Origin: Muricea muricata
Taxonomy: Eukaryota > Cnidaria > Anthozoa > Malacalcyonacea > Plexauridae
Reading direction: 5' to 3'
Assembly (NCBI GenBank): GCA_963855995.1
Contig: CAWLCR010000065.1
Coordinates: forward strand, 69,501 to 133,500
Length of the DNA stretch: 64,000 nt
The notes below the pieces were generated by a model. It did not search any database. It saw only the letters and a list, made by a program, of their open reading frames with translations, and was not told where the DNA came from. Positions 1 through 64,000 of this stretch are shown here, piece by piece; within the stretch, counting starts at the first letter, position 1; the number at the start of each line of letters is the position of its first letter. The position numbers and the translations under genes were made by a program.

Positions 1-3000
1 GAAAGGGCTGGTGCCATTGAAAAGGCTCTGTCAGGTGACAAATCTTTTCGAAGAGAAGCAAACCAAGGCCAGTATTTACAAATAACATCTTGCCATAGGA
101 ACTTAACATTATGGTGAATGAGCCTGTTGATCTGCAAATAATGTGTGTAGCCATACAGTTCGCCTTGATGCATATTAACAGCAGATTGAGCCAGAGAATG
201 TCGACAGCCCGCTACAACAAGACCAGTTTCATCTAGCTTCGTTTGACGATTGACTGTGTTTCTGGCGGCTTTCCAGTTAGACGAACCACAATAGGAATTA
301 TTCGAGTGACCCTGGAAATATTGAATACTGCACAGTGCAAATAGTAAAGTTCTTGAATACAGACTCCCCCCAATCCAAGAGAGTGCTCAAACGCATTGGA
401 AGTGAACAAAATATACAAAATGTATGATGCCACAATGTGCCCTCCCGGTTGTCACCATAATAGCTTTATAGCAACTCCTGAACTTGGGCACAGGATGTAC
501 GGTTACACATTGTGAGATACAAGTGACAATTGTTTCTTTTTTTAATGTATATATTTACACGACAGACACTCACGAACGATATTACCAAAACCTTTTAATA
601 AAAAGACCCATCAGTTGTTTGTTCAACATATGACGAACAGGTTTTTTAAGGAATTTATTTTGTGAGCCACTTTACTAAATATTTTAAACTTTTTATCAAA
701 ATGTTTCAGTTTATATCGTTCGTGTCGGTCATGTATATATTACGGTGAAAACGTACTTTCCACTGGTACATTTGTGACCATGGTCCATCATTATTAGGTC
801 CTGTATGGCTCTTAACAATTATGTACACAATGACCATACCGTACCTTAGCCGATTTGTCAGAATAAATTTTTTTCAAGTGCTCCTCTACTGATTCGTCAT
901 CTTCAATGAATGTATTTTCATAATAGCATTGTCTTTCACCTCTTAAACAAGTCAAAACATGCTACATGTAATCATAATATTTGCTTATTTAAAGTAATTC
1001 TAAAAGGTACTGTCATGTAGACGTAGTATTAATATCTTGAACGCTGGGTACCACTGTACATGCAAACATGTAGGTAAGATCCATGTAGACTATGGTACTG
1101 CATGTGCTCAAAAAATATAGAGAGAACATCAATATTTCCAGAGAAGGCCCTTAAGTCAGGAAGTTACAGTTACAGTAGGATGGGCCTATGTGTGAAACAT
1201 CAAAGTTTTCTCTGAGCACAGTGCATTAACACAAAAGCTTTGATGTACAAACCATTTTATTACATGAGTATAGAGATTTATTCATCGATAAGGCTGTGCG
1301 TAATAATCGTTCCAAATTAGCAATAGCCAATCGGCATCAAGAACGATAAAATTTCACTCGGTGAAAAATCATCGTTCACGGCCTTTGATTGGACGAACGA
1401 TTTTTTTTCACCAGTGAAAATTTATCGTTCAGTGTTCTGATTGGCTGACCCGAACGTGCAACACCTGCTCGCAGGCTAGTGTAAACATGGAGTCTGATTT
1501 TACAAGTATTTGTTAACTCACCGAAAAGAGAGATTTAAGACAATTTCACTGATAAAACAACCACCTAAAATCATAACGACGACATTCGTGGCCTCATTAA
1601 CTTGAAATAAACCTCATGGTTTCATTTTCAGCAAGAAAACAAAGCAATAAATGGTAAGAAATTCCATTTTAATATTTTGCTTGAGTATTTGTTTTTGTCA
1701 GTAAGATATATCCGTATCTTTATACACTCATCTTTATACTCATATAATAAACAAATTACTTCATGGTTGGTTCGTTTGTACGATTTTTATTATTCACTCG
1801 TTGTGAAGGATCGCTAAACTCACTCGTTCGCTGCGCTCACTCGTTCGTTTAACGATCCTTCACAACTCGTGAATAAAAATCGTACGCACTCACCAACCAT
1901 GAAGTAATCTCTATGTGTCATTTGTGGGCTGCTAATATTATATTTTATACAAAACTATATAGTTTTAGACTTTTTCATGGTCATAACTTATTTAGGTGTG
2001 TGATGGTAAGATAGACAATCAAATTTATTCATTTCTGCAGTGTTTAAGACATAGAGATTACTTCATGGTTGGTGAGTGCGTACGATTTTTATTCACGAGT
2101 TGTGAAGGATCGTTAAACGAACGAGTGAGCGCAGCGAACGAGTGAGTTTAGCGATCCTTCACAACGAGTGAATAATAAAAATCGTACAAACGAACCAACC
2201 ATGAAGTAATTTGTTTATTATATGAGTATAAAGATGAGTGTATAAAGATACGGATATATCTTACTGACAAAAACAAATACTCAAGCAAAATATTAAAATG
2301 GAATTTCTTACCATTTATTGCTTTGTTTTCTTGCCGAAAATGAAACCATGAGGTTTATTTCAAGTTAATGAGGCCACGAATGTCGTCGTTATGATTTTAG
2401 GTGGTTGTTTTATCAGTGAAATTGTCTTAAATCTCTCTTTTCGGTGAGTTAACAAATACTTGTAAAATCAGACTCCATGTTTACACTAGCCTGCGAGCAG
2501 GTGTTGCACGTTCGGGTCAGCCAATCAGAACACTGAACGATAAATTTTCACTGGTGAAAAAAAATCGTTCGTCCAATCAAAGGCCGTGAACGATGATTTT
2601 TCACCGAGTGAAATTTTATCGTTCTTGATGCCGATTGGCTATTGCTAATTTGGAACGATTATTACGCACAGCCTTATCGATGAATAAATCTCTATACTCA
2701 TGTAATAAAATACAATATACCTTGGCACAGATTTGTATCTGTAAAGTTTAGCATTCCCATCAACATGACAAGAATGCTGGGATCCAAAACAGGATGGGCA
2801 ATCCACCCAATGTTTTCTCTGTAAGATGTCAAGTTCATGCATTGCAAAACACCATTCTTTAAATGCTCGGTAAAACACTGATGTGTTAATGATGGCTGAC
2901 TATTAATTTAATTGTATAAAATAATTTTAGATGACTTGAGGTCATAGAAATAATAGATACATGTCTATTATTTCTATGCTTCAGGTACACATACATGATT

Positions 3001-4804
3001 TATGTAATACTGTGTAGACTGTGATTTATCAGATGCCCAATAATGGTACCTAAGCATATTGATATACTTACCCTGCCCTTTACACTGGATATTGAGGCCA
3101 AGTATTTGAGAAATGCTGTCTCAGATGTGCCTGGCATATATTTGCGTAGTGAATCCCAAACTCTGAACACATTTTCACAGAAAACATAATTGAAATTTTT
3201 AGGGCCACCTGGCCAATACCCTTCATTTATTATTTTCTCGAGTGTTAAAGGTGAAAATTGTTGATCACAACCACTGCAGCTGTATGTGAACAGATACAAA
3301 TCAAATCTGCCTGAAAAATAATAATAAAGATACATTGATAGCTTGCACCTTTTTGAAATTCCTGTACACTACTCACTGATTAGTAAAAGCATAAGTCATA
3401 CCGTTAGCTGTTATAAGTATGCACATTTCATCAGAGGGAATGATGGAAAGTGTATCTTGCTCTTTGCAGTAAATACATTCTTTACAAAACAGGAATGGAG
3501 CATATCTTCCTGTAAAAAATACCATATTATACAACTCAGTAGAGTACAAAGCAGTTGCTGTAATTATACTATGGTGAATTATTCAATTTTTGAACACTGT
3601 CAGATTATTTAACAATTTTTGAACAGGTCAACTAACACACATAATTTATATATACAAACATATGCATTTCAGGAAGGTATTCATTCTGTAGATGTCTTTG
3701 ATATCAGTGTGTTGCCGGAAGTGTAATACATCTGTAAATAATGACCTACAATAACTTACGGTTTAAGCCAGGAGACCCATCTGTCAAAATTGTTTCAGTT
3801 GGAGGAACCGACTGACAAAAGCCGTTAACCCAAATATCACGGTCGTGTAAGGGTTTTTTCTCATGAATTGTCTCATCACATCTGCTACAAAGTAATACAG
3901 TTGGGCCACAGTTACGACAACGAACAACAGCTGTGTCATCTCGGCACATGAAGCAAACAGCCTCAACGCTAGGAGTTGCATGGCTTTTCAAAACAGCAGC
4001 AAATATGTCTGCTCTACTGTTCTCCCAAACAGCTTCTACTGACTGCATTCTTTTTGCCCACATCGACTGAGTACTGGATTTCATTTCATGGGTCAAACTT
4101 TCACAATTTGCTACACACCTAGTCAAATTTTCTACAATAGATATAATGTGAATATAGATTAACTTTGAATATGAAGGAGATAATTAAAACTGCTTCTACA
4201 ACTGAGTTTTACAGAGAGTTTCTAAACATATAATCAAATAATAATGCTGAATTCTTCGTATATATACTGTGTGTTAGTTACTACAACACACTGTCATTTA
4301 ATCAAGAAGGCACATATAGGAGTAGAACTAACCTCTTAATAGAGAAGCACCAGATGCTTCTTCATCGTTAATGTCAAAATTGAAGCCACTATCAGATGCC
4401 TGAGTTGGGCAAATGTCAAGGTCGCTATCTACAAATTCAGTTAATTATTTAACAAAGCGCGCTATCACACATAACTGCATAAGCACAAAACAACAAATAG
4501 AATACGACAAGGCATATTGCTTCTAAACATTAAGATTAATTTACCTGTAACACATATAGTTTGGCCACAAGTAGCGTCCTTTTTGTTTTTTTTTGCGTTC
4601 AGCCACAGACCGATATTTGTGTTTGGAATTACGGATTCTTTTACCACTACTATCGTACGAAAGGAAAAAGCCGCTCTGCTTCGGGGTTTTTTTGGTCTCT
4701 AACGAACTGGTTAACTCTCTTAAATTTTCCAAACTAGCCTCTAAGGAAAGCCGTTGTTGTGACGACCGCTTGGAGGATTTAGCGCACTCGTCAGCAGCCG
4801 CCAT
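1..4804 (-). CDS. KDZ-type (Kyakuja-Dileera-Zisupton) transposase, spliced, 3' part beyond window
   Basis: Seven exons can be joined in phase on the minus strand: 4804-4545 (ATG at 4804), 4424-4333, 4131-3760, 3310-3072, 2899-2721, 941-845 and 311-1, all with GT donors and AG acceptors. The third exon has a cysteine cluster (CFMCRDD, CRNCG, CSRCDETIH) like the CxC zinc domains of KDZ transposases. The fourth has CSGCDQQF and GYWPGGPKNF. The fifth has WVDCPSCFG and HVDGNAKLYRYK, whose DGN aspartate is the expected first catalytic residue. The last has CGSSNWKAAR, KLDETGLVAGCRH and GELYGYTHYL, the family's DETG and CRH motifs. The first two exons are acidic or basic linkers with no recognised domain. 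No frameshift or stop is seen, so the copy may be functional. Family assignment is from remembered motifs. It could be a mobile element or a domesticated KDZ gene; no terminal repeats were located. Confidence 0.85.
438..515. repeat. Short dispersed repeat, copy 1
   Basis: About 75 bases (CCCTCCCGGTTGTCACC through GGATGTACGGTTACACA) recur at 7767-7840 with only a few substitutions. In this copy the ends are flanked by CACAATGTG and CACATTGTG. Family unknown; no coding sense recognised. Confidence 0.7.
1254..2711. repeat. 1.46-kb foldback (long inverted repeat) inside KDZ intron
   Basis: Arms at about 1254-1919 and 2048-2711 are reverse complements over some 665 bases with very few differences, separated by about 130 unique bases. 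Outer ends read ATTTTATTACATGAG and its complement. Each arm also contains its own smaller palindrome (about 1760-1905 and its mirror), so the structure is a hairpin of hairpins. It lies in the intron between the exons ending at 2721 and starting at 941 of the KDZ gene, 10 bases from the splice donor. High arm identity suggests recent origin or gene conversion. Confidence 0.9.
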
Positions 4805-4967
4805 TATTATTTTGTATTTTACATACAGCGCGTGAGCGCGTCTTACCTTGCGGGCTCTGGGTTCTACAGCTGATTGTGGGCCTTGAACTACCTATTATGC
4901 ATATTCTTAGGGGATTTGACATAGTGCTATAATAGCTATTCTTACACTGAAGATGTGTTGGATCTTT

Positions 4968-5125
4968 AGTTGAGGCTATACACTGACTGCTATTACAGGA
5001 CTGTACTTACGTCTCGCTTGATTATTGCCAACTGCTGCTATCAAAGCAATAAGAAAGAATGAATGGATGCGCGATTTAGGATATTTAGTTGAGGCTATAG
5101 ACTGACTGCTATTACACAAATGTAC
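4968..5125 (+). repeat. Direct repeat pair, ~35 bp, 120 bp apart
   Basis: The phrase TAGTTGAGGCTATA followed by CACTGACTGCTATTAC at about 4968 recurs at about 5088 with one change. No gene was recognised in 4850-5550. Confidence 0.6.
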
Positions 5126-5549
5126 TACTGTTTAATAATATCAGTATATCAATTGATTGCTGTAACAATCCACATATGAATCATGAACAAGAATCCATAC
5201 ATTACTGTGGCTATAATCATTGTTGTTACTTACTTGGATGTCCATTATGTATTAGCAGTGACATCAGTCATGTATCAATCAGTCAATGAAAATATTTACC
5301 TTCTCCACCTCTTCCTTGTTCTGAAAAAGGATGGTGAACACATTAGGAATCTAGTGGAGGTGTGCATATACAAGCATGTATATTATCATACTATAATCCA
5401 GTTATCATGCTGTAATCATACAGTCATATTCAATCACCTCTCTCTTCAGGTTGATGTTCTACAAAGGGGAAGAAAAAAGAGCAGATATTAACAGACCTAT
5501 GTGATGAGCAGGAATTGGGAATAGTGAACTGAGTTTCCCAAGACCACAA

Positions 5550-7330
5550 TATGAACTAGAGAATTAAGTAATCATCTCCAAGTATTTCATTAGAATGACT
5601 CACACCATTGTCTTCTCCACGATTCACTAAAACAAGAAAATTTTAATTAGTTTAATTATGAAAATTATCAAAATGAATTTGATAATTTATAAAAAAATAG
5701 ATTTAAGGTAAACTTACATTCATTTAAGACATCTTGCAATTCTACAGGATTACTGAGAAAGTATTTAACAATGATATAGAACATAAAGTACAATTATTAT
5801 AGCTGTATGGCTGCTGAGGCAATATTTGACAATGCTTGCATGTTATTCACTATTAACTTTTTAAATTACCCTCTGGAAAGTCGCATTATTTCATTTTTTG
5901 AGATTGGATTTAACATATGATTGTATTTTCTGCTTAAGATTGCTTTCTATATACCCTTGTTTGACAGTATTATATACATAGTTATATAGCTCATCTAACT
6001 ACCTCTGTCTTCATCTGGCATTGGTTCATCATGCTGCATGTCTACCAAAGATAAAAGATTTTCATATATTAAAATTAGTAGTACAATCATAGCTGTATAT
6101 GATACCTAGGATGTAAGTTTTCAGCAGGAAGTGTAAAGACTATTAAAAGTGAATCTTTCACAAAATTTTCTAGTACATAAAATGCTTACTTATTTCCTCA
6201 GCCAGTAGTTCTTGTGACACTGAAATAAGAATGTGCAATGTTTATTAAAAAATATTCACAAGAGTTCCTACCATATATTTTTAATAGTTGTCATGACATT
6301 GTGCATGATTTTTAGGTATATAAACTAATACTGGCAGACAATTTCAAGAAAATCATTTCAACTTACTTCTCTAGGGGGGGGGGGGGGGGGGGTGAATAGG
6401 GTTTCGGATCATCGGATTTTCTGAAAAAAAGCGATTCGGAATCGGATATGGCTGAAATTTTTTACGGATTAGCGGGTCCAGAAAATGCGTCGGATTGAGT
6501 ATTTATCCAATATTTTTGTTTGGATTGAGGATTTTTTTGTTGCTTGCTTCGGACTCTTGATAGATTCATTTTGCTTTTGGGCTGTGAGGCCTATGAAAGC
6601 AATAAAAAATTCGACGCCGTTTTCGCTGTCTTCATTGTATTTCGCTATATGCCCTATATGGCCCTAAGATATTCTCTGGGATACTTATGGCTTTTAACAT
6701 TATACCCCGATAACATGAAGTACGATACAGCGTTCAACTGCCCTTGATTCGGATTTTGCAAAAAATGTTTACGGATCAGCGGATTTTTCATAAATTTTCA
6801 GCGGATTTGCGGATTTTAGTACAACTATTCACCCCCCCCCCCCCCTAGCCTTTTCCTCTTCTACAGGTAGAAATGCAAAGCATATAAAGCGTCATTTAAA
6901 TAGTGTAAAAGCTCGAGTTTGTACGTATTGAACAATGAAGCATGAATATTGTAAAAATAGCCATATAGGCTTCATGTCATGCTTCAAAATACTCACCAGG
7001 TTTTAAAAAGTTTGTTCAAGCAAAATCACAGTATACGTACCGTATTTTTTCAAGTTATGTCGTTTGTCTAGAAAAAAAGAAAAAAAAAGTATAAGTCAAA
7101 CGATTCATTACTTACGTTCCCCAATTACGAAAAATTCATGAAACTTCGTCTACAAACTCCAATTGCTGTTCAGCAAATAGTAATAGATATAATTAACTAT
7201 GAGTTGGCCAAAAAACAACACAATTTAGTATTTATATATATATAAACAGACAAAAAACTTTGTTAAAGACATGAAGTACTTACCTTTGCCAAGCTTCAAA
7301 TTGAAAAGCAGTCAAATTTTCGCGCGCTTT
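5550..7330 (-). other. Possible chain of micro-exons, gene unrecognised
   Basis: Several short open segments on the minus strand sit between plausible splice sites: ending at 7284 (QFEAWQR then GTAAGT), 7067-7041 (KRHNLKKYG then GTACGT), about 6220-6190 (SQELLAEEI then GTAAGC), about 6045-6005 (MQHDEPMPDEDR then GTAGTT), about 5745-5717 (ELQDVLNE then GTAAG) and near 5625-5600. The segments are acidic, resembling linker exons seen in transposase genes here. Phases were not joined convincingly and no domain is visible. They could be upstream exons of the KDZ gene, a separate gene, or chance. Confidence 0.25.
6371..6848. mobile_element. MITE with homopolymer G/C termini
   Basis: The ends are CTAG followed by a run of about 18 G then TGAATAG, and the reverse complement CTATTCA, a C run, CTAG. 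The interior (about 430 bases) repeats variants of CGGATTTTCTGA and GCGGATTTGCGG. It has no transposase, so it is a non-autonomous DNA element of unassigned superfamily. Short frames inside it are shadows. Confidence 0.75.
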
Positions 7331-7405
7331 GTTTTTTTGCACTGCCTCACTGACCTGAATATATACTTGGAGTGAAACTAACTGAAAATTTACTGGATAT
7401 ACTTA

Positions 7406-7766
<361 letters not shown>

Positions 7767-7840
7767 ACGCCCTCCCGGTTATCACTATAATGGCTTTATG
7801 GCAACTCCTGAACTTGGGCACAGGATGTACGGTTACACAT
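7767..7840. repeat. Short dispersed repeat, copy 2
   Basis: Nearly identical to 438-515, sharing CCCTCCCGGTTATCAC and GGATGTACGGTTACACA. It lies directly at the right end of the AT microsatellite, with TATATA on both sides. Confidence 0.7.
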
Positions 7841-7908
7841 ATATACATCAGCCAACCTCAAAAACACAATATAATTTATTGTGCCTAGGAACCAGCCATA
7901 TTCCACCT

Positions 7909-8254
7909 CATTGCAATAGACCTTTCTGGTAATTACGTCACAGCTAACACTGTTTCCAACTTAGGAACACCTTAAATGTAGAGGGTTTTGACTATTAAAC
8001 ATGGAAATAAGCTTAAACACAAAAACGAGGCTGAGGGTCATGACCCCTCAGCCTCTGTTTCGTGTTTAAGCTTATTCCCACATTAATTGGTCAAAATCCA
8101 AAATTCTTTTTATGTATGTGTTGAGGAAGGATGTCCTGCGCCTCTGACAATAGCCTGTGAGAAACAAGCTTAAAATCCACTCTATTTAAGGTGGTCCTAA
8201 GTTGAAAACAGTGTTAGCTCTGACGTAATTACCGGAAAGGTCTATTGTGCAATG
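7909..8254. mobile_element. Palindromic MITE (~345 bp)
   Basis: Outer arms of about 70 bases (CAATAGACCTTTCTGGTAAT and its complement at 8225-8250) enclose an inner palindrome at 7998-8085 centred on CCTCAGCCTC and GAGGCTGAGG. No ORF. 8260-8700 beyond it shows nothing recognisable. Confidence 0.8.
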
Positions 8255-8708
8255 TCTGCCTCCTCAAAAACACAGTAATAGAGGCATAGATGTACTATCC
8301 CTCTAAACTAGTGTCTAGTAACAGGCGATTAGTACAAGTAATAGTCCATGGTTTCGAATGCAATGTCGAGAAACATTACTTGTACTAATAATATGTATGA
8401 AAAAACCTGTTATTTTTAAATCTAAATATTTTGCTAACTCATGTTGTTCTTGTAAAAAATATTTATCTATTTTTTGAATCTGTATAGTTCTTGTTAGCCA
8501 TGTGGTACATTTCAAAAAAGTTCCTCTCCTACTGCTTGCAGTAGACTTGAGATTTTTTCATTCATATAACTAAACCTCGAAAGCACTACATACCATGTAG
8601 ACATGTAGTACCCAGTATCTTTCTTATGCTCAAGCACATGCAACACTCAGTTTTGCCCAACACTTTAGGTTTGAATAACCATGTTGGGTTTTAACATCTA
8701 TCGTACCA

Positions 8709-11700
8709 TCACTGATGCTTGAATAGCACCAACTTCGAAAACTGTTTACGTGTAATCTTGTCATGCATTCTTGCATTTCTTGATTTCGCTAAATGATGCA
8801 TACGTATTGTCACGTAGCTCTGACAACAACACTTGATCAGACTCAACAGGTGGTTATCCACTGCGGTGGAATCAAACATGTGTTCGTTTAATGCGCTGAA
8901 AACTCCACTTTCAACACATACAGGTAACACTGTTGCAATGATCGCGTTTGAAACTCCAGCAGCTCGCGGTAAGTCACCGCCATTAGAATTTAGCATTCTC
9001 ATTACACACTTTTCTGTTTCCTGGCAAATTTTGAGAAGTCCAGGTGACGGAAGTTTCAGACCTCCGTTCGATTTTCATGTCACAAATAGATTTGGAATGT
9101 TTTCTTTGAACGTTGTCAAAGCCGCTATACATTCCACGCAGTGGATCTTTTTCTCTACCATTCTGACAACATAGCCAGCAATGTATGATATCGCAGCCTC
9201 TTTATATTCGGACAGTTCCACGACGTTAGGAACATCACAGTAATCGTGATCGCTACTTTCGGGCTCTCTAACCTGCATGTCGTATCTTCGTGCAATGGCC
9301 ACATCTGAAATGCTCGTGGGCACCGAGTTGATCTCGCATTGATCCCTGACGCTGTCCAAAATTGCTGTTTCATCTTGAGCAGTGCAGTTTCCGCATCCCC
9401 CTTTGATGTTGTGTCGCATCAAAAGCTGCTTGTATGCTGCTATGAAATGGCGAGTCGTTGGATTATTATTCCAGCCTCCGCATGCTCTCACGGCCGAGAA
9501 GAATAATTCTAAATGATCCTGACTCATCTTGTACGTCAACAGGTACTTGAGCACAGATTTCTCGGGAAGAACCAGATCTTTTGCTAGGCCTAAAACAGAA
9601 TCAATGCAAACAAGAAAACCAAGGAATCCTGTTTTTCGCTTGGACGTGAGGATCGGTTTGCCATCTGAACATTTCAGCTTACGAATGTACTTGTCTGCCT
9701 CATCCAGTTTGCTCTTTATGTACGAATAATTCGATTTCCTGATGGGCGCTTTGAAATTTCTGGCAAGCGGATTTCTGGAATTTAGAATATCAAAAAGACG
9801 ATCAAAAACACGAATAAACTTCACCGTCGCTTTACAACCTTGAAATTGTGGCAATTTCAGCTTACCCTCACAAAACTCTAATGCATCCGCCACACCCGAG
9901 CTTAGCGCCTGCGCTGCTAGGTTTACCTTCATTTTCTGCGGTTTCCATTTTATGTGTGCCGAGCGTAGCTTATTTGCAAGGCGCAAACCTTCGGCTTCCT
10001 GCAGTTTTTCCAATTCAATCAAATACTGCCATTTGATTTCTTTGCCATCTTTGTCCTTCAGTACGTACCAGTCTGACATGGTGTTTTTTACCAACTTCAG
10101 CATATGGCAGGCATCTAGAAATACGTAAATCTTCGCCCCGATGTCACACGGATGTGGAAAGTAGGCTTGTATACTATCTGGCAAAAGTTGCGCTCCCAGA
10201 AGTTTTAACATGGATTGGTGGCATGTTGGACCATCGCACTGAAGGAAACCACCTTCACACCTACTTCGTGCAATTTGGCGATGCACTCCTTCGTCAAGTT
10301 GGCCTTCTCTTCCCCAGTCATACCAGCCACTAGAAAGTATCCGCAAGGCACCTTCCAACTCGAGTTTACCGCCACTGCCATGAAGACAAGAGCATCCGTC
10401 GCTTCGGACAGTGAGTCGTCATCGGCGATGCCTGTACCGAGATCAACAAAGCCACGATAGGGTTTGCCATCCCATTCGATGTGTTTGCGTATGGACATCT
10501 CGTCGAGCATTAGTGAGCAGACAACTTCTTGGCCATCTCTTTTTGCAGCCAGAACTTTAGCTCTCATTGCTGTTAGCGCATCCTTGGTGAAACCTGGCTC
10601 GCCGTCGACTGAACTATACCATCTTCGAATGACGGAGACATGAGGGAGCCCTAATTTCAAAACTTTCTCGCACATAGTTATACGCTTTAGTAGAATAGAA
10701 TTTTAGCGTCATGGCAAATGCTCTGAGCTCTGGTGGATAAGCCCCAGGATTCTTATTTGCTTTTTGACTTACTAACCTTTCCATTAATTCGCTTGGAACT
10801 GCAGAAAATGTTGATTCAAGCAGTTCTGCGCAGCCACTACTTACGAGATTATTTGCCTTCAAGTCGTCCACAACCGAAGTCAACGTATCAACCTTTCGCG
10901 CCAGTCTTCTGGCCTTCTGTTTGAATAATTTGACTTTCTTGGTCAGACACTCTACCTTACCTACAAGATCATCTATTCGTCTTTTCAATCTACGAGGAGA
11001 TTTGGACATACCATATGAGTGTTCCTCGTTAACCTGATAAGGCGTTTCTTTCTGAGGAAAGCTTACCTCATTTAAAATCTCAACATCATCTGAGATTTTT
11101 CTTCCTGAAGTACTTGCGGCATCATAACTGACATCTTCTTCCATGACCTGCTCTACACTAGTTACAACTACATCTTCTCTGGTAACATTCACTTCAGTGC
11201 CCTCAAAATCTAATTCATCATCACTTACCTCATTTTCACTTGGTACTACTGGTTCTGGCCACAAAATATTTACCACTGACAAACCTGTAGCCTGTCCTAC
11301 CTCTACATCTATAACCTCTATAAATTCACTTTTGACTTCCTTACCTGATGCACCTTGCTCTCCACAATTGTTTACCTGTAATCAAATGAAATGAATGTAC
11401 AGTCAATAAATACATGGCATATATATTAGAAAAAGGTACTCAGACTTTGGAGTACTAGAGTATCAACGTTTGTGTAAAATTTGACGAAAAATGAAAATAG
11501 CTGGTCGTAATAACAGATTTTCACTTCTAAGCATTATGATGGGAGTGAATAAGGAATAAAAAACCATGCAATCAATTTACCTTTCAAGATAAATATGTCA
11601 ATGTTAGTTTCTACATAGATTTTCAATGGATTCTCAGCAGTGAAAATGTGACTGACTGGCAAGTTTTTACTGATTTGTATTTACTCAATTTTTCTTCAAA

Positions 11701-12269
11701 TTTTGCAATAACGGTCAATGGCATTCAAAAGCTAAAAGTCAGGTATTTTGAACTGTGAGAGTATTGCCTTAGGTCACTCCAAATTTTGACTAACCCATAC
11801 AATCTGTAGTAGTATCTCAAATACATGGACAGGTAAGTAGTACTGCATAGCAAAAATCACAAATATGAAAATTTTATAAAGACAGAACTAGACGTTCTCT
11901 GAGGACAGGAGAACAACTATATAATTATTAATACTATGATAATATCATAACCCTAACCCTATCCATATCCTAACACTAAACCAATCTTGAATGTACAAAT
12001 ACACCAAAAATGTATTTGTCTCCTTCTTATCTACTAAATGTGTAACAAATTGTGAGAAATGAAAGCCTACAGATACTGACCTGAGAGTGATTAAATATTG
12101 AGGGGACAGCGTTGTTTCAAAATAGCTCTTTTTTTATTCTCTTTGAACATATCTGGACTAAAGTGCTTCGAACAAACACGGCTTCCTTTCGCTGGAACAA
12201 ACTTGACAGGTGCATCCTTGTTCACATTTTCTAGCCACAACGCATACATCTCAGGATTTTTTTCTGGAT
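8709..12269 (-). pseudogene. THAP-domain P-element-like transposase, decayed
   Basis: Two exons on the minus strand. Exon 12269-12081 encodes the second half of a THAP zinc-finger DNA-binding domain (RVCSKHFSPDMF, then an LK..AVP-type end ending in FNHSQ). It splices in phase to a long exon 11375-8709: an acidic linker, a basic coiled-coil-like stretch (KRRIDDLVGKVECLTKKVK), then the transposase core with SLMLDEMSIRK, LQCDGPTCHQ, FLDACHMLKLVKN, MSQDHLELFFSAVRACGGWN, and a C terminus ending in RKQFSKLVLFKHQ. These match the THAP9/P-element transposase plan. Breaks: frame changes near 12108 (end of THAP), 10668 (after YNYVRE) and 10237 (before CDGP), and an in-frame TGA at 9077-9075 in a region that otherwise reads straight through. 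The N-terminal C2 half of the THAP finger was not found upstream. Function is therefore unlikely unless the indels are sequencing errors. Confidence 0.88.
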
Positions 12270-12629
12270 CTGGAAAACTAACAACACATATAAAACATGT
12301 TTAAACCATCACATTTTCCTTGGAGAATGCAACGTGCTCCACAAACATCCCTCTTTTCTCCTTCGCTCCATGGAGAAAATTTAAAATATTCTCTGTCAGG
12401 AAATCCCAAAGAGGTCCAAGATAGCCAGGATTCAGGACATGCTTTAATTAAAGACACAAATACACAATACTATTAGTGTTCACTTAACATCCCTAGACTG
12501 AGTGAGGCCCATTAAGGACAACAAAGCCCTTTAGTTTAGACCAGCTGGAAAATTTCTGAAGCAAATTCTGGGCATTAATATAAATTTTGAGATAAACAAC
12601 TTTAAAAAAACCCTGCCCTGAATGTTAAG

Positions 12630-12850
12630 TAATGTTTAATAAACGAGTAGGAGTGTTTTATCACATTTAAAACACGATGCGTAGCGGAGTGTTTTAGATG
12701 TGATAAAACACGAACTACGAGTTTTTTAAACGGCTTCAAAAACGTCTCACTTATATCACGGCATTGCCGAAATAATTTTCCAAAATAACGTTTTATTAGC
12801 TGAGAAAATACAAGTTGAAATTTGAAGCGTGTTTTATCACATATAAAGAC
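12630..12850. repeat. Hairpin repeat (GTTTTATCACAT family)
   Basis: GAGTGTTTTATCACAT, AAACACGATGCG and their inverted counterparts occur within 220 bases. A relative with the same logic (CGTTTTATCATAT, AAACGCTC) lies at about 40409-40470. Probably a small MITE; 12860-13800 shows nothing recognisable. Confidence 0.5.
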
Positions 12851-13835
12851 ACTCATTAAACATGTATTTCTTTTGAATATTCTTCATGAATTATTAATGA
12901 GTTTTTGAACAATATATAACATTGTAAGTTGTCAATCATCTTCTTCAAAACACTACATAATACAGATGATGGGATTTTGGCTTGGATTATGGCCAGTTAT
13001 ATTTCCCTAGCTGGACAGCCAAGGATTACCAAGAGTAGTGCCATGTGTGGTAAGGTTTTGCCCTGGCATATCAATATTTTCTGGAACAACCACATGCTAC
13101 TCACATAATTTTACAATTTGTAAAAAAACATTGAAGTTGCAGTACATATAAATGAATCCCCCTCCCCCAAAAACCTAACACTGAAGATGTCACTGTTGTG
13201 CAATTTGTACAAGATCTTTAAATGAAAATTTATTATATATAATATAAATTATAAGCATATTAAATTATGCATTTGTTTTGGGTAAAATAATGGGTATTTT
13301 TTTGGAAATAGTAACTATTATGCCCTGTAGTAGATGAGGAGACACTATGTCACTGGTTTTAGCTCTTTTGGTATTTACTTCTTTGCTGATCAAGAACAAG
13401 TTACACAAAATCAGCGAAGGAAAAACGATAAATATGTATAAATTTATACAAATGTGGAAAAAATCGCACATTTTAGAAATGTCCGAATTACCATAATGTA
13501 AATTTCATGCACTATTTAAAAAGTTGCGTCTTTTCAGATGTCAACAATCTTTATATCGATTACCCAACAAGCGGCTAAAACCGGACTGAACCGACTCCAC
13601 GCACAGGCGCCTTGCAAATGCATACCGAAAAAACAAACGTCTTCTCGGTCTTTGTTTGTCCGTTTTGAAAGCTCATGAAATATTTATGCTACAATTTATT
13701 TATGACTATTGAAATAAAATACAACTAAAATCGCAATACGGCGCCAACAATGATCGAAAGCAAATTTTTGGCACAGTTCGCCTACTTTATATTAAATATT
13801 TGCACTAAAAAACACTAAAGAAATCCTCTCATTAA

Positions 13836-14218
13836 GGCCTGGTTTATACGGCGTGCTATGAGCGCACCGACCTAATTAGTTAAATAATGAGCACGCTCAT
13901 AGCACGCCGTATAAATCAAACTGGTTCGCTCCCTGAATTAGGCTCGCTTCTGACCGTGCGGCTCGCTGGTCAATGGCGTTCCGAACGCTAATAGCACGGT
14001 TAAGCACGTCTCTGATTTAAAGTAGCAGCGAACCAAATTACACGCTAATTGCCTATAATTTATTATAATTTAAAACATATTTATACTAGCTCAACTAACA
14101 AATTTGGCTCGCTGACCGACGTTACGTATAAATCAAAAATACATGCAACAAGCGTGCCAGACCGTGCTACATAAATAATTAGTTCGGTGCGCTCATAGCA
14201 CGCCGTATAAATCAGGCC
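13836..14218. mobile_element. PIF/Harbinger-type MITE with TAA target duplication
   Basis: Terminal inverted repeats GGCCTGGTTTATACGGCGTG and GGCCTGATTTATACGGCGTG (read inward) are flanked by TAA at 13833-13835 and 14219-14221. A 3-bp TAA duplication with GG-starting termini is the usual signature of PIF/Harbinger. The left terminus carries an extra inverted copy of the same sequence (to about 13918), giving a nested hairpin. Length 383 bp, no ORF. Confidence 0.85.
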
Positions 14219-14873
14219 TAAATTTCTTACCGGTGGGTAGAAATACTTCCATCGTCCAGAGCGTTTACGCATCCATAAAAGGATCATAAACGAGGCATAT
14301 TTGAAATAAATAAAATAATTTAGATTGCTTCGTACAGCCTTTGTAAAAAAGACAACAGCCAAGACGAGAAACAAAAATTGCAGGGGGCGAAGGACTTTGT
14401 CGGACGTATAGCATTGCATTTTGGGTCAGTGGTAGCTACCTGTAGCCGGGAACCAATCGGGAACCAATTTTGCAAATCGCCGCCATCTTTTTTGCTTCAA
14501 ACATGGCGGCGCGTGCTCTCTCCAGATGTAATAGAACTCAATGGGCTAAATCGACGAATGCACATTTCTTTGACGCCATTTTGAATTCCGCGCAACAAGC
14601 TGGGACTGAGTATGATACATTGGTATGATATCATTTTGTCAAGCATTTATGAGGTAATCAAAACAAATATATTCGCGGCAAATTAAAGCATTCGTGAGAA
14701 ATATTTAAATTTCAACAATTTAGTATAAATTCTAAAATCGTGTTATTGTTGCGAGCCTTACCTAGTGCCAAAAATAAAGAAATGTAGTCTTTGACCTTGT
14801 AGATTTTGACCTTCAGTATGTCAAAATTGAGTGATACAGCGGTAAGATACAATTGAACTTAACATTCCATTTA

Positions 14874-15023
14874 GTAGCGAAGCCAGCCCGACAATTTGGT
14901 CATGCTATGCAAATTTAAATCATTGTCGTTATTCATTTCTTTAGAAATCGATCCTTATACGGTCTATAAACACCGAAAAATTTGCATTTGCATGACCAAA
15001 TGTCTGGCTGGCTTCGCCACTGT
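14874..15023. mobile_element. Small MITE with GTGGCGAAGCCAG-type ends
   Basis: The left end TAGCGAAGCCAGCC and right end GGCTGGCTTCGCCACTG are inverted, extending through GACAATTTGGTCATGC. Similar ends (CAGTGGCGTAGCCAGCC) occur alone at about 48114, probably a truncated relative. Superfamily not assigned. Confidence 0.65.
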
Positions 15024-15059
15024 AAGTGTTGGGGGGAGGAATATAGTTTTTGCTACCAA

Positions 15060-16444
15060 AGTTACTGGTATGGTCACTGGCCATAGCTCCGTTAATTACT
15101 TTATTTCGCATTTTCTGACAAATTATGCCGATTTTCCGAAACGGTTTCATCAGTTACTGACCAACTCAATCCCCCCCCCCTCAACGAGTTAAAAAACGGT
15201 ATTGCATTTTGTACCTGTCCAAACTTGCCAGGAAAACGTACAAATTGTAAGATGTCAACTTATTACTATGAAATTGTGCATTTGGGAAGGAAGACCCTAG
15301 CAACCGGGTTGGAAATTATTTATGACGTGTTCCTGTCAGGGGATCACCCAATGTGTTGCATAGCTTTTATTTTTATCCTTACTTTTAACATTGGGCGAGA
15401 GTATATAAAGAGTATAGATTTAGATATAGAGAGTATATATTTTTTAAAAAGTATTTTTATGCACTAGCACTTTATACTTGCCTTCTGTTTTTAAAATTGT
15501 CTTTTGAACATACGAGATTGATACCATATGAATATCAGTGAACTTATATATTATTTGTGATATTATATAGAGTTCACTGGTGTTGGTGGATATATATGGG
15601 ACTTATATGGGATATACATGTTAAACTATTTTACTAATCCATATTATCCACGACAATTACAAGCTATCCCAAGTAAAATAATAGTTCCCAGGTTGTTGCG
15701 CGGAATTCAAAATGGCGTCGAAGAAATGAGCATTCCTCGATTTAGCCGCTAATTGCACACTTCTTCTACGCCATTTTGAATTCCGCGCAACAACCTGGGA
15801 ACTATTATTTTACTTGGGATAGCTTGTAATTGTCGTGGATAATATGGATTAGTAAAATAGTTTAACATGTATATCATATATAAGTCCCATATATATCCAC
15901 CAACACCAGTGAACTCTATATAATATCACAAATAATATATAAGTTCACTGATATTCATATGGTATCAATCTCGTATGTTCAAAAGACAATTTTAAAAACA
16001 GAAGGCTAGTATAAAGTGCTAGTGTGCTAGTGCTTAAAAATACTTTTTAAAAAATATATAGCTACTCTCTATATCTAAATCTATACTCTTTATATACTCT
16101 CGCCCAATGTTGAAAGTAAGGATAAAAATAAAAGCTATGCAACACATTGGGTCAGCCCCTGACAGGAAACATGTCATAAATAATTTCCAACCCGGTTGCT
16201 AGGGTCTTCCTTCCCAAATGCACAATTTCATAGTAATAAGTTGACATCTTACAATTTGTACGTTTTCCTGGCAAGTTTGCACAGGTACAAAATGCAATAC
16301 CGTTTTTTGACTCGTTGAGGGGGGGGGGGGGGGGGATTGAGTTGGTCAGTAACTGATGAAACCGTTTCGGAAAATCGGCATAATTTGTCAGAAAATGCGA
16401 AATAAAGTAATTAACGGAGCTATGGCCAGTGGCTATACCAGTAA
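15060..16444. repeat. 1.38-kb foldback (long inverted repeat) 2
   Basis: Arms 15060-15719 and about 15765-16444 mirror each other with few differences around a loop of about 45 bases. The arms include the C/G tract (15170 and 16320) and the sequence around AAAATGGCGTCGAAG. Part of the central sequence (CGCCATTTTGAATTCCGC and neighbours) recurs once more at about 14541-14610, so the repeated unit exists outside the foldback. No coding frame. Confidence 0.9.
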
Positions 16445-17052
16445 TGCCTCAGTCGTTTGTAACCACGGCCCCCCCACCCCCGGGACATAGCGGGAATATT
16501 CAAAAATATAACGGGGATTTAACGCCATTTAAAAGCGCAATATGCCCCGTAGTGCCGTGGAATTAACTACCAATTTTAACACCGGGGAATCAAACCGGGA
16601 TTTAACAGCCGGTCTTAAAATGGCGTCCCACAAAACAACTTGTAGAAAGTATGATTTTTAATATGTTTATGTATCCTTGGCAATTCATAAACTTTCAGTA
16701 GGTATGCATTAAATCAGGTTTTACCTTATTTATTTCAGCAATAATAAAAGTCTATTTGAAATTTGATATGCATGATTGAACGCAATTTATAAACACGAGC
16801 TTTATATATTTGTTATATTAACTGTTCCTATTTTCTTGTTATATTGGCGTAATATTTTTAACACTTCATAAGGTTGTAAATTAATGTGTGATCTGGTAGA
16901 TTTGGATGTTTTGAGGCCCTGCCATACTGGGCGTTTAACAAGTAACTTTGCACCAGGGGTGGGGAAATTAACAGCTTTTAACACTTGGTTAGTGTTAAGT
17001 TTCCCGCTATGTCCCGGGAGTGGGGGGGCCGTGGTTACAAATGACTGAGGCA
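16445..17052. mobile_element. MITE with TAA target duplication abutting foldback 2
   Basis: Inverted termini of about 50 bases (TGCCTCAGTCGTTTGTAACC through CCCGGGACATAGCGGGAA) at both ends, flanked by TAA at 16442-16444 and 17053-17055. Length 608 bp. The foldback homology stops exactly at the left TAA, so this element landed at the edge of, or truncated, the right arm. 17060-17960 has no recognisable gene. Confidence 0.8.
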
Positions 17053-18548
17053 TAACAAATCCCATTTGTATTACATTAAATTATATATTTACTGTTAGTA
17101 TACTGTATATATCTAAATAAAGTCTAAAGCCTTTATTATCACTGTATGTATGAAAATATGATCATTGGCAAGATAAAATGGTAAGTTGTTTTTCTTTAAA
17201 ATCAATTGCTTTTTGTAACTTCCCCTTCCTATTCCCAACTTGCCTAAAGAAATACAGTTATTTAGCGTACTATATATTTCTAAATGATTTCTTAGATGAT
17301 ATTTCTTATACTTCTATTTTTCGTTTTTCATATAGTTTTAGAACTCTGACTGAAACCATTGTTAATCAGTTACACTACTTCTGCCACCTCAACAGCTGGA
17401 TTACACTGAAATGTATTTTTACTTCAACAAAATGTGTTTTTCCCCAATTTTTAAATAATATTGTGTAGATATACTTCATCATCTATAATGGCACGAAATC
17501 TTCTATATACGAAGTGGTACATTTGTCATGAGGAATCCTGTGTAATGTGCTTCAGAGTTGTTTTGGATTGGAAAATTTGTTGTACGTATTATGGATTTGC
17601 TGTATTATCACTGGATAGATCTGAGTTATGAAACATCTAAATACAGTATATGGGCCTGATGGGACAAAGAAAAGATAGTTACAAAACATTTGTTTACCAT
17701 AGAGTAAAAATTCCAGATGCAACATCAAAAGTTCATCTAACAATAATAGTCAACAAGTGACACGACAATGATTTAGAGTAATGTATTAGTCTGAATTCCA
17801 AACTATTATTAACTAGATCTTCATGGTTGTACCAAAAATTCAGTGTTCACAATAATCCACAATGTGTTGGTTTGTGAACTGGAAGAACTTTTCAAACCAA
17901 GTGTTGTAATCTCAATTTTGACTACAAAATACATCGATACATACAGTGTGGCTTTGTATGTGTATAACTATACTGGGTGTATAAAAAATGTCCCAAATCG
18001 AAAATCGCTTCCTAGTTGGACATTCTGCAACAGCTTATATGGGACTTCAGGAGTGCATCTCAGTCCATTTTGTTTTCACATGTTCCATTTTGTAAGCAAG
18101 GGAGGAGTTCAAAATTCATAATTTTCAAGAGGCTTGTGCAAAAAAAAATTTAAGGTAAAAATGAATTTTTTTTGCACTGCCAGCAAATATGGAATGTTGT
18201 TATTAATCTTTCTCAAATCATTAATAATTCATGAGCAATTTAGTCAACGACAAATCACTAGTGATCTTCCTCAAATATCTTAATTAGGCATGCAAAATCA
18301 AGTCAGCAAACAAATTAAAACCCAAAATTGCTTTAATTGTAATCAATGTTTGCCGTCTACAACAAATCTAATGTCACAGCCTCTAAAAACACACTTGTCG
18401 AGTTTAATCCCTCAACCACTCAGCCAAAGACAAACCTGCATGGTCAAAGTATCTCAATACAATTCCTAATTACGATATGCTTGGTTAGAAATTCTGTTCA
18501 AATCAGCAAACCAAAACATCCTGTTACGTCTCGATTCATTTGAGAAGC

Positions 18549-18701
18549 CATATGAACAACTCGAGCTCGTGTCCCACCGGGATATCCAAACACTCGAAAA
18601 TAATGGACAAAAACACTCGCGCTTCGCGCTCGTGTATTCACCATTATTTTCTCGTGTTTGGATATCCCGGTGAAACACTTACTCTCGTTGTTCATATATT
18701 A
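18549..18701. repeat. Palindromic MITE inside the left arm
   Basis: TATGAACAAC, CACCGGGATATCCAAACA and CTCGAAAATAATGG are mirrored around CACTCGCGCTTCGCGCTCGTG, giving a near-complete hairpin. It is absent from the matching right arm, so it inserted after the arms formed. Confidence 0.75.
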
Positions 18702-18759
18702 CGTAAAAGTTTTAAAAAATGATACGAACTAAATACCAACGCGCGACCCTTAAAGTTCT

Positions 18760-19033
18760 GTTATGGCTATCTTTAAAAGCCGGAACGGGGAATCGGGGAA
18801 CGGAACGAGGAACGGAACGGGGAACGAGAAAAACCGGAACGAGAAAAGCCGGAATCTTTAAAAACCGGAACGAGAAAAGCCGGAATCTTTAAAAACCGGA
18901 ACGAGAAAAGCCGGAATCTTTAAAAACCGGAACGAGAAAAGCCGGAATCTTTAAAAACCGGAACGAGAAAAGCCGGAATCTTTAAAAACCGGAACGAGAA
19001 AAGCCGGAATCTTTAAAAACCGGAACGCATTAA
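18760..19033 (+). repeat. 31-bp minisatellite (left arm)
   Basis: A GGAACGGGGAA-rich lead-in is followed by about six copies of a 31-bp unit (GGAACGAGAAAAGCCGG plus AATCTTTAAAAACC) from about 18833. The same unit appears reverse-complemented at 30262-30540. Confidence 0.95.
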
Positions 19034-19240
19034 AGATTTGATGCTAGCCATTCGGCCAAAAATCTGCAACTAAACAAAATTATGATAGGAATTACCAAAA
19101 ATGGTTTTACATAGTTATAAGTGTTTACATCAGATCAAATTAAGATTTTTTAATATCAATTTCTTAGCGTTGCAAGCATGCGCGTTAACCGTTTTTAAAT
19201 GTGAGGTGGCGGTGAAGTTGCTATAATTGTAGCGTTTTTG

Positions 19241-19532
19241 TAACGATTACTCTCGATTTCAGTTTGCTTTTGAAAAGACACTTCGAATGTTCGTTTGTAA
19301 GTTCAGAATGTTCGTTGCAATGTTCCAATGTTTGTTTTGAAGTTCGTTCCGAGTATTTACGATTATTGAAAAGTGAGCAATTTGATTAGCTGACTTATTA
19401 TGGCAGCCAATCAGAACTTGCAAAGCTGGCTCATCGTAAATTGTCGGAACGAACTTCAAAACAAACATTGGAACTTTGCAACGAACATTCGAAGTGATTT
19501 TTCAAAAGCGAACTGAAATCGAGAGTAATAAT
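19241..19532. mobile_element. Inverted-repeat MITE (~290 bp)
   Basis: Termini ATTACTCTCGATTTCAGTT and inverse, continuing through GAATGTTCGTTGCAA and GTTTTGAAGTTCGTTCCGA. The small minus-strand frame through it is a by-product of the repeat. Confidence 0.7.
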
Positions 19533-20104
19533 AATTAACTATTCTCCGAAGGCGAGGTGTTTATCATATTGATTGTTTTAGTATTCTTACACAAGTTATT
19601 TTAATTTCATTTATTTCTTTGTCCGTAATTTGTACAAAACGGCGGCTAGTCGCCATTTTGTAAACTTGTTTTTAATGTTATATTCACCTGTAGGTGAATA
19701 TAAAGGAATGTCACGTCAAATTGCACCAATCACAACATTGGATTTCTTATATTCACTTGTGTAAAAATGCTAATAGTCTTTAACAAAACTCTTTAACAAA
19801 ACATTCCTAAATACTTCCGAACTTCGTTCCTAACATTGCACTCGTCACCAAGTTTTGGGAACTTGGCAACAGAATCGAGAAGTTCGAAACAAAGTTCCGA
19901 AGTTTTCAGTGAAAATTATCTGAAATCGACGATTAATGTTTCAACGTTAAGACCTGCTCAAACGAGGGCAACCTGTTGGTGCAACATCATCTCCTGTTGG
20001 TCTCGTTTGAACACCATGTTGGATGATGTTGGCTTCAATTTAAACCTGCTTAAAATCTTCATCCAACATTAGGTTGGCTTCATTTGAAAGGGCCTTTTGC
20101 GTCT

Positions 20105-23100
20105 TTAACAGTTGAACGTCCAACCAAAGTTAACTGCCAAATGTCGCAAATGTTCTTGTTGGAGATACGGGATGAATTCCGGTCCGATTTTCAAAAACTC
20201 CACTGAGAAACCAGGGTATTTCATCAAAATACACTCATTCCGGAGGTGAAAATGAACATTTTGTGCACTCGCACTTCTTTGTAGTTGTCCAGAGAATCTG
20301 TCCCTGTATTCGCGTATATCCCGGCAAAAAACGATCAGGTCATCGGGGCGGTGTAAGGGTGGATTCTGAATAATTCCGTTGCATCCGTAACACCGGGACA
20401 CTCTAGTTCCTTGAACCCACTTTAAATAGAAATTTGGCACGGAGGCCAGCTGTTGGGGATTTATCAAATTATGTACGGTTCCTGCCGTGGAAACTCCATC
20501 TGGTAAAGTTGCGCTGGAAGGTGTGGCTTGAACATGATAGCCATAGCCCGTCTGGGGTATACCACAAGTCACCATTGAAGGGTAACGACTCAATGGGCTA
20601 ACTTGTGACATACCATTTTTGGCAAAAGAGGGCGCAGAAGCACGTTGCTGGTGATGGAAGGTATTTACTTGTGTTGTGTCTGAGTGCGAAAGAGTAGTGG
20701 GAACTACTGGATTTGAGGAAAAGCCCGTACTGTGCTGCCGAACATTTCTGGCTGCCCTAGCAGGTGGTTGTTGGCCACCTGATAAATCCTCAGATTGATC
20801 ATCACTGCCACCAAGCAAATCTGTATACTCGTTAACTGATTGCTTCTTTGCATTTGACCGTTTTCTTTTAGACGGCTTTCTGCCCGCATTCTTCGGCCCT
20901 CTCTGTTCTACCATATCCATCATAGCAGGTTGTTTCCTTCGCTTAAACCAGGCAAGAAATTCACCGAGCGACCCTCTCAACTGCGCAACAGCAAGAACGT
21001 GCTCGCAAACTTTGGTAGCGTGGTTGATACATGTACGATCGCATGACAAACAGCCGCCTTTGCCAGGAGTAACACTATGAACTTTGTTTAATGTTCCCGC
21101 GACAGTAAAAGAACCATTATCAGCCCCGGGTTTGGGAATAACACTTCCCTTTGACACAAGCAAATTGGACGCTTTCTCGAACATAGCTTCAAGGATTGGC
21201 AAAGGTACTGTTGTTATTTTGCTTTCCTTTGCGCTGATGCTCATTGACGACGTTTGCTCTTCATCCAAGGAGTCTTCTTGATCAGGGCTGGTAGCATCGT
21301 GCATGTCGTTCATCCCTGCGTTCTTAAATTCAATCAGCTTTTTGGTCTTTTGAGCGTAACTCAAACGGCTTATCTCCACTTCGCCAATCGCAAGATGCTG
21401 AAAACTGGGCCGAACTCGGTACATTCCTTTGCCAAACACAGCACGATCTTGATTACGTTGTTGAGTTTCGATAATATTCTTGATTTTATGGATAAACTCG
21501 TGTGGCTTTTCAACGTTGAAATGCAGCCCATGCTTAATAATGAAGTTTGCTGACTCAGGATCGTTGTTGATGTACTCTGAAGGAGGGTTTCCAAGTCCAG
21601 CTTCTACTCGGACAGGTCTCAACATCGATTCCTTCATATCAGATGCCTGATAAAAAACACCTTATCATTAGTAAATGTAGGTATATGTATGTTATCGCTA
21701 GTTATGAATTCTTGTCGGGTCACTCTCGTTTAGGTGTAAAATTTATATTTAATTTCGAATTCAGTCACCGAAGCGAGGTTGAGAAGGTTTACACACATAG
21801 AAACACACAAGTTGTAGCAAGTCTGCTGCAGGCTTGTTGCACGTTGTTATCAAATTCTAATTTTCTGCTTTTTCTCACTTTTTTTTCTCTTCACTGCCGC
21901 TAACTACACATATGCAGGTAATATAATACTACCTTTTCATACTGAAACCACTCGAAAAACGTGCGTTTGTGGCTACCATTTCCGATCTCATTTTCTCTTT
22001 CTTCCCAGCTTACTTTCAGCCCTTCAAGCTTCGAGTCAAATTCTTCTTCAGTTTCACAGTCAACTAGCCCGAAGAACTTGACAGAACCCTCCTGTTTCCC
22101 AAATATTTCCGACACGAAACGCTTCTTTTCGTCGCCCGTGATTCCTCTGCTTCCGAGCTCCCTTTCGATATTGTCTTTAAAATGCAAGAAACAACGTAGA
22201 AATACTGCGAAACGCATGTTTCGTTTGAAGCCGTCAATCAGGGCTTTTTCTCCATCAGTGCCAACGGAAAGAACACCCTCCAACTCTGGCTTTAAGGTTA
22301 CCAGAGCATGTGCAAACTTTGAGTAAGTTTGCCAGTCTTTTCTTTGGTGCATTAACAATGGTCCCACGAACACAGGTGCCTTTCCAGTTTTTGGGTTTTC
22401 TAACTTGAGATTTCTGTACGTGGTGACAGTGAGACTAATGTTCCGGTCAAAAATATTGAAGGTTGGATCAATTCCCAGAACACTGTATTCCTTGGGGTTT
22501 GTACAAAATTGAACAAGTTCTGTGAGTTGCTGATCGTTTGCTATAACGACAAAGAAGTCTGGATGTATTGCACATTCCCGTATAAAAACTGCGTCCTTGG
22601 AGAGTTCTTCCTCCCGTTTGGCTCGTTCTAAAAGTGTCCATATACTATTCACATGAACGTCTTTATTATTTTGGTATTTTTTTCTTTGAGTACCACGTGG
22701 CAGAGAAGGGCGCTCCGAAGATTGATTAGCGGAGTGTCTGGCGTTATAAATGTCATTTGGCCCTCTCGGTAGTTCACCAAGAGACCTTGCCATTGTAACA
22801 TCCCCGGATGCAAGATACACTTCATCTAGCGATTCCTTCACTGTCTTTCCCTTTTGAAATACGGACTGTTTCATCTTTTCCCGTGTGCTAGGTAAAATGC
22901 GCGTGTATGAGGTTCTCGCTTTTGAATTTCCGTGGGGCTTTATACATTTAACCTCGTGTTCCAAGCCACTGAATAAGTATTGGACAAAGACAACAGGAAC
23001 TTGATTGCCATGATTATCTACATGGAATAAATACACTTCGTTATTAAGCTCGTAAAATTGCATGTAACCTGCAACAATTTCATCTCACGATCGAATTTCT

Positions 23101-25086
23101 TTTTAGTTCAAGACTCCTATTTTCTCTGTTTAAAAATCTTTTTCGAATGAAAAAATGTGTTGATAGATAATCCCAAAAGTAATTTTGTATCAGTATGAAA
23201 AAGTTCAGCCGACAAAATTCAACATGCCGTATAGTTTAGATATGATCTTGCGAACATCAGGATCTGAAGCATTTTTGTAGTATGCCCGTTTCAAGGTGTA
23301 TAAATCGCTTGTTCGCTCCGTTTGACTGCTTGAACTTCTACCAACTGCAATAATTCGTTTAACCCCTCGGGAGTTCTTTTCCACATGAAATTGGCATTTC
23401 GGAGAGCCGTTATGCTTCCAGACACCCATGTCATCGCATTTAAGATCGTCTTCGTGTTGCATATTTTTCGTATCCACCAAGAAACAGACATTGTGAGAAA
23501 TATTTATGGGCGGAGATAGGCACATTTGTTCTGGCTGATAGGTGTCCAACAGGATAGAAAACAGTTCTTCGCTAGTGTATGCAACCTTATTCCAGGAGAA
23601 GACTGGTGTCATAACATCTTCCTTGTAAGGTTCAAAACAATTACTTGTGGGCCCAGGCGATGACCCATTGCGACTAAAATAGCAGGAAATAGCATGTCAT
23701 CATTAATTCCAGGGAACGCTTGCATAGCGCAGAAAAGATATCTTGCTCGTGCGAAACAAAAGATCAAAACTAACCTTGAAGACTCATCTTCACAGCTGGA
23801 TTCATTATCTGTTGAAGACTTATTCTCGTCGGTCTGTTCTGGTAAATAAAAGAATAGTGAAGGTTAGTAAATTGTTTGGATATAAAATATACTTTTCCAG
23901 TACCGCAAGCTGCAATTAAATTCGCCGTTCGGCAATATTTGAGAAAAACGAACCTTTAGTCGAACTGGATGAGGTCAGCGACAGGACTGGTATTTCATGG
24001 ATGTCATCGCGTTCACTGAAAACCGTTGAAGTTTTCACAAGTCTTTCTTGCCGCTTGCTAAAAATGCAAGAATTCCATAGTTGAGTGCGTGAAATTATGT
24101 CTTATGGCTATCTCCACATCATTTTTTCCCCGGGCCCAAGGAATTCTATTATGACGATGCGCACGGGCATATATACATCGTTTGATCTTGATTACCTTCG
24201 AATATTTTCTTTATCACCAGCTGTGTATGTATTTGCTATAGATGGCTCCTGCATATTAATACAAAAAATCATAAATATATTTCACGCAGGATATTTTTTT
24301 ACTTCCGTAACCCATCCAAGTAATGTTTCCAAAATTTATTCAGAGATACTTCTGTCCACCCCATTACCATACAGCAGTTGTGCAATATAACGTTGGACGT
24401 TTCATATACCTCCTAAAACTACTTAACAACATAACAACAATATAATACTTCAACCTCTAAGTTTCTCCCTATTTCTTGGTCTTCTGGGAATAATTCAAGA
24501 CTTCCCTCGTGATCTCCTACTTCATGAAGCGTCACTGCAGGTATCGTCTTCTCTTCAGGAACACCAAACACGTTTACCGTAACCTACATCAAAATAGATA
24601 GAGAAACGAATACCTTATTAATCTTCTGGAAGATATCCTTGTTCATGTACAAATGGTAGTCAATCGTACCATTTCTTCATCGTTTTCAACCAACGTCTTT
24701 TCACAAGTATTATCAACAACTTTGGTGTTGGTGTGACGCTGTTCTGCTTGATTTCTTTCTTCGTGAACATCAGTTTCATTTTCATCTACATTGTAGAAAC
24801 CAAACAAGTAGTTGTAATCAAAAACGTTCCAAACAATTTCAGTGTTAAGTTAAAGTTAAAAATTGTGTGATTACTGTGTAGATACATTAGTGACGTTACC
24901 AAAATCTGCACTATTGTTGCTTTCGCACTTGATTAATAATGGTAATTGCCCTGAGTGGAATTCCACTTTATTACATTCATTTTGAAATCTACAAGCGGCG
25001 CCAGCGCTAGTTTGTTTACAAAAAACACGCCCGAACTTGCCCCCATCTTGTAACATAGCAACATGCGAACAAAATGGCCGTGACAT
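20105..25086 (-). CDS. MULE-family transposase with SWIM zinc finger, spliced
   Basis: Exons on the minus strand: 25086-~24875 (ATG at 25086, cysteine-rich), 24785-24670, 24583-24455, 24053-23954, 23838-23775, 23672-~23205, ~23068-21933 and 21646-20105. Phases agree between 24785 and 23672 and across 21933/21646. The first junction and the one near 23205/23068 are unresolved. The exon reading MGVWKHNGSPKC is followed by the MULE catalytic region: GIDPTFN (about 22465), VGTDGEKAL (about 22250) and CFLHFKDNI. The last exon has a SWIM finger, CLSCDRTC...CEHVLAVAQL (about 21000-21060), a basic KRKRS stretch, a low-complexity linker and a C-terminal CYGCNG...PDDLIVF module. SWIM fingers follow the DDE core in MULE transposases. 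No stop or clear frameshift is seen in the core, so the enzyme may be functional. Confidence 0.87.
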
Positions 25087-25509
25087 AAAGTCGGGTGATA
25101 CAAAACAATAGGACTTAATAGCGGATTTTAACGTAAAATTGAAGAAGACAAAAAGGGAAAATGCATCAAAAGTAAGTTAAACATATAATGTCTTTTGTAT
25201 AGTTTCACAAAGTACTTTTTGGTGCGGTAAATGTACATTACAACCACGAACGTCGCGCTGCCGTTGCTTTTCAATAGTTGTCTTTAGTTGTGCGATATTC
25301 TTTGTCGGAAAATCTGTCTCTTTCATTATAATTTCCAAATTAATTCTGTAATATTTTGTTTATATTCTTTAGTATTTTGCTGTCATTTCTGTTTGTTTAT
25401 TTGAATATTTACAGTATTTGAATACAATTTAAATTCAGCAATTTTGTATAGAAAACTACTTGTCTTGAAAAAGTCTAATTTTATGTTTTTTTGTGTTCCT
25501 ATACTTAAA

Positions 25510-25645
25510 GCTGACTGGTTGGTTCAACTCAGATGTTTCATTTGATTGGATTTTATGAGAGAGTGTGATTAACGTGTAATCACACTCAAAATGACGCGAT
25601 TTGATTAATCGCACTATTTTTAACCAATCAGGTTTCAGGAAACAC
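25510..25645. repeat. Hairpin between transposase and kinase genes
   Basis: GACTGGTTGGTTCAA...CAATCAGGTTT and GTGTGATTAACG/CGTGTAATCACAC are inverted. It lies in the 650-bp gap between the two minus-strand genes. No other signal was recognised in the gap. Confidence 0.45.
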
Positions 25646-25739
25646 CATTGATTTCAAAATGAATGTAATAAGATTTGGAATGCATGTGGTGAGCTTGAGT
25701 GATTTGATAAAAAACGGCCACGCACGCAGTTAAGACATT

Positions 25740-27611
25740 CTATGAAAAACTGGCGCGGGTTTTTTTTTGCAGTAGACTTATAATTGCTTCGCCGTATAGG
25801 GTATCAAACTGCAATAATCGACAAAAAAGCAGTGTCATTATATACTTACTGACTGTAATCCAAGCCAAACTTTGCCGACTGCTGCATCCAAGGCCACTTT
25901 CCAACAGTCTTCTATGGATCCAACGAACCAAGCGCATGCACGAAGTATCATTTGTATCTTGAGTATACAGTAAAATACCGTTCCCGTTACCACCCAAAGA
26001 ACAGCTGATTGGATGAGTATCCAGAACGAAAAACGATTGCCTATTGAAGCCAACAAGAAATGTGTATGGTTCACACGTATAAAGTCCGACTCCATGGGAC
26101 GACATCTGCGCAAAACGGAGTAGAACATGAACGAAATGATCTCTACCGGCAACAGAAAACACGCGTTGCGTTGCTTCGTCGACAAATTCTTCGGAAAGTG
26201 TGCAGTTGTTTATGAGATTGTTGTTTCTCATCAACGAATAAGCAGCAATCGGTTCGTATAATTCTTCTTTGACGCGCAGTTGATTAATAACAATAGGATA
26301 ATTATTAATAACATCTTCAGCTGTTGTTTTCAATTCACTCCATTCCAGAGGCTCATTTGATGCAAGAAATCGATTTGCTATCTCCAAACCAAGAAAAGCG
26401 CATGAATTTGTTCCGTCATTATCCACAGCTGTTTCCTCATTCTCGTATTCAATTGAAATAGCATTTGAACTATTCAAACGTTCCGCGGCTATCTTGTCCT
26501 GTTCACAAAGCGAACTTGCCTGACTTACTTGTAAAGGGACCACGTGTTCGACTGAAGCAGAAAAACTTTTACCCTTAGACAACATGGTAGTTACATCGTG
26601 CGCTGATGGTCGCAATTCTGGTTCAAATTTGGCGCAATTCTTGAAAGCATTCTCAAGTCGCCACCACTCAGAGACTTGAAGAAATTCATAGTCTGGTCCG
26701 TGTTGAGGTAAACGTTTTGCTTCTAGAAAAACTTTCAAAGACTCGATCGAATCTTTTTGGCTATCGGGGAACAAACAATGTTCATATGGATGATCGACGT
26801 CAGGATTCATAAGGCAATAAACTACCATAGCAAAACTCCAAATATCTGCTCGTTTCATATCCTCTTGGGTCATGGATCGTGTTGCCCGTAAATATGCTTC
26901 TGGAGCCATGAAAGCGGGCGTTCCGCGATCAACCCGAGCAGTACGTGTTTCCACAAGTGTTCGAGTCTGCAAATATGTTGCCCTGCTCTCTCCGAAATCC
27001 GCCAACTTGCACTTTATGGGACTTTCTGCGAATCGACAGGACTGCTCTTTTTCCGGAAGTTGCCCAAGGTAATGCTGGTTCGTGACCAATATATTGCTTG
27101 GTTTCAGATCGCGATGGACGATACCGTTGGAATGAAGAAAACACAGTCCTTCTGCAACATCGCGGGCGATCTCTAATGGACAGTGTTTTAGCGCCGAAAA
27201 TTCAAGTTTCTCATCAACAAACCGTAAAAACTCACTCAAATCGGTCACCGTCTTTTCAATTCCAAACACAGTGAAGTCGAAATACACATGCTCTATCATG
27301 ATTGCAAATGGTTCGGCGCAAAATGCAATAAAAGAAGCAATGTTCTTATGATCAGGAAGGGGATGAAGTAAACGTGCTTCTTTCAAAAATAAACGCTTAC
27401 TTTCCTTGGTCTGCGTGTGTAGTTGTTTCACCACAACATCTTCAAAAACATCATCACGCCTTTCGTACCGGCCAGAATACACAGCCCCAAAAGCTCCACT
27501 GCCTAAATGCTTCTCAGTTGAAAAATCACTCCAGTTAAATAAAGGAACGTCTAAATCAGGAACTGTATCACGGCGAAGAGAGAGTTGAGGAATTGCAAAT
27601 ATTCCAGCCAT
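25740..27611 (-). CDS. Protein kinase fused to putative C76-like cysteine peptidase domain
   Basis: Single long frame of 623 residues. Residues about 32-345 form a kinase: glycine loop GSGAFG (37-42), VVVK lysine 62, helix-C Glu 78, HRDLKPSN (166-173), DFGE (205-208), APE (236-238), ADIWSF, and ELRPS near the end. All catalytic residues are present. It looks serine/threonine or TKL-like from HRDLKPSN. A linker follows, then residues about 395-575 hold NDGTNSC (Cys 404), GVGLYTCEPYTFLVG and LDTHP (Asp 531, His 533). A Cys plus D-x-H layout is that of herpesvirus-tegument-type (C76) ubiquitin peptidases; that is inference from motif spacing. A good donor (GTAAGT) follows position 25850, so the last ~37 residues may be intron and the gene may continue leftwards. 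It lies about 650 bp upstream of the MULE transposase, same strand, with no obvious damage. Confidence 0.85.
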   Translation of the reverse strand: MAGIFAIPQLSLRRDTVPDLDVPLFNWSDFSTEKHLGSGAFGAVYSGRYERRDDVFEDVVVKQLHTQTKESKRLFLKEARLLHPLPDHKNIASFIAFCAEPFAIMIEHVYFDFTVFGIEKTVTDLSEFLRFVDEKLEFSALKHCPLEIARDVAEGLCFLHSNGIVHRDLKPSNILVTNQHYLGQLPEKEQSCRFAESPIKCKLADFGESRATYLQTRTLVETRTARVDRGTPAFMAPEAYLRATRSMTQEDMKRADIWSFAMVVYCLMNPDVDHPYEHCLFPDSQKDSIESLKVFLEAKRLPQHGPDYEFLQVSEWWRLENAFKNCAKFEPELRPSAHDVTTMLSKGKSFSASVEHVVPLQVSQASSLCEQDKIAAERLNSSNAISIEYENEETAVDNDGTNSCAFLGLEIANRFLASNEPLEWSELKTTAEDVINNYPIVINQLRVKEELYEPIAAYSLMRNNNLINNCTLSEEFVDEATQRVFSVAGRDHFVHVLLRFAQMSSHGVGLYTCEPYTFLVGFNRQSFFVLDTHPISCSLGGNGNGILLYTQDTNDTSCMRLVRWIHRRLLESGLGCSSRQSLAWITVSKYIMTLLFCRLLQFDTLYGEAIISLLQKKTRASFS

Positions 27612-27875
27612 TAATAAACACAGAATATCTTGATTAACTTAGAAAAAAAATTAAATACAGGGCATTCGAAAAAAAAATTCACGTACTAAATATTCATATG
27701 TATCCAAATAGAATTGTACATAATAATGATGCAATATTTACTAGTTATTCTATCAATCACACTTTGTGATTCGCGCTTGTTTTCCTAGATATCCGGTAAC
27801 TAAACGTAGCGAGCCATCACATTATTCTTGAAATCTAGTTTTCACGTTTCGTCCATTGCACCAATAGCATTATAG

Positions 27876-28078
27876 CAGTGGCGGATCCAGGGTAAGTCAA
27901 AATAAATTATAGCAGCTCAATTTTAAATTCAAAATAACTTTATAACAATGTCATAGGTTATGAATTTCAAAAGAATAAAATCTAACCAATGAAGTTGCTT
28001 TGAAGGTATTTTAAAATGTAAATATATCCTAGAATGAGCTGTGGTAATTTATTTTGACTTACGCTAGATCCGCCACTG
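27876..28078. mobile_element. hAT-type MITE with perfect 8-bp target duplication
   Basis: Terminal inverted repeats CAGTGGCGGATCCAGGGTAA and CAGTGGCGGATCTAGCGTAA (read inward) continue through GTCAAAATAAATT. Flanks are an exact 8-bp direct repeat, CATTATAG, at 27868-27875 and 28079-28086. An 8-bp duplication with CAGTGG-type ends fits the hAT superfamily. Length 203 bp, no ORF. Flanking 28090-30240 has no recognised gene; it contains short telomere-like CCCTAACCC text at 28245-28265. Confidence 0.9.
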
Positions 28079-30261
28079 CATTATAGCCAATGTTTTTTTG
28101 AAAAAAGGTAAAATCCGTTACCACAGCATTAAATAGCCAACCGATCCGAACGTTGTATTCCAGTAAAATTACTGGTTACAACGTTTGATAATTCCAACAG
28201 TTACTGGAATTGTCATTTCATGCATATAAAATGAACCCTGACCCAAACCCCAACCCTAACCCTACAACGTTCGTATCGGGTGAAATAGCATCCCAAAGTT
28301 AGTAAATTGGCAAAGTTCGGTAGTGAAATGCATTAGAATGTGAAAAATATATCAGCGTGACTATTTCACACATTTTGAAACATTTTACAATCAAACTTTT
28401 CAATTTCACCAACTTTAGGATGGTTTTTTATGTTGTGGTGAAAGATTTTCCCATTTCGATTTTTAATTTTTTTGGCTATTGGCAATTGGCCCATTGTCTA
28501 CTCGCCCGAGTCCTTTTACGCATGTCATGGTGAGTCGATTTTTCAAATTTCCACGTATTGGAAATGGGTATATGCAGGGCCAAAGTAATCTTGTTTTTTT
28601 GGTTGGGGAAATCAATTTTACATCAATTTATTTATAACATACAGAGTTTTCACTTGTTCAGCAGAATATTCCCAGGAATTTCCAGGAAAATTCCTATAGT
28701 ACTGTGGATCAAATCACCTAACACACCTGTGGACTGGTTAGTTAATTAATGTAGAAATATGGACATTCCCGTATAGGGATTTTCAATGACAATTTACAAT
28801 TGTTTTGACCATAAGGATATTAGTTTACAAAGCTGTCCTTCACTAATATTGTTATGTAATTACTGGTAGCCAAAATTAAAGTGGAAATTATTCATTTCCT
28901 GATGAAAGTCTTTCTTTTAATTTAAATTTAAAATGTTTGAGATTAGCTGTCAATTTTAATTCCTCATCTAATTCATTCCAAATTTTGGTTCCTTTCTATT
29001 TAAATGTTCTTCGACCCGTCACTGTCTGATACTTTGGTATGTCAAGTTCATTTTGAATATTATGAATCGAATAAATGCATTGAAGATAGTCATATATTTC
29101 TATTCATATTTCTATGATATCCTAAATTATAGTAGCAGGCAGCTACTTTCAAAAAAAATTTGCAGCACATAAATCCCCCCCCTAGAAATCTAGGGTGGTG
29201 GCTTCAACCTTAATGTAATCACATCCCTACCAACTTCCCATTCATTTTCTTTCTCAAAATTTCTAATAATTCTTAAAGCATAAACTTAAACTAGGTATGA
29301 AATGAAAAATTGGCAGCAAGAGGGCAGCATTAAACCAGTGTGTGTCAACTGACAACTGTCAAATATTATTGTTTATATATTACCTGGGAAATCTATTTTA
29401 TAACACAAAATAGGCCAGAGAAATTTTTTTATTGCATTCCCATTAAAAATATGTTAAAATAAGCAAGTGTATTTACAGGATGGTTGCGATTTTTTATGGA
29501 TTCAAAATGAAAACTTCAATCGACATGCAAGCATGATGGTTGGCACACATTCTTCAAGGCGTACCATATAAACATTTCAGTCGTTAAGTAGATACTATAT
29601 TTGTTGTAACCAATGATGCAATTGCTTAAAAATCATTAAGAGTCTGTATTTTAAAGGTATATTATTTAAAAAATGCATAAAGTCTGCTAAATTATTGGGG
29701 CTATGGCCCTATTATAAGTTATACAAAGCACTCTGCTGTTTCACAACACCCAATTGTTTAGCTCATTTTAACAGTTCTTTAAACACAGTTTTTCTGGTCA
29801 ATCGCCGAAGAAATATATTTGGGACTTTACGCAACGGCGACGCGAGACCTTGAGTTGAGGACGGAGTTCGATTTGATTATTTTTTATATGCTAATGTCTA
29901 AAAGTAGCGCTAGCTAGTTACTGATATATAAATTACATGCAAATCATATTCGCAAAACCTGTCAGGCTGTCAACCGAACGCAATCGTGAAAACTCTGAAA
30001 ACAATAGCACTCAAACAATAAAACAATACATTAAAATGTGATAAAATTACTCACCATTGGAATAAAACTTTGCTTTGAATCTTTGATTGCTTTTCGGACG
30101 AACAAAGTAGAAAAAGACGGTCTTTTCTACAAGACCACACGTGGATAGCCTGGGAAGCAGGCCTTTGCGGGCGGGCAGGGGTTTCCTCCGCCTCGCTCCC
30201 AACCCCGTTCCCCAAAACGCCTGCTCTGCAGGCTAACACGTGCATTGTGTGGTTGGGTTAG

Positions 30262-30540
30262 TTTTAAAGATTCCGGCTTTTCTCGTTCCGGTTTTTAGAG
30301 ATTCCGGCTCTTCTCGTTCCGGTTTTTAAAGATTCCGGCTTTTCTCGTTCCGGTTTTTAAAGATTCCGGCTTTTCTCGTTCCGGTTTTTAAAGATTCCGG
30401 CTTTTCTCGTTCCGGTTTTTAAAGATTCCGGCTTTTCTCGTTCCGGTTTTTAAAGATTCCGGCTCTTCTCGTTCCGGTTTTTCTCGTTCCCCGTTCCGTT
30501 CCTCGTTCCGTTCCCCGATTCCCCGTTCCGGCTTTTAAAG
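30262..30540 (-). repeat. 31-bp minisatellite (right arm), inverted relative to left
   Basis: About seven copies of the reverse-complemented 31-bp unit (TTCCGGCTTTTCTCG plus TTCCGGTTTTTAAAGA), then the CCCGTTCCG-rich segment and GGCTTTTAAAGATAGCC. It mirrors 18760-19033. Confidence 0.95.
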
Positions 30541-31179
30541 ATAGCCGTTCTGTTATTTCTCATTTTGCGCTGTTTTAAAAACGCGTAATAGATTTTCGCT
30601 TCTATTTGTCTTTGTGCCTAATTGTGTTTAATTTACGCACATGCTTACTGTTGCTTGAGATCAGCTCATTAACACAATTATGCATTTTTAAACAGCGCAA
30701 AATGAAAAATACTGGAATTTCAGGGGTCGCGTGTCGGTATTTACCACCTATCATTTTTTTCTAAAAAATTTTACAGATTAATAACAACATTCTGTATTTG
30801 CTGGCGGCGCAAAAACAAATCTTTTTTCGTTTAAAATTTTTGTGCGCAAGCCACTTAAAAATTAAGTATTTTGAACTCCCCCCTGCCTACAAAATTGAAC
30901 ATATGAAAACAAACTTGACAGAGATGCACACCCAGATGTCCTATTTTAGCAGTTGGTATCCGTAATTGAGCAAATATCCAGTTTAAAAGCGATTTTGTAT
31001 TCGGGGGATTTTTTTATACACCCTGTATACAAGTTAATTTTGCATTAAGTTCATGTGGCAAAAAGGCAGCACCTTGCGATAGTAACTCCTAGTAATAAAT
31101 ATATAAGTACTTACTGCACTTGCCATCGACCTTGCTACGTTGTTGTCGAAAGGATTCCCGGCGGCTTTCCCGCTTTTCT

Positions 31180-31358
31180 GTACGATACAGTTAATTGAAA
31201 ACAATAAGCTTTATTTTCCTTAAAATATAAAATAAACTTCGAAAAATAAACTACAAACGTATTTTGTTTCGATTTACAACAACAACCTATTTCCCGCCAA
31301 AATACATAAATTAATACGCCGTCAAAAATAGCGGCGCAAAATATAACTGTTTACGACA
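31180..31358 (-). repeat. 3' LTR of BEL/Pao element
   Basis: 179 bases, TG...CA ends, essentially identical to 37148-37327. Contains AATAAGCTTTATTTTCC and several AATAAA-like stretches. Confidence 0.95.
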
Positions 31359-31434
31359 CTCCCGAGGGTTGATCAAAGTTGATCAAATTAACATAACATA
31401 AACTAATGTCAATATTGATTACTTTACGTGTTCA

Positions 31435-34400
31435 TCACGTGATAGATAATCTTCTTGCCATTTCTCCTGCAATAGCTGCCTTTCGTCTCATTCTTTGTAT
31501 CTGGTTGTTTCTCAGTTTCTCTGCGTTGGGTTGATCCGTACGACTAATATCACGAACGTCTTCTTCTTCACGACTACGATCACGAACGTCTTCTTCTTTC
31601 GTAGTTGCCCTTACTTCAAGTGGTATCAGGTGTTGTATTGGTCGTCTAAGTGTGATCGGTTTACCGCCTTCGCCGTTTACCCTAACCTTTGCCGATCGCA
31701 CTACACCATCGCTGCTTGGAAGCAACTCTTCTACCTTGGCCAATTTCCAAAACATGCGTCGGGTATTGTCATTTCGTAAAATTACCATATCTCCTACAGC
31801 CATCGGTCCATTATCACTGTCCTTTAGATTCGTCTTCGACGATTCTCTTAAACTCAACAAGTACTCCGTTCTCCATTGTTTTATAAACTGATTTAGAACG
31901 CGTTGATGATACTTTGCTCGCTTGGTGAGCAAATGATTTGCGCTAACAATGTCATAATGCTTGTCATTAGGCACGCTTGAAATCTGTCGACCGTAAATCA
32001 AATGCGAGGGTGTGAGCGCATATGATATGCTCTGTTCATCATCATAAACAAATGTCATCGGTCGATTGTTTAGAGTGGCTTCAATCTCGACCAATAAAGT
32101 GTGCAGTTCTCCAAACGACAACGACGCGAGTCCAATGGCCTTTTTTAGGCAACGCTTAACACTTCGCACCATTCTCTCCCAGAATCCCCCATGCCAGGGG
32201 GCCTTTTCGGTGATGAACTCCCACGTCACTCGTCTGTTGGCAAAGTAGCGCTTTACATCTTTCGATTCACTAATCATCCTCACTTCTTTCGATGCAGATT
32301 TAAATGTCTTTGCATTGTCCGTCAAGATTTTATTTGGCAGTCCTCTGCGGCTGATGAAACGTCTGAAAGCTTGAAGAAAGGTAGCTGCTGACATGTTTTC
32401 TACCAGTTCCAAATGTAAAGCCCTCGTAGACGCACAGGTAAAGAGCGCTATGTATACCTTGTCTTGTTGGCGATTGTTACAAGATGAATTCTTTACGTAA
32501 ACAGGACCAGCAAAATCTATACCTGTGTTCGAGAAAGGAGGCTCTTCGCTTACTCGACATGTTGGAAGCTGTGGCGTCTTGGGTGTCGCAAATGGTTTTG
32601 CTTCCATCTTTCTGCACACGACACATCTTCTTACTACTTTTTTTACCGCTTCTCTACCCCTTTGGATCCAATATCTCTCTCGAATCGAATTGAGTGTATC
32701 CCTGATTCCATTATGGTGAACAACAGCGTGATGTTCACGGATAACTAGTTCGGTAAAGTAATGTTTTGAAGGTAAGATAACTGGTCGTTTCGCTTCCTGT
32801 TCTTGAGAAGAGTTCTGAATTCTTCCTTCGCATCGTATTAGCCCATCCTCGTCTAGAACAAGACCCAATCGTGAGACAACAGGTGTCAGAATTTTGGACG
32901 CTCCTGCAAGGTACTGTAACTCGCATTGAAATTCGTGTTCTTGAATGTTCCTGATTAGTATTCTTTCTGCTTCCTGTAATTCTTTTGCTGTCAACTCAGT
33001 GCTTTCGAACTTGTGGTGCGGGTTTTTCCACCTTTTAGCACATCTTCTAACGGTTGCTGTTACTCGTAACAATCTCAATTTGGTGCTATATCGACTCATA
33101 TCTATGATGTTGCCAATATCGGAGGTCTGACGATCGCAATTGGTTGATGGATTTGACATCGAGTACACAATGGTTGGTGAGGTCTTCTTGAGTTCGACCA
33201 GCGCCTTTTCTTCGTTATGGATACAACCTTGCTGTGGCTCTCGAGGCCAACACTCGGGCGAATGATTTAAGAACTCCGGGCCTGTCCACCAATTGTGACT
33301 TCTAACTAGATCTTCTGCCGTACAGCCCCTCGACGGTAGGTCGGCAATGTTGATCTCTCCCGGACAAAATCGCCAGTGCACTCGATCAAGAAGTTCCCTG
33401 ATTTCTTTCACTCTATTTTGAACGTACGGCTTCCAGGCTTTGTCATTTCGAATCCAACATAAGACAGTATAGGAATCGCTCCATAAGTATACTTCGGGGG
33501 GCGTTACAAGAAAATTCATTGCTTCTCTCACCGACTTGACCAGTCTAGTTAGAATAGTCGCTCCAAGCAACTCTAACCGAGGGATCGATTGCCGTTTCAT
33601 TGGAGCTACTCGTGACTTAGATGCGACGAGGTTGACTTCGATATCACCATTCGCATGCTCAGTACGAAGATAAACGACTGCCGCGTAAGCTTTGTTGGAT
33701 GCATCAGAGAATCCATGTAATTCGTGTTTCACAGGCGGGAACTCCTTCCTCTTGAAGTAACATCTCGGTACTTTGATGTCTTTCAAGTCGGCCAAGTTTT
33801 GAACCAATCTTTTCCATTTGACCAATAGCTCTCCTTTTAACTCGTCGTCCCAATCAATCTTCGCTAGACATAACTCTTGAAAGAATGTTTTCATCTTGAT
33901 CGTAAAGGGTGTTAACAGTCCGATCGGATCGAAGATCTTTGCAGAGAGCTGTAACACTGATCGCTTTGTGGCCGATAAAGTAGTGGCATACCTTGATAAT
34001 TTGACATAATCATGGAGGAGTGTGTCCTCATCAACGTCCCAAGGGATTCCTAAGACCTTTACTGGTTCCTTTCTTGCCTGCCCGTTGTCGCTGGTTTCGG
34101 TGCTTCTCGCGAGGTTATCATCATTCATTTCTATTAGGTTTGGAGCTTGATCTGTCGCTATCTTTTCTTGCAAGTGCTTTGAATTGGTGTGCCATTTTCG
34201 CAAAGTGAATCCCCCCGTACTCATCAAGCTTTGTGATCCCTCGTAAATTTCAACTGCTTCACTATCGTTCGAGGCACCGCCCGCGAAGTCATCGACGTAG
34301 AACGACTTTCGGAGTAACGACACGATCTCGGGATTCTTCTCTTCATTCACAGCCAAATGATGGTTTAGTACAGATGTTAAGATCGCAGGACTTGAAACAA

Positions 34401-37053
34401 GGCCAAAGACTAAACGACAGAATTGGTATTTTCGAATTTCGGGTCTTTCCTTGTTCGGGTCATCAAACCATAAGAATCTAACCATTCGTCGGTCATCCGG
34501 TGCGATCTTTACTTGGTGGAATGCTTTTTCGATGTCTGCAATCATACCGATTGCATATCCTCTGAAGTTGATAATCACGTCAAAGAGATCAGGTACCAAG
34601 TTCGGTCCTTTTTCTAAACAATCGTTTATGGAAACGTTGCTGTTATCAGGCTTCGCTGAACCATCAAATACTACACGCAATTTGGTGGTTTCCTTGTCTT
34701 GCCGAACAACCCCATGATGTGGTAGATAGTATGTGCCTTCATCAGTGTCCTGTTCTTCGGAAACAGGCTCAATAATGCCGGATACTACTTGTTGTTGAAT
34801 AATTTTGTCATACTCTTGGAGAAGTTCTTTATCTTTCTTGAGACGTCTGTGGAGTTGTCTTAGACGGTTCGCACACGATGCATAACCATTCGATTCAGGC
34901 TGAGACTCAGGTTTCCATGGCAAGCTAACTTCGTAGCATTTTTCATCGTCATGATAGGTCAACTCTTTGAGGAACTTGTCATCATCTGTCTTCTCGTCAT
35001 AGATACCAAGTGACTCAGTATCCCAAAATCTGCGCAGTTCGTTCGTTAAGGTTTGGTTCTTGTCTTCGAAGGCAAATCTACTCTTTGCTGGATCTGAATT
35101 TCCTCTTAAAATGATCAGATTGGCAGATGAGGCCTCGTCTTTTATGTCCTTCTGCGTTGGACCGGAGATCACCCAACCAAATATAGTGTTAATAGCTACA
35201 GGGCCTTTGTCTCCTCGACAAATTTCATCAGTGACAACATCAAAATAATGATCAGACCCAATCAAAATGTCAATGTTTGTCGGAATATCATTAACCAGAC
35301 TAGAATCTGCAAGCTGTAAACCACGTAGATGAGGGTAGGACTCTACATCCAATTTCATTGAAAGGGGCGAGCATATTTTCGGGAAGGTAAGGGCGGAAAT
35401 TTCTATGGTCTCGGGTTTTGCTTGCAATTTTATCTTCACTTCATCACAGCGTTGTTTCGTGACCCGGTCTTCTCCAAACGTATTGAGGTTTAGTGTCTCA
35501 GTTCCCAAACTGTTCAAGCCAAGTTTTTCCTTCAACTGGTCGGTAACGTATGAGCGCTGGCTACCGCTGTCAAGTAAAATTCTCACTGGTACAAGTTCGC
35601 TGTCATCATGACTAAAGGCAAACGTTGTCGCAGTCTGTAAGAGGACCTCCCTTTTACGGGTTGAGCTTCTTGAAGGCTGGCTTACAGTCGATGTTGCTAC
35701 CGTATGTCCCTCTGGGTCTTTCTTTTCAGAGCCTTTCGAGTTGTCTTGTTTTGTTTGACTTTCCTTTGGAGGGTCATGTGCTTTGCATATTGATTGGTGA
35801 TGAAGTCCTTGACATCGTCGACATTTTTTGTCACATTGTTTCGTAATGTGTCCTTTTCGCAAACAAACAAAACAGCGATTATCTAGTTTTAGAATCTCTT
35901 TTCTCTTGCTGACGTCACGAACTTCTTCACACGAAGCGGAGTAATGAGGTTTCTGGCAAAATGCACATCGAATGGGAAATTTATTTTTCAAACCAGATTC
36001 TGAAGCCACGAGCGCTTTAGCTGAACCCAGGTCTCGAGCACCTGGACCATTGTGTTTTTTGTTCAGATTGCTAGCGTTAATTGGGATATTCTCACACACC
36101 TCTCGTGCTTCCACCTCTTTCTGGATGACATTTAGTAATTCTCCAATTTCCCACACATCCTTCGAAGTGTTTCGAGCAATTTGGATCCTAACTTCCTCTG
36201 GCAACTTTGACATTATTACCGGGATCAGTAAACTCCCGTACTGATCTGCCTTCACCCCGACAGCTTCTAGCCCCCTTACGTTCACACTAACCTTGTCGTA
36301 AATTAATCTAAGACTCGTTGCTTTGCTTCCACTACAAGTAGGCAATTTCAAAAGTTCGTCCATATGAGCTGCTATGACTTGCTGGGTTCTGCCAAATCGA
36401 AGATGGAGTATTTCAACAGCCGACTTGTAGTTATCTTCGGTTATGGTTAACCCTTGAATTGCATGTAGACCAGGTCCTTCTAACAGCGAATAAAGATAGT
36501 TAAATTTGTCGATGGGTGTCAAATTTGGGTTGTTGTCTACAGCGCTCTGAAAGCTATCCCAGAAGGTGCGAAACTTGGTTATTTCACCATTAAACCTTGG
36601 CAGGGATAACTTTGGCAATCGAGTTTTTTGTACAAACTGGGCCATAGGCATAGATACTGGATTTGTTTCCGGACTCGAGTGTTCAATTACAGATTCGGTG
36701 GTAATTTCGGTTGACACGGACACTGGAGATTCGTTGCTTGTTTTTGCCTGGTGCTTCTTCGCGAATAACTGTTCGATTTTGTTCTTGGTTTCGTAAACTC
36801 TCGATTTTATTTCCTCAGATTCCTCGATGTCCTTCCCAATGTCTTTTATGTCGCATTCTTCAAGTATTTCGCTATCGAGCTTTATTACTAAAGCAAGTTT
36901 TTCGTTAAGGAGCTTGTTTAGCGTTGTTAAACGATCCAGTTTGGACTGATCCACCTCTCCAGACATGTGCTCTATCGCTTCTTTCATATACTTCGTAAGG
37001 ACCCCTCGATTCGCCGAGCGAATTGCTCGTTTTCGTTCAATGGCTTCGCTCAT
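31435..37053 (-). CDS. BEL/Pao Gag-Pol polyprotein, intact
   Basis: One frame of 1872 residues from ATG 37053. Order of regions: N-terminal coil; gag-like region with LPRFNGE...FWDSF (about 150); zinc knuckles CAFCQKPHYSASC, CFVCLRKGH and CRRCQGLHH (about 363-410); aspartic protease LLDSGSQRSYV (about 493); reverse transcriptase LRVVFDGSAK and the YVDD active site in FYVDDF (about 919); RNase H with FSDAS (about 1115); integrase with the HH...CVVC zinc site (about 1440-1475), DDE residues at GIDFAG, TDNAKTF and the Glu of GGFWERM (about 1512, 1575, 1622); and the C-terminal DUF5641-type tail. The fused gag-pol frame and YVDD are typical of BEL/Pao. No disruption is seen. Confidence 0.96.
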   Translation of the reverse strand: MSEAIERKRAIRSANRGVLTKYMKEAIEHMSGEVDQSKLDRLTTLNKLLNEKLALVIKLDSEILEECDIKDIGKDIEESEEIKSRVYETKNKIEQLFAKKHQAKTSNESPVSVSTEITTESVIEHSSPETNPVSMPMAQFVQKTRLPKLSLPRFNGEITKFRTFWDSFQSAVDNNPNLTPIDKFNYLYSLLEGPGLHAIQGLTITEDNYKSAVEILHLRFGRTQQVIAAHMDELLKLPTCSGSKATSLRLIYDKVSVNVRGLEAVGVKADQYGSLLIPVIMSKLPEEVRIQIARNTSKDVWEIGELLNVIQKEVEAREVCENIPINASNLNKKHNGPGARDLGSAKALVASESGLKNKFPIRCAFCQKPHYSASCEEVRDVSKRKEILKLDNRCFVCLRKGHITKQCDKKCRRCQGLHHQSICKAHDPPKESQTKQDNSKGSEKKDPEGHTVATSTVSQPSRSSTRKREVLLQTATTFAFSHDDSELVPVRILLDSGSQRSYVTDQLKEKLGLNSLGTETLNLNTFGEDRVTKQRCDEVKIKLQAKPETIEISALTFPKICSPLSMKLDVESYPHLRGLQLADSSLVNDIPTNIDILIGSDHYFDVVTDEICRGDKGPVAINTIFGWVISGPTQKDIKDEASSANLIILRGNSDPAKSRFAFEDKNQTLTNELRRFWDTESLGIYDEKTDDDKFLKELTYHDDEKCYEVSLPWKPESQPESNGYASCANRLRQLHRRLKKDKELLQEYDKIIQQQVVSGIIEPVSEEQDTDEGTYYLPHHGVVRQDKETTKLRVVFDGSAKPDNSNVSINDCLEKGPNLVPDLFDVIINFRGYAIGMIADIEKAFHQVKIAPDDRRMVRFLWFDDPNKERPEIRKYQFCRLVFGLVSSPAILTSVLNHHLAVNEEKNPEIVSLLRKSFYVDDFAGGASNDSEAVEIYEGSQSLMSTGGFTLRKWHTNSKHLQEKIATDQAPNLIEMNDDNLARSTETSDNGQARKEPVKVLGIPWDVDEDTLLHDYVKLSRYATTLSATKRSVLQLSAKIFDPIGLLTPFTIKMKTFFQELCLAKIDWDDELKGELLVKWKRLVQNLADLKDIKVPRCYFKRKEFPPVKHELHGFSDASNKAYAAVVYLRTEHANGDIEVNLVASKSRVAPMKRQSIPRLELLGATILTRLVKSVREAMNFLVTPPEVYLWSDSYTVLCWIRNDKAWKPYVQNRVKEIRELLDRVHWRFCPGEINIADLPSRGCTAEDLVRSHNWWTGPEFLNHSPECWPREPQQGCIHNEEKALVELKKTSPTIVYSMSNPSTNCDRQTSDIGNIIDMSRYSTKLRLLRVTATVRRCAKRWKNPHHKFESTELTAKELQEAERILIRNIQEHEFQCELQYLAGASKILTPVVSRLGLVLDEDGLIRCEGRIQNSSQEQEAKRPVILPSKHYFTELVIREHHAVVHHNGIRDTLNSIRERYWIQRGREAVKKVVRRCVVCRKMEAKPFATPKTPQLPTCRVSEEPPFSNTGIDFAGPVYVKNSSCNNRQQDKVYIALFTCASTRALHLELVENMSAATFLQAFRRFISRRGLPNKILTDNAKTFKSASKEVRMISESKDVKRYFANRRVTWEFITEKAPWHGGFWERMVRSVKRCLKKAIGLASLSFGELHTLLVEIEATLNNRPMTFVYDDEQSISYALTPSHLIYGRQISSVPNDKHYDIVSANHLLTKRAKYHQRVLNQFIKQWRTEYLLSLRESSKTNLKDSDNGPMAVGDMVILRNDNTRRMFWKLAKVEELLPSSDGVVRSAKVRVNGEGGKPITLRRPIQHLIPLEVRATTKEEDVRDRSREEEDVRDISRTDQPNAEKLRNNQIQRMRRKAAIAGEMARRLSIT

Positions 37054-37147
37054 ACTTCTTCGCTAAAAATCGCTAAAAATACACGTCGTTTTTTCGATTA
37101 TAACTCTTCAAATTCGGTTAACTCGCCCCACGTTGGGCGCCATTTTC

Positions 37148-37327
37148 TGTACGATACAGTTAATTGAAAACAATAAGCTTTATTTTCCTTAAAATATAAA
37201 ATAAACTTCGAAAAATAAACTACAAACGTATTTTGTTTCGATTTACAACAACAACCTATTTCCCGCCAAAATACATAAATTAATACGCCGTCAAAAATAG
37301 CGGCGCAAAATATAACTGTTTACGACA
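37148..37327 (-). repeat. 5' LTR of BEL/Pao element
   Basis: 180 bases matching 31180-31358. On the minus strand it precedes the primer-binding site (37146-37125) and the gag start codon at 37053. Confidence 0.95.
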
Positions 37328-37364
37328 CCCGCTTTTCCACAGCCGTACTTCATGTTTTATTTCT

Positions 37365-37680
37365 GTATTAACAACGTGCCATTTTACAACATTTCATTTC
37401 ACAACATGCTCTTTTTATAACATGCCATTTCACAACACGCTCTTTAATTTATAACATGCCATTTCAAAATATGCCATTTCACGATATGCCATTTCAAAAC
37501 ATGCCATTGTACAACAAGCTATTTCACAATATGCCGTTTCAAAACATGCTATTTTACAACAAGCTATTTTAGAATATACCATTTCAAAACATGCCATTTC
37601 ACAACATGCTCTTTTATAACATGCCATTTCAAAATATGCCATTTCAAAACATGCCATTTTACAACAAGCTATTTCACAAG
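37365..37680. repeat. Degenerate ACATGCCATTTC minisatellite
   Basis: Irregular tandem copies of units such as CAACATGCCATTTC, AAAATATGCCATTTC and CAACAAGCTATTTC. The same unit reappears at 39985-40040 on the far side of repeat copy 1. The long frame on the minus strand (many MACFEMAY-like repeats) is an artefact of the repeat. Confidence 0.9.
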
Positions 37681-38378
37681 TCACAACGATCTTGTCTAAA
37701 AGAACACACGAATGACCACGAGTGACCTCGAATGACCACGAGTGACCACGAATGACCACGAGTAACCACGAATGACCACGAGTGACCACAAATGACCCAC
37801 GAATATTACTTCCGCGTTTCACGCAATAAAAAATATTTATACACCGAACACATATAAAACCCAACTTGTAGAGGATTGCAAGCAACGAAATGCGGGTAGC
37901 GAATTGCGAAAAGCGGATAGGGGATCACAGCCATATTTCTAAAAAGCTAAAGGCGGGAACTTTTCGTACAGCAATCACTGAACACCCTTTTGATAATCAC
38001 GTCACCGAAACCATTTTGGCTTGGGAACCTCGCTTTCATCAATAAAAGACGCAAGACCATTGGCTTACAATTCTTGAGAGTGTTTCTCCTCATTGACGTA
38101 ATTATGCATAGATTGCATTGATTAGGTGTTGAAGTTGAAAAGTTTACGTGCGACAGTTCTCATTTAAAAGTCGTTATAATCAATTAGCATTACACTGAGC
38201 TTATACGATTAGCAATTAGGCCAGATTAATTAGCATTGAGCATGAGCCGACTGTTTAGGAAAGATCACAATGCAAATCAGAACAAACTAGAATATATTGA
38301 TTATTGCCTGTGACAACATTAGCTGGAAATCTGCATTGTCTGTACAAAACAGATAACATTGTTCTGTCATATCCTCGT

Positions 38379-38751
38379 CAAAGAGTAGAGACTACAAAGA
38401 GGGACCACTTCATTCAAAAAAGCGTAAGGTGTTGTCGTCATGATACGTCATGGGCGCCATGTTCCTAGCCAGTGCCCTAAACAGAAGCATTTCCCCCCGG
38501 TATTAGTGACCATTTTTAATATTTCCGGGGGGTGACTTCCTCTGTTTAGGGCACTGGCTAGGAACATGGCGCCCATGACGAATACTGCATGCTCGTTCCC
38601 CCCGGAAATATTAAAAATGGTTATTAATACCGGGGGGAAATGCTTCTGTTTAGGGCACTGGCTAGGAACATGGCGCCCATGACGTATCATGACGACAGCA
38701 CCTTACGCTTTTTTGAATGAAGTGGTCCCTCTTTGTAGTCTCTACTCTTTG
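38379..38751. mobile_element. Palindromic MITE inserted in copy 1
   Basis: CAAAGAGTAGAGACTACAAA and its complement form the ends; the interior repeats GTCATGGGCGCCATGTTCCT and CCCCCCGG motifs in mirror order. Flanks are TCCTCGT at 38372-38378 and 38752-38758. The matching stretch of copy 2 (about 41908-41918) has a single uninterrupted copy of this site, directly confirming an insertion with a 7-bp target duplication (8 if one more base is counted). Confidence 0.9.
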
Positions 38752-39531
38752 TCCTCGTACTGTCGCACGTCTCTGTGACGTGTTAAATGTCAACTTTACT
38801 AATAGCTATACACTTTACACTTTTCATACGAAACTCAACATAAAATATCAACTTTTACGCCTTATGCACGCCTATTCATATACGGAAATTTTGAAATTTT
38901 ATAAATTTTGAACCTTTGGGGTATTCTACGAAAATATGCAATATAATTTGTTACTAAAAAACTTTAATATCAAAATCCAATATCAAAAATTCAAAGAGTA
39001 TATTACAATCTTGGACAAAACTTGTTGAAACACATTGAAATTTTGAAGACAAGATACGCGTGCCCTTCTCGACTGATTTAAATGCTCACAATTTTTATTC
39101 TAAACCCCCTCTCCCCCAGTTCAATGTTGACATAATTCGACAGCCGCATGTCCGAAGCATAGGTATCATCTCAACAACATTGAATTGGGGGGTGTGTGTG
39201 GGGACGGGGGCAAAAAGAATTACACAAACACTGCGAAAATGACAAATGATCGCTCATGTGTCTCAACAATTTTGTCCAAGATTGCAGGTCCTTAAGATTA
39301 CCGGACATGACGTCAAATCGGAACCACAAATCAGTTTTCTTAAGAAAAGCTTTGATTTTATTGCTTTACAGTAGTTCCATTTCCACTATATTCCCGATTT
39401 GATGACATGATTGTTTTAATAACAATTATAATTCAAATTTTCTTAGATTACTTGAAACGCTGGAAATTCAAAATTCTCGCTTGCGCACTTCAACTTTATA
39501 TAGAGTAACCCTATAAAAACGTAAGTTCACA

Positions 39532-39712
39532 CTACAAAACTTGAATTTTTAAATCAAATGTGGCCACGTACTGCCGTTGCTCTTCGGTCAGGCGTTCGCA
39601 CGTGTAGCGATCGACAGTTACAATACCAGTGAAGACAGGATTCTTTTTCGTAATGTGGGCACAAGAAGGATGATAGTAGATGCTAGAGAAATCTGGACTA
39701 AATAAAAATTGT
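39532..39712 (-). pseudogene. Captured exon-like fragment in copy 1
   Basis: After a plausible acceptor (TTTTTATTTAG) near 39711 the frame reads SPDFSSIYYHPSCAH, VFTGIVTVDRYTC and LTEEQRQYVATFDLK to a stop at 39532. It looks like a genuine protein-coding exon rather than random frame, but the parent gene was not recognised. The homologous stretch in copy 2 (about 40960-41125) lacks one base after GTGCCCAC, which breaks the frame. Capture by a non-autonomous element (Pack-MULE style) is the inference. Confidence 0.45.
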
Positions 39713-42075
39713 CCAGTCCGATCATCTCGTCTTCTGGTTCTTCGGTCCACGTTTTTATCGTTCAGTGGTGAAAAAAATTAAGCCAATTATGCAACCAAAC
39801 AGATTCCAACTAGTTCTTTTCAAACTTTAAAAATTATTTTGGGTTCAAGTAGATTTTCCGCATTTTTGCCCACATAAGCCAAAAATATTATCAGCTGGTC
39901 CCTCAATAATGGGTTACTTTGGTGGTCACTCGTGGTCATTCGTTGTCATTCGTGGTCACTCGTGTGTACTTTTAGACAAGACTATTTCACAATATGCCAT
40001 TTCGAAACATGCCATTTCAAAACACGCTATTCAACAGCAAGCAATTTATGAACAAGTTATTTCGTTTAACAAAGACTTATGTGATTGCGCGGTTTCTTAA
40101 AGTTTGTACATTGTACGAACAAACAAGCTGAATATTTTTAACCGAATTTACGAGGTTGTATTAGATTCAAATCGTAAGTTCGGGATGTAAAAGTAATTTT
40201 CAAATATCATTAATAATTCATAAGATTATTGGCCAATCATGTCAACCACAATAGGTCATATGAGGTGGCTTTATACCTGATAAAGTGCTAATTAGGATGA
40301 CACTTTATACAATCTGTCACGTTCATTAGTATTCTTTATATAATGTTGCATCCTATTTAGCATTACAATGCGGCGTATTTGAAGTCCTTTGATACACTCG
40401 GACAATCGCGTTTTATCATATCTATAAACGCTCGGCTGCGCCTCGCGTTTTAAATATGATAAAACGCTCCTTCTCGTGTATTAAATAGTACTTAAACTCT
40501 AGTAAATCATAATGTATTATAAGTTGTTATAATATAGCATTTGAACGCTCATTGCCTTAGAGCCGTGTTCATCTGTGGAAGTTATTTTATATTGTTTTTT
40601 GTATTAAGAAATATAAGACATTTTCCCGTATTTATACTGCTATTTCAATAGCACTTATGTGAGTTTTTCCTAAAGCTATTGTCCTCGGTCTTGTCTAAAA
40701 GTACACACGAGTGACCACGAATGACCACGAGTGACCACCAAAGTAACCCATTATTGAGGGACCAGCTGATAATATTTTTGGCTTATGTGGGCAAAAATGC
40801 GGAAAATCTACTTGAACCCAAAATAATTTTTAAAGTTTGAAAAGAACTAGTTGGAATCTGTTTGGTTGCATAATTGGCTTAATTTTTTTCACCACCGAAC
40901 GATAAAAACGTGGACCGAAGAACCAGAAGACGAGATGATCGTACTGGACAATTTTTATTTAGTCCAGATTTCTCTAGCACCTACTATCATCCTTCTTGTG
41001 CCCACTTACGAAAAAGAATCCTGTCTTCACTGGTATTGTAACTGTCGATCGCTACACGTGCGAACGCCTGACCGAAGAGCAACGGCAGTACGTGGCCACA
41101 TTTGATTTAAAAATTCAAGTTTTGTAATGTGAACTTACGTTTTTATAGGGTTACTCTATATAAAGTTGAAGTGCGCAAGCGAGAATTTTGAATTTCCAGC
41201 GTTTCAAGTAATCTAAGAAAGTTTGAATTATAATTGTTATTAAAACAATAATGTCATCAAATCGGGAATATTGTGGAAATGGAACTACTGTAAAGCAATA
41301 AAATCAAAGCTTTTCTTAAGAAAACTGATTTGTGGTTCCGATTTGACGTCATGTCCGGTAATCTTAAGGACCTGCAATCTTGGACAAAATTGTTGAGACA
41401 CATGAGCGATCATTTGTCATTTTCGCAGTGTTTGTATAATTCTTTTTGCCCCCGTCCCCACACACACACACACCCCAATTCAATGTTGTTGAGATGATAC
41501 CTATGCTTCGGACATGCGGCTGTCGAATTATGTCAACATTGAACTGCGGGAGAGGGGGTTTAGAATAAAAATTACGAGCATTTAAATCAGTCGAGAAGGG
41601 CACGCGTATCTTGTCTTCAAAATTTCAATGTGTCTCAACAAGTTTTGTCCAAGATTGTAACATGCTCTTTGAATTTTTGATATTGGATTTTGATATTAAA
41701 GTTTTTTAGTAACAAATTATATTGCATATTTTCGTAGAATACCCCAAAGGTACAAATTTATAAAATTTCAAAATTTCCATACATGAATAGGCGTGCATAA
41801 GGCGTAAAAAGTTGATATTTTATGTTGAGTTTCGTATGAAAAGTGTAAAGTGTATAGCTATTAGTAAAGTTGACATTTAATCACGTCACAGAGAGGTGCG
41901 ACAGCACGAGGATATGACAGAACAATGTTATCTGTTTTGTACAGACAATGCAGATTTCCAGCTAATGTTGTCACAGGCAATAATCAATATATTCTAGTTT
42001 GTTCTGGTTTGCATTGTGATCTTCCCTAAACAATCAGCTCATGCTCAATGCTAATTAATCTGGCCTAATTGCTTA

Positions 42076-42667
42076 TCCCATATGTGTCATGAAAGCGGGC
42101 TTCTGATTGGTTCTCAGCAGGTAAGTTTTTTTCGAACTAACCTGTTTTTTCCGAACTTACCCGCTTTTCTCTTTATCGATAAAACCGGCTTTCTGATTGG
42201 TTACAAAAACCCGAACTTACCTGCTTGCTGCTTACGCTGCCGTCCGCCTCAAACTGCTCAACAACAATGGCGAACAAAATTTAGCTGATGATTAAACCTA
42301 CACTTTAAAGAACATTTTTGGGCTAAAGACGTCACAGAAACCAAGCAAAAAGAAACGGAAAATTGTAAACTAAAGACAATAGAGAGCCTGATAAAGAAAT
42401 ATTAAGAGACCAATAAGTTTAAGAAGAGAAAATGTTGACAAAATACATCGGCGACTCGGCGAGAATCGGAAAACAACACAAGAAGATAAGTCTAGTATGG
42501 GATAAAAACCCAACTTACTTGCAGGTTCGGTTGGTTCGGGATTAACGCACCTCGGGGTCTGACAGCTGTCCGAACCTACCTCGCTTCGCTCGGTAGGTTC
42601 GAACAGCTGTCAGACCCCTCGGTGCGTTAATCCCGAACCAACCTCCCTGCAAGTAAGTTTGTTATAT
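42076..42667. mobile_element. Insertion in copy 2 with internal hairpin
   Basis: About 590 bases absent from copy 1, bounded by CTAATTGCTTA on one side and TCGTATAAGC on the other. It contains a 147-bp hairpin (42515-42661) built on GGTTCGGGATTAACGCACC and GACAGCTGTCCGAACCTACC. No ORF; boundaries approximate. Confidence 0.7.
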
Positions 42668-42940
42668 AATCGTATAAGCTCAGTGTAATGCTAATTGTTA
42701 AAACGACTTTTAAATGAGAACTGTCGCACGTAAACTTTTCAACTTCAACACCTAGTCAATGCAATGTACCCATAATTACGTCAATGAGGAGAAACACTCT
42801 CAAGAATTGTAAGCCAATGGTCTTGCGTCTTTTATTGATGAAAGCGAGGTTCCCAAGCCAAAATGGTTTCGGTGACGTGATTATCAAAAGGGTGTTCAGT
42901 GATTGCTGTACGAAAAGTTCCCGCCTTTAGCTTTTTAGTA

Positions 42941-43429
42941 ATAGAGACCTTTAGTTTGGCGTTTACGGCAAACGGCAAACCTGAGACACGTCCTTTGAGA
43001 TAGAAATAGAACTAGTGACCGTGAAATGTTTTACCTATACGAACTATTAATAAGAATAAATACACTGCACATAGATAGATCGTTCGATCACAAACACTTG
43101 CTGACTGACGTCAATTATTTTCCTGCTTACATGGCTTTACGTTTGAATTGTGGCGTTTCATGTTTGAATTCTACAATTGAGCTGCTAGACATGCTCATAG
43201 CAGCTCACTACAAACGTGAAACGTCAACTCGAACGTCAAGCGATTGAGGCCCTAAACTGTTTTCCGTCAGTGATACCTTTCGGTGGTCATACAAGTACAT
43301 CGTAGATCAGTATTTTCGATTTATTGAATACATCGTTTAGTTTGAGCACGTCACGGTTCATGATTTCGTTTTTATAATAATGAACACGCTTGAGGTTTGC
43401 CGTTTGCCGTAAACGCCAAAGGTCTCTAT
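42941..43429. mobile_element. TA-flanked MITE inserted in copy 2
   Basis: Inverted termini ATAGAGACCTTTAGTTTGGC (and inverse, GCCAAAGGTCTCTAT) continue through GTTTACGGCAAACGGCAAACC. Flanked by TA at 42939-42940 and 43430-43431; absent from the equivalent place in copy 1 (about 37935-37945). A TA duplication suggests a Tc1/mariner-type mover. 489 bp, no ORF. Confidence 0.8.
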
Positions 43430-43749
43430 TATGTCTGTGATCCCCTATCCGCTTTTCGCAATTCGCTACCCGCATTACGTTGCTTGCAATCCTCTACAAG
43501 TTGGTTTTTATATGTGTTCGGTGGATAAATATTTTTTATTGCGTGAAACGCGGAAGTAATATTCGTGGGTCATTTGTGGTCACTCGTGGTCATTCGAGGT
43601 CATTCGTGTGTTCTTTTAGACAAGATCATTGTCCTCACCACCAAGTCTCACTTTCATGTAAAGAGAACGTATGCGTCAATACGAGGCTTGGTGGTGAGGA
43701 CAATAGCTTTAGGGAAAACCCGCATAAGTGCTATTAAGGTTGTCCGCGT

Positions 43750-46700
43750 CTAAAACCGTGAACTGTAAACTATGAGCAAGCGATGGACGACGGATTACTG
43801 CTTACTTTCACCTTTAAACGCATAATTATTTCTTTGAAATGGGATCCAGAGCACATAGGACACTTATGACAGCAAATTTACTTGCTACGAAGGTAATTCC
43901 CTATAAGTATCAGGTCCCAAAAAACAATAATCCATCATCCCTTGCGCGCTCATAGCTCACAGTTTACGCTTTTGGAAAGACGCTGTATGCGGTTATATCA
44001 ACACTCGTAAAAATTGGAAAAACTCGAAATCTTGTGAAACCACTCCGCCCTGCGGCGTACACTCGTTTTGATATAACTGTATATCAACACGGGAAATTTT
44101 TTATATTTCTTAACTCGTATATGCATATACGCATATACTCGTATATACATATTTTACTTTCTAGATAAGTCTTGCAAGTCCAATGTCCTGGATACACGGA
44201 ATATGTTTGGTAACATATTGCTTAATGTGTGAAACATGTCTGATGAAATATCCTGGAAAGAAAGGTAAGAAATTAATTGAACAGTATAACTATGAAAAGG
44301 AAACGAAGGCTGTCCAAGGAAACTATTATTTCGGGAGGACCAGGCTTTCAGTTTTTGGTTATCGCTATTTTTTTGTAAAATGTGAAGAAAAATTGATCAA
44401 ATAAGAATCAGTTAAAATTTTCTGTCGAAATCGCAAAATTTCACCGTTGGGAATTTATTGAAAATTTGTTGAAATTTAGTCCCATTAGAGAATAAAAATC
44501 CAAAATAAAAAAATAATAGTTGAAAATATAAATTTTAACTTAGGTAGTAAAATTCATGCATCTTATTAGCAACGTTATTTTTTTCATAGCAGGTAAATAA
44601 TTAATGGCATTTTCCATTCTTATTCACTGCCTATAATAATGCTCAAAGGTGAAAATATGCAATTTCGACCGTCTACTATTTGTTCCATTCGTATTTGCTC
44701 AAATTTTCTTCAAATTTCACAAAACTGGTGACAATCGACCGTAATACCCTGGTCTTTTCGACTGTGAAAGAGTGATTTCTGTAAACTGAATAATAAACCC
44801 GTCAGAGCACTTCAAACTTCGATTATGTTTCTATTATACACCCTGTATAACTTCTTAAACTACCAAACCAAGCGTCTCGCGTTTCACAATCTGATAAAGC
44901 ATCATGTTCGTATTTTTAATTGTACTTCAACCATCCTAAGCTTACATAAGAAAAATTTTGCAAATTTATATTTGTATATATCGTGTATACTGCCCCTAAA
45001 TCCGCTGAAAAAAGAGGGAGCGAAAACCGTATTCAAAGATGTTTCAAGTAATCTCACACTTACCTTGGGCAAAACAAATTGAATGTTAAATGATTCCGAT
45101 CCACTCCAGGACGCACATTCCATCATAAAACCTAGCATATAAAGATTTATAATTATTGAAAGCAAACTACGTGTTCACGTGTGCGAAATATAATAAATGT
45201 AAAGCGTCCGTGAATCCAAGTTTTAGATTAATTAAGAGTTAGAAACACTTGTGAGTGTTTTGTTTACAAATGACGCATGAGTTGAACGCACAATGAACGA
45301 AAAATTTTCTTTACCGCCGGGGCCGAGTGCAGTGAAGCAAATTTTGAGTTCATTGTACATTCAGCAAGTGCGTTATTTGCAAACAAAACACGAACTAAAC
45401 AGTCTCTAACACATTTAATATATGATCCAAGTTCACTGCTTGCTCGTGATACAGTACGTTCACTTTTTTTTCCCATGCTCCATTTTGTTTGTCTTTCATT
45501 TCATTGCCACGTGGAAAATTTGAAGCCATTTTGAATGAATAACGCACTTTCTATGCGTTATTGTGAATGATGCACGGAAACGACTCGTTGTTACAAGCTG
45601 GCCAAAACTGGAAACCCGGTTTAAGATATTGCTAAAATTTGAATATCTTAAACTTCTCCTATGTTGTTGTTGTGAGTTGATATAATAGAGACTAGCTAGA
45701 AAATGTTTTATACTCGTTAGAATATACAGTATAAGTACACATGTTCAGTATATGAAATGCTTGGTTAGACAAAGATCGTTCTCTACCAAAATTTTAGGCT
45801 TTTAAGGACAGGAAATGGTAAGACATTAAACGACAACGTTTACAGTAAATTTATACGAAATTAAATGTTTCATTAGGATAGTTCTGAAATACATGCCAAT
45901 TTTTTTCTGCCATATAGTACACCATGTAAATGGTGTATACTACATGAGATATACATTGACACAGTTTGTAAACCTAAAATCGCTTCTAAATTATTTGTAA
46001 AATAATGGAAATAATTTCTAAACCAGAATTTACATACATGGTATGTGTGAGAAAGTCAATTTTACTGGAACAACTTACGACACTCTCGCATGCCATGAAA
46101 TTTATGGTTTATAAATTATTGGCAATATTTTGCAGTTATTTTTGAATTTAAATACTATGTCCTTGTACATTTAGTGTGTAAATGTGATTTACAGTCCATT
46201 TACAGATGAAGTACACACTCTTTACACATAGCTACTGCGAAAGAGTGCCAGTGTAATTATGTCCATCAGCGCAATAAGGGAGCTTTATTAAACTTTTTAA
46301 TGGTAAACATGCAAAAGTTACACATTTACTTTTAGAATACCCACTTTTGCCTTGTTTTTAGAAAACAATATAGCGCGGCATATAAGAGCACAATTTCCAA
46401 CATAATCCTGCATTTTGTGAAGAAAGCACCAAGTTGACAGAACGTGTAGACATATACACAAGTATAAAATAATTGTTGAAAGCAGAAAAATTAGAATTTG
46501 TGGCATTTCAATATAATTGCTGGGTTGTAAGACGGAAAGGTAAACAAAAACTCTCAATACTATAGAACATTAAAGCAGTTTTTTATTTGCCCAGTCATTT
46601 TTAAGTTAATCAGTTTTGAAATTGCGGGAAATTGATAGAAAGTACGAGCAAAGACTAGAATAGGTCACAGCAGTGCAAGTAAAGTATTTGACAAAACAAA

Positions 46701-47250
46701 AACTACTTTAATGTTCTACAGACAGTTTTTTACATACTTTTACGTCACGCAACTCATTTTTACTTTTCTAGATATCCTTGAAATTTTAAGATTTTTTTCC
46801 GCAATAGAAATTTATACTGAGATATCATCAAAAACTTCAATCTTTAGCCTTTCTGCAATAACTTCACAAATGCCTTAATATTTTATGCTCATACTTCTGT
46901 CATTTTGGTACTTTCTTTGCAAAATGTTCAATGCTTCTTCATATCTACTCAACTAATACCTTTTTAAAGGGTTTTTTTTTTCGTTTCTGACTAATTTTTA
47001 GGTAAATTCTCGCTCGCACACTGGAACATATATGCAATTATAGTTGCAATTTTCTGCTTTGGAGGATGCGAAAGAGTGAATTACTTGATCGCGTTGTCAT
47101 GAAATTTCAATCGAGAACATTGCAACTCATTGACTTATCACATCATTCAAAAGGAGAAAATTGCGCTGTAAATTAAAATACAGTGTATCTTTACAATCGC
47201 AGCAAAAATCGCTCGTGGAAACTTGCCTTGAGTTTCTTTCCTTTCTTAGC
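43750..47250. other. Long stretch with no recognised gene
   Basis: Both strands were read for domains; none seen. It holds small hairpins at about 44000-44100 and 45250-45410 (TTTGTTTACAAATGACGC and GCGTTATTTGCAAACAAA), and an isolated TATACACCCTGTATAAC at about 44837, the same motif as the outer tips of the candidate MULE arms. Small frames here look like chance. Confidence 0.6.
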
Positions 47251-47254
47251 TTAA

Positions 47255-48024
47255 GGGGGTCCAATAGTAAATAATTTCAAAATTCATCGATTTTCAAAAA
47301 TTTTACAAAATATTGTTAACGGCGTTCTCTAAACATATCCAAAATTTCAAACAACAAAATGAATTATAAACGGAGAAATTCAGCAAATTCTACACCGTGT
47401 TAGGGTAAAACCATGATTTTACTCAGAGCAAATAATGGTATGCAATTGGTTTACTCTATTGTGTCCTTTTCCATAGCATTGTTCGATTAATGTTATTCTA
47501 ATGCACGCAAAAACTTTAAAGCAGTTTTTCTCAAATAGCCGAAAACCACCAATCGCCATTATTGCATGCGCAATATCTCAAGAAGTATATAAGCTATTGA
47601 CTTCAAACTTTCAGTGTGTGTTCTGTGCTACATTCTCTTGGAGATGAACCAGAATCACAAAATATTTGCAATAGCATGCAAGTTATGATAGTCAGTATCA
47701 TCTCGATAATATCTAGTTTCAATATTTTGTCCGCAAAAAATTTATTTTTGCCTCAATCACCATAGTTCTGGTTCATCTCCAAGAGCATGTGATATACTAT
47801 TAAAATAAAGTTATTTTAGATTTTTATCATTCATAGTTGTTGAGATATCATGTTTACAAGTATATGGATTTTTCACCATCAGGGAGTAATTAACATGGTA
47901 ACCATTGCAATGGTAAATTCGAAAAACTTATTTTTATGTTTGTGGTACCATGTCCTAACACCTGACCAAAGATGAACTGCATAGCATTAAAACACACAAA
48001 ATTTTTTTTTAGTATTGGACCCCC
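47255..48024. mobile_element. TTAA-flanked non-autonomous DNA transposon (~770 bp)
   Basis: Termini GGGGGTCCAATA and TATTGGACCCCC are inverted and flanked by TTAA at 47251-47254 and 48025-48028. TTAA duplication is used by piggyBac and Kolobok elements. The interior holds an inverted pair (CTGGTTCATCTCCAAGAG and TCTTGGAGATGAACCAGA, about 47638-47790). No transposase frame. 48030-50150 has no recognised gene; a lone GTGGCGTAGCCAGCC end lies at 48115 and a small GC hairpin at 49785-49835. Confidence 0.8.
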
Positions 48025-50152
48025 TTAATTGTTTGTGCCGTGGAAAATCTGAACTAAAACTGCATGCCGCCTTTCAGGATCGTTGACGACAAATCGATTA
48101 TATTTGTAGTCAGTGGCGTAGCCAGCCTGACGATTTTCAGCCGCTATACGTACGTAAATATGTAACATCAATGGCTGTAAAATCAATAAATTTCCAAGGA
48201 GATAAAGTATAGATATCTTGCGAAGGAAAGTACATTAACAATTTGGGATTGGTATTACGAGTGATGTTGGGACATTTTGCCAAAATTGGGCGAGCCGCCG
48301 GGGCGAGTCTAATTTAGCAAAATTTCCAAACATCACGAGTACTATTAATCCCTACAAAATTGTACCTGAACCATCGCATGGTTATTTATTAATTTTTACC
48401 ATGGCGAAATTTTACACCTCAAATGTTCAACGTTTGAAAAGCTTTTAAAGCACTTCATCCAGCTCTTGTGAAAGACAATTTTCAGCGTCAACATCATATT
48501 TTCTTTTTAAGCCAATACCTTTTTTGCATCTTTTGTACATTTGTTTGTTCTTTGAACGCTAATGTCGCTTCTGCGACCTTTTACATTTCATACAAACAGT
48601 TACGCACCTTTAACACATTTTAAAACCAATTCCGCTCGCCTTGTGCACCATGTCACAGTCATATCCTGAAACATAGTAGCTACAGTGTAGGTAAAGGTAA
48701 ACAGGCTTCGAAGGCGACGTTCCAGCGATTATTTCTCCTCGTTTCGACTAGTTTCAATGACTTGACATTAGTCGAAGCGCAGAGAAATAAGAACGGGTTT
48801 AAATCCAGGTTGAAGCAATTTATTTTTTACTTGCTCGTTCAGGTTAACAAAAAGTTTAGATACTTTTGCATAACGTTTCGGTTTTCTCCACGAAAAACAT
48901 CATTAAAGACTATGAAACTGGTCTATCGTTACCGACCTACGCCAGTTGAAATCTTGCGAGTTTGCTTACGCGTGTGCTCAAATTCTGCGTTCACTTATAT
49001 ACTAGGAATACATGCATGCAGCAACCCCTCGCCACTAACTAAGAGCATGCAACTATATTTTCGGAATTACATGAAGTACTGAGATAGGTTGTTGTCATAG
49101 CAACACGGCAATTGTTAATCTTTCAGTGTATTTTTTTCAAAATGACAAAATATCAGTTTTTAATCCTTGTTTTATTGACAATTTTTTTAAATGGCACAAC
49201 ATTTGTCATCAGTATGTTATTACGCCTAATGTAAGCTTAATTTTGGTATAAAATACAACCTATTAATTACATTAGTAATAAGAAGACAGTCTTGCATTTA
49301 CAAAACATAAACTTACTCTGGAATTTAAACAGTGAATAGACTGGATGAGTACGGCTACGCCGGCCTTTATAAAGCATTAAAACACAAGTATAAATACCCA
49401 TTATCAACAAACTTGCCTTGTGTTTCACGCCATAGTCAATTCTTGGCGCTTCTCTGTATTTTCCCCGAATTAATCTCTCTTCAAGAGTCTTGTGGCAGTC
49501 GTTTTCGTCTTATTTCTCGCCTTTTTGGATGCCTTAAGTGTTTGCTACTCCTGATAGTCCGCCATATTCCTGAGATCTGAAATGACCACCCTTCGTTGGT
49601 TGTGAAAGTTGCCAAATCTTTTTGCAAAAATACGAAATATTGTAGTGCAATATAGTCCGCCATATTTTTGAGATCAGTGATGACCACCCATTCCCACTCA
49701 CCGCCACCCTTGAACCACGCGCCCGCGATATTTGATGAACTTCAGACTTCGCTATGCTTTCCTTTTCCCGGGTGTAAATAGCCGTGCGGAATTAGTACCC
49801 TCGCACGGCGCTTCGCGCCGTTGGCTCGGGGATAACTATATGAAACTATAACACGCGTCTGGTATATCTCGGCAATGTTACTATTGTCTAATATTATTGT
49901 TTATGTAGTATAGTTTAATAGTTAGTGAACGAACATGCGGAGAATTTAACACAAACATAAGCAAACTTTTAGCTGACGCAAGTCAGTAACGATAAGCTTT
50001 TAGTTTCATAGTCTTTTAGAATGGTTTCCGTGGAGAATACCAAAACGTTAGACAAAAATATTTAAATTTGTTAATCTGGAAGAATAAATATAGAATAAAA
50101 TGATTTCAATATTCGGTATTATCGTAACATAGGGTAAGGTAAAATTGAGGTA

Positions 50153-53100
50153 GGTGGTCTGGGACAATGTTTTTTGAAAAAATTCAAATTTTCAAAATTA
50201 CCATATTATACATTATTGACCATTGCATTTTCAATTCCCGATGTTGTTTTTCTTATTTAGGCAAAGAAAACGCGAAAACATTGAAAAGTCTATCATTGTT
50301 TAGAATTTTTGTCCTTAGCAACGGCCATAGCAACGAAATGTTGTTGAGTAATCCATGCTATTGGACAGTTAAAATTTGCATATTTCACTCAGTAACCACA
50401 TGTAACTCTTGTAGGTGGACTGAAACATTTTATACGTCAGAGAAAAATGGCCATTTTGTTGACATAAATGGAAGAGTGGTATATGCAATGAGGTCAATTA
50501 ACTGTGGGCAATCAGCAATGTCTCGGTTCTGCTCAACAATAATAAACATGCCACCACCGGTTGGCTCGAGGCCATTTAGGGGGCAAACAAAAGCATTACT
50601 ACGGGCTGCAAAGAATGTTGCTGAACAAACAATAAAGAATGCAGCACAAGAAGTCTACAATTCCAAGACTAAGGTGGTGAAGACATTGTGGAAACTCCGG
50701 TTTCATGCGATGGAACTTGGTAAAGGAGGGGATACGCCTCGTTGCATGGTTGTGTTACTGTCATTTCCATGGAAAATGGAAAAGTATTGGATGTAGAGGC
50801 CTTAAGCAAGGTCTGCAAAACGTGTAGGAAACATGAAGAGGATCGTGATTCAAACGAACATGAACTATGGAAAGCAAAGCATCAACCAAAGTGTAAAGCA
50901 AATTATACTAGATCATCACCTGCCATGAAACCAGAAGGGGCTCGGTGAAACTTCAATCGTTCTGTCAGCAGTCATAATCTTCAGTACACTGAATTTTATG
51001 GAGACGGTGATAGTAAGTTTCAGTGCTGTTGAAGATGTTTATGAAAGACTATCGTGTGGTGGCTCAGAAAAAGAAATGTGTGGGTCATGTTCAAACGCGA
51101 CTCGGTACGGCACTACGGAAGCTGAAAAAAGAGAAGGAAGGACTTGGTGGAAAGGGAAAGCTGACGGACAGCATGACAGATAAATTTCAAAACTATACTA
51201 CGGTGTTGCTATAAGGAGCAACAGTGGAAATTTGCAGTTCAATAAAAAAAGTGATATTCTTGCAAGTTTATGGCAATGTCCATCTACAGATAGTCGTCCC
51301 TTCCACAATGCTTATTGTCCTCCAGGTGAAGATAGTTGGTGTGGATACATGCAAGATAAGGCGAAGACGACCACCATATACAAACATGGCAAGGGCTTAC
51401 CCATAGAAGTTTCTACTGCTCTTAAGCCTACATATGCAAGGCTCAGTGATGATGACCTCCTGAGGAAATGTGTAGATGGCAAGACACAGAATCAGAACGA
51501 ATCGTTCAATGGGATGATTTGGACACGCGTACCAAAAACAGTGTTTGTTGGAACAAGTGTCTTCCAGTTGGGTGTGTATGATGCTGTGGCTCACTTTAAC
51601 ATTGGTGCCAAAGCAACCATTCAAATCGTTAAAGCACTTGGGATGAATCCAGGAGCCTTTTGTGTTGCTGGGGTGAGGGAAGATGATCAACTTCGTGTAG
51701 CAAAGTCTAAGTACAAGGTGTCGGAGAAGAATAAAGTGAGGAGAAAAGTCATCAGGGGAAGAAACAAGAGAAAAAGTGACAAGGAGGAAAGTAAAGAGGG
51801 AAAAACGTACGCAACAGGTTCATTTTAGGTACTCATAAGTGTTAGATGCGTGTTTAAATGCAATTTGTTTGTTGTCAAAAGTTATGTAGGAACTTTGAAC
51901 TCGATTTTCTCAATATATGATTTTACTGAACTTGGGACACTCTCCCCTTTTCAAAATTAGTTCAAGTTTGATGAAAGTTTCAGGATATATGTATTGTAAA
52001 TAGATCTCACACCTAAACCTCAAAAATCTGATTTATCATTATAATATATAAACCTATAAAAAATTTTTTTGTCCGCAATAAATACCTGTTTTTTGCCGAT
52101 TTTGAAAACAAATTACTATTTTTTTGCCTAAATTTCAACAAATGTGTTATTTTTTAGGTTTGCATGTTTAATACATCTATTAGCTTCCCTTCAAACTTAA
52201 CACATCTTATAGTGACCATTATTAGTCTTGCTATCATGTCCCAAAAAATAGGTACGCGCTGCGTACATGTGGGTAGCCTTCAGTGTTTAATAATGGCTAT
52301 TTCAAAAGCTAAAGTTACTGAAATTAAGTAAATTGGCACAGTTTACGGGAAATAAACATTTAATCACATACAAAACATTACACTGTAAATAGTATTACGT
52401 ACATTTTTTTTCAATAAGCATAAACATATCCAAGAAGTTGTGAGGTAGTTAATGCGTCAAATACAATTTCGCATACAGTGTACAAAACTTTCACCTGTGA
52501 AAAGAATTCACAGAACAATAATAAGAACAGCCCTTGACAAAAGAAGCGTTCTTGTGCCAGGGCAGTACACATCAAGGTCTCAGGTCGAAGTCTCGATAGA
52601 CAATTTTCGTGAAGTTTGAATTTGAAGAATAGTCCAAAGATATTCGTCACTTCGTGGCACTTTCACATTATCAGATATATTGACAAAAACATAGTTGCCA
52701 AATGTATAGATGTTTTTCTTCACTCTTGTTTTTTCACTTGATGAGTATATAAATAGTCCATGACTTTCTCAAAGTTCTCAATGCGTAGGATGCAGGGTAC
52801 AACGAAGATACGCTTTGATCGGCTTTTCTGATCCTCTCCAATGGAAGTGAAATCTCGTTGTTGTTTGTTGTTCTACGAAATACTTCGTTGCTGAGGCTGC
52901 ACACTGTTTTAACTTTCTGTGAACCAATTTAATTTTACGCTTGTGGATTAGCATAAATGTCAAAAATTTGAAGATGTCCATAAATTTGATATTAGTGCCT
53001 GCCACTCACGTTTTTTGATGAATGCCATTCTCCATGAAGTGTTCTCGTGGTCACCGTATAAATACTGACAGGATCATTTCCAGAATGACCGTCAGGATTT

Positions 53101-53862
53101 AACTATAAATTTAGAAATACACAAATATTATATAGAATTAACAGTTCTTTAAGCAAGCTCACTAAAATATGGCCAGCGGGGTCATACTATTTGTGAAATA
53201 TATCAAAGTATAAAGTCAACACTTACCTCGAAATCAGTGATATCTCAGTTTAGTTTATTTGTGATCTTTTAGACAAAAGTGAGGCCATCAACTCCGTATA
53301 GCTTCGCAAAGTATCTCAAATTTGGCAAAATTCACCTTGCTTCCCGTTGTTCGCCATGCATTGTATTTCGTGAACAACTTTGAACAAACACAAATGACGA
53401 TGTTTTAAGACAATCCGGATAATTAGCGTTTCAAAAGAATAACGTAACATCTTTTAGACACCAGTGGAGCGATCAGCTTGGTATAATATCGTAAAGTATC
53501 TCAAATTCGGCAAAATTCACCTTCGTTCACGTTCGCCATGCATTCTATCGCTCCCTGGTGACCGGAAGTGATTTTCGCATATATAATTTGCTTCACTTTT
53601 AACTATCCAGTCTAGTACTGGATCAGTACTGCGGACACGAAACCCACAGACGATTGTACATTTTACGGTTCTCACATAGTGGGTAGCTACGCATGCGCGG
53701 CTACCCACAAAAAGGAGCACTTTTTCACCATATAGATGGGCGTCGCTTGGTAACTATGGAAACAACATACACCAAGTTGACATATGTGGTATCATATGCA
53801 ACCTGAAAAAAGTTCATAACACTGAAGATAAAAAAAATAATATCATATTGTCTCAGACCACC
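50153..53862. mobile_element. Candidate full element around the Mutator-like transposase relic
   Basis: GGTGGTCTGGGACAAT at 50153 and ATTGTCTCAGACCACC ending at 53862 are inverted with one mismatch. They bracket the decayed transposase at about 50380-51828. No target duplication could be read (flanks ATTGAGGTA and TTATTAAAT). The 3' portion (51830-53860) holds no clear second gene. Two direct copies of a ~100-bp sequence (AAGTATCTCAAAT, GGCAAAATTCACCTT) lie at about 53280-53385 and 53465-53560. Confidence 0.6.
50380..51828 (+). pseudogene. Mutator-like transposase (metazoan type), decayed
   Basis: Order of motifs on the plus strand: CNSCRWTETFYTS, VDINGRVVYAMRSI, MPPPVGSRPF and AEQTIKNAAQEVY; then, after a frame change near 50672, VSCDGTW (aspartate of the catalytic region), RRGYASLHGCVTVI, VCKTCRKHEE, FYGDGDSK, KKKCVGHVQTRLGTALRK, GLGGKGKLTD, CPPGEDSWCGY and NQNESFNGMIW. 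These are hallmarks of the animal 'Mutator-like transposase' family. Damage: an in-frame TAA right after CDGTW (about 50726), a TGA near 50947, and further frame changes near 51012, 51045 and 51198. From about 51200 to the TAG at 51828 the frame is clean. The original start was not found. A pseudogene of an old element. Confidence 0.85.
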
Positions 53863-53900
53863 TTATTAAATCTAGTGAAATGCAATGCAGTTAAACCATA

Positions 53901-54139
53901 CACAGCAAAAAACGCACAACCTGTTCTGGCCTGATGAAAACAGCATTGAACAATGTTTTGCTGCCCACGTTGTTCAAGGTTGCCAACAATATTGTTCAAC
54001 ATTGTTACACCTGATTGCAGGCTAATTCAGGCTCATCAACTTGTTCAGTATTGTTGACAACCTTGAACAATGTGGGCAGCACAACATTGTTCAATGCTGT
54101 TTTCATCAGGCCAAAACAGGTTGTTCGTTTTTTGCTGTG
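53901..54139. mobile_element. TA-flanked hairpin MITE
   Basis: Termini CACAGCAAAAAACG and CGTTTTTTGCTGTG pair, and pairing continues through CTGATGAAAACAGCATTGAA and TTGAACAATG. TA occurs on each side (53899-53900; 54140-54141). 239 bp, no ORF. Confidence 0.75.
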
Positions 54140-54197
54140 TAGGTGGCCCAGAAATCAGCAGGGTTTACCTTAAATCAATCAATCTTGTACATAATAA

Positions 54198-54565
54198 CGC
54201 CCCGTACAGAGGAGCAAGTTTTCCTTGACAAGTTTTATTTGCTCGTGTGTACACGAAAAAATTAACAACTTTTCCTTGACAAAGAACCTGGTTTAAAAGT
54301 TAGTCGTGCCAGCTTTTCAACAAGGAAACTTGCTCGTGTGTACGTGGAACAAGGAACACTTGAGAGGGGAGTTGTTTGTTTACGTACTTAATTCATGCGG
54401 CCTCCTAAAAGTTGTCAAGAAAAAACATTGTCAAATTTCGCGTACACAGGAACAAATAAAACCTGTCAAGGACAAATTGTCAAGGAAAACTTGTTCGCCG
54501 TACAGATGCGTGAGTAAACTCGTCAAGAAACTTGTCAAGGAAAACTTGCTCGTCTGTACGGGGCT
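54198..54565. mobile_element. MITE with CGCCCCGTACAG ends
   Basis: Inverted termini ACGCCCCGTACAGAGGAGCA and AGCCCCGTACAGACGAGCA (read inward), with internal repeats of TTGTCAAGGAAAACTTG. The right outer arm (about 56450) lacks it and reads GAATATTATGTAC, showing the empty site; the junctions indicate a short TAA-type duplication. 368 bp, no ORF. Confidence 0.75.
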
Positions 54566-55910
54566 TAATATTTCTTTTACAGCTGCCAGAAACTTGCCAT
54601 GTTGTTATTTCCAATCTTTTGTCACGCTATACTTGAAAATTCTCGGGCGAAGTTCGTGTAGTATATCGGTTAATATATTCCCAAGGTTGGCAACTAAATG
54701 TAAATAATGCAAATTAATGCAAACACTTTTAAAAACATACAAATATCATAGTCTAGGTCCTGTATAGGGTTTTGTATGCGTTTCATTTCCCAGAGATAAT
54801 CTCAACTGTTTTAGGGTAAAATGACCATAGCGGTCAACATGGCATGTGTGCAAAAACCCAAATCCGGGACGAAAGTCCTCAAAATGACCCCGCCCTGAAA
54901 CGGCAGTGCCGACATAGCTCTAACTTCAGACCAATGCAAGCAACAACCTTTCTTAAGTGCCTGTTGTGTTCAGAAGGGTTGCTTATATGGGTGCTTATTA
55001 GAAGCAAAACATTGCATAACTATAATATTTTCCACCTATAATATTCACAACTTAGCATGCCAGGTCAGAAGCTATTATGCATAAAATCACTAAAATCGCT
55101 GGCAGAAATCAAATTTTTGTATTTAAAAAAATTATTATAACATGAAAAACCATGTTCAATTGAATCCAATTATTGCAGATTTCAAAAGGACTGACATTAT
55201 TTTGTTGATATATAAGGCATTGTATTTCACTCCCCCTGTGCGTATTCGTGAAAATATTCACACCCCCCCCCGCCCCGTATGGTCGCCCACGAGGAATTTT
55301 CGTGACGATTGCGCGTGACTTTCAAATTATTTTGAAGCTTGAACTTTTAATTCTGGCACTGGATTTTGTGTGGATGGATTTTTATATTAAAATTGGATCG
55401 AAGTTTACAAAATCACCTTCAGAAATTCAACGGTATAAAGCAATTTTGGATTGCATTATTTAAATACACATGAAGTCGCACAAAAGCAGCAAGACTTCGT
55501 AATGGTGGCAATTTTGGCTAATTGTCGATGTTTTGCTTCTGATAACCACATCAAAAGCAACCCTTCTAAACACTATAGGTACTTCAGAAAGGCGGATGCT
55601 TGTATTGGTCTGTAGTTAGAGCTATGTCGGCAATGCCGTTTTAGGGCGGGGTCATTTTGAGGACTTTCGTCCTGGATTCGGGTTTTGGCACATATGCCAT
55701 GTTGACCGGTAAGGTCATTTTACCCTAAAACAGTTGAGATTATCTCTAGTAAAGGAAACGCATACAAAACCCTACACACGACTATCACTAAATTAACAAC
55801 AATAATAAAACAAACACCGCAGCAAATTGAACACGGGTAATTTTACAACATTCTTACCAATTTTCCAGTTTCAAATCCTTTCCGAAGTGCGAGAAAAAGC
55901 AAGAGTGTTA

Positions 55911-56142
55911 AGGGGGGTTTCACCTGCAAAAATATTTTTTTGATAGCCTATGCTGGGGACACTCATCCGGCCAATTCGTGATATTTTTAAATTTTCCTGG
56001 CTTCCCTTATTGGCTGAAATTGCAGTTAAAATATGTGAGCCAATAAGGGAAGGCAGGAAAATTTAAAAAATATCACGAATTAGCCGAATGGGTGTCCCCA
56101 GCATGAGTTTTCAAAAAAATATTTTGCTGCCAAAACCCCCCT
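55911..56142. mobile_element. Hairpin MITE with GGGGGGTTT ends
   Basis: AGGGGGGTTTCACCTGCAAA and AGGGGGGTTTTGGCAGCAAA (read inward) form the ends; the middle pairs through CTGGGGACAC, AATTCGTGATATTTTTAAAT and CCCTTATTGGCT. It interrupts a larger hairpin whose halves resume on both sides. Confidence 0.8.
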
Positions 56143-56635
56143 GAAAACTCTCGCTTTTTTCTCCCACTTCGGAAAGGATTTGAAACGACAAAATTGGTAA
56201 GGATGTAGAAAAAATATCCGTTTTCAATTTGCTGCAGTTTTTGTGTTAGTATTGTTGTCAATTTCCTTGATATTTGTATGTTTTTGAAGTGTTTGCATTA
56301 ACGGCAGACAATTCATTTACATTTAGTTGCCAACCTTGGGAATATATTAAACCGATATACTACAAGAACTTCGCCCGAGAATTTTCCGGCTATAGCGTGC
56401 CAAAAGATTGAAAATAACAACATGGCAAGTTTCTGGCAGCTCCAAAGGAGAATATTATGTACAAGATTGGCTTATTTAAGGTAAAAACCAATTATTTCTG
56501 GGCCAATGTGGTTAAACAACTGTGAACTTCAAGGTTTACGCAGGTATATAAATCAATAAAAAAAATCAATATATTGCTGCAAGTCAACGTAAAAACGAGC
56601 AAGTTGTAACAAACCTGCAAACAAGTTGTAATAAA

Positions 56636-56745
56636 TTAAAATTTAATATTGTGGAAACACCACGTAAGTTTATCATCGCAGAGCTCTGCGATAATAAACT
56701 TACGTGGTGTTTCCACAAAATTATATTTTAATTAATATTCACCAT
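56636..56745. repeat. Perfect ~80-bp palindrome
   Basis: TGTGGAAACACCACGTAAGT and its complement meet at GCAGAGCTCTGC with almost no loop. Likely a minimal MITE or cruciform. Confidence 0.85.
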
Positions 56746-57302
56746 GCAAACATACAAGGAACTTAAGTTGTAATAAATCTTGAAACAAGTGGCAGAAAGT
56801 CTGTTTAAAATCCTTTAGCAGAAGCTGTTAGCAAGTTGTAACAAGCCTCATGGGACGATGCTGGGGCGTAAATATATCACACTCTAAAGGGAAGAGGGTT
56901 CATACAGAAATGTTCTGCCCGACTAATATTTTTTTGAAATTAAATTGATAATTGATTTCAAAACAAGTTCGTCCAACTGAGCTCTACAATGACTACTCAT
57001 TCACCCCCCCCCCCCCTCCCAATTCACGAGCTAGTTACGCCCTCGGACGGGACTGCCAAACAACGTTGCTCAACTAAGACTACTGCACTAAAAAAAATAA
57101 CGACTGGAGACTTGTCTTACATCTTTGTGGCTATCATAACCTTGGTTGTTTTCCATTTACATAAAAAACCCATCTGCTTCAAAAATGTGCCAAAAATTTC
57201 GATTAGAAAATTCCATTCGAAATACCCGCTTCTTATTTCTGGTAAGACCGAAAATACATCGCGAAGATCCTGGAACTAGTACAAAAACCCACCCCTTACG
57301 GA

Positions 57303-57790
57303 AATTTCACATATACTTTCACATGTGAAACCCTAATTTCACATGTGATTCAGTAAATTTCACATGTGAAATTTGTAATTCACATGTGATTCACCAAGTT
57401 TCACATGTGAAATAGGTTATTCACATATGAAAAAATCATATGTGAAATCAAGTCTCATGTGAAATTCGTATTTCCCATGTGAAAAGTTAAGTGTGAAATT
57501 AAATCACATGTGAAATCCTAATTCACATGTGAAAAATTCATATGTGAAATAAAATCTAAAATTATATTCTTATTTCACATGCGAAAAGTCAAATACCACA
57601 TATGAGATGCTAATTCACATGTGAAAATTTCATATGTGAAATCGAAAATGTTGCGAAATTCGTTTTCCACATGTGAAAAGTTCACAAGTGGAATCAAGTC
57701 AAATCGCAATTAGAATCAATTTACATGTGAAAGTTCAATTGATCAAATCAAATCATATGTGAAATTTGCATTTCTCTTAAAAACTTTTTA
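57303..57790. repeat. Array of ~20 CACATGTG palindromes
   Basis: TTTCACATGTGAAA and close variants (TTCATATGTGAAA, TTCACATGTGATT, TTCCCATGTGAAA) recur every 15-30 bases for almost 490 bases, degrading leftward to rightward. The unit is itself a palindrome, so it reads alike on both strands. It lies 3' of the EnSpm-like transposase and may be a subterminal binding array of that element. Confidence 0.85.
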
Positions 57791-58147
57791 TTTAAATCTA
57801 GACTGCAAATAAATTGTCATTTCATTTGAAAATCATTTTTGTGAAATCAAATCATATATAAATGAAGTTCTAACTTAATGAAATAAGTTATATGTAATTC
57901 CCTAAACGTTTAAACATCATGATCGAGAAACAAAGTGAGTAAAACGAATCATTATGAAACACTTTTGGTAGATAGGTTTAAGTTTATAGATTAATCAAAA
58001 AAGCTTGATAAAATACAAGAGTTAGTTTTACATATATCATTATAATAATTAAGTTCCTATGTTAATTAACCTATTTAAAAAATCCATATTTAAATCATAT
58101 TCACTGTCATGCATTTAACGCTGCAGATCTAATCACGATCTACACTT

Positions 58148-59692
58148 CTAATCACGATCAATGAGGTTTGGTAACCTACAACACATTTGTCCGGGTAGTC
58201 CATGCCCGTTACCTATGACTGCATACTTATGAATAATCTCGCGCAGTTCTACTAGTTTTAAGTTTGTCTCCTGTCCTGTCATGATTTTGATGTGTGTGCA
58301 ACATGGGCCACATTCACTGTCACGACGCAGCCAATGGCTGCCAACTCGGATTGTTTTGGCAAAGGCAACGGTCACCTTTTGCCCACTTAAAAATGTTAGA
58401 AGAACAAAATTTGTTATTCTAACAATTGAACCATCCCCCAATTCAACTGTAAAATTATTTCTTCTAATGGCCCTTGGGTAATTAATGGAATGCAGTATGT
58501 TACCTTTCACAACCGCTTTATAATAAATCGACACCTCGTTCTGAACATCTTCCCCGAAGTATTCATCGACCAGGAATTTCTCTTCAATGGTAAGATTTCG
58601 AACGTAATAAGTTCCGAGCAAGGTAGCATCATCATTCATTTTTACAGAGTTCTTCAGTTTCGTGCTACCACAAAGAAGTTCATTCACGTACTCCAAAACA
58701 CTTTCGTCATCTGTTTCCCGGTTGATTGTGCTTGCGATCGCAAGCATTCCTCTGTAGAGTGAGAAGTTCTTTGCAATCTGTGTTGGTACCGCCTGGGTTC
58801 CATGAAACAATTTAAGCAGGACCATGTTGAAACCTTCAAAGATATATGCAGAATAGCAAGACAAAGGACCCCAGTCGTTTACGGTTTTGGTTAGATGAAG
58901 CAATTGGTGAACATTGTAGCTCATGTGTTGTTTTCCGTACAGTCGTTCAAACTGGAATACATACTGGGCTATACACGCGTCTGCCTTGTTGAGGTCCCGG
59001 GACGAAATTGATGAAGTTGAAAGCAAATACACAGCCTCAACAAGCAAAAGATGGTGACCATAAAAGGGCTGAGGAAGAATCCCAATCAAAACAACGGGAG
59101 CGTAAAGAAGTAGCCACCAGTGCCATTCAGAACCCTTCCAGAATGCTCGTTGACGCAATGATCGTGGTAATCTTGTAATCTCGTTAGGTGGTTGAATCTT
59201 TGTAATTCTGTCGTCAATTACTTGAAGCTTATTTCCAATATGCCAAGAGTGCTGATGGTTTGAGGAATCGAACCACAAATGACCCAGCTGCCTTGCTACA
59301 CCTAGGTCAATGCAGTGCAAGTTGTCCACCACGAAGCCTGATACCAAATCGAAACACGGTAACTGACTAAGCTGCGTGGGCCCTTTAACACCAACTACAC
59401 AGTCATTAGACAGAAAAGCATTTCGTGCATTTTGTACCATGCTATTGTGTGTTCTCAACTTCTCACCTTCTTCTGAACTTGGATAAACTCGGCAATGCCC
59501 GCGTCCTTTTTCCACAACTTCTCCAGGGCTTTCAAACCAACTGCAGCCACAAAGTCCATTAAACTGTTTTATGTTTTGAAGCATACATCTCGCAACACTA
59601 TCAGCAGAACAGATACATGCGTGCACAGTCGATGTTACCGGAATACCACACTTAATCCAAGCTCTGTCCCAGGGTAACTTTACATTGGTCAT
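58148..59692 (-). CDS. EnSpm/CACTA-like transposase, C-terminal exon
   Basis: A frame of 514 residues with VHACICSADSVARCMLQNIK, GLCGCSWFESPG and GRGHCRVYP (the Cys-rich region seen in animal EnSpm-like transposases), then DNLHCIDLGVARQL, LRQRAFWKGSEW, MSYNVHQLLHLTKTVNDWGP, SAYIFEGFN and FHGTQAVPTQIAKNF. No internal stop. A stop lies just upstream of ATG 59692 in the same frame, but an acceptor (GATTTAG at about 59706) allows splicing. The N-terminal catalytic part (DG.P region) expected before this exon was not found between 59710 and 61920, so the element is probably internally deleted or uses exons too diverged to see. No CACTA terminus was identified. Confidence 0.75.
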   Translation of the reverse strand: MTNVKLPWDRAWIKCGIPVTSTVHACICSADSVARCMLQNIKQFNGLCGCSWFESPGEVVEKGRGHCRVYPSSEEGEKLRTHNSMVQNARNAFLSNDCVVGVKGPTQLSQLPCFDLVSGFVVDNLHCIDLGVARQLGHLWFDSSNHQHSWHIGNKLQVIDDRITKIQPPNEITRLPRSLRQRAFWKGSEWHWWLLLYAPVVLIGILPQPFYGHHLLLVEAVYLLSTSSISSRDLNKADACIAQYVFQFERLYGKQHMSYNVHQLLHLTKTVNDWGPLSCYSAYIFEGFNMVLLKLFHGTQAVPTQIAKNFSLYRGMLAIASTINRETDDESVLEYVNELLCGSTKLKNSVKMNDDATLLGTYYVRNLTIEEKFLVDEYFGEDVQNEVSIYYKAVVKGNILHSINYPRAIRRNNFTVELGDGSIVRITNFVLLTFLSGQKVTVAFAKTIRVGSHWLRRDSECGPCCTHIKIMTGQETNLKLVELREIIHKYAVIGNGHGLPGQMCCRLPNLIDRD

Positions 59693-60008
59693 AGAGAGGC
59701 TTGTCTAAATCATCCGTTGTGTTCTTGTTTTGTTCATGCTAAAAAGTACTGAAACATTAAGCTTAACAAAATTGGAAAAATTATCTATTTTACTATTAAC
59801 TTACTCTCTGTGTTGCTCTTACACTGTCAGCCGAATTGTCAATATAAGTAATCATTCTGTATAAACCATATCGAATATTTTAGACTCAAATTTTTCCAAT
59901 AAAATAATGCAACTCTGGCAGATAAACATCAAACTGAACAGTCTGTCATTTGAAGACTGTGACCATCTTGGGATACCTGCAGCTCACTTATATTGATCAC
60001 CAAGGAAA

Positions 60009-60250
60009 GTTGTTCAAAGCTGGGTTGAGGCTAACCCTGGGTTAAAATTTAAGGAAATGTTTTAGTTTTTGTATTTGTACATGTCTGTTTACATCGAAAC
60101 TTTAAGGTTGAAAACTCTAATTGATCCAGAAAAGATACCTAAAGCAATATTTCTAAAATAATACTTTCAATTCATAAACAAACTGTTAGAAAAATTTAAT
60201 TTGAATTTTAAGTTAACCCAGGGTTATAAGCTAGCTGGCTTTTGAACAAC
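60009..60250. mobile_element. MITE with TTGTTCAAA ends
   Basis: GTTGTTCAAAGCTGGGTTGA and GTTGTTCAAAAGCCAGCTAG (read inward), with AACCCTGGGTTAAAATT and AAGTTAACCCAGGGTT paired inside. Lies in the presumptive intron of the EnSpm-like gene. Confidence 0.7.
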
Positions 60251-60288
60251 TGGCCGCATATCCATCACAAGCTTTAATCTACTCATCA

Positions 60289-60529
60289 GGGGCCAGTTGT
60301 ATCAAAGGCATTTAGCTTAAACGGTGGATAAGCAAGACTTTAAGAGCGCTCCTATTCATTTTGTAAATAATCAAACTTGAATTTTATTAACTGATTGTGG
60401 AGTTCTATGAGTAGTTGTTATGTTCAGACAGGAAAAGTTAGTTTACTTGTAATCAGTAGTTCATGAACTTGCACGATATTTTGACTTATCCACCATCTAA
60501 GCTTAAAGCCTTTGATAAAACTGACCCCA
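60289..60529. mobile_element. MITE with GGGGCCAGTT ends
   Basis: GGGGCCAGTTGTATCAAAGG and GGGGTCAGTTTTATCAAAGG (read inward), then TTTAGCTTAAACGGTGGATAAG pairing with its mirror. 241 bp, no ORF. Confidence 0.75.
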
Positions 60530-61130
60530 GAGGGATAAGCAATAAAAAAAAATAACTTTCATTTTTTAACAGTCCAGAAATTTGTCCATTAGCAGTAGGT
60601 GATTCTCTGATTACTCATGTGACATGGCAGGTTTATTGATTGTCATAGTTTGTCAAAACTAAAAGAACTTGCAATGTTATGTGAGTGACAGGAGAATCAC
60701 CCTAGCAGTTTCTGCACTGAACCAAATATACTTAAATATGAATATTATGTTGTGAGGTGAAAGACTTCGGCTGTATATACAGTATACATGTGAACTGATA
60801 TATATCAAATTGCTGGCAAAAATGCACCAACCACATTTTTACTTGTCAGGGGAAATAAGTGTTGCCTTTCAATAAGATGAGACACATTAAAAACAATTTT
60901 ACTCATGTTAAGACAAATTGCGCAAAGGTGGATTAAGCCCATCATGGTCACATCTAATCAGTTCATGGGAAGACGTCAAAAATTAGGTGCTGATTACAAG
61001 ACAGATTTCAGCCCAAAAAAACAGATGAAACTCAGCCCTATTAAAAATCCTATCCTAATATCAAAACACACCAGCGATTACATGAATAAAATTTTAGCCC
61101 GGACTTGATTTTTAGCCTAGGCTAAAGTTT

Positions 61131-61210
61131 TAGCCCAGCTGAAGCTACCCTGGCTGAAAATTTCTGCCTGGTTGAAGCTACCCTGGCTGAAAATTTCTGC
61201 CTGGTTGGCC
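61131..61210 (+). repeat. Tandem duplication of a 33-bp unit
   Basis: TGAAGCTACCCTGGCTGAAA followed by ATTTCTGCCTGGT occurs twice in succession. Part of a GCC/CTGG-rich segment with no gene. Confidence 0.8.
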
Positions 61211-61641
61211 AGGCGGAAAATCATCATGTTATTGACAAAAAATTTCATCCCACTTGAAAAAACAGCAAAGAAATAGCTTAACTTTAGTCTTGTTTACCTT
61301 TAAATGGAGCATGAAGTGAGTCATGGAAGTCAAATCACAAACATAAACAACATTTTGATTTTTTTGAGGTAGCAGTCAAATAAGACTTGCTTGTTTTAGT
61401 CTGGGACAAGAGTTTATCCCACTTTGAACTGAATTTTGAACTCGGCCAGGGCTAAAATTTACTATGTAATCATAAACAACTTTTAATAACTGGGTTAAGT
61501 ATTTTGGAATTCATCCTGTAGAGACAAGTCAAAGCAATAGATTGTGATTAGCAATTTACTTTCATACAAATGAAACTGAAGTCTTCAGTCAGACAAACAT
61601 AATATTTATATTCCACTTTTTGGGAAATAATATTGGTTTAA

Positions 61642-61845
61642 GACCCCGTTCACACGGGACCGGATCCGTATGGTCACCATATCAATTTGACAAGTTTCAA
61701 GACGAGCATGACTCTTAAACTTGTGATAATATTACAGAACGTAATTAAAACGTACCATAGAAAAAGTGGTTAGAGTAAATGTCACCGTAAAGTGACCGAA
61801 CTAAATGTCAAGATCACACGGATCCGGTCTCGTGTGAACGGGGTC
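61642..61845. mobile_element. PIF/Harbinger-type MITE, TAA duplication
   Basis: Termini GACCCCGTTCACACGGGACC and GACCCCGTTCACACGAGACC (read inward), continuing GGATCCGT, flanked by TAA at 61639-61641 and 61846-61848. 204 bp, no ORF. Confidence 0.85.
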
Positions 61846-61926
61846 TAATACAACTGCTATTATCTGGATATTAAGTTCAGAATTTTAGCCAGTTGAAGTT
61901 ACATACAATTGCTGAAGTTACCATAC

Positions 61927-62373
61927 CTGTGCAGGTTGTGAGTAGTCACAGTTTTCTAATACAGAACCATCTAAATCTACTTCATCTCCATTATTGTTCT
62001 GTTCCTCAAAGAAATCAAAATCATTGCCACCACCAGCGACATCCAGTTTTTCAGACATATCGACTTCTGTTTGCAAATGGTCATGAGTCCCATGAATTTC
62101 TTCTGATTGATCAGAAAAAGATGTTTGTATGGTGCAATCTTCGTCGGTGGAATCAATCAACTCATTGCTGATACCATGTAAATTAAAGCCGTCACCAAAC
62201 GTTTCTGTCGGAGAAGAATCTTCGCTATAGATATTTAATCTGTCGCTAGTAATATTTTCGCTTGAATCAAAATTTTGTCGACGCCATTTTGTTGTTCTTG
62301 GTATATTAGTATCATCATATTCGTCGTTCATCCACCGTTTATACGGCCCTCTTGCTTTTGTAGGATTACTCAT
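61927..62373 (-). CDS. Acidic first exon, probably of the EnSpm-like gene
   Basis: Starts at ATG 62373 (MSNPTKARGPYKRW, then RTTKWRRQNF, a basic start) and becomes strongly acidic; it ends at a good donor (CACAG then GTATGG) at 61927. No domain is recognised. The start with a short basic segment then acidic linker is common in animal KDZ/EnSpm transposase genes, and it points at the EnSpm-like exon downstream on the same strand. The link is inferred from position only; phase to the 59706 acceptor was not proven. Confidence 0.5.
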
Positions 62374-62689
62374 TCTTTGTTATCATTTTTTGTTTCATTA
62401 GTTTTATTATATTACGAGTTCAGACTCAGACTGTATTCAAAGCACCGTCAGAAAATTTTGGTTGATATTTGTTCACATTTTTCAGTCCTTATACTTCGGT
62501 AACTCTTCGGCAAGTCTTCGGTAAATTTCGACGTCGTTTCGTGCGCAGCGTGAAACTTCGTCACTGGTCAGCCTGACCACAGATTACTATTGTACCAGAT
62601 GTCTATCTTCGTGTTTTCGCAAGGTAAATTTGTGTTCTCGATTTTCACTCTGATCACGAATTATATTTCGAACACAGAAGTTCGATATA

Positions 62690-64000
62690 ACAATGCTTTA
62701 TTCTTCATTAAACTTTACACAGCTGATGAAGAAAAAATAACAAAGACTGGTAACTAATATTACGTCATAAAGTGACTGTTAACACGAGGCAAGCCTCGAC
62801 TCAAGTCAGTTCTTCATCAGCTCGCTTTGCACAGCAAACGCTTCGTCGAGTCACTCCGAAAATACATTCTTATTGAATTAATTTACGCCCTCTGGTATAG
62901 CTTGGTGATGGCTTCGGATGGGGTAGAGGTAGCTAGTACTCCTGAGGAACCCCAGTCAGTTTCACGACCTGTGTCGTGCGGAAAAGAGCCGGTTTCAGAA
63001 CCGAGGAAAAAATCTCCCGTAGCCCGCTCGGCGGCCGGGAAAAAATCTCGAAAGCGTAGGCTTTCACCAAAACCAAAACCCTCCAAATCAAAAAGGAAGA
63101 GGTCCAAACGGTCCAAATTTGTCTACTCGACTTCACCAAGCTCGGATACCAGTGAAACCTCGAGCTCCGATGATGAATCCAGCTCGACTTCGTCAAGCAG
63201 CGTTTTTGAGCGCGAAAAATCTGGCCAGTCCTTTCAGACCGATGAAAATGGGGTCTCGATCTCGCCCCAAGTGCTAGATTTTGCTGTTTCTGCCGCTTTT
63301 CAGGGCCTGTCAAAGTCCGAAAGAAAAAACCTGGCAAAAGAGGCACCAGTACCTCAGCACGCTGATTTGCGGCCAAAAAGAGTTGATAGGTTTATCAAGA
63401 AATATTTCAAGCGCAAGGGCATTTCGTTCAATCCCAGCATGGACAGAAGGCAGTTGAATCTCGCTGCCCGTATTTTAGATCCTATTGGCCCTCTCACACA
63501 GTTGTGGGTGGCCGCTCTAGCAGCAAACGAAAACCAAACGGGTTTAGATCCTGCCGTAGTTGTCGAATTCGTTCGCCAGGCGATTTCGCTAGTGGGAAAT
63601 GCTTCCTTTTGTGGGCTTTCTGATCGCCGTAAAAGCCTGCTCGCAAAGGTTTCTCCGGAATCCTTAGATTTACTGGATGAGAGAAATTTGTTTGAAAAGA
63701 ATTCTGCCGATTTGTTCGGCAAAAAATTCAAAAAAGCCATGCTAAAAGAGTTTAAACATGACAAGATTATGGATAATCTTTTCGGTCGCAGTAGCCATGG
63801 CAACCGCAAGCAGTTTTTTCGCCAGCAGCCCGGGAAAGGCCCGGGCTTTTTCCCGGGTACCAATGCCCGACCGGGCATTCGTCAGTGGTCCGAGAGTCCC
63901 CAAAACCGCGGTTGGCAGACAGGGAAAACACAGTTCAGGAGCTTCGCGCCAGGAACAAAGAGGCGCTATCAACAGAGCGGAAAATAACTCAAGGTATTTC
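62690..64000 (+). mobile_element. DIRS-like tyrosine-recombinase retroelement, left end (continues past window)
   Basis: An ORF resembling the first (gag-like) ORF of DIRS elements begins at 62908 and is followed by the window edge, so the reverse transcriptase and recombinase are outside. The segment 62690-62730 (AACAATGCTTTATTCTTCAT, then ACAGCTGATGAAGAA) is a candidate inverted terminal repeat, since GTTCTTCATCAGCT recurs inverted at 62809-62822. Confidence 0.55.
62908..63987 (+). CDS. DIRS-type ORF1 (gag-like)
   Basis: About 359 residues from ATG 62908 (the frame is open further upstream but without a better ATG) to TAA 63987. The N terminus is Lys/Arg- and Ser-rich (KKSRKRRLSPKPK, then STSPSSDTSETSSSD), which suits nucleic-acid binding. 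The middle has RFIKKYFKRKG and LDPIGPLTQLWVAAL; the C terminus is Arg/Gly/Gln-rich with FFRQQPGKG and NARPGIRQWSES. This layout fits the ORF1 proteins of cnidarian DIRS-like elements as I remember them. No zinc knuckle is seen. Frame intact. Confidence 0.6.
   Translation: MASDGVEVASTPEEPQSVSRPVSCGKEPVSEPRKKSPVARSAAGKKSRKRRLSPKPKPSKSKRKRSKRSKFVYSTSPSSDTSETSSSDDESSSTSSSSVFEREKSGQSFQTDENGVSISPQVLDFAVSAAFQGLSKSERKNLAKEAPVPQHADLRPKRVDRFIKKYFKRKGISFNPSMDRRQLNLAARILDPIGPLTQLWVAALAANENQTGLDPAVVVEFVRQAISLVGNASFCGLSDRRKSLLAKVSPESLDLLDERNLFEKNSADLFGKKFKKAMLKEFKHDKIMDNLFGRSSHGNRKQFFRQQPGKGPGFFPGTNARPGIRQWSESPQNRGWQTGKTQFRSFAPGTKRRYQQSGK

Follow-up and report, generated by a model that had tools for sequence, protein, structure and literature searches.

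Ends and gene content of the element

The window, a 64-kb stretch of a Muricea muricata contig whose positions supply all coordinates below unless another contig is named, contains a MULE spanning 18765-30546 (11.8 kb), its ends set by minisatellite-bearing terminal inverted repeats (TIRs) and a target-site duplication. As a first-pass annotation had proposed, a transposase gene (23696-20105) and a kinase-peptidase gene (27638-25740) lie on one strand, the minus strand, with the latter upstream. The peptidase part is a viral tegument-like deubiquitinase (VTD) domain. Consistent with a trait of MULEs, the left TIR (18765-19027, plus strand; tip GGCTATCTTTAAAAGCC) is 99% complementary over 263 bp to the right TIR (30284-30546, minus strand). 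A 31-bp minisatellite runs through the left TIR at 18829-19027 on the plus strand (6.4 copies) and through the right arm at 30262-30482 on the minus strand (7.1 copies). Drosophila Foldback and Tetris also have long inverted arms built of tandem repeats, a likeness of layout that extends to the short copies L009 and L010 described below. Directly outside 18765 and 30546 lie the two copies of a perfect 10-bp target duplication, GTTCTGTTAT (18755-18764 and 30547-30556), within the 8-11 bp characteristic of MULEs.

The same annotation had outlined a larger, 13-kb MULE with TATA tips at 17966 and 31030 and no target duplication. The MULE and its cargo are supported and the size is not; likewise, of the inverted minisatellite arms it described, the inner 263 bp stand and the outer parts fall away. 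Since the outer left (17969-18209) and outer right (30775-31029) pieces are only 76% alike, and since L014, a paralogue of theirs on C1, is without the 11.8-kb insert, these pieces lie outside the element and represent an older host repeat, which rules out the TATA tips as its ends. The L014 junction is imperfect, with another 22 bases near the target site also absent. Self-comparison of the window further revealed two MITE-like palindromic nested insertions, at 19246-19529 and, upstream of the kinase gene, at 27862-28092. A copy of the latter at 97% sits outside the element in L010, which, like L009, is a short copy with inverted arms of about 1.6 kb.

The transposase consists of three open, exon-like ORFs. 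ORF 1 (23205-23696, minus strand) is the N-terminal part and has a weak DUF7747 match, below cutoff. ORF 2 (21900-23084, minus strand) holds the RNase H core with IDPTFN and GTDGEK, each contributing an Asp, and CFLH. ORF 3 (20105-21661, minus strand) contains the presumed catalytic Glu (NNDPESANF), assigned by eye against relatives, and a SWIM-like CxxC...CxH. Both Asp motifs and the CxxH align across the transposase relatives, with the Glu motif in ORF 3. The window ORFs have no Pfam MULE match themselves, and ORF 3 has no Pfam match of its own. Among eight scanned proteins, four, all homologues, match PF10551 (MULE) at 18.5-26.5 bits, below the cutoff of 27.6; one of them, P0214 (33% identical over 93%), also matches PF00872 (Transposase_mut) at 23.2 bits, above the cutoff of 21. 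Neither family is matched by the other four, which include P0121, a 98% identical homologue, and the window's ORF 3. By homology, the three ORFs thus appear to encode a MULE-type DDE transposase. The genome harbours a second transposase clade, 30-38% identical to that of the window; its pair at C3:19.44M and C1:88.23M shares 94% identity in the transposase and 98% in the kinase.

A protein kinase fused to a tegument-type deubiquitinase fold

The kinase-VTD gene (25740-27638, minus strand) is an open frame of 632 codons with an ATG at 27611. Its protein kinase domain (26586-27518, minus strand; PF07714, 1e-31) has the catalytic residues in place, including the Lys, Glu, HRD-Asp, Asn and DFG-Asp of eukaryotic-type kinases; its closest solved relative, ULK1, is distant (4.4e-16). 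Because the best 50 rows of a structure search with the whole protein were all kinases, the C-terminal part was folded alone. This yielded a predicted structure with the papain-like fold of the VTD/M48 type. The VTD domain (25791-26558, minus strand) carries a Gln, a Cys and an Asp-Thr-His, with Cys404 and Asp531-Thr-His533 in ATG numbering supplying the Cys and Asp-x-His of VTD deubiquitinases. Pfam returned nothing for this stretch, and a scan of 20 family members gave a lone weak Herpes_teg_N match in one of them (E 0.09).

Conservation was scored on 34 aligned rows, with fractions counting the rows that have a letter at the position. The kinase centre is conserved (Lys 29/31, Glu 32/33, HRD-Asp 34/34, Asn 34/34, DFG-Asp 34/34), as is the VTD centre (Gln 30/32, Cys 30/30, His 22/23, Asp or Glu 20/22). 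The Asp column holds Asp in 16 and Glu in 4 of 22 rows, and the Glu departs from an 'invariable' Asp-x-His. Altogether, 33 relatives that are 32-88% identical are conserved at both catalytic centres. Judged from these residues, the kinase half is apparently catalytically competent, and the modelled fold suggests that the VTD half would function as a deubiquitinase. A viral-contig scan with the kinase alignment found 16 loci in which the match was confined to the kinase part, and a phage search found one distant kinase.

Copies of the element and linkage of its genes across the genome

The 24-base TIR tip occurs at 82 genome sites with up to three mismatches, compared to none for a reversed-pattern control. 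Convergent pairs within 30 kb account for 54 of the 82 tips (27 pairs), and flanks were read for 15 of these pairs; all 15 have target duplications of 9-10 bp, 14 of them perfect and one matching at 9/10. The remaining 28 tips lack a convergent partner at that distance, although a looser tip list supplies one for a few of them. A perfect 10-bp duplication also flanks C1:42274145-42285873 and C1:40987581-40998447, both of them full-length copies. The search for further copies recommended by the first-pass annotation was thus rewarded: full-length copies elsewhere have arms, transposase and kinase in the window's order. These data bear on whether there is a single element at all. Two unrelated dispersed minisatellite repeats could by chance flank a transposase and a host kinase, and the outer arms do belong to a separate host repeat, just as the 28 unpaired tips would fit such an arrangement. 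Against the perfect duplications at three full-length copies, the duplications at every pair read and the 82 tip sites versus none for the control, chance bracketing is scarcely credible. Nor are the arms mostly solitary, as the annotation had allowed they might be.

Of the three full-length subfamily copies, the window's alone keeps an open kinase frame together with an open transposase core; copy C has two stops in its transposase core, and both genes of copy B are broken. A diverged complete element (C4:12813421-12823979) has both genes and a 9-bp duplication, with a kinase 42% and a transposase 58% identical to those of the window. The two genes have thus been mobilised together repeatedly. 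Kinase matches fall inside ten of the 28 convergent TIR pairs tested, and in five of these ten a transposase is present too. Among the matches listed, there are short TIR elements with kinase fragments and no transposase. Compared with copy C, the window element has a dN/dS of 0.15 in kinase-VTD and 0.24 in the transposase core. The remaining kinase-VTD values are 0.36-0.61; one transposase pair reaches 3.25 at a very small dS, and for one pair dS is 0.

The kinase is far from the single-copy gene that would have spoken against cargo: at least 61 merged kinase loci are present among the matches listed. At 33 of these 61, a same-strand transposase follows downstream at a distance of no more than 20 kb; at one more locus the transposase is on the opposite strand. 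The null for linkage in any orientation has a mean of 1.2 and a maximum of 5 (1000 runs). Only one of the 34 linked cases thus departs from the common order and orientation, and identity to the window's transposase drops to 30% among the transposases next to linked kinases. Viewed from the transposase side, 71 of 104 loci among the matches listed have no kinase within 20 kb. P0214 as a second transposase query gave 82 matches and, in a by-eye comparison kept outside these counts, no extra linked kinase locus.

Such linkage could in principle stem from passive capture, in which one MULE subfamily took up a host kinase-VTD gene once, in the manner of Pack-MULEs, and amplified it with no role for the element. 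Pack-MULE capture is established in plants according to the available text of PMC6431247 and PMC2528002, and the broken kinases in copy B and at a number of other loci fit this reading. This origin is nonetheless improbable: linkage extends to transposases just 30% identical to the window's, both catalytic centres are kept in the 33 divergent relatives, dN/dS between the window and copy C is low, and independent captures of one and the same fusion, with the same upstream, same-strand arrangement in 33 of the 34 linked cases, are unlikely.

Co-divergence of the two genes is less clear-cut. Kinase and transposase distances across 16 copies correlate with r 0.73, a result that is significant solely because of near-identical copies; when these are collapsed (12 copies), r is 0.17 and 1156 of 10000 permutations are as high (Mantel test, not significant). 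Module exchange, saturation or uneven rates could each produce this outcome. Among the 16 copies, the transposase closest to the window's from beyond its subfamily, at C1:61.75M, is 61% identical and is accompanied by a kinase at 37%, while at C2:53.17M the kinase is 46% but the transposase 35% identical to the window's. These groupings, which conflict at depth, the non-significant collapsed test and the short elements with kinase fragments would all suit a kinase-VTD that is the core of a separate selfish family and joins MULEs repeatedly, making the partnership recurrent and not ancestral. The constant order and orientation argue against such swapping, and distances near saturation may blur both trees; it is an unlikely account. 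The window element is probably an autonomous-type cut-and-paste MULE from a large lineage that has kinase-VTD as a standing accessory gene, with recent host capture disfavoured.

Relation to known transposons and possible role

The element resembles animal MULE/Mutator transposons in its 9-10-bp duplications, two Asp motifs with CxxH, Glu motif and SWIM-like motif, and its TIR length falls inside the range of the table available in PMC6446971. It differs from them in its 11.8-kb size, the minisatellite in both TIRs and the added kinase-VTD gene; the words 'kinase' and 'peptidase' are absent from the main text of that paper. Rehavkus and the aphid Phantom, as presented in the available portion of PMC6446971, combine 9-bp or 8-10-bp duplications with a minisatellite, and so resemble the window element. 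In those elements the minisatellite precedes the 3' TIR or follows the transposase ORF and is not inside both TIRs. The Rehavkus transposase has a PHD finger; Pfam detects none in the three window ORFs, taken as presumed exons. MuDR-6_HM is a Hydra MULE tabulated with an ovarian tumour gene in the same source. It too is a cnidarian MULE with a deubiquitinase-type extra gene, of the ovarian-tumour type instead of VTD, and a kinase is unmentioned in the available text.

KI-MULE/Kaonashi and other plant MULEs carry Ulp1 domains, a ubiquitin-like-specific protease type, according to the available part of PMC2528002. The parallel drawn to them in the first-pass annotation survives as analogy, the peptidase itself proving to be different: no Ulp1 domain is matched by Pfam, and the predicted fold is that of a VTD. 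KI-MULE has an Ulp1-type protease in reverse orientation and is a non-TIR MULE, with no kinase mentioned in that part of the text. The window element may be likened to it as a protease-bearing MULE and is not one of its members. VTDs are known in transposons, including cnidarian Helitrons, and cnidarian VTDs are described as fused to 'several transposon-associated domains' (PMC9741609, available text). The Helitron/Helentron VTDs share the fold and the Asp-x-His motif and reside inside the RepHel of rolling-circle elements; here, the domain is fused to a kinase, in a separate gene of a cut-and-paste MULE. The main text of that article contains none of the words 'kinase', 'Mutator' and 'MULE'. 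The mostly open-access literature searched yielded no description of a kinase fused to a VTD, whether or not carried by a MULE.

That a DNA transposon conserves a fusion of kinase and deubiquitinase suggests an element that manipulates host signalling or protein turnover. Kinase-VTD could work for the element in trans. Its deubiquitinase half might strip ubiquitin chains either from host restriction factors or from the transposase or the transposition complex, and its kinase half might pick or switch the target through phosphorylation; either way, the level of the element's own transposase would rise or host control would be dampened. Whether a whole anthozoan MULE lineage has a dedicated kinase and tegument-type deubiquitinase effector, selected as a trans-acting counter-measure to host control or proteasomal loss of transposase, is a proposition we regard as evenly balanced. 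If true, one lineage of DNA transposons would have a kinase for a standing accessory gene, exploitation of a herpesvirus-type deubiquitinase would extend from Helitrons to a second type of transposon, and several 'ordinary' coral kinase annotations would be transposon proteins. The available text of PMC9741609 proposes that VTDs spread via transposons, with a Helitron as the probable source for the herpesvirus ancestor, and a cut-and-paste carrier adds to the possible vehicles of this spread. Kinase annotations in cnidarians should be screened for transposon genes, since relatives of this protein bear ordinary kinase names: one in Acropora cervicornis is called 'Cyclin-dependent kinase A-2, partial' and one in Dendronephthya gigantea 'calcium-dependent protein kinase 2-like'.

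Ends, host repeat and copies of the element

In the window (G000:C63:69501-133500 of a 453-Mb genome with 74 contigs), the inverted arms that bracket the two genes fall into two unlike layers. The first-pass annotation had drawn a possible 13-kb element ending at 17966 and 31030. Arms are present, but close matching is confined to those further in, 18765-19027 and 30284-30546, which are 99% complementary over 263 bp and include the 31-bp minisatellite; for the outer pieces, 17969-18209 and 30775-31029, similarity drops to 76%. A paralogous locus on contig C1 (L014) aligns to 17053-18284 and 18528-18763, and then directly to 30571-31093. Because it lacks the 11.8 kb between these blocks, the outer pieces are part of a host repeat; its junction lacks 22 further bases and is therefore a related, not letter-perfect, empty site. 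The element itself is 18765-30546 (11,782 bp, first bases GGCTATCTTTAAAAGCC), and at these inner ends the target duplication previously described as missing is found, with GTTCTGTTAT on either side. Within the left outer host repeat, 18210-18709 belongs to a dispersed palindromic repeat that matches the genome at dozens of places, mostly at 91-97% identity.

Other copies that combine arms, transposase and kinase in unchanged order, which had been proposed as support for a single element, do occur on C1. Copy B (C1:42274145-42285873, 11,729 bp, target duplication TAATTTCAAA) and copy C (C1:40987581-40998447, 10,867 bp, target duplication ATTTGTAAAT) align collinearly to the window element in blocks that are about 91-98% identical, and they share its gene order. 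The gene for the kinase fused to a predicted viral tegument-like deubiquitinase (kinase-VTD; 27638-25740, minus) has an open reading frame in the window element and in copy C, whereas in copy B the frame is broken. Among these three full-length copies the core of the transposase (23696-20105, minus) is open in the window copy only, with two stops in copy C and a split in copy B. Of a fourth copy (C1:1460129), one end and a portion of the kinase remain. Two short foldback derivatives, L009 (C1:78901850-78905670) and L010 (C25:245938-249876), have the same terminal inverted repeats (TIRs), and their inverted arms, about 1.6 kb long, consist of some 1.2-1.8 kb of the kinase-side end; one duplication is 9 bp, the other 10 bp with one mismatch.

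Kinase and transposase within one TIR family

The 24-base TIR tip occurs at 82 genome sites at up to 3 mismatches, compared with none for the reversed control pattern. Of these tips, 54 lie in convergent pairs (27 in all) spaced at most 30 kb apart, and the other 28 have no such partner; a few of the latter do have one in a looser list of 14-base matches, viewed for its first 100 of 608 places and high in background (438 for the control pattern). Duplications of 9-10 bp flank all 15 of the 27 pairs at which flanks were read, 14 of them perfect. Contents were compared for 28 pairs, the 27 plus one from the 14-base list (C3:12927646-12930335). Ten contain kinase matches, verified by eye against the kinase and transposase match lists, where about 0.02 kinase loci are expected by chance in the same amount of sequence. 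Five also hold a listed transposase: the window element, copies B and C, a 26-kb pair (C2:12217844-12243884) and C4:12813421-12823979, a different subfamily with kinase 42% and transposase 58% identical to the window's. In the remaining five, which are short elements, the kinase is present as fragments. At one pair 12.4 kb apart (G000:C6:2986683-2999058) neither gene is among the matches listed, and this may be a diverged element or one with other cargo.

The association extends genome-wide. The kinase query gave at least 73 matches (70 of 389 candidates scored; at least 61 loci) and the transposase query at least 106 (105 of 280; at least 104 loci), both lists being skewed toward relatives of the window copy. 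A listed transposase lies within 20 kb of 34 of the 61 listed kinase loci, downstream and on the same strand in 33 (the exception is C1:50.29M), with one transposase common to two of these. With orientation ignored, random kinase positions, for which the lengths of several contigs were approximated, gave 1.2 linked loci on average and at most 5 in 1000 runs. Two linked loci, C1:95.33M and C1:95.92M, share a 4.7-kb stretch at 100% identity, which includes flank beyond the TIR tip, and are therefore perhaps a single duplicated segment, which may be a segmental duplication or an assembly duplicate. The 27 unpaired kinase loci include seven in short TIR elements and the truncated fourth copy; 71 of the 104 listed transposases have no listed kinase nearby. 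A second transposase query, compared by eye, added no further linked kinase locus. In its ends, its duplications and its two genes travelling together, this is an element of the cut-and-paste type.

Possible shared history and role of the kinase-VTD

Kinase and transposase distances are correlated among 16 linked copies (Mantel r 0.73; 0/5000 and 0/10000 permutations), but once each near-identical cluster is reduced to a single copy, leaving 12, r falls to 0.17, reached by 1156/10000 permutations. The two genes thus move jointly at shallow depth and stay constantly associated at greater depth, but the distances do not support deep co-divergence; kinase-VTD and transposase modules may have been exchanged. 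Between window and copy C, dN/dS (Nei-Gojobori) is 0.15 for kinase-VTD (628 codons) and 0.24 for the transposase core (392 codons). In other pairs the ranges are 0.36-0.61 and 0.32-0.45, respectively, apart from an outlier transposase pair (3.25 at dS 0.0047) and one duplicated pair with dS 0 in both genes. We consider it likely that the kinase-VTD is a lasting accessory gene of a large MULE lineage rather than a recent host-gene capture.

Most protein relatives are unnamed and the close named ones are anthozoan, the best being from Dendronephthya gigantea for the kinase (49%) and Paramuricea clavata for the transposase (69%); the genome is therefore likely to come from a relative of corals. 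Three kinase-VTD family members in Dendronephthya gigantea, Porites evermanni and Acropora cervicornis (P0010, P0026, P0032), two of which carry the names of ordinary kinases, are probably transposon genes. Known systems are precedents for parts only. Ulp1 domains occur in plant MULEs (PMC2528002), a MULE that is presumably from Hydra, by the HM in its name (MuDR-6_HM), is tabulated with an ovarian-tumour gene, and extra ORFs are found in MULEs, one with an anti-silencing role (PMC6446971). VTDs are described in Helentrons, and cnidarian VTDs as fused to transposon-associated domains, in a paper whose main text contains none of the words 'kinase', 'Mutator' or 'MULE' (PMC9741609). A literature search, with Repbase and most subscription papers outside its scope, returned no kinase-VTD and no kinase-bearing MULE. 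Helitron VTDs have been suggested to keep proteins required for transposition from being degraded by the proteasome (PMC9741609). By analogy, and tentatively, the kinase-VTD would act in trans, its VTD protecting transposition proteins from the proteasome and its kinase part serving as selector or switch.

Neighbouring features of the window

Directly beside the MULE lies a BEL/Pao retrotransposon (31174-37328) with an uninterrupted ORF of 1875 aa (31435-37062, minus) between 186-bp direct repeats, whose 100% identity suggests a young insertion. P-element-like transposase ORFs occupy 8709-11381 (minus; TNP-like GTP-binding domain, 1.2e-50, in 9075-10418). An inverted duplication of roughly 6 kb (37690-43735; main blocks 96-97% identical) holds 10-bp tandem arrays of the CACGAATGAC type, and two palindromes (1254-2711 and 15062-16444) have arms of ~0.7 kb that are ~94% complementary.
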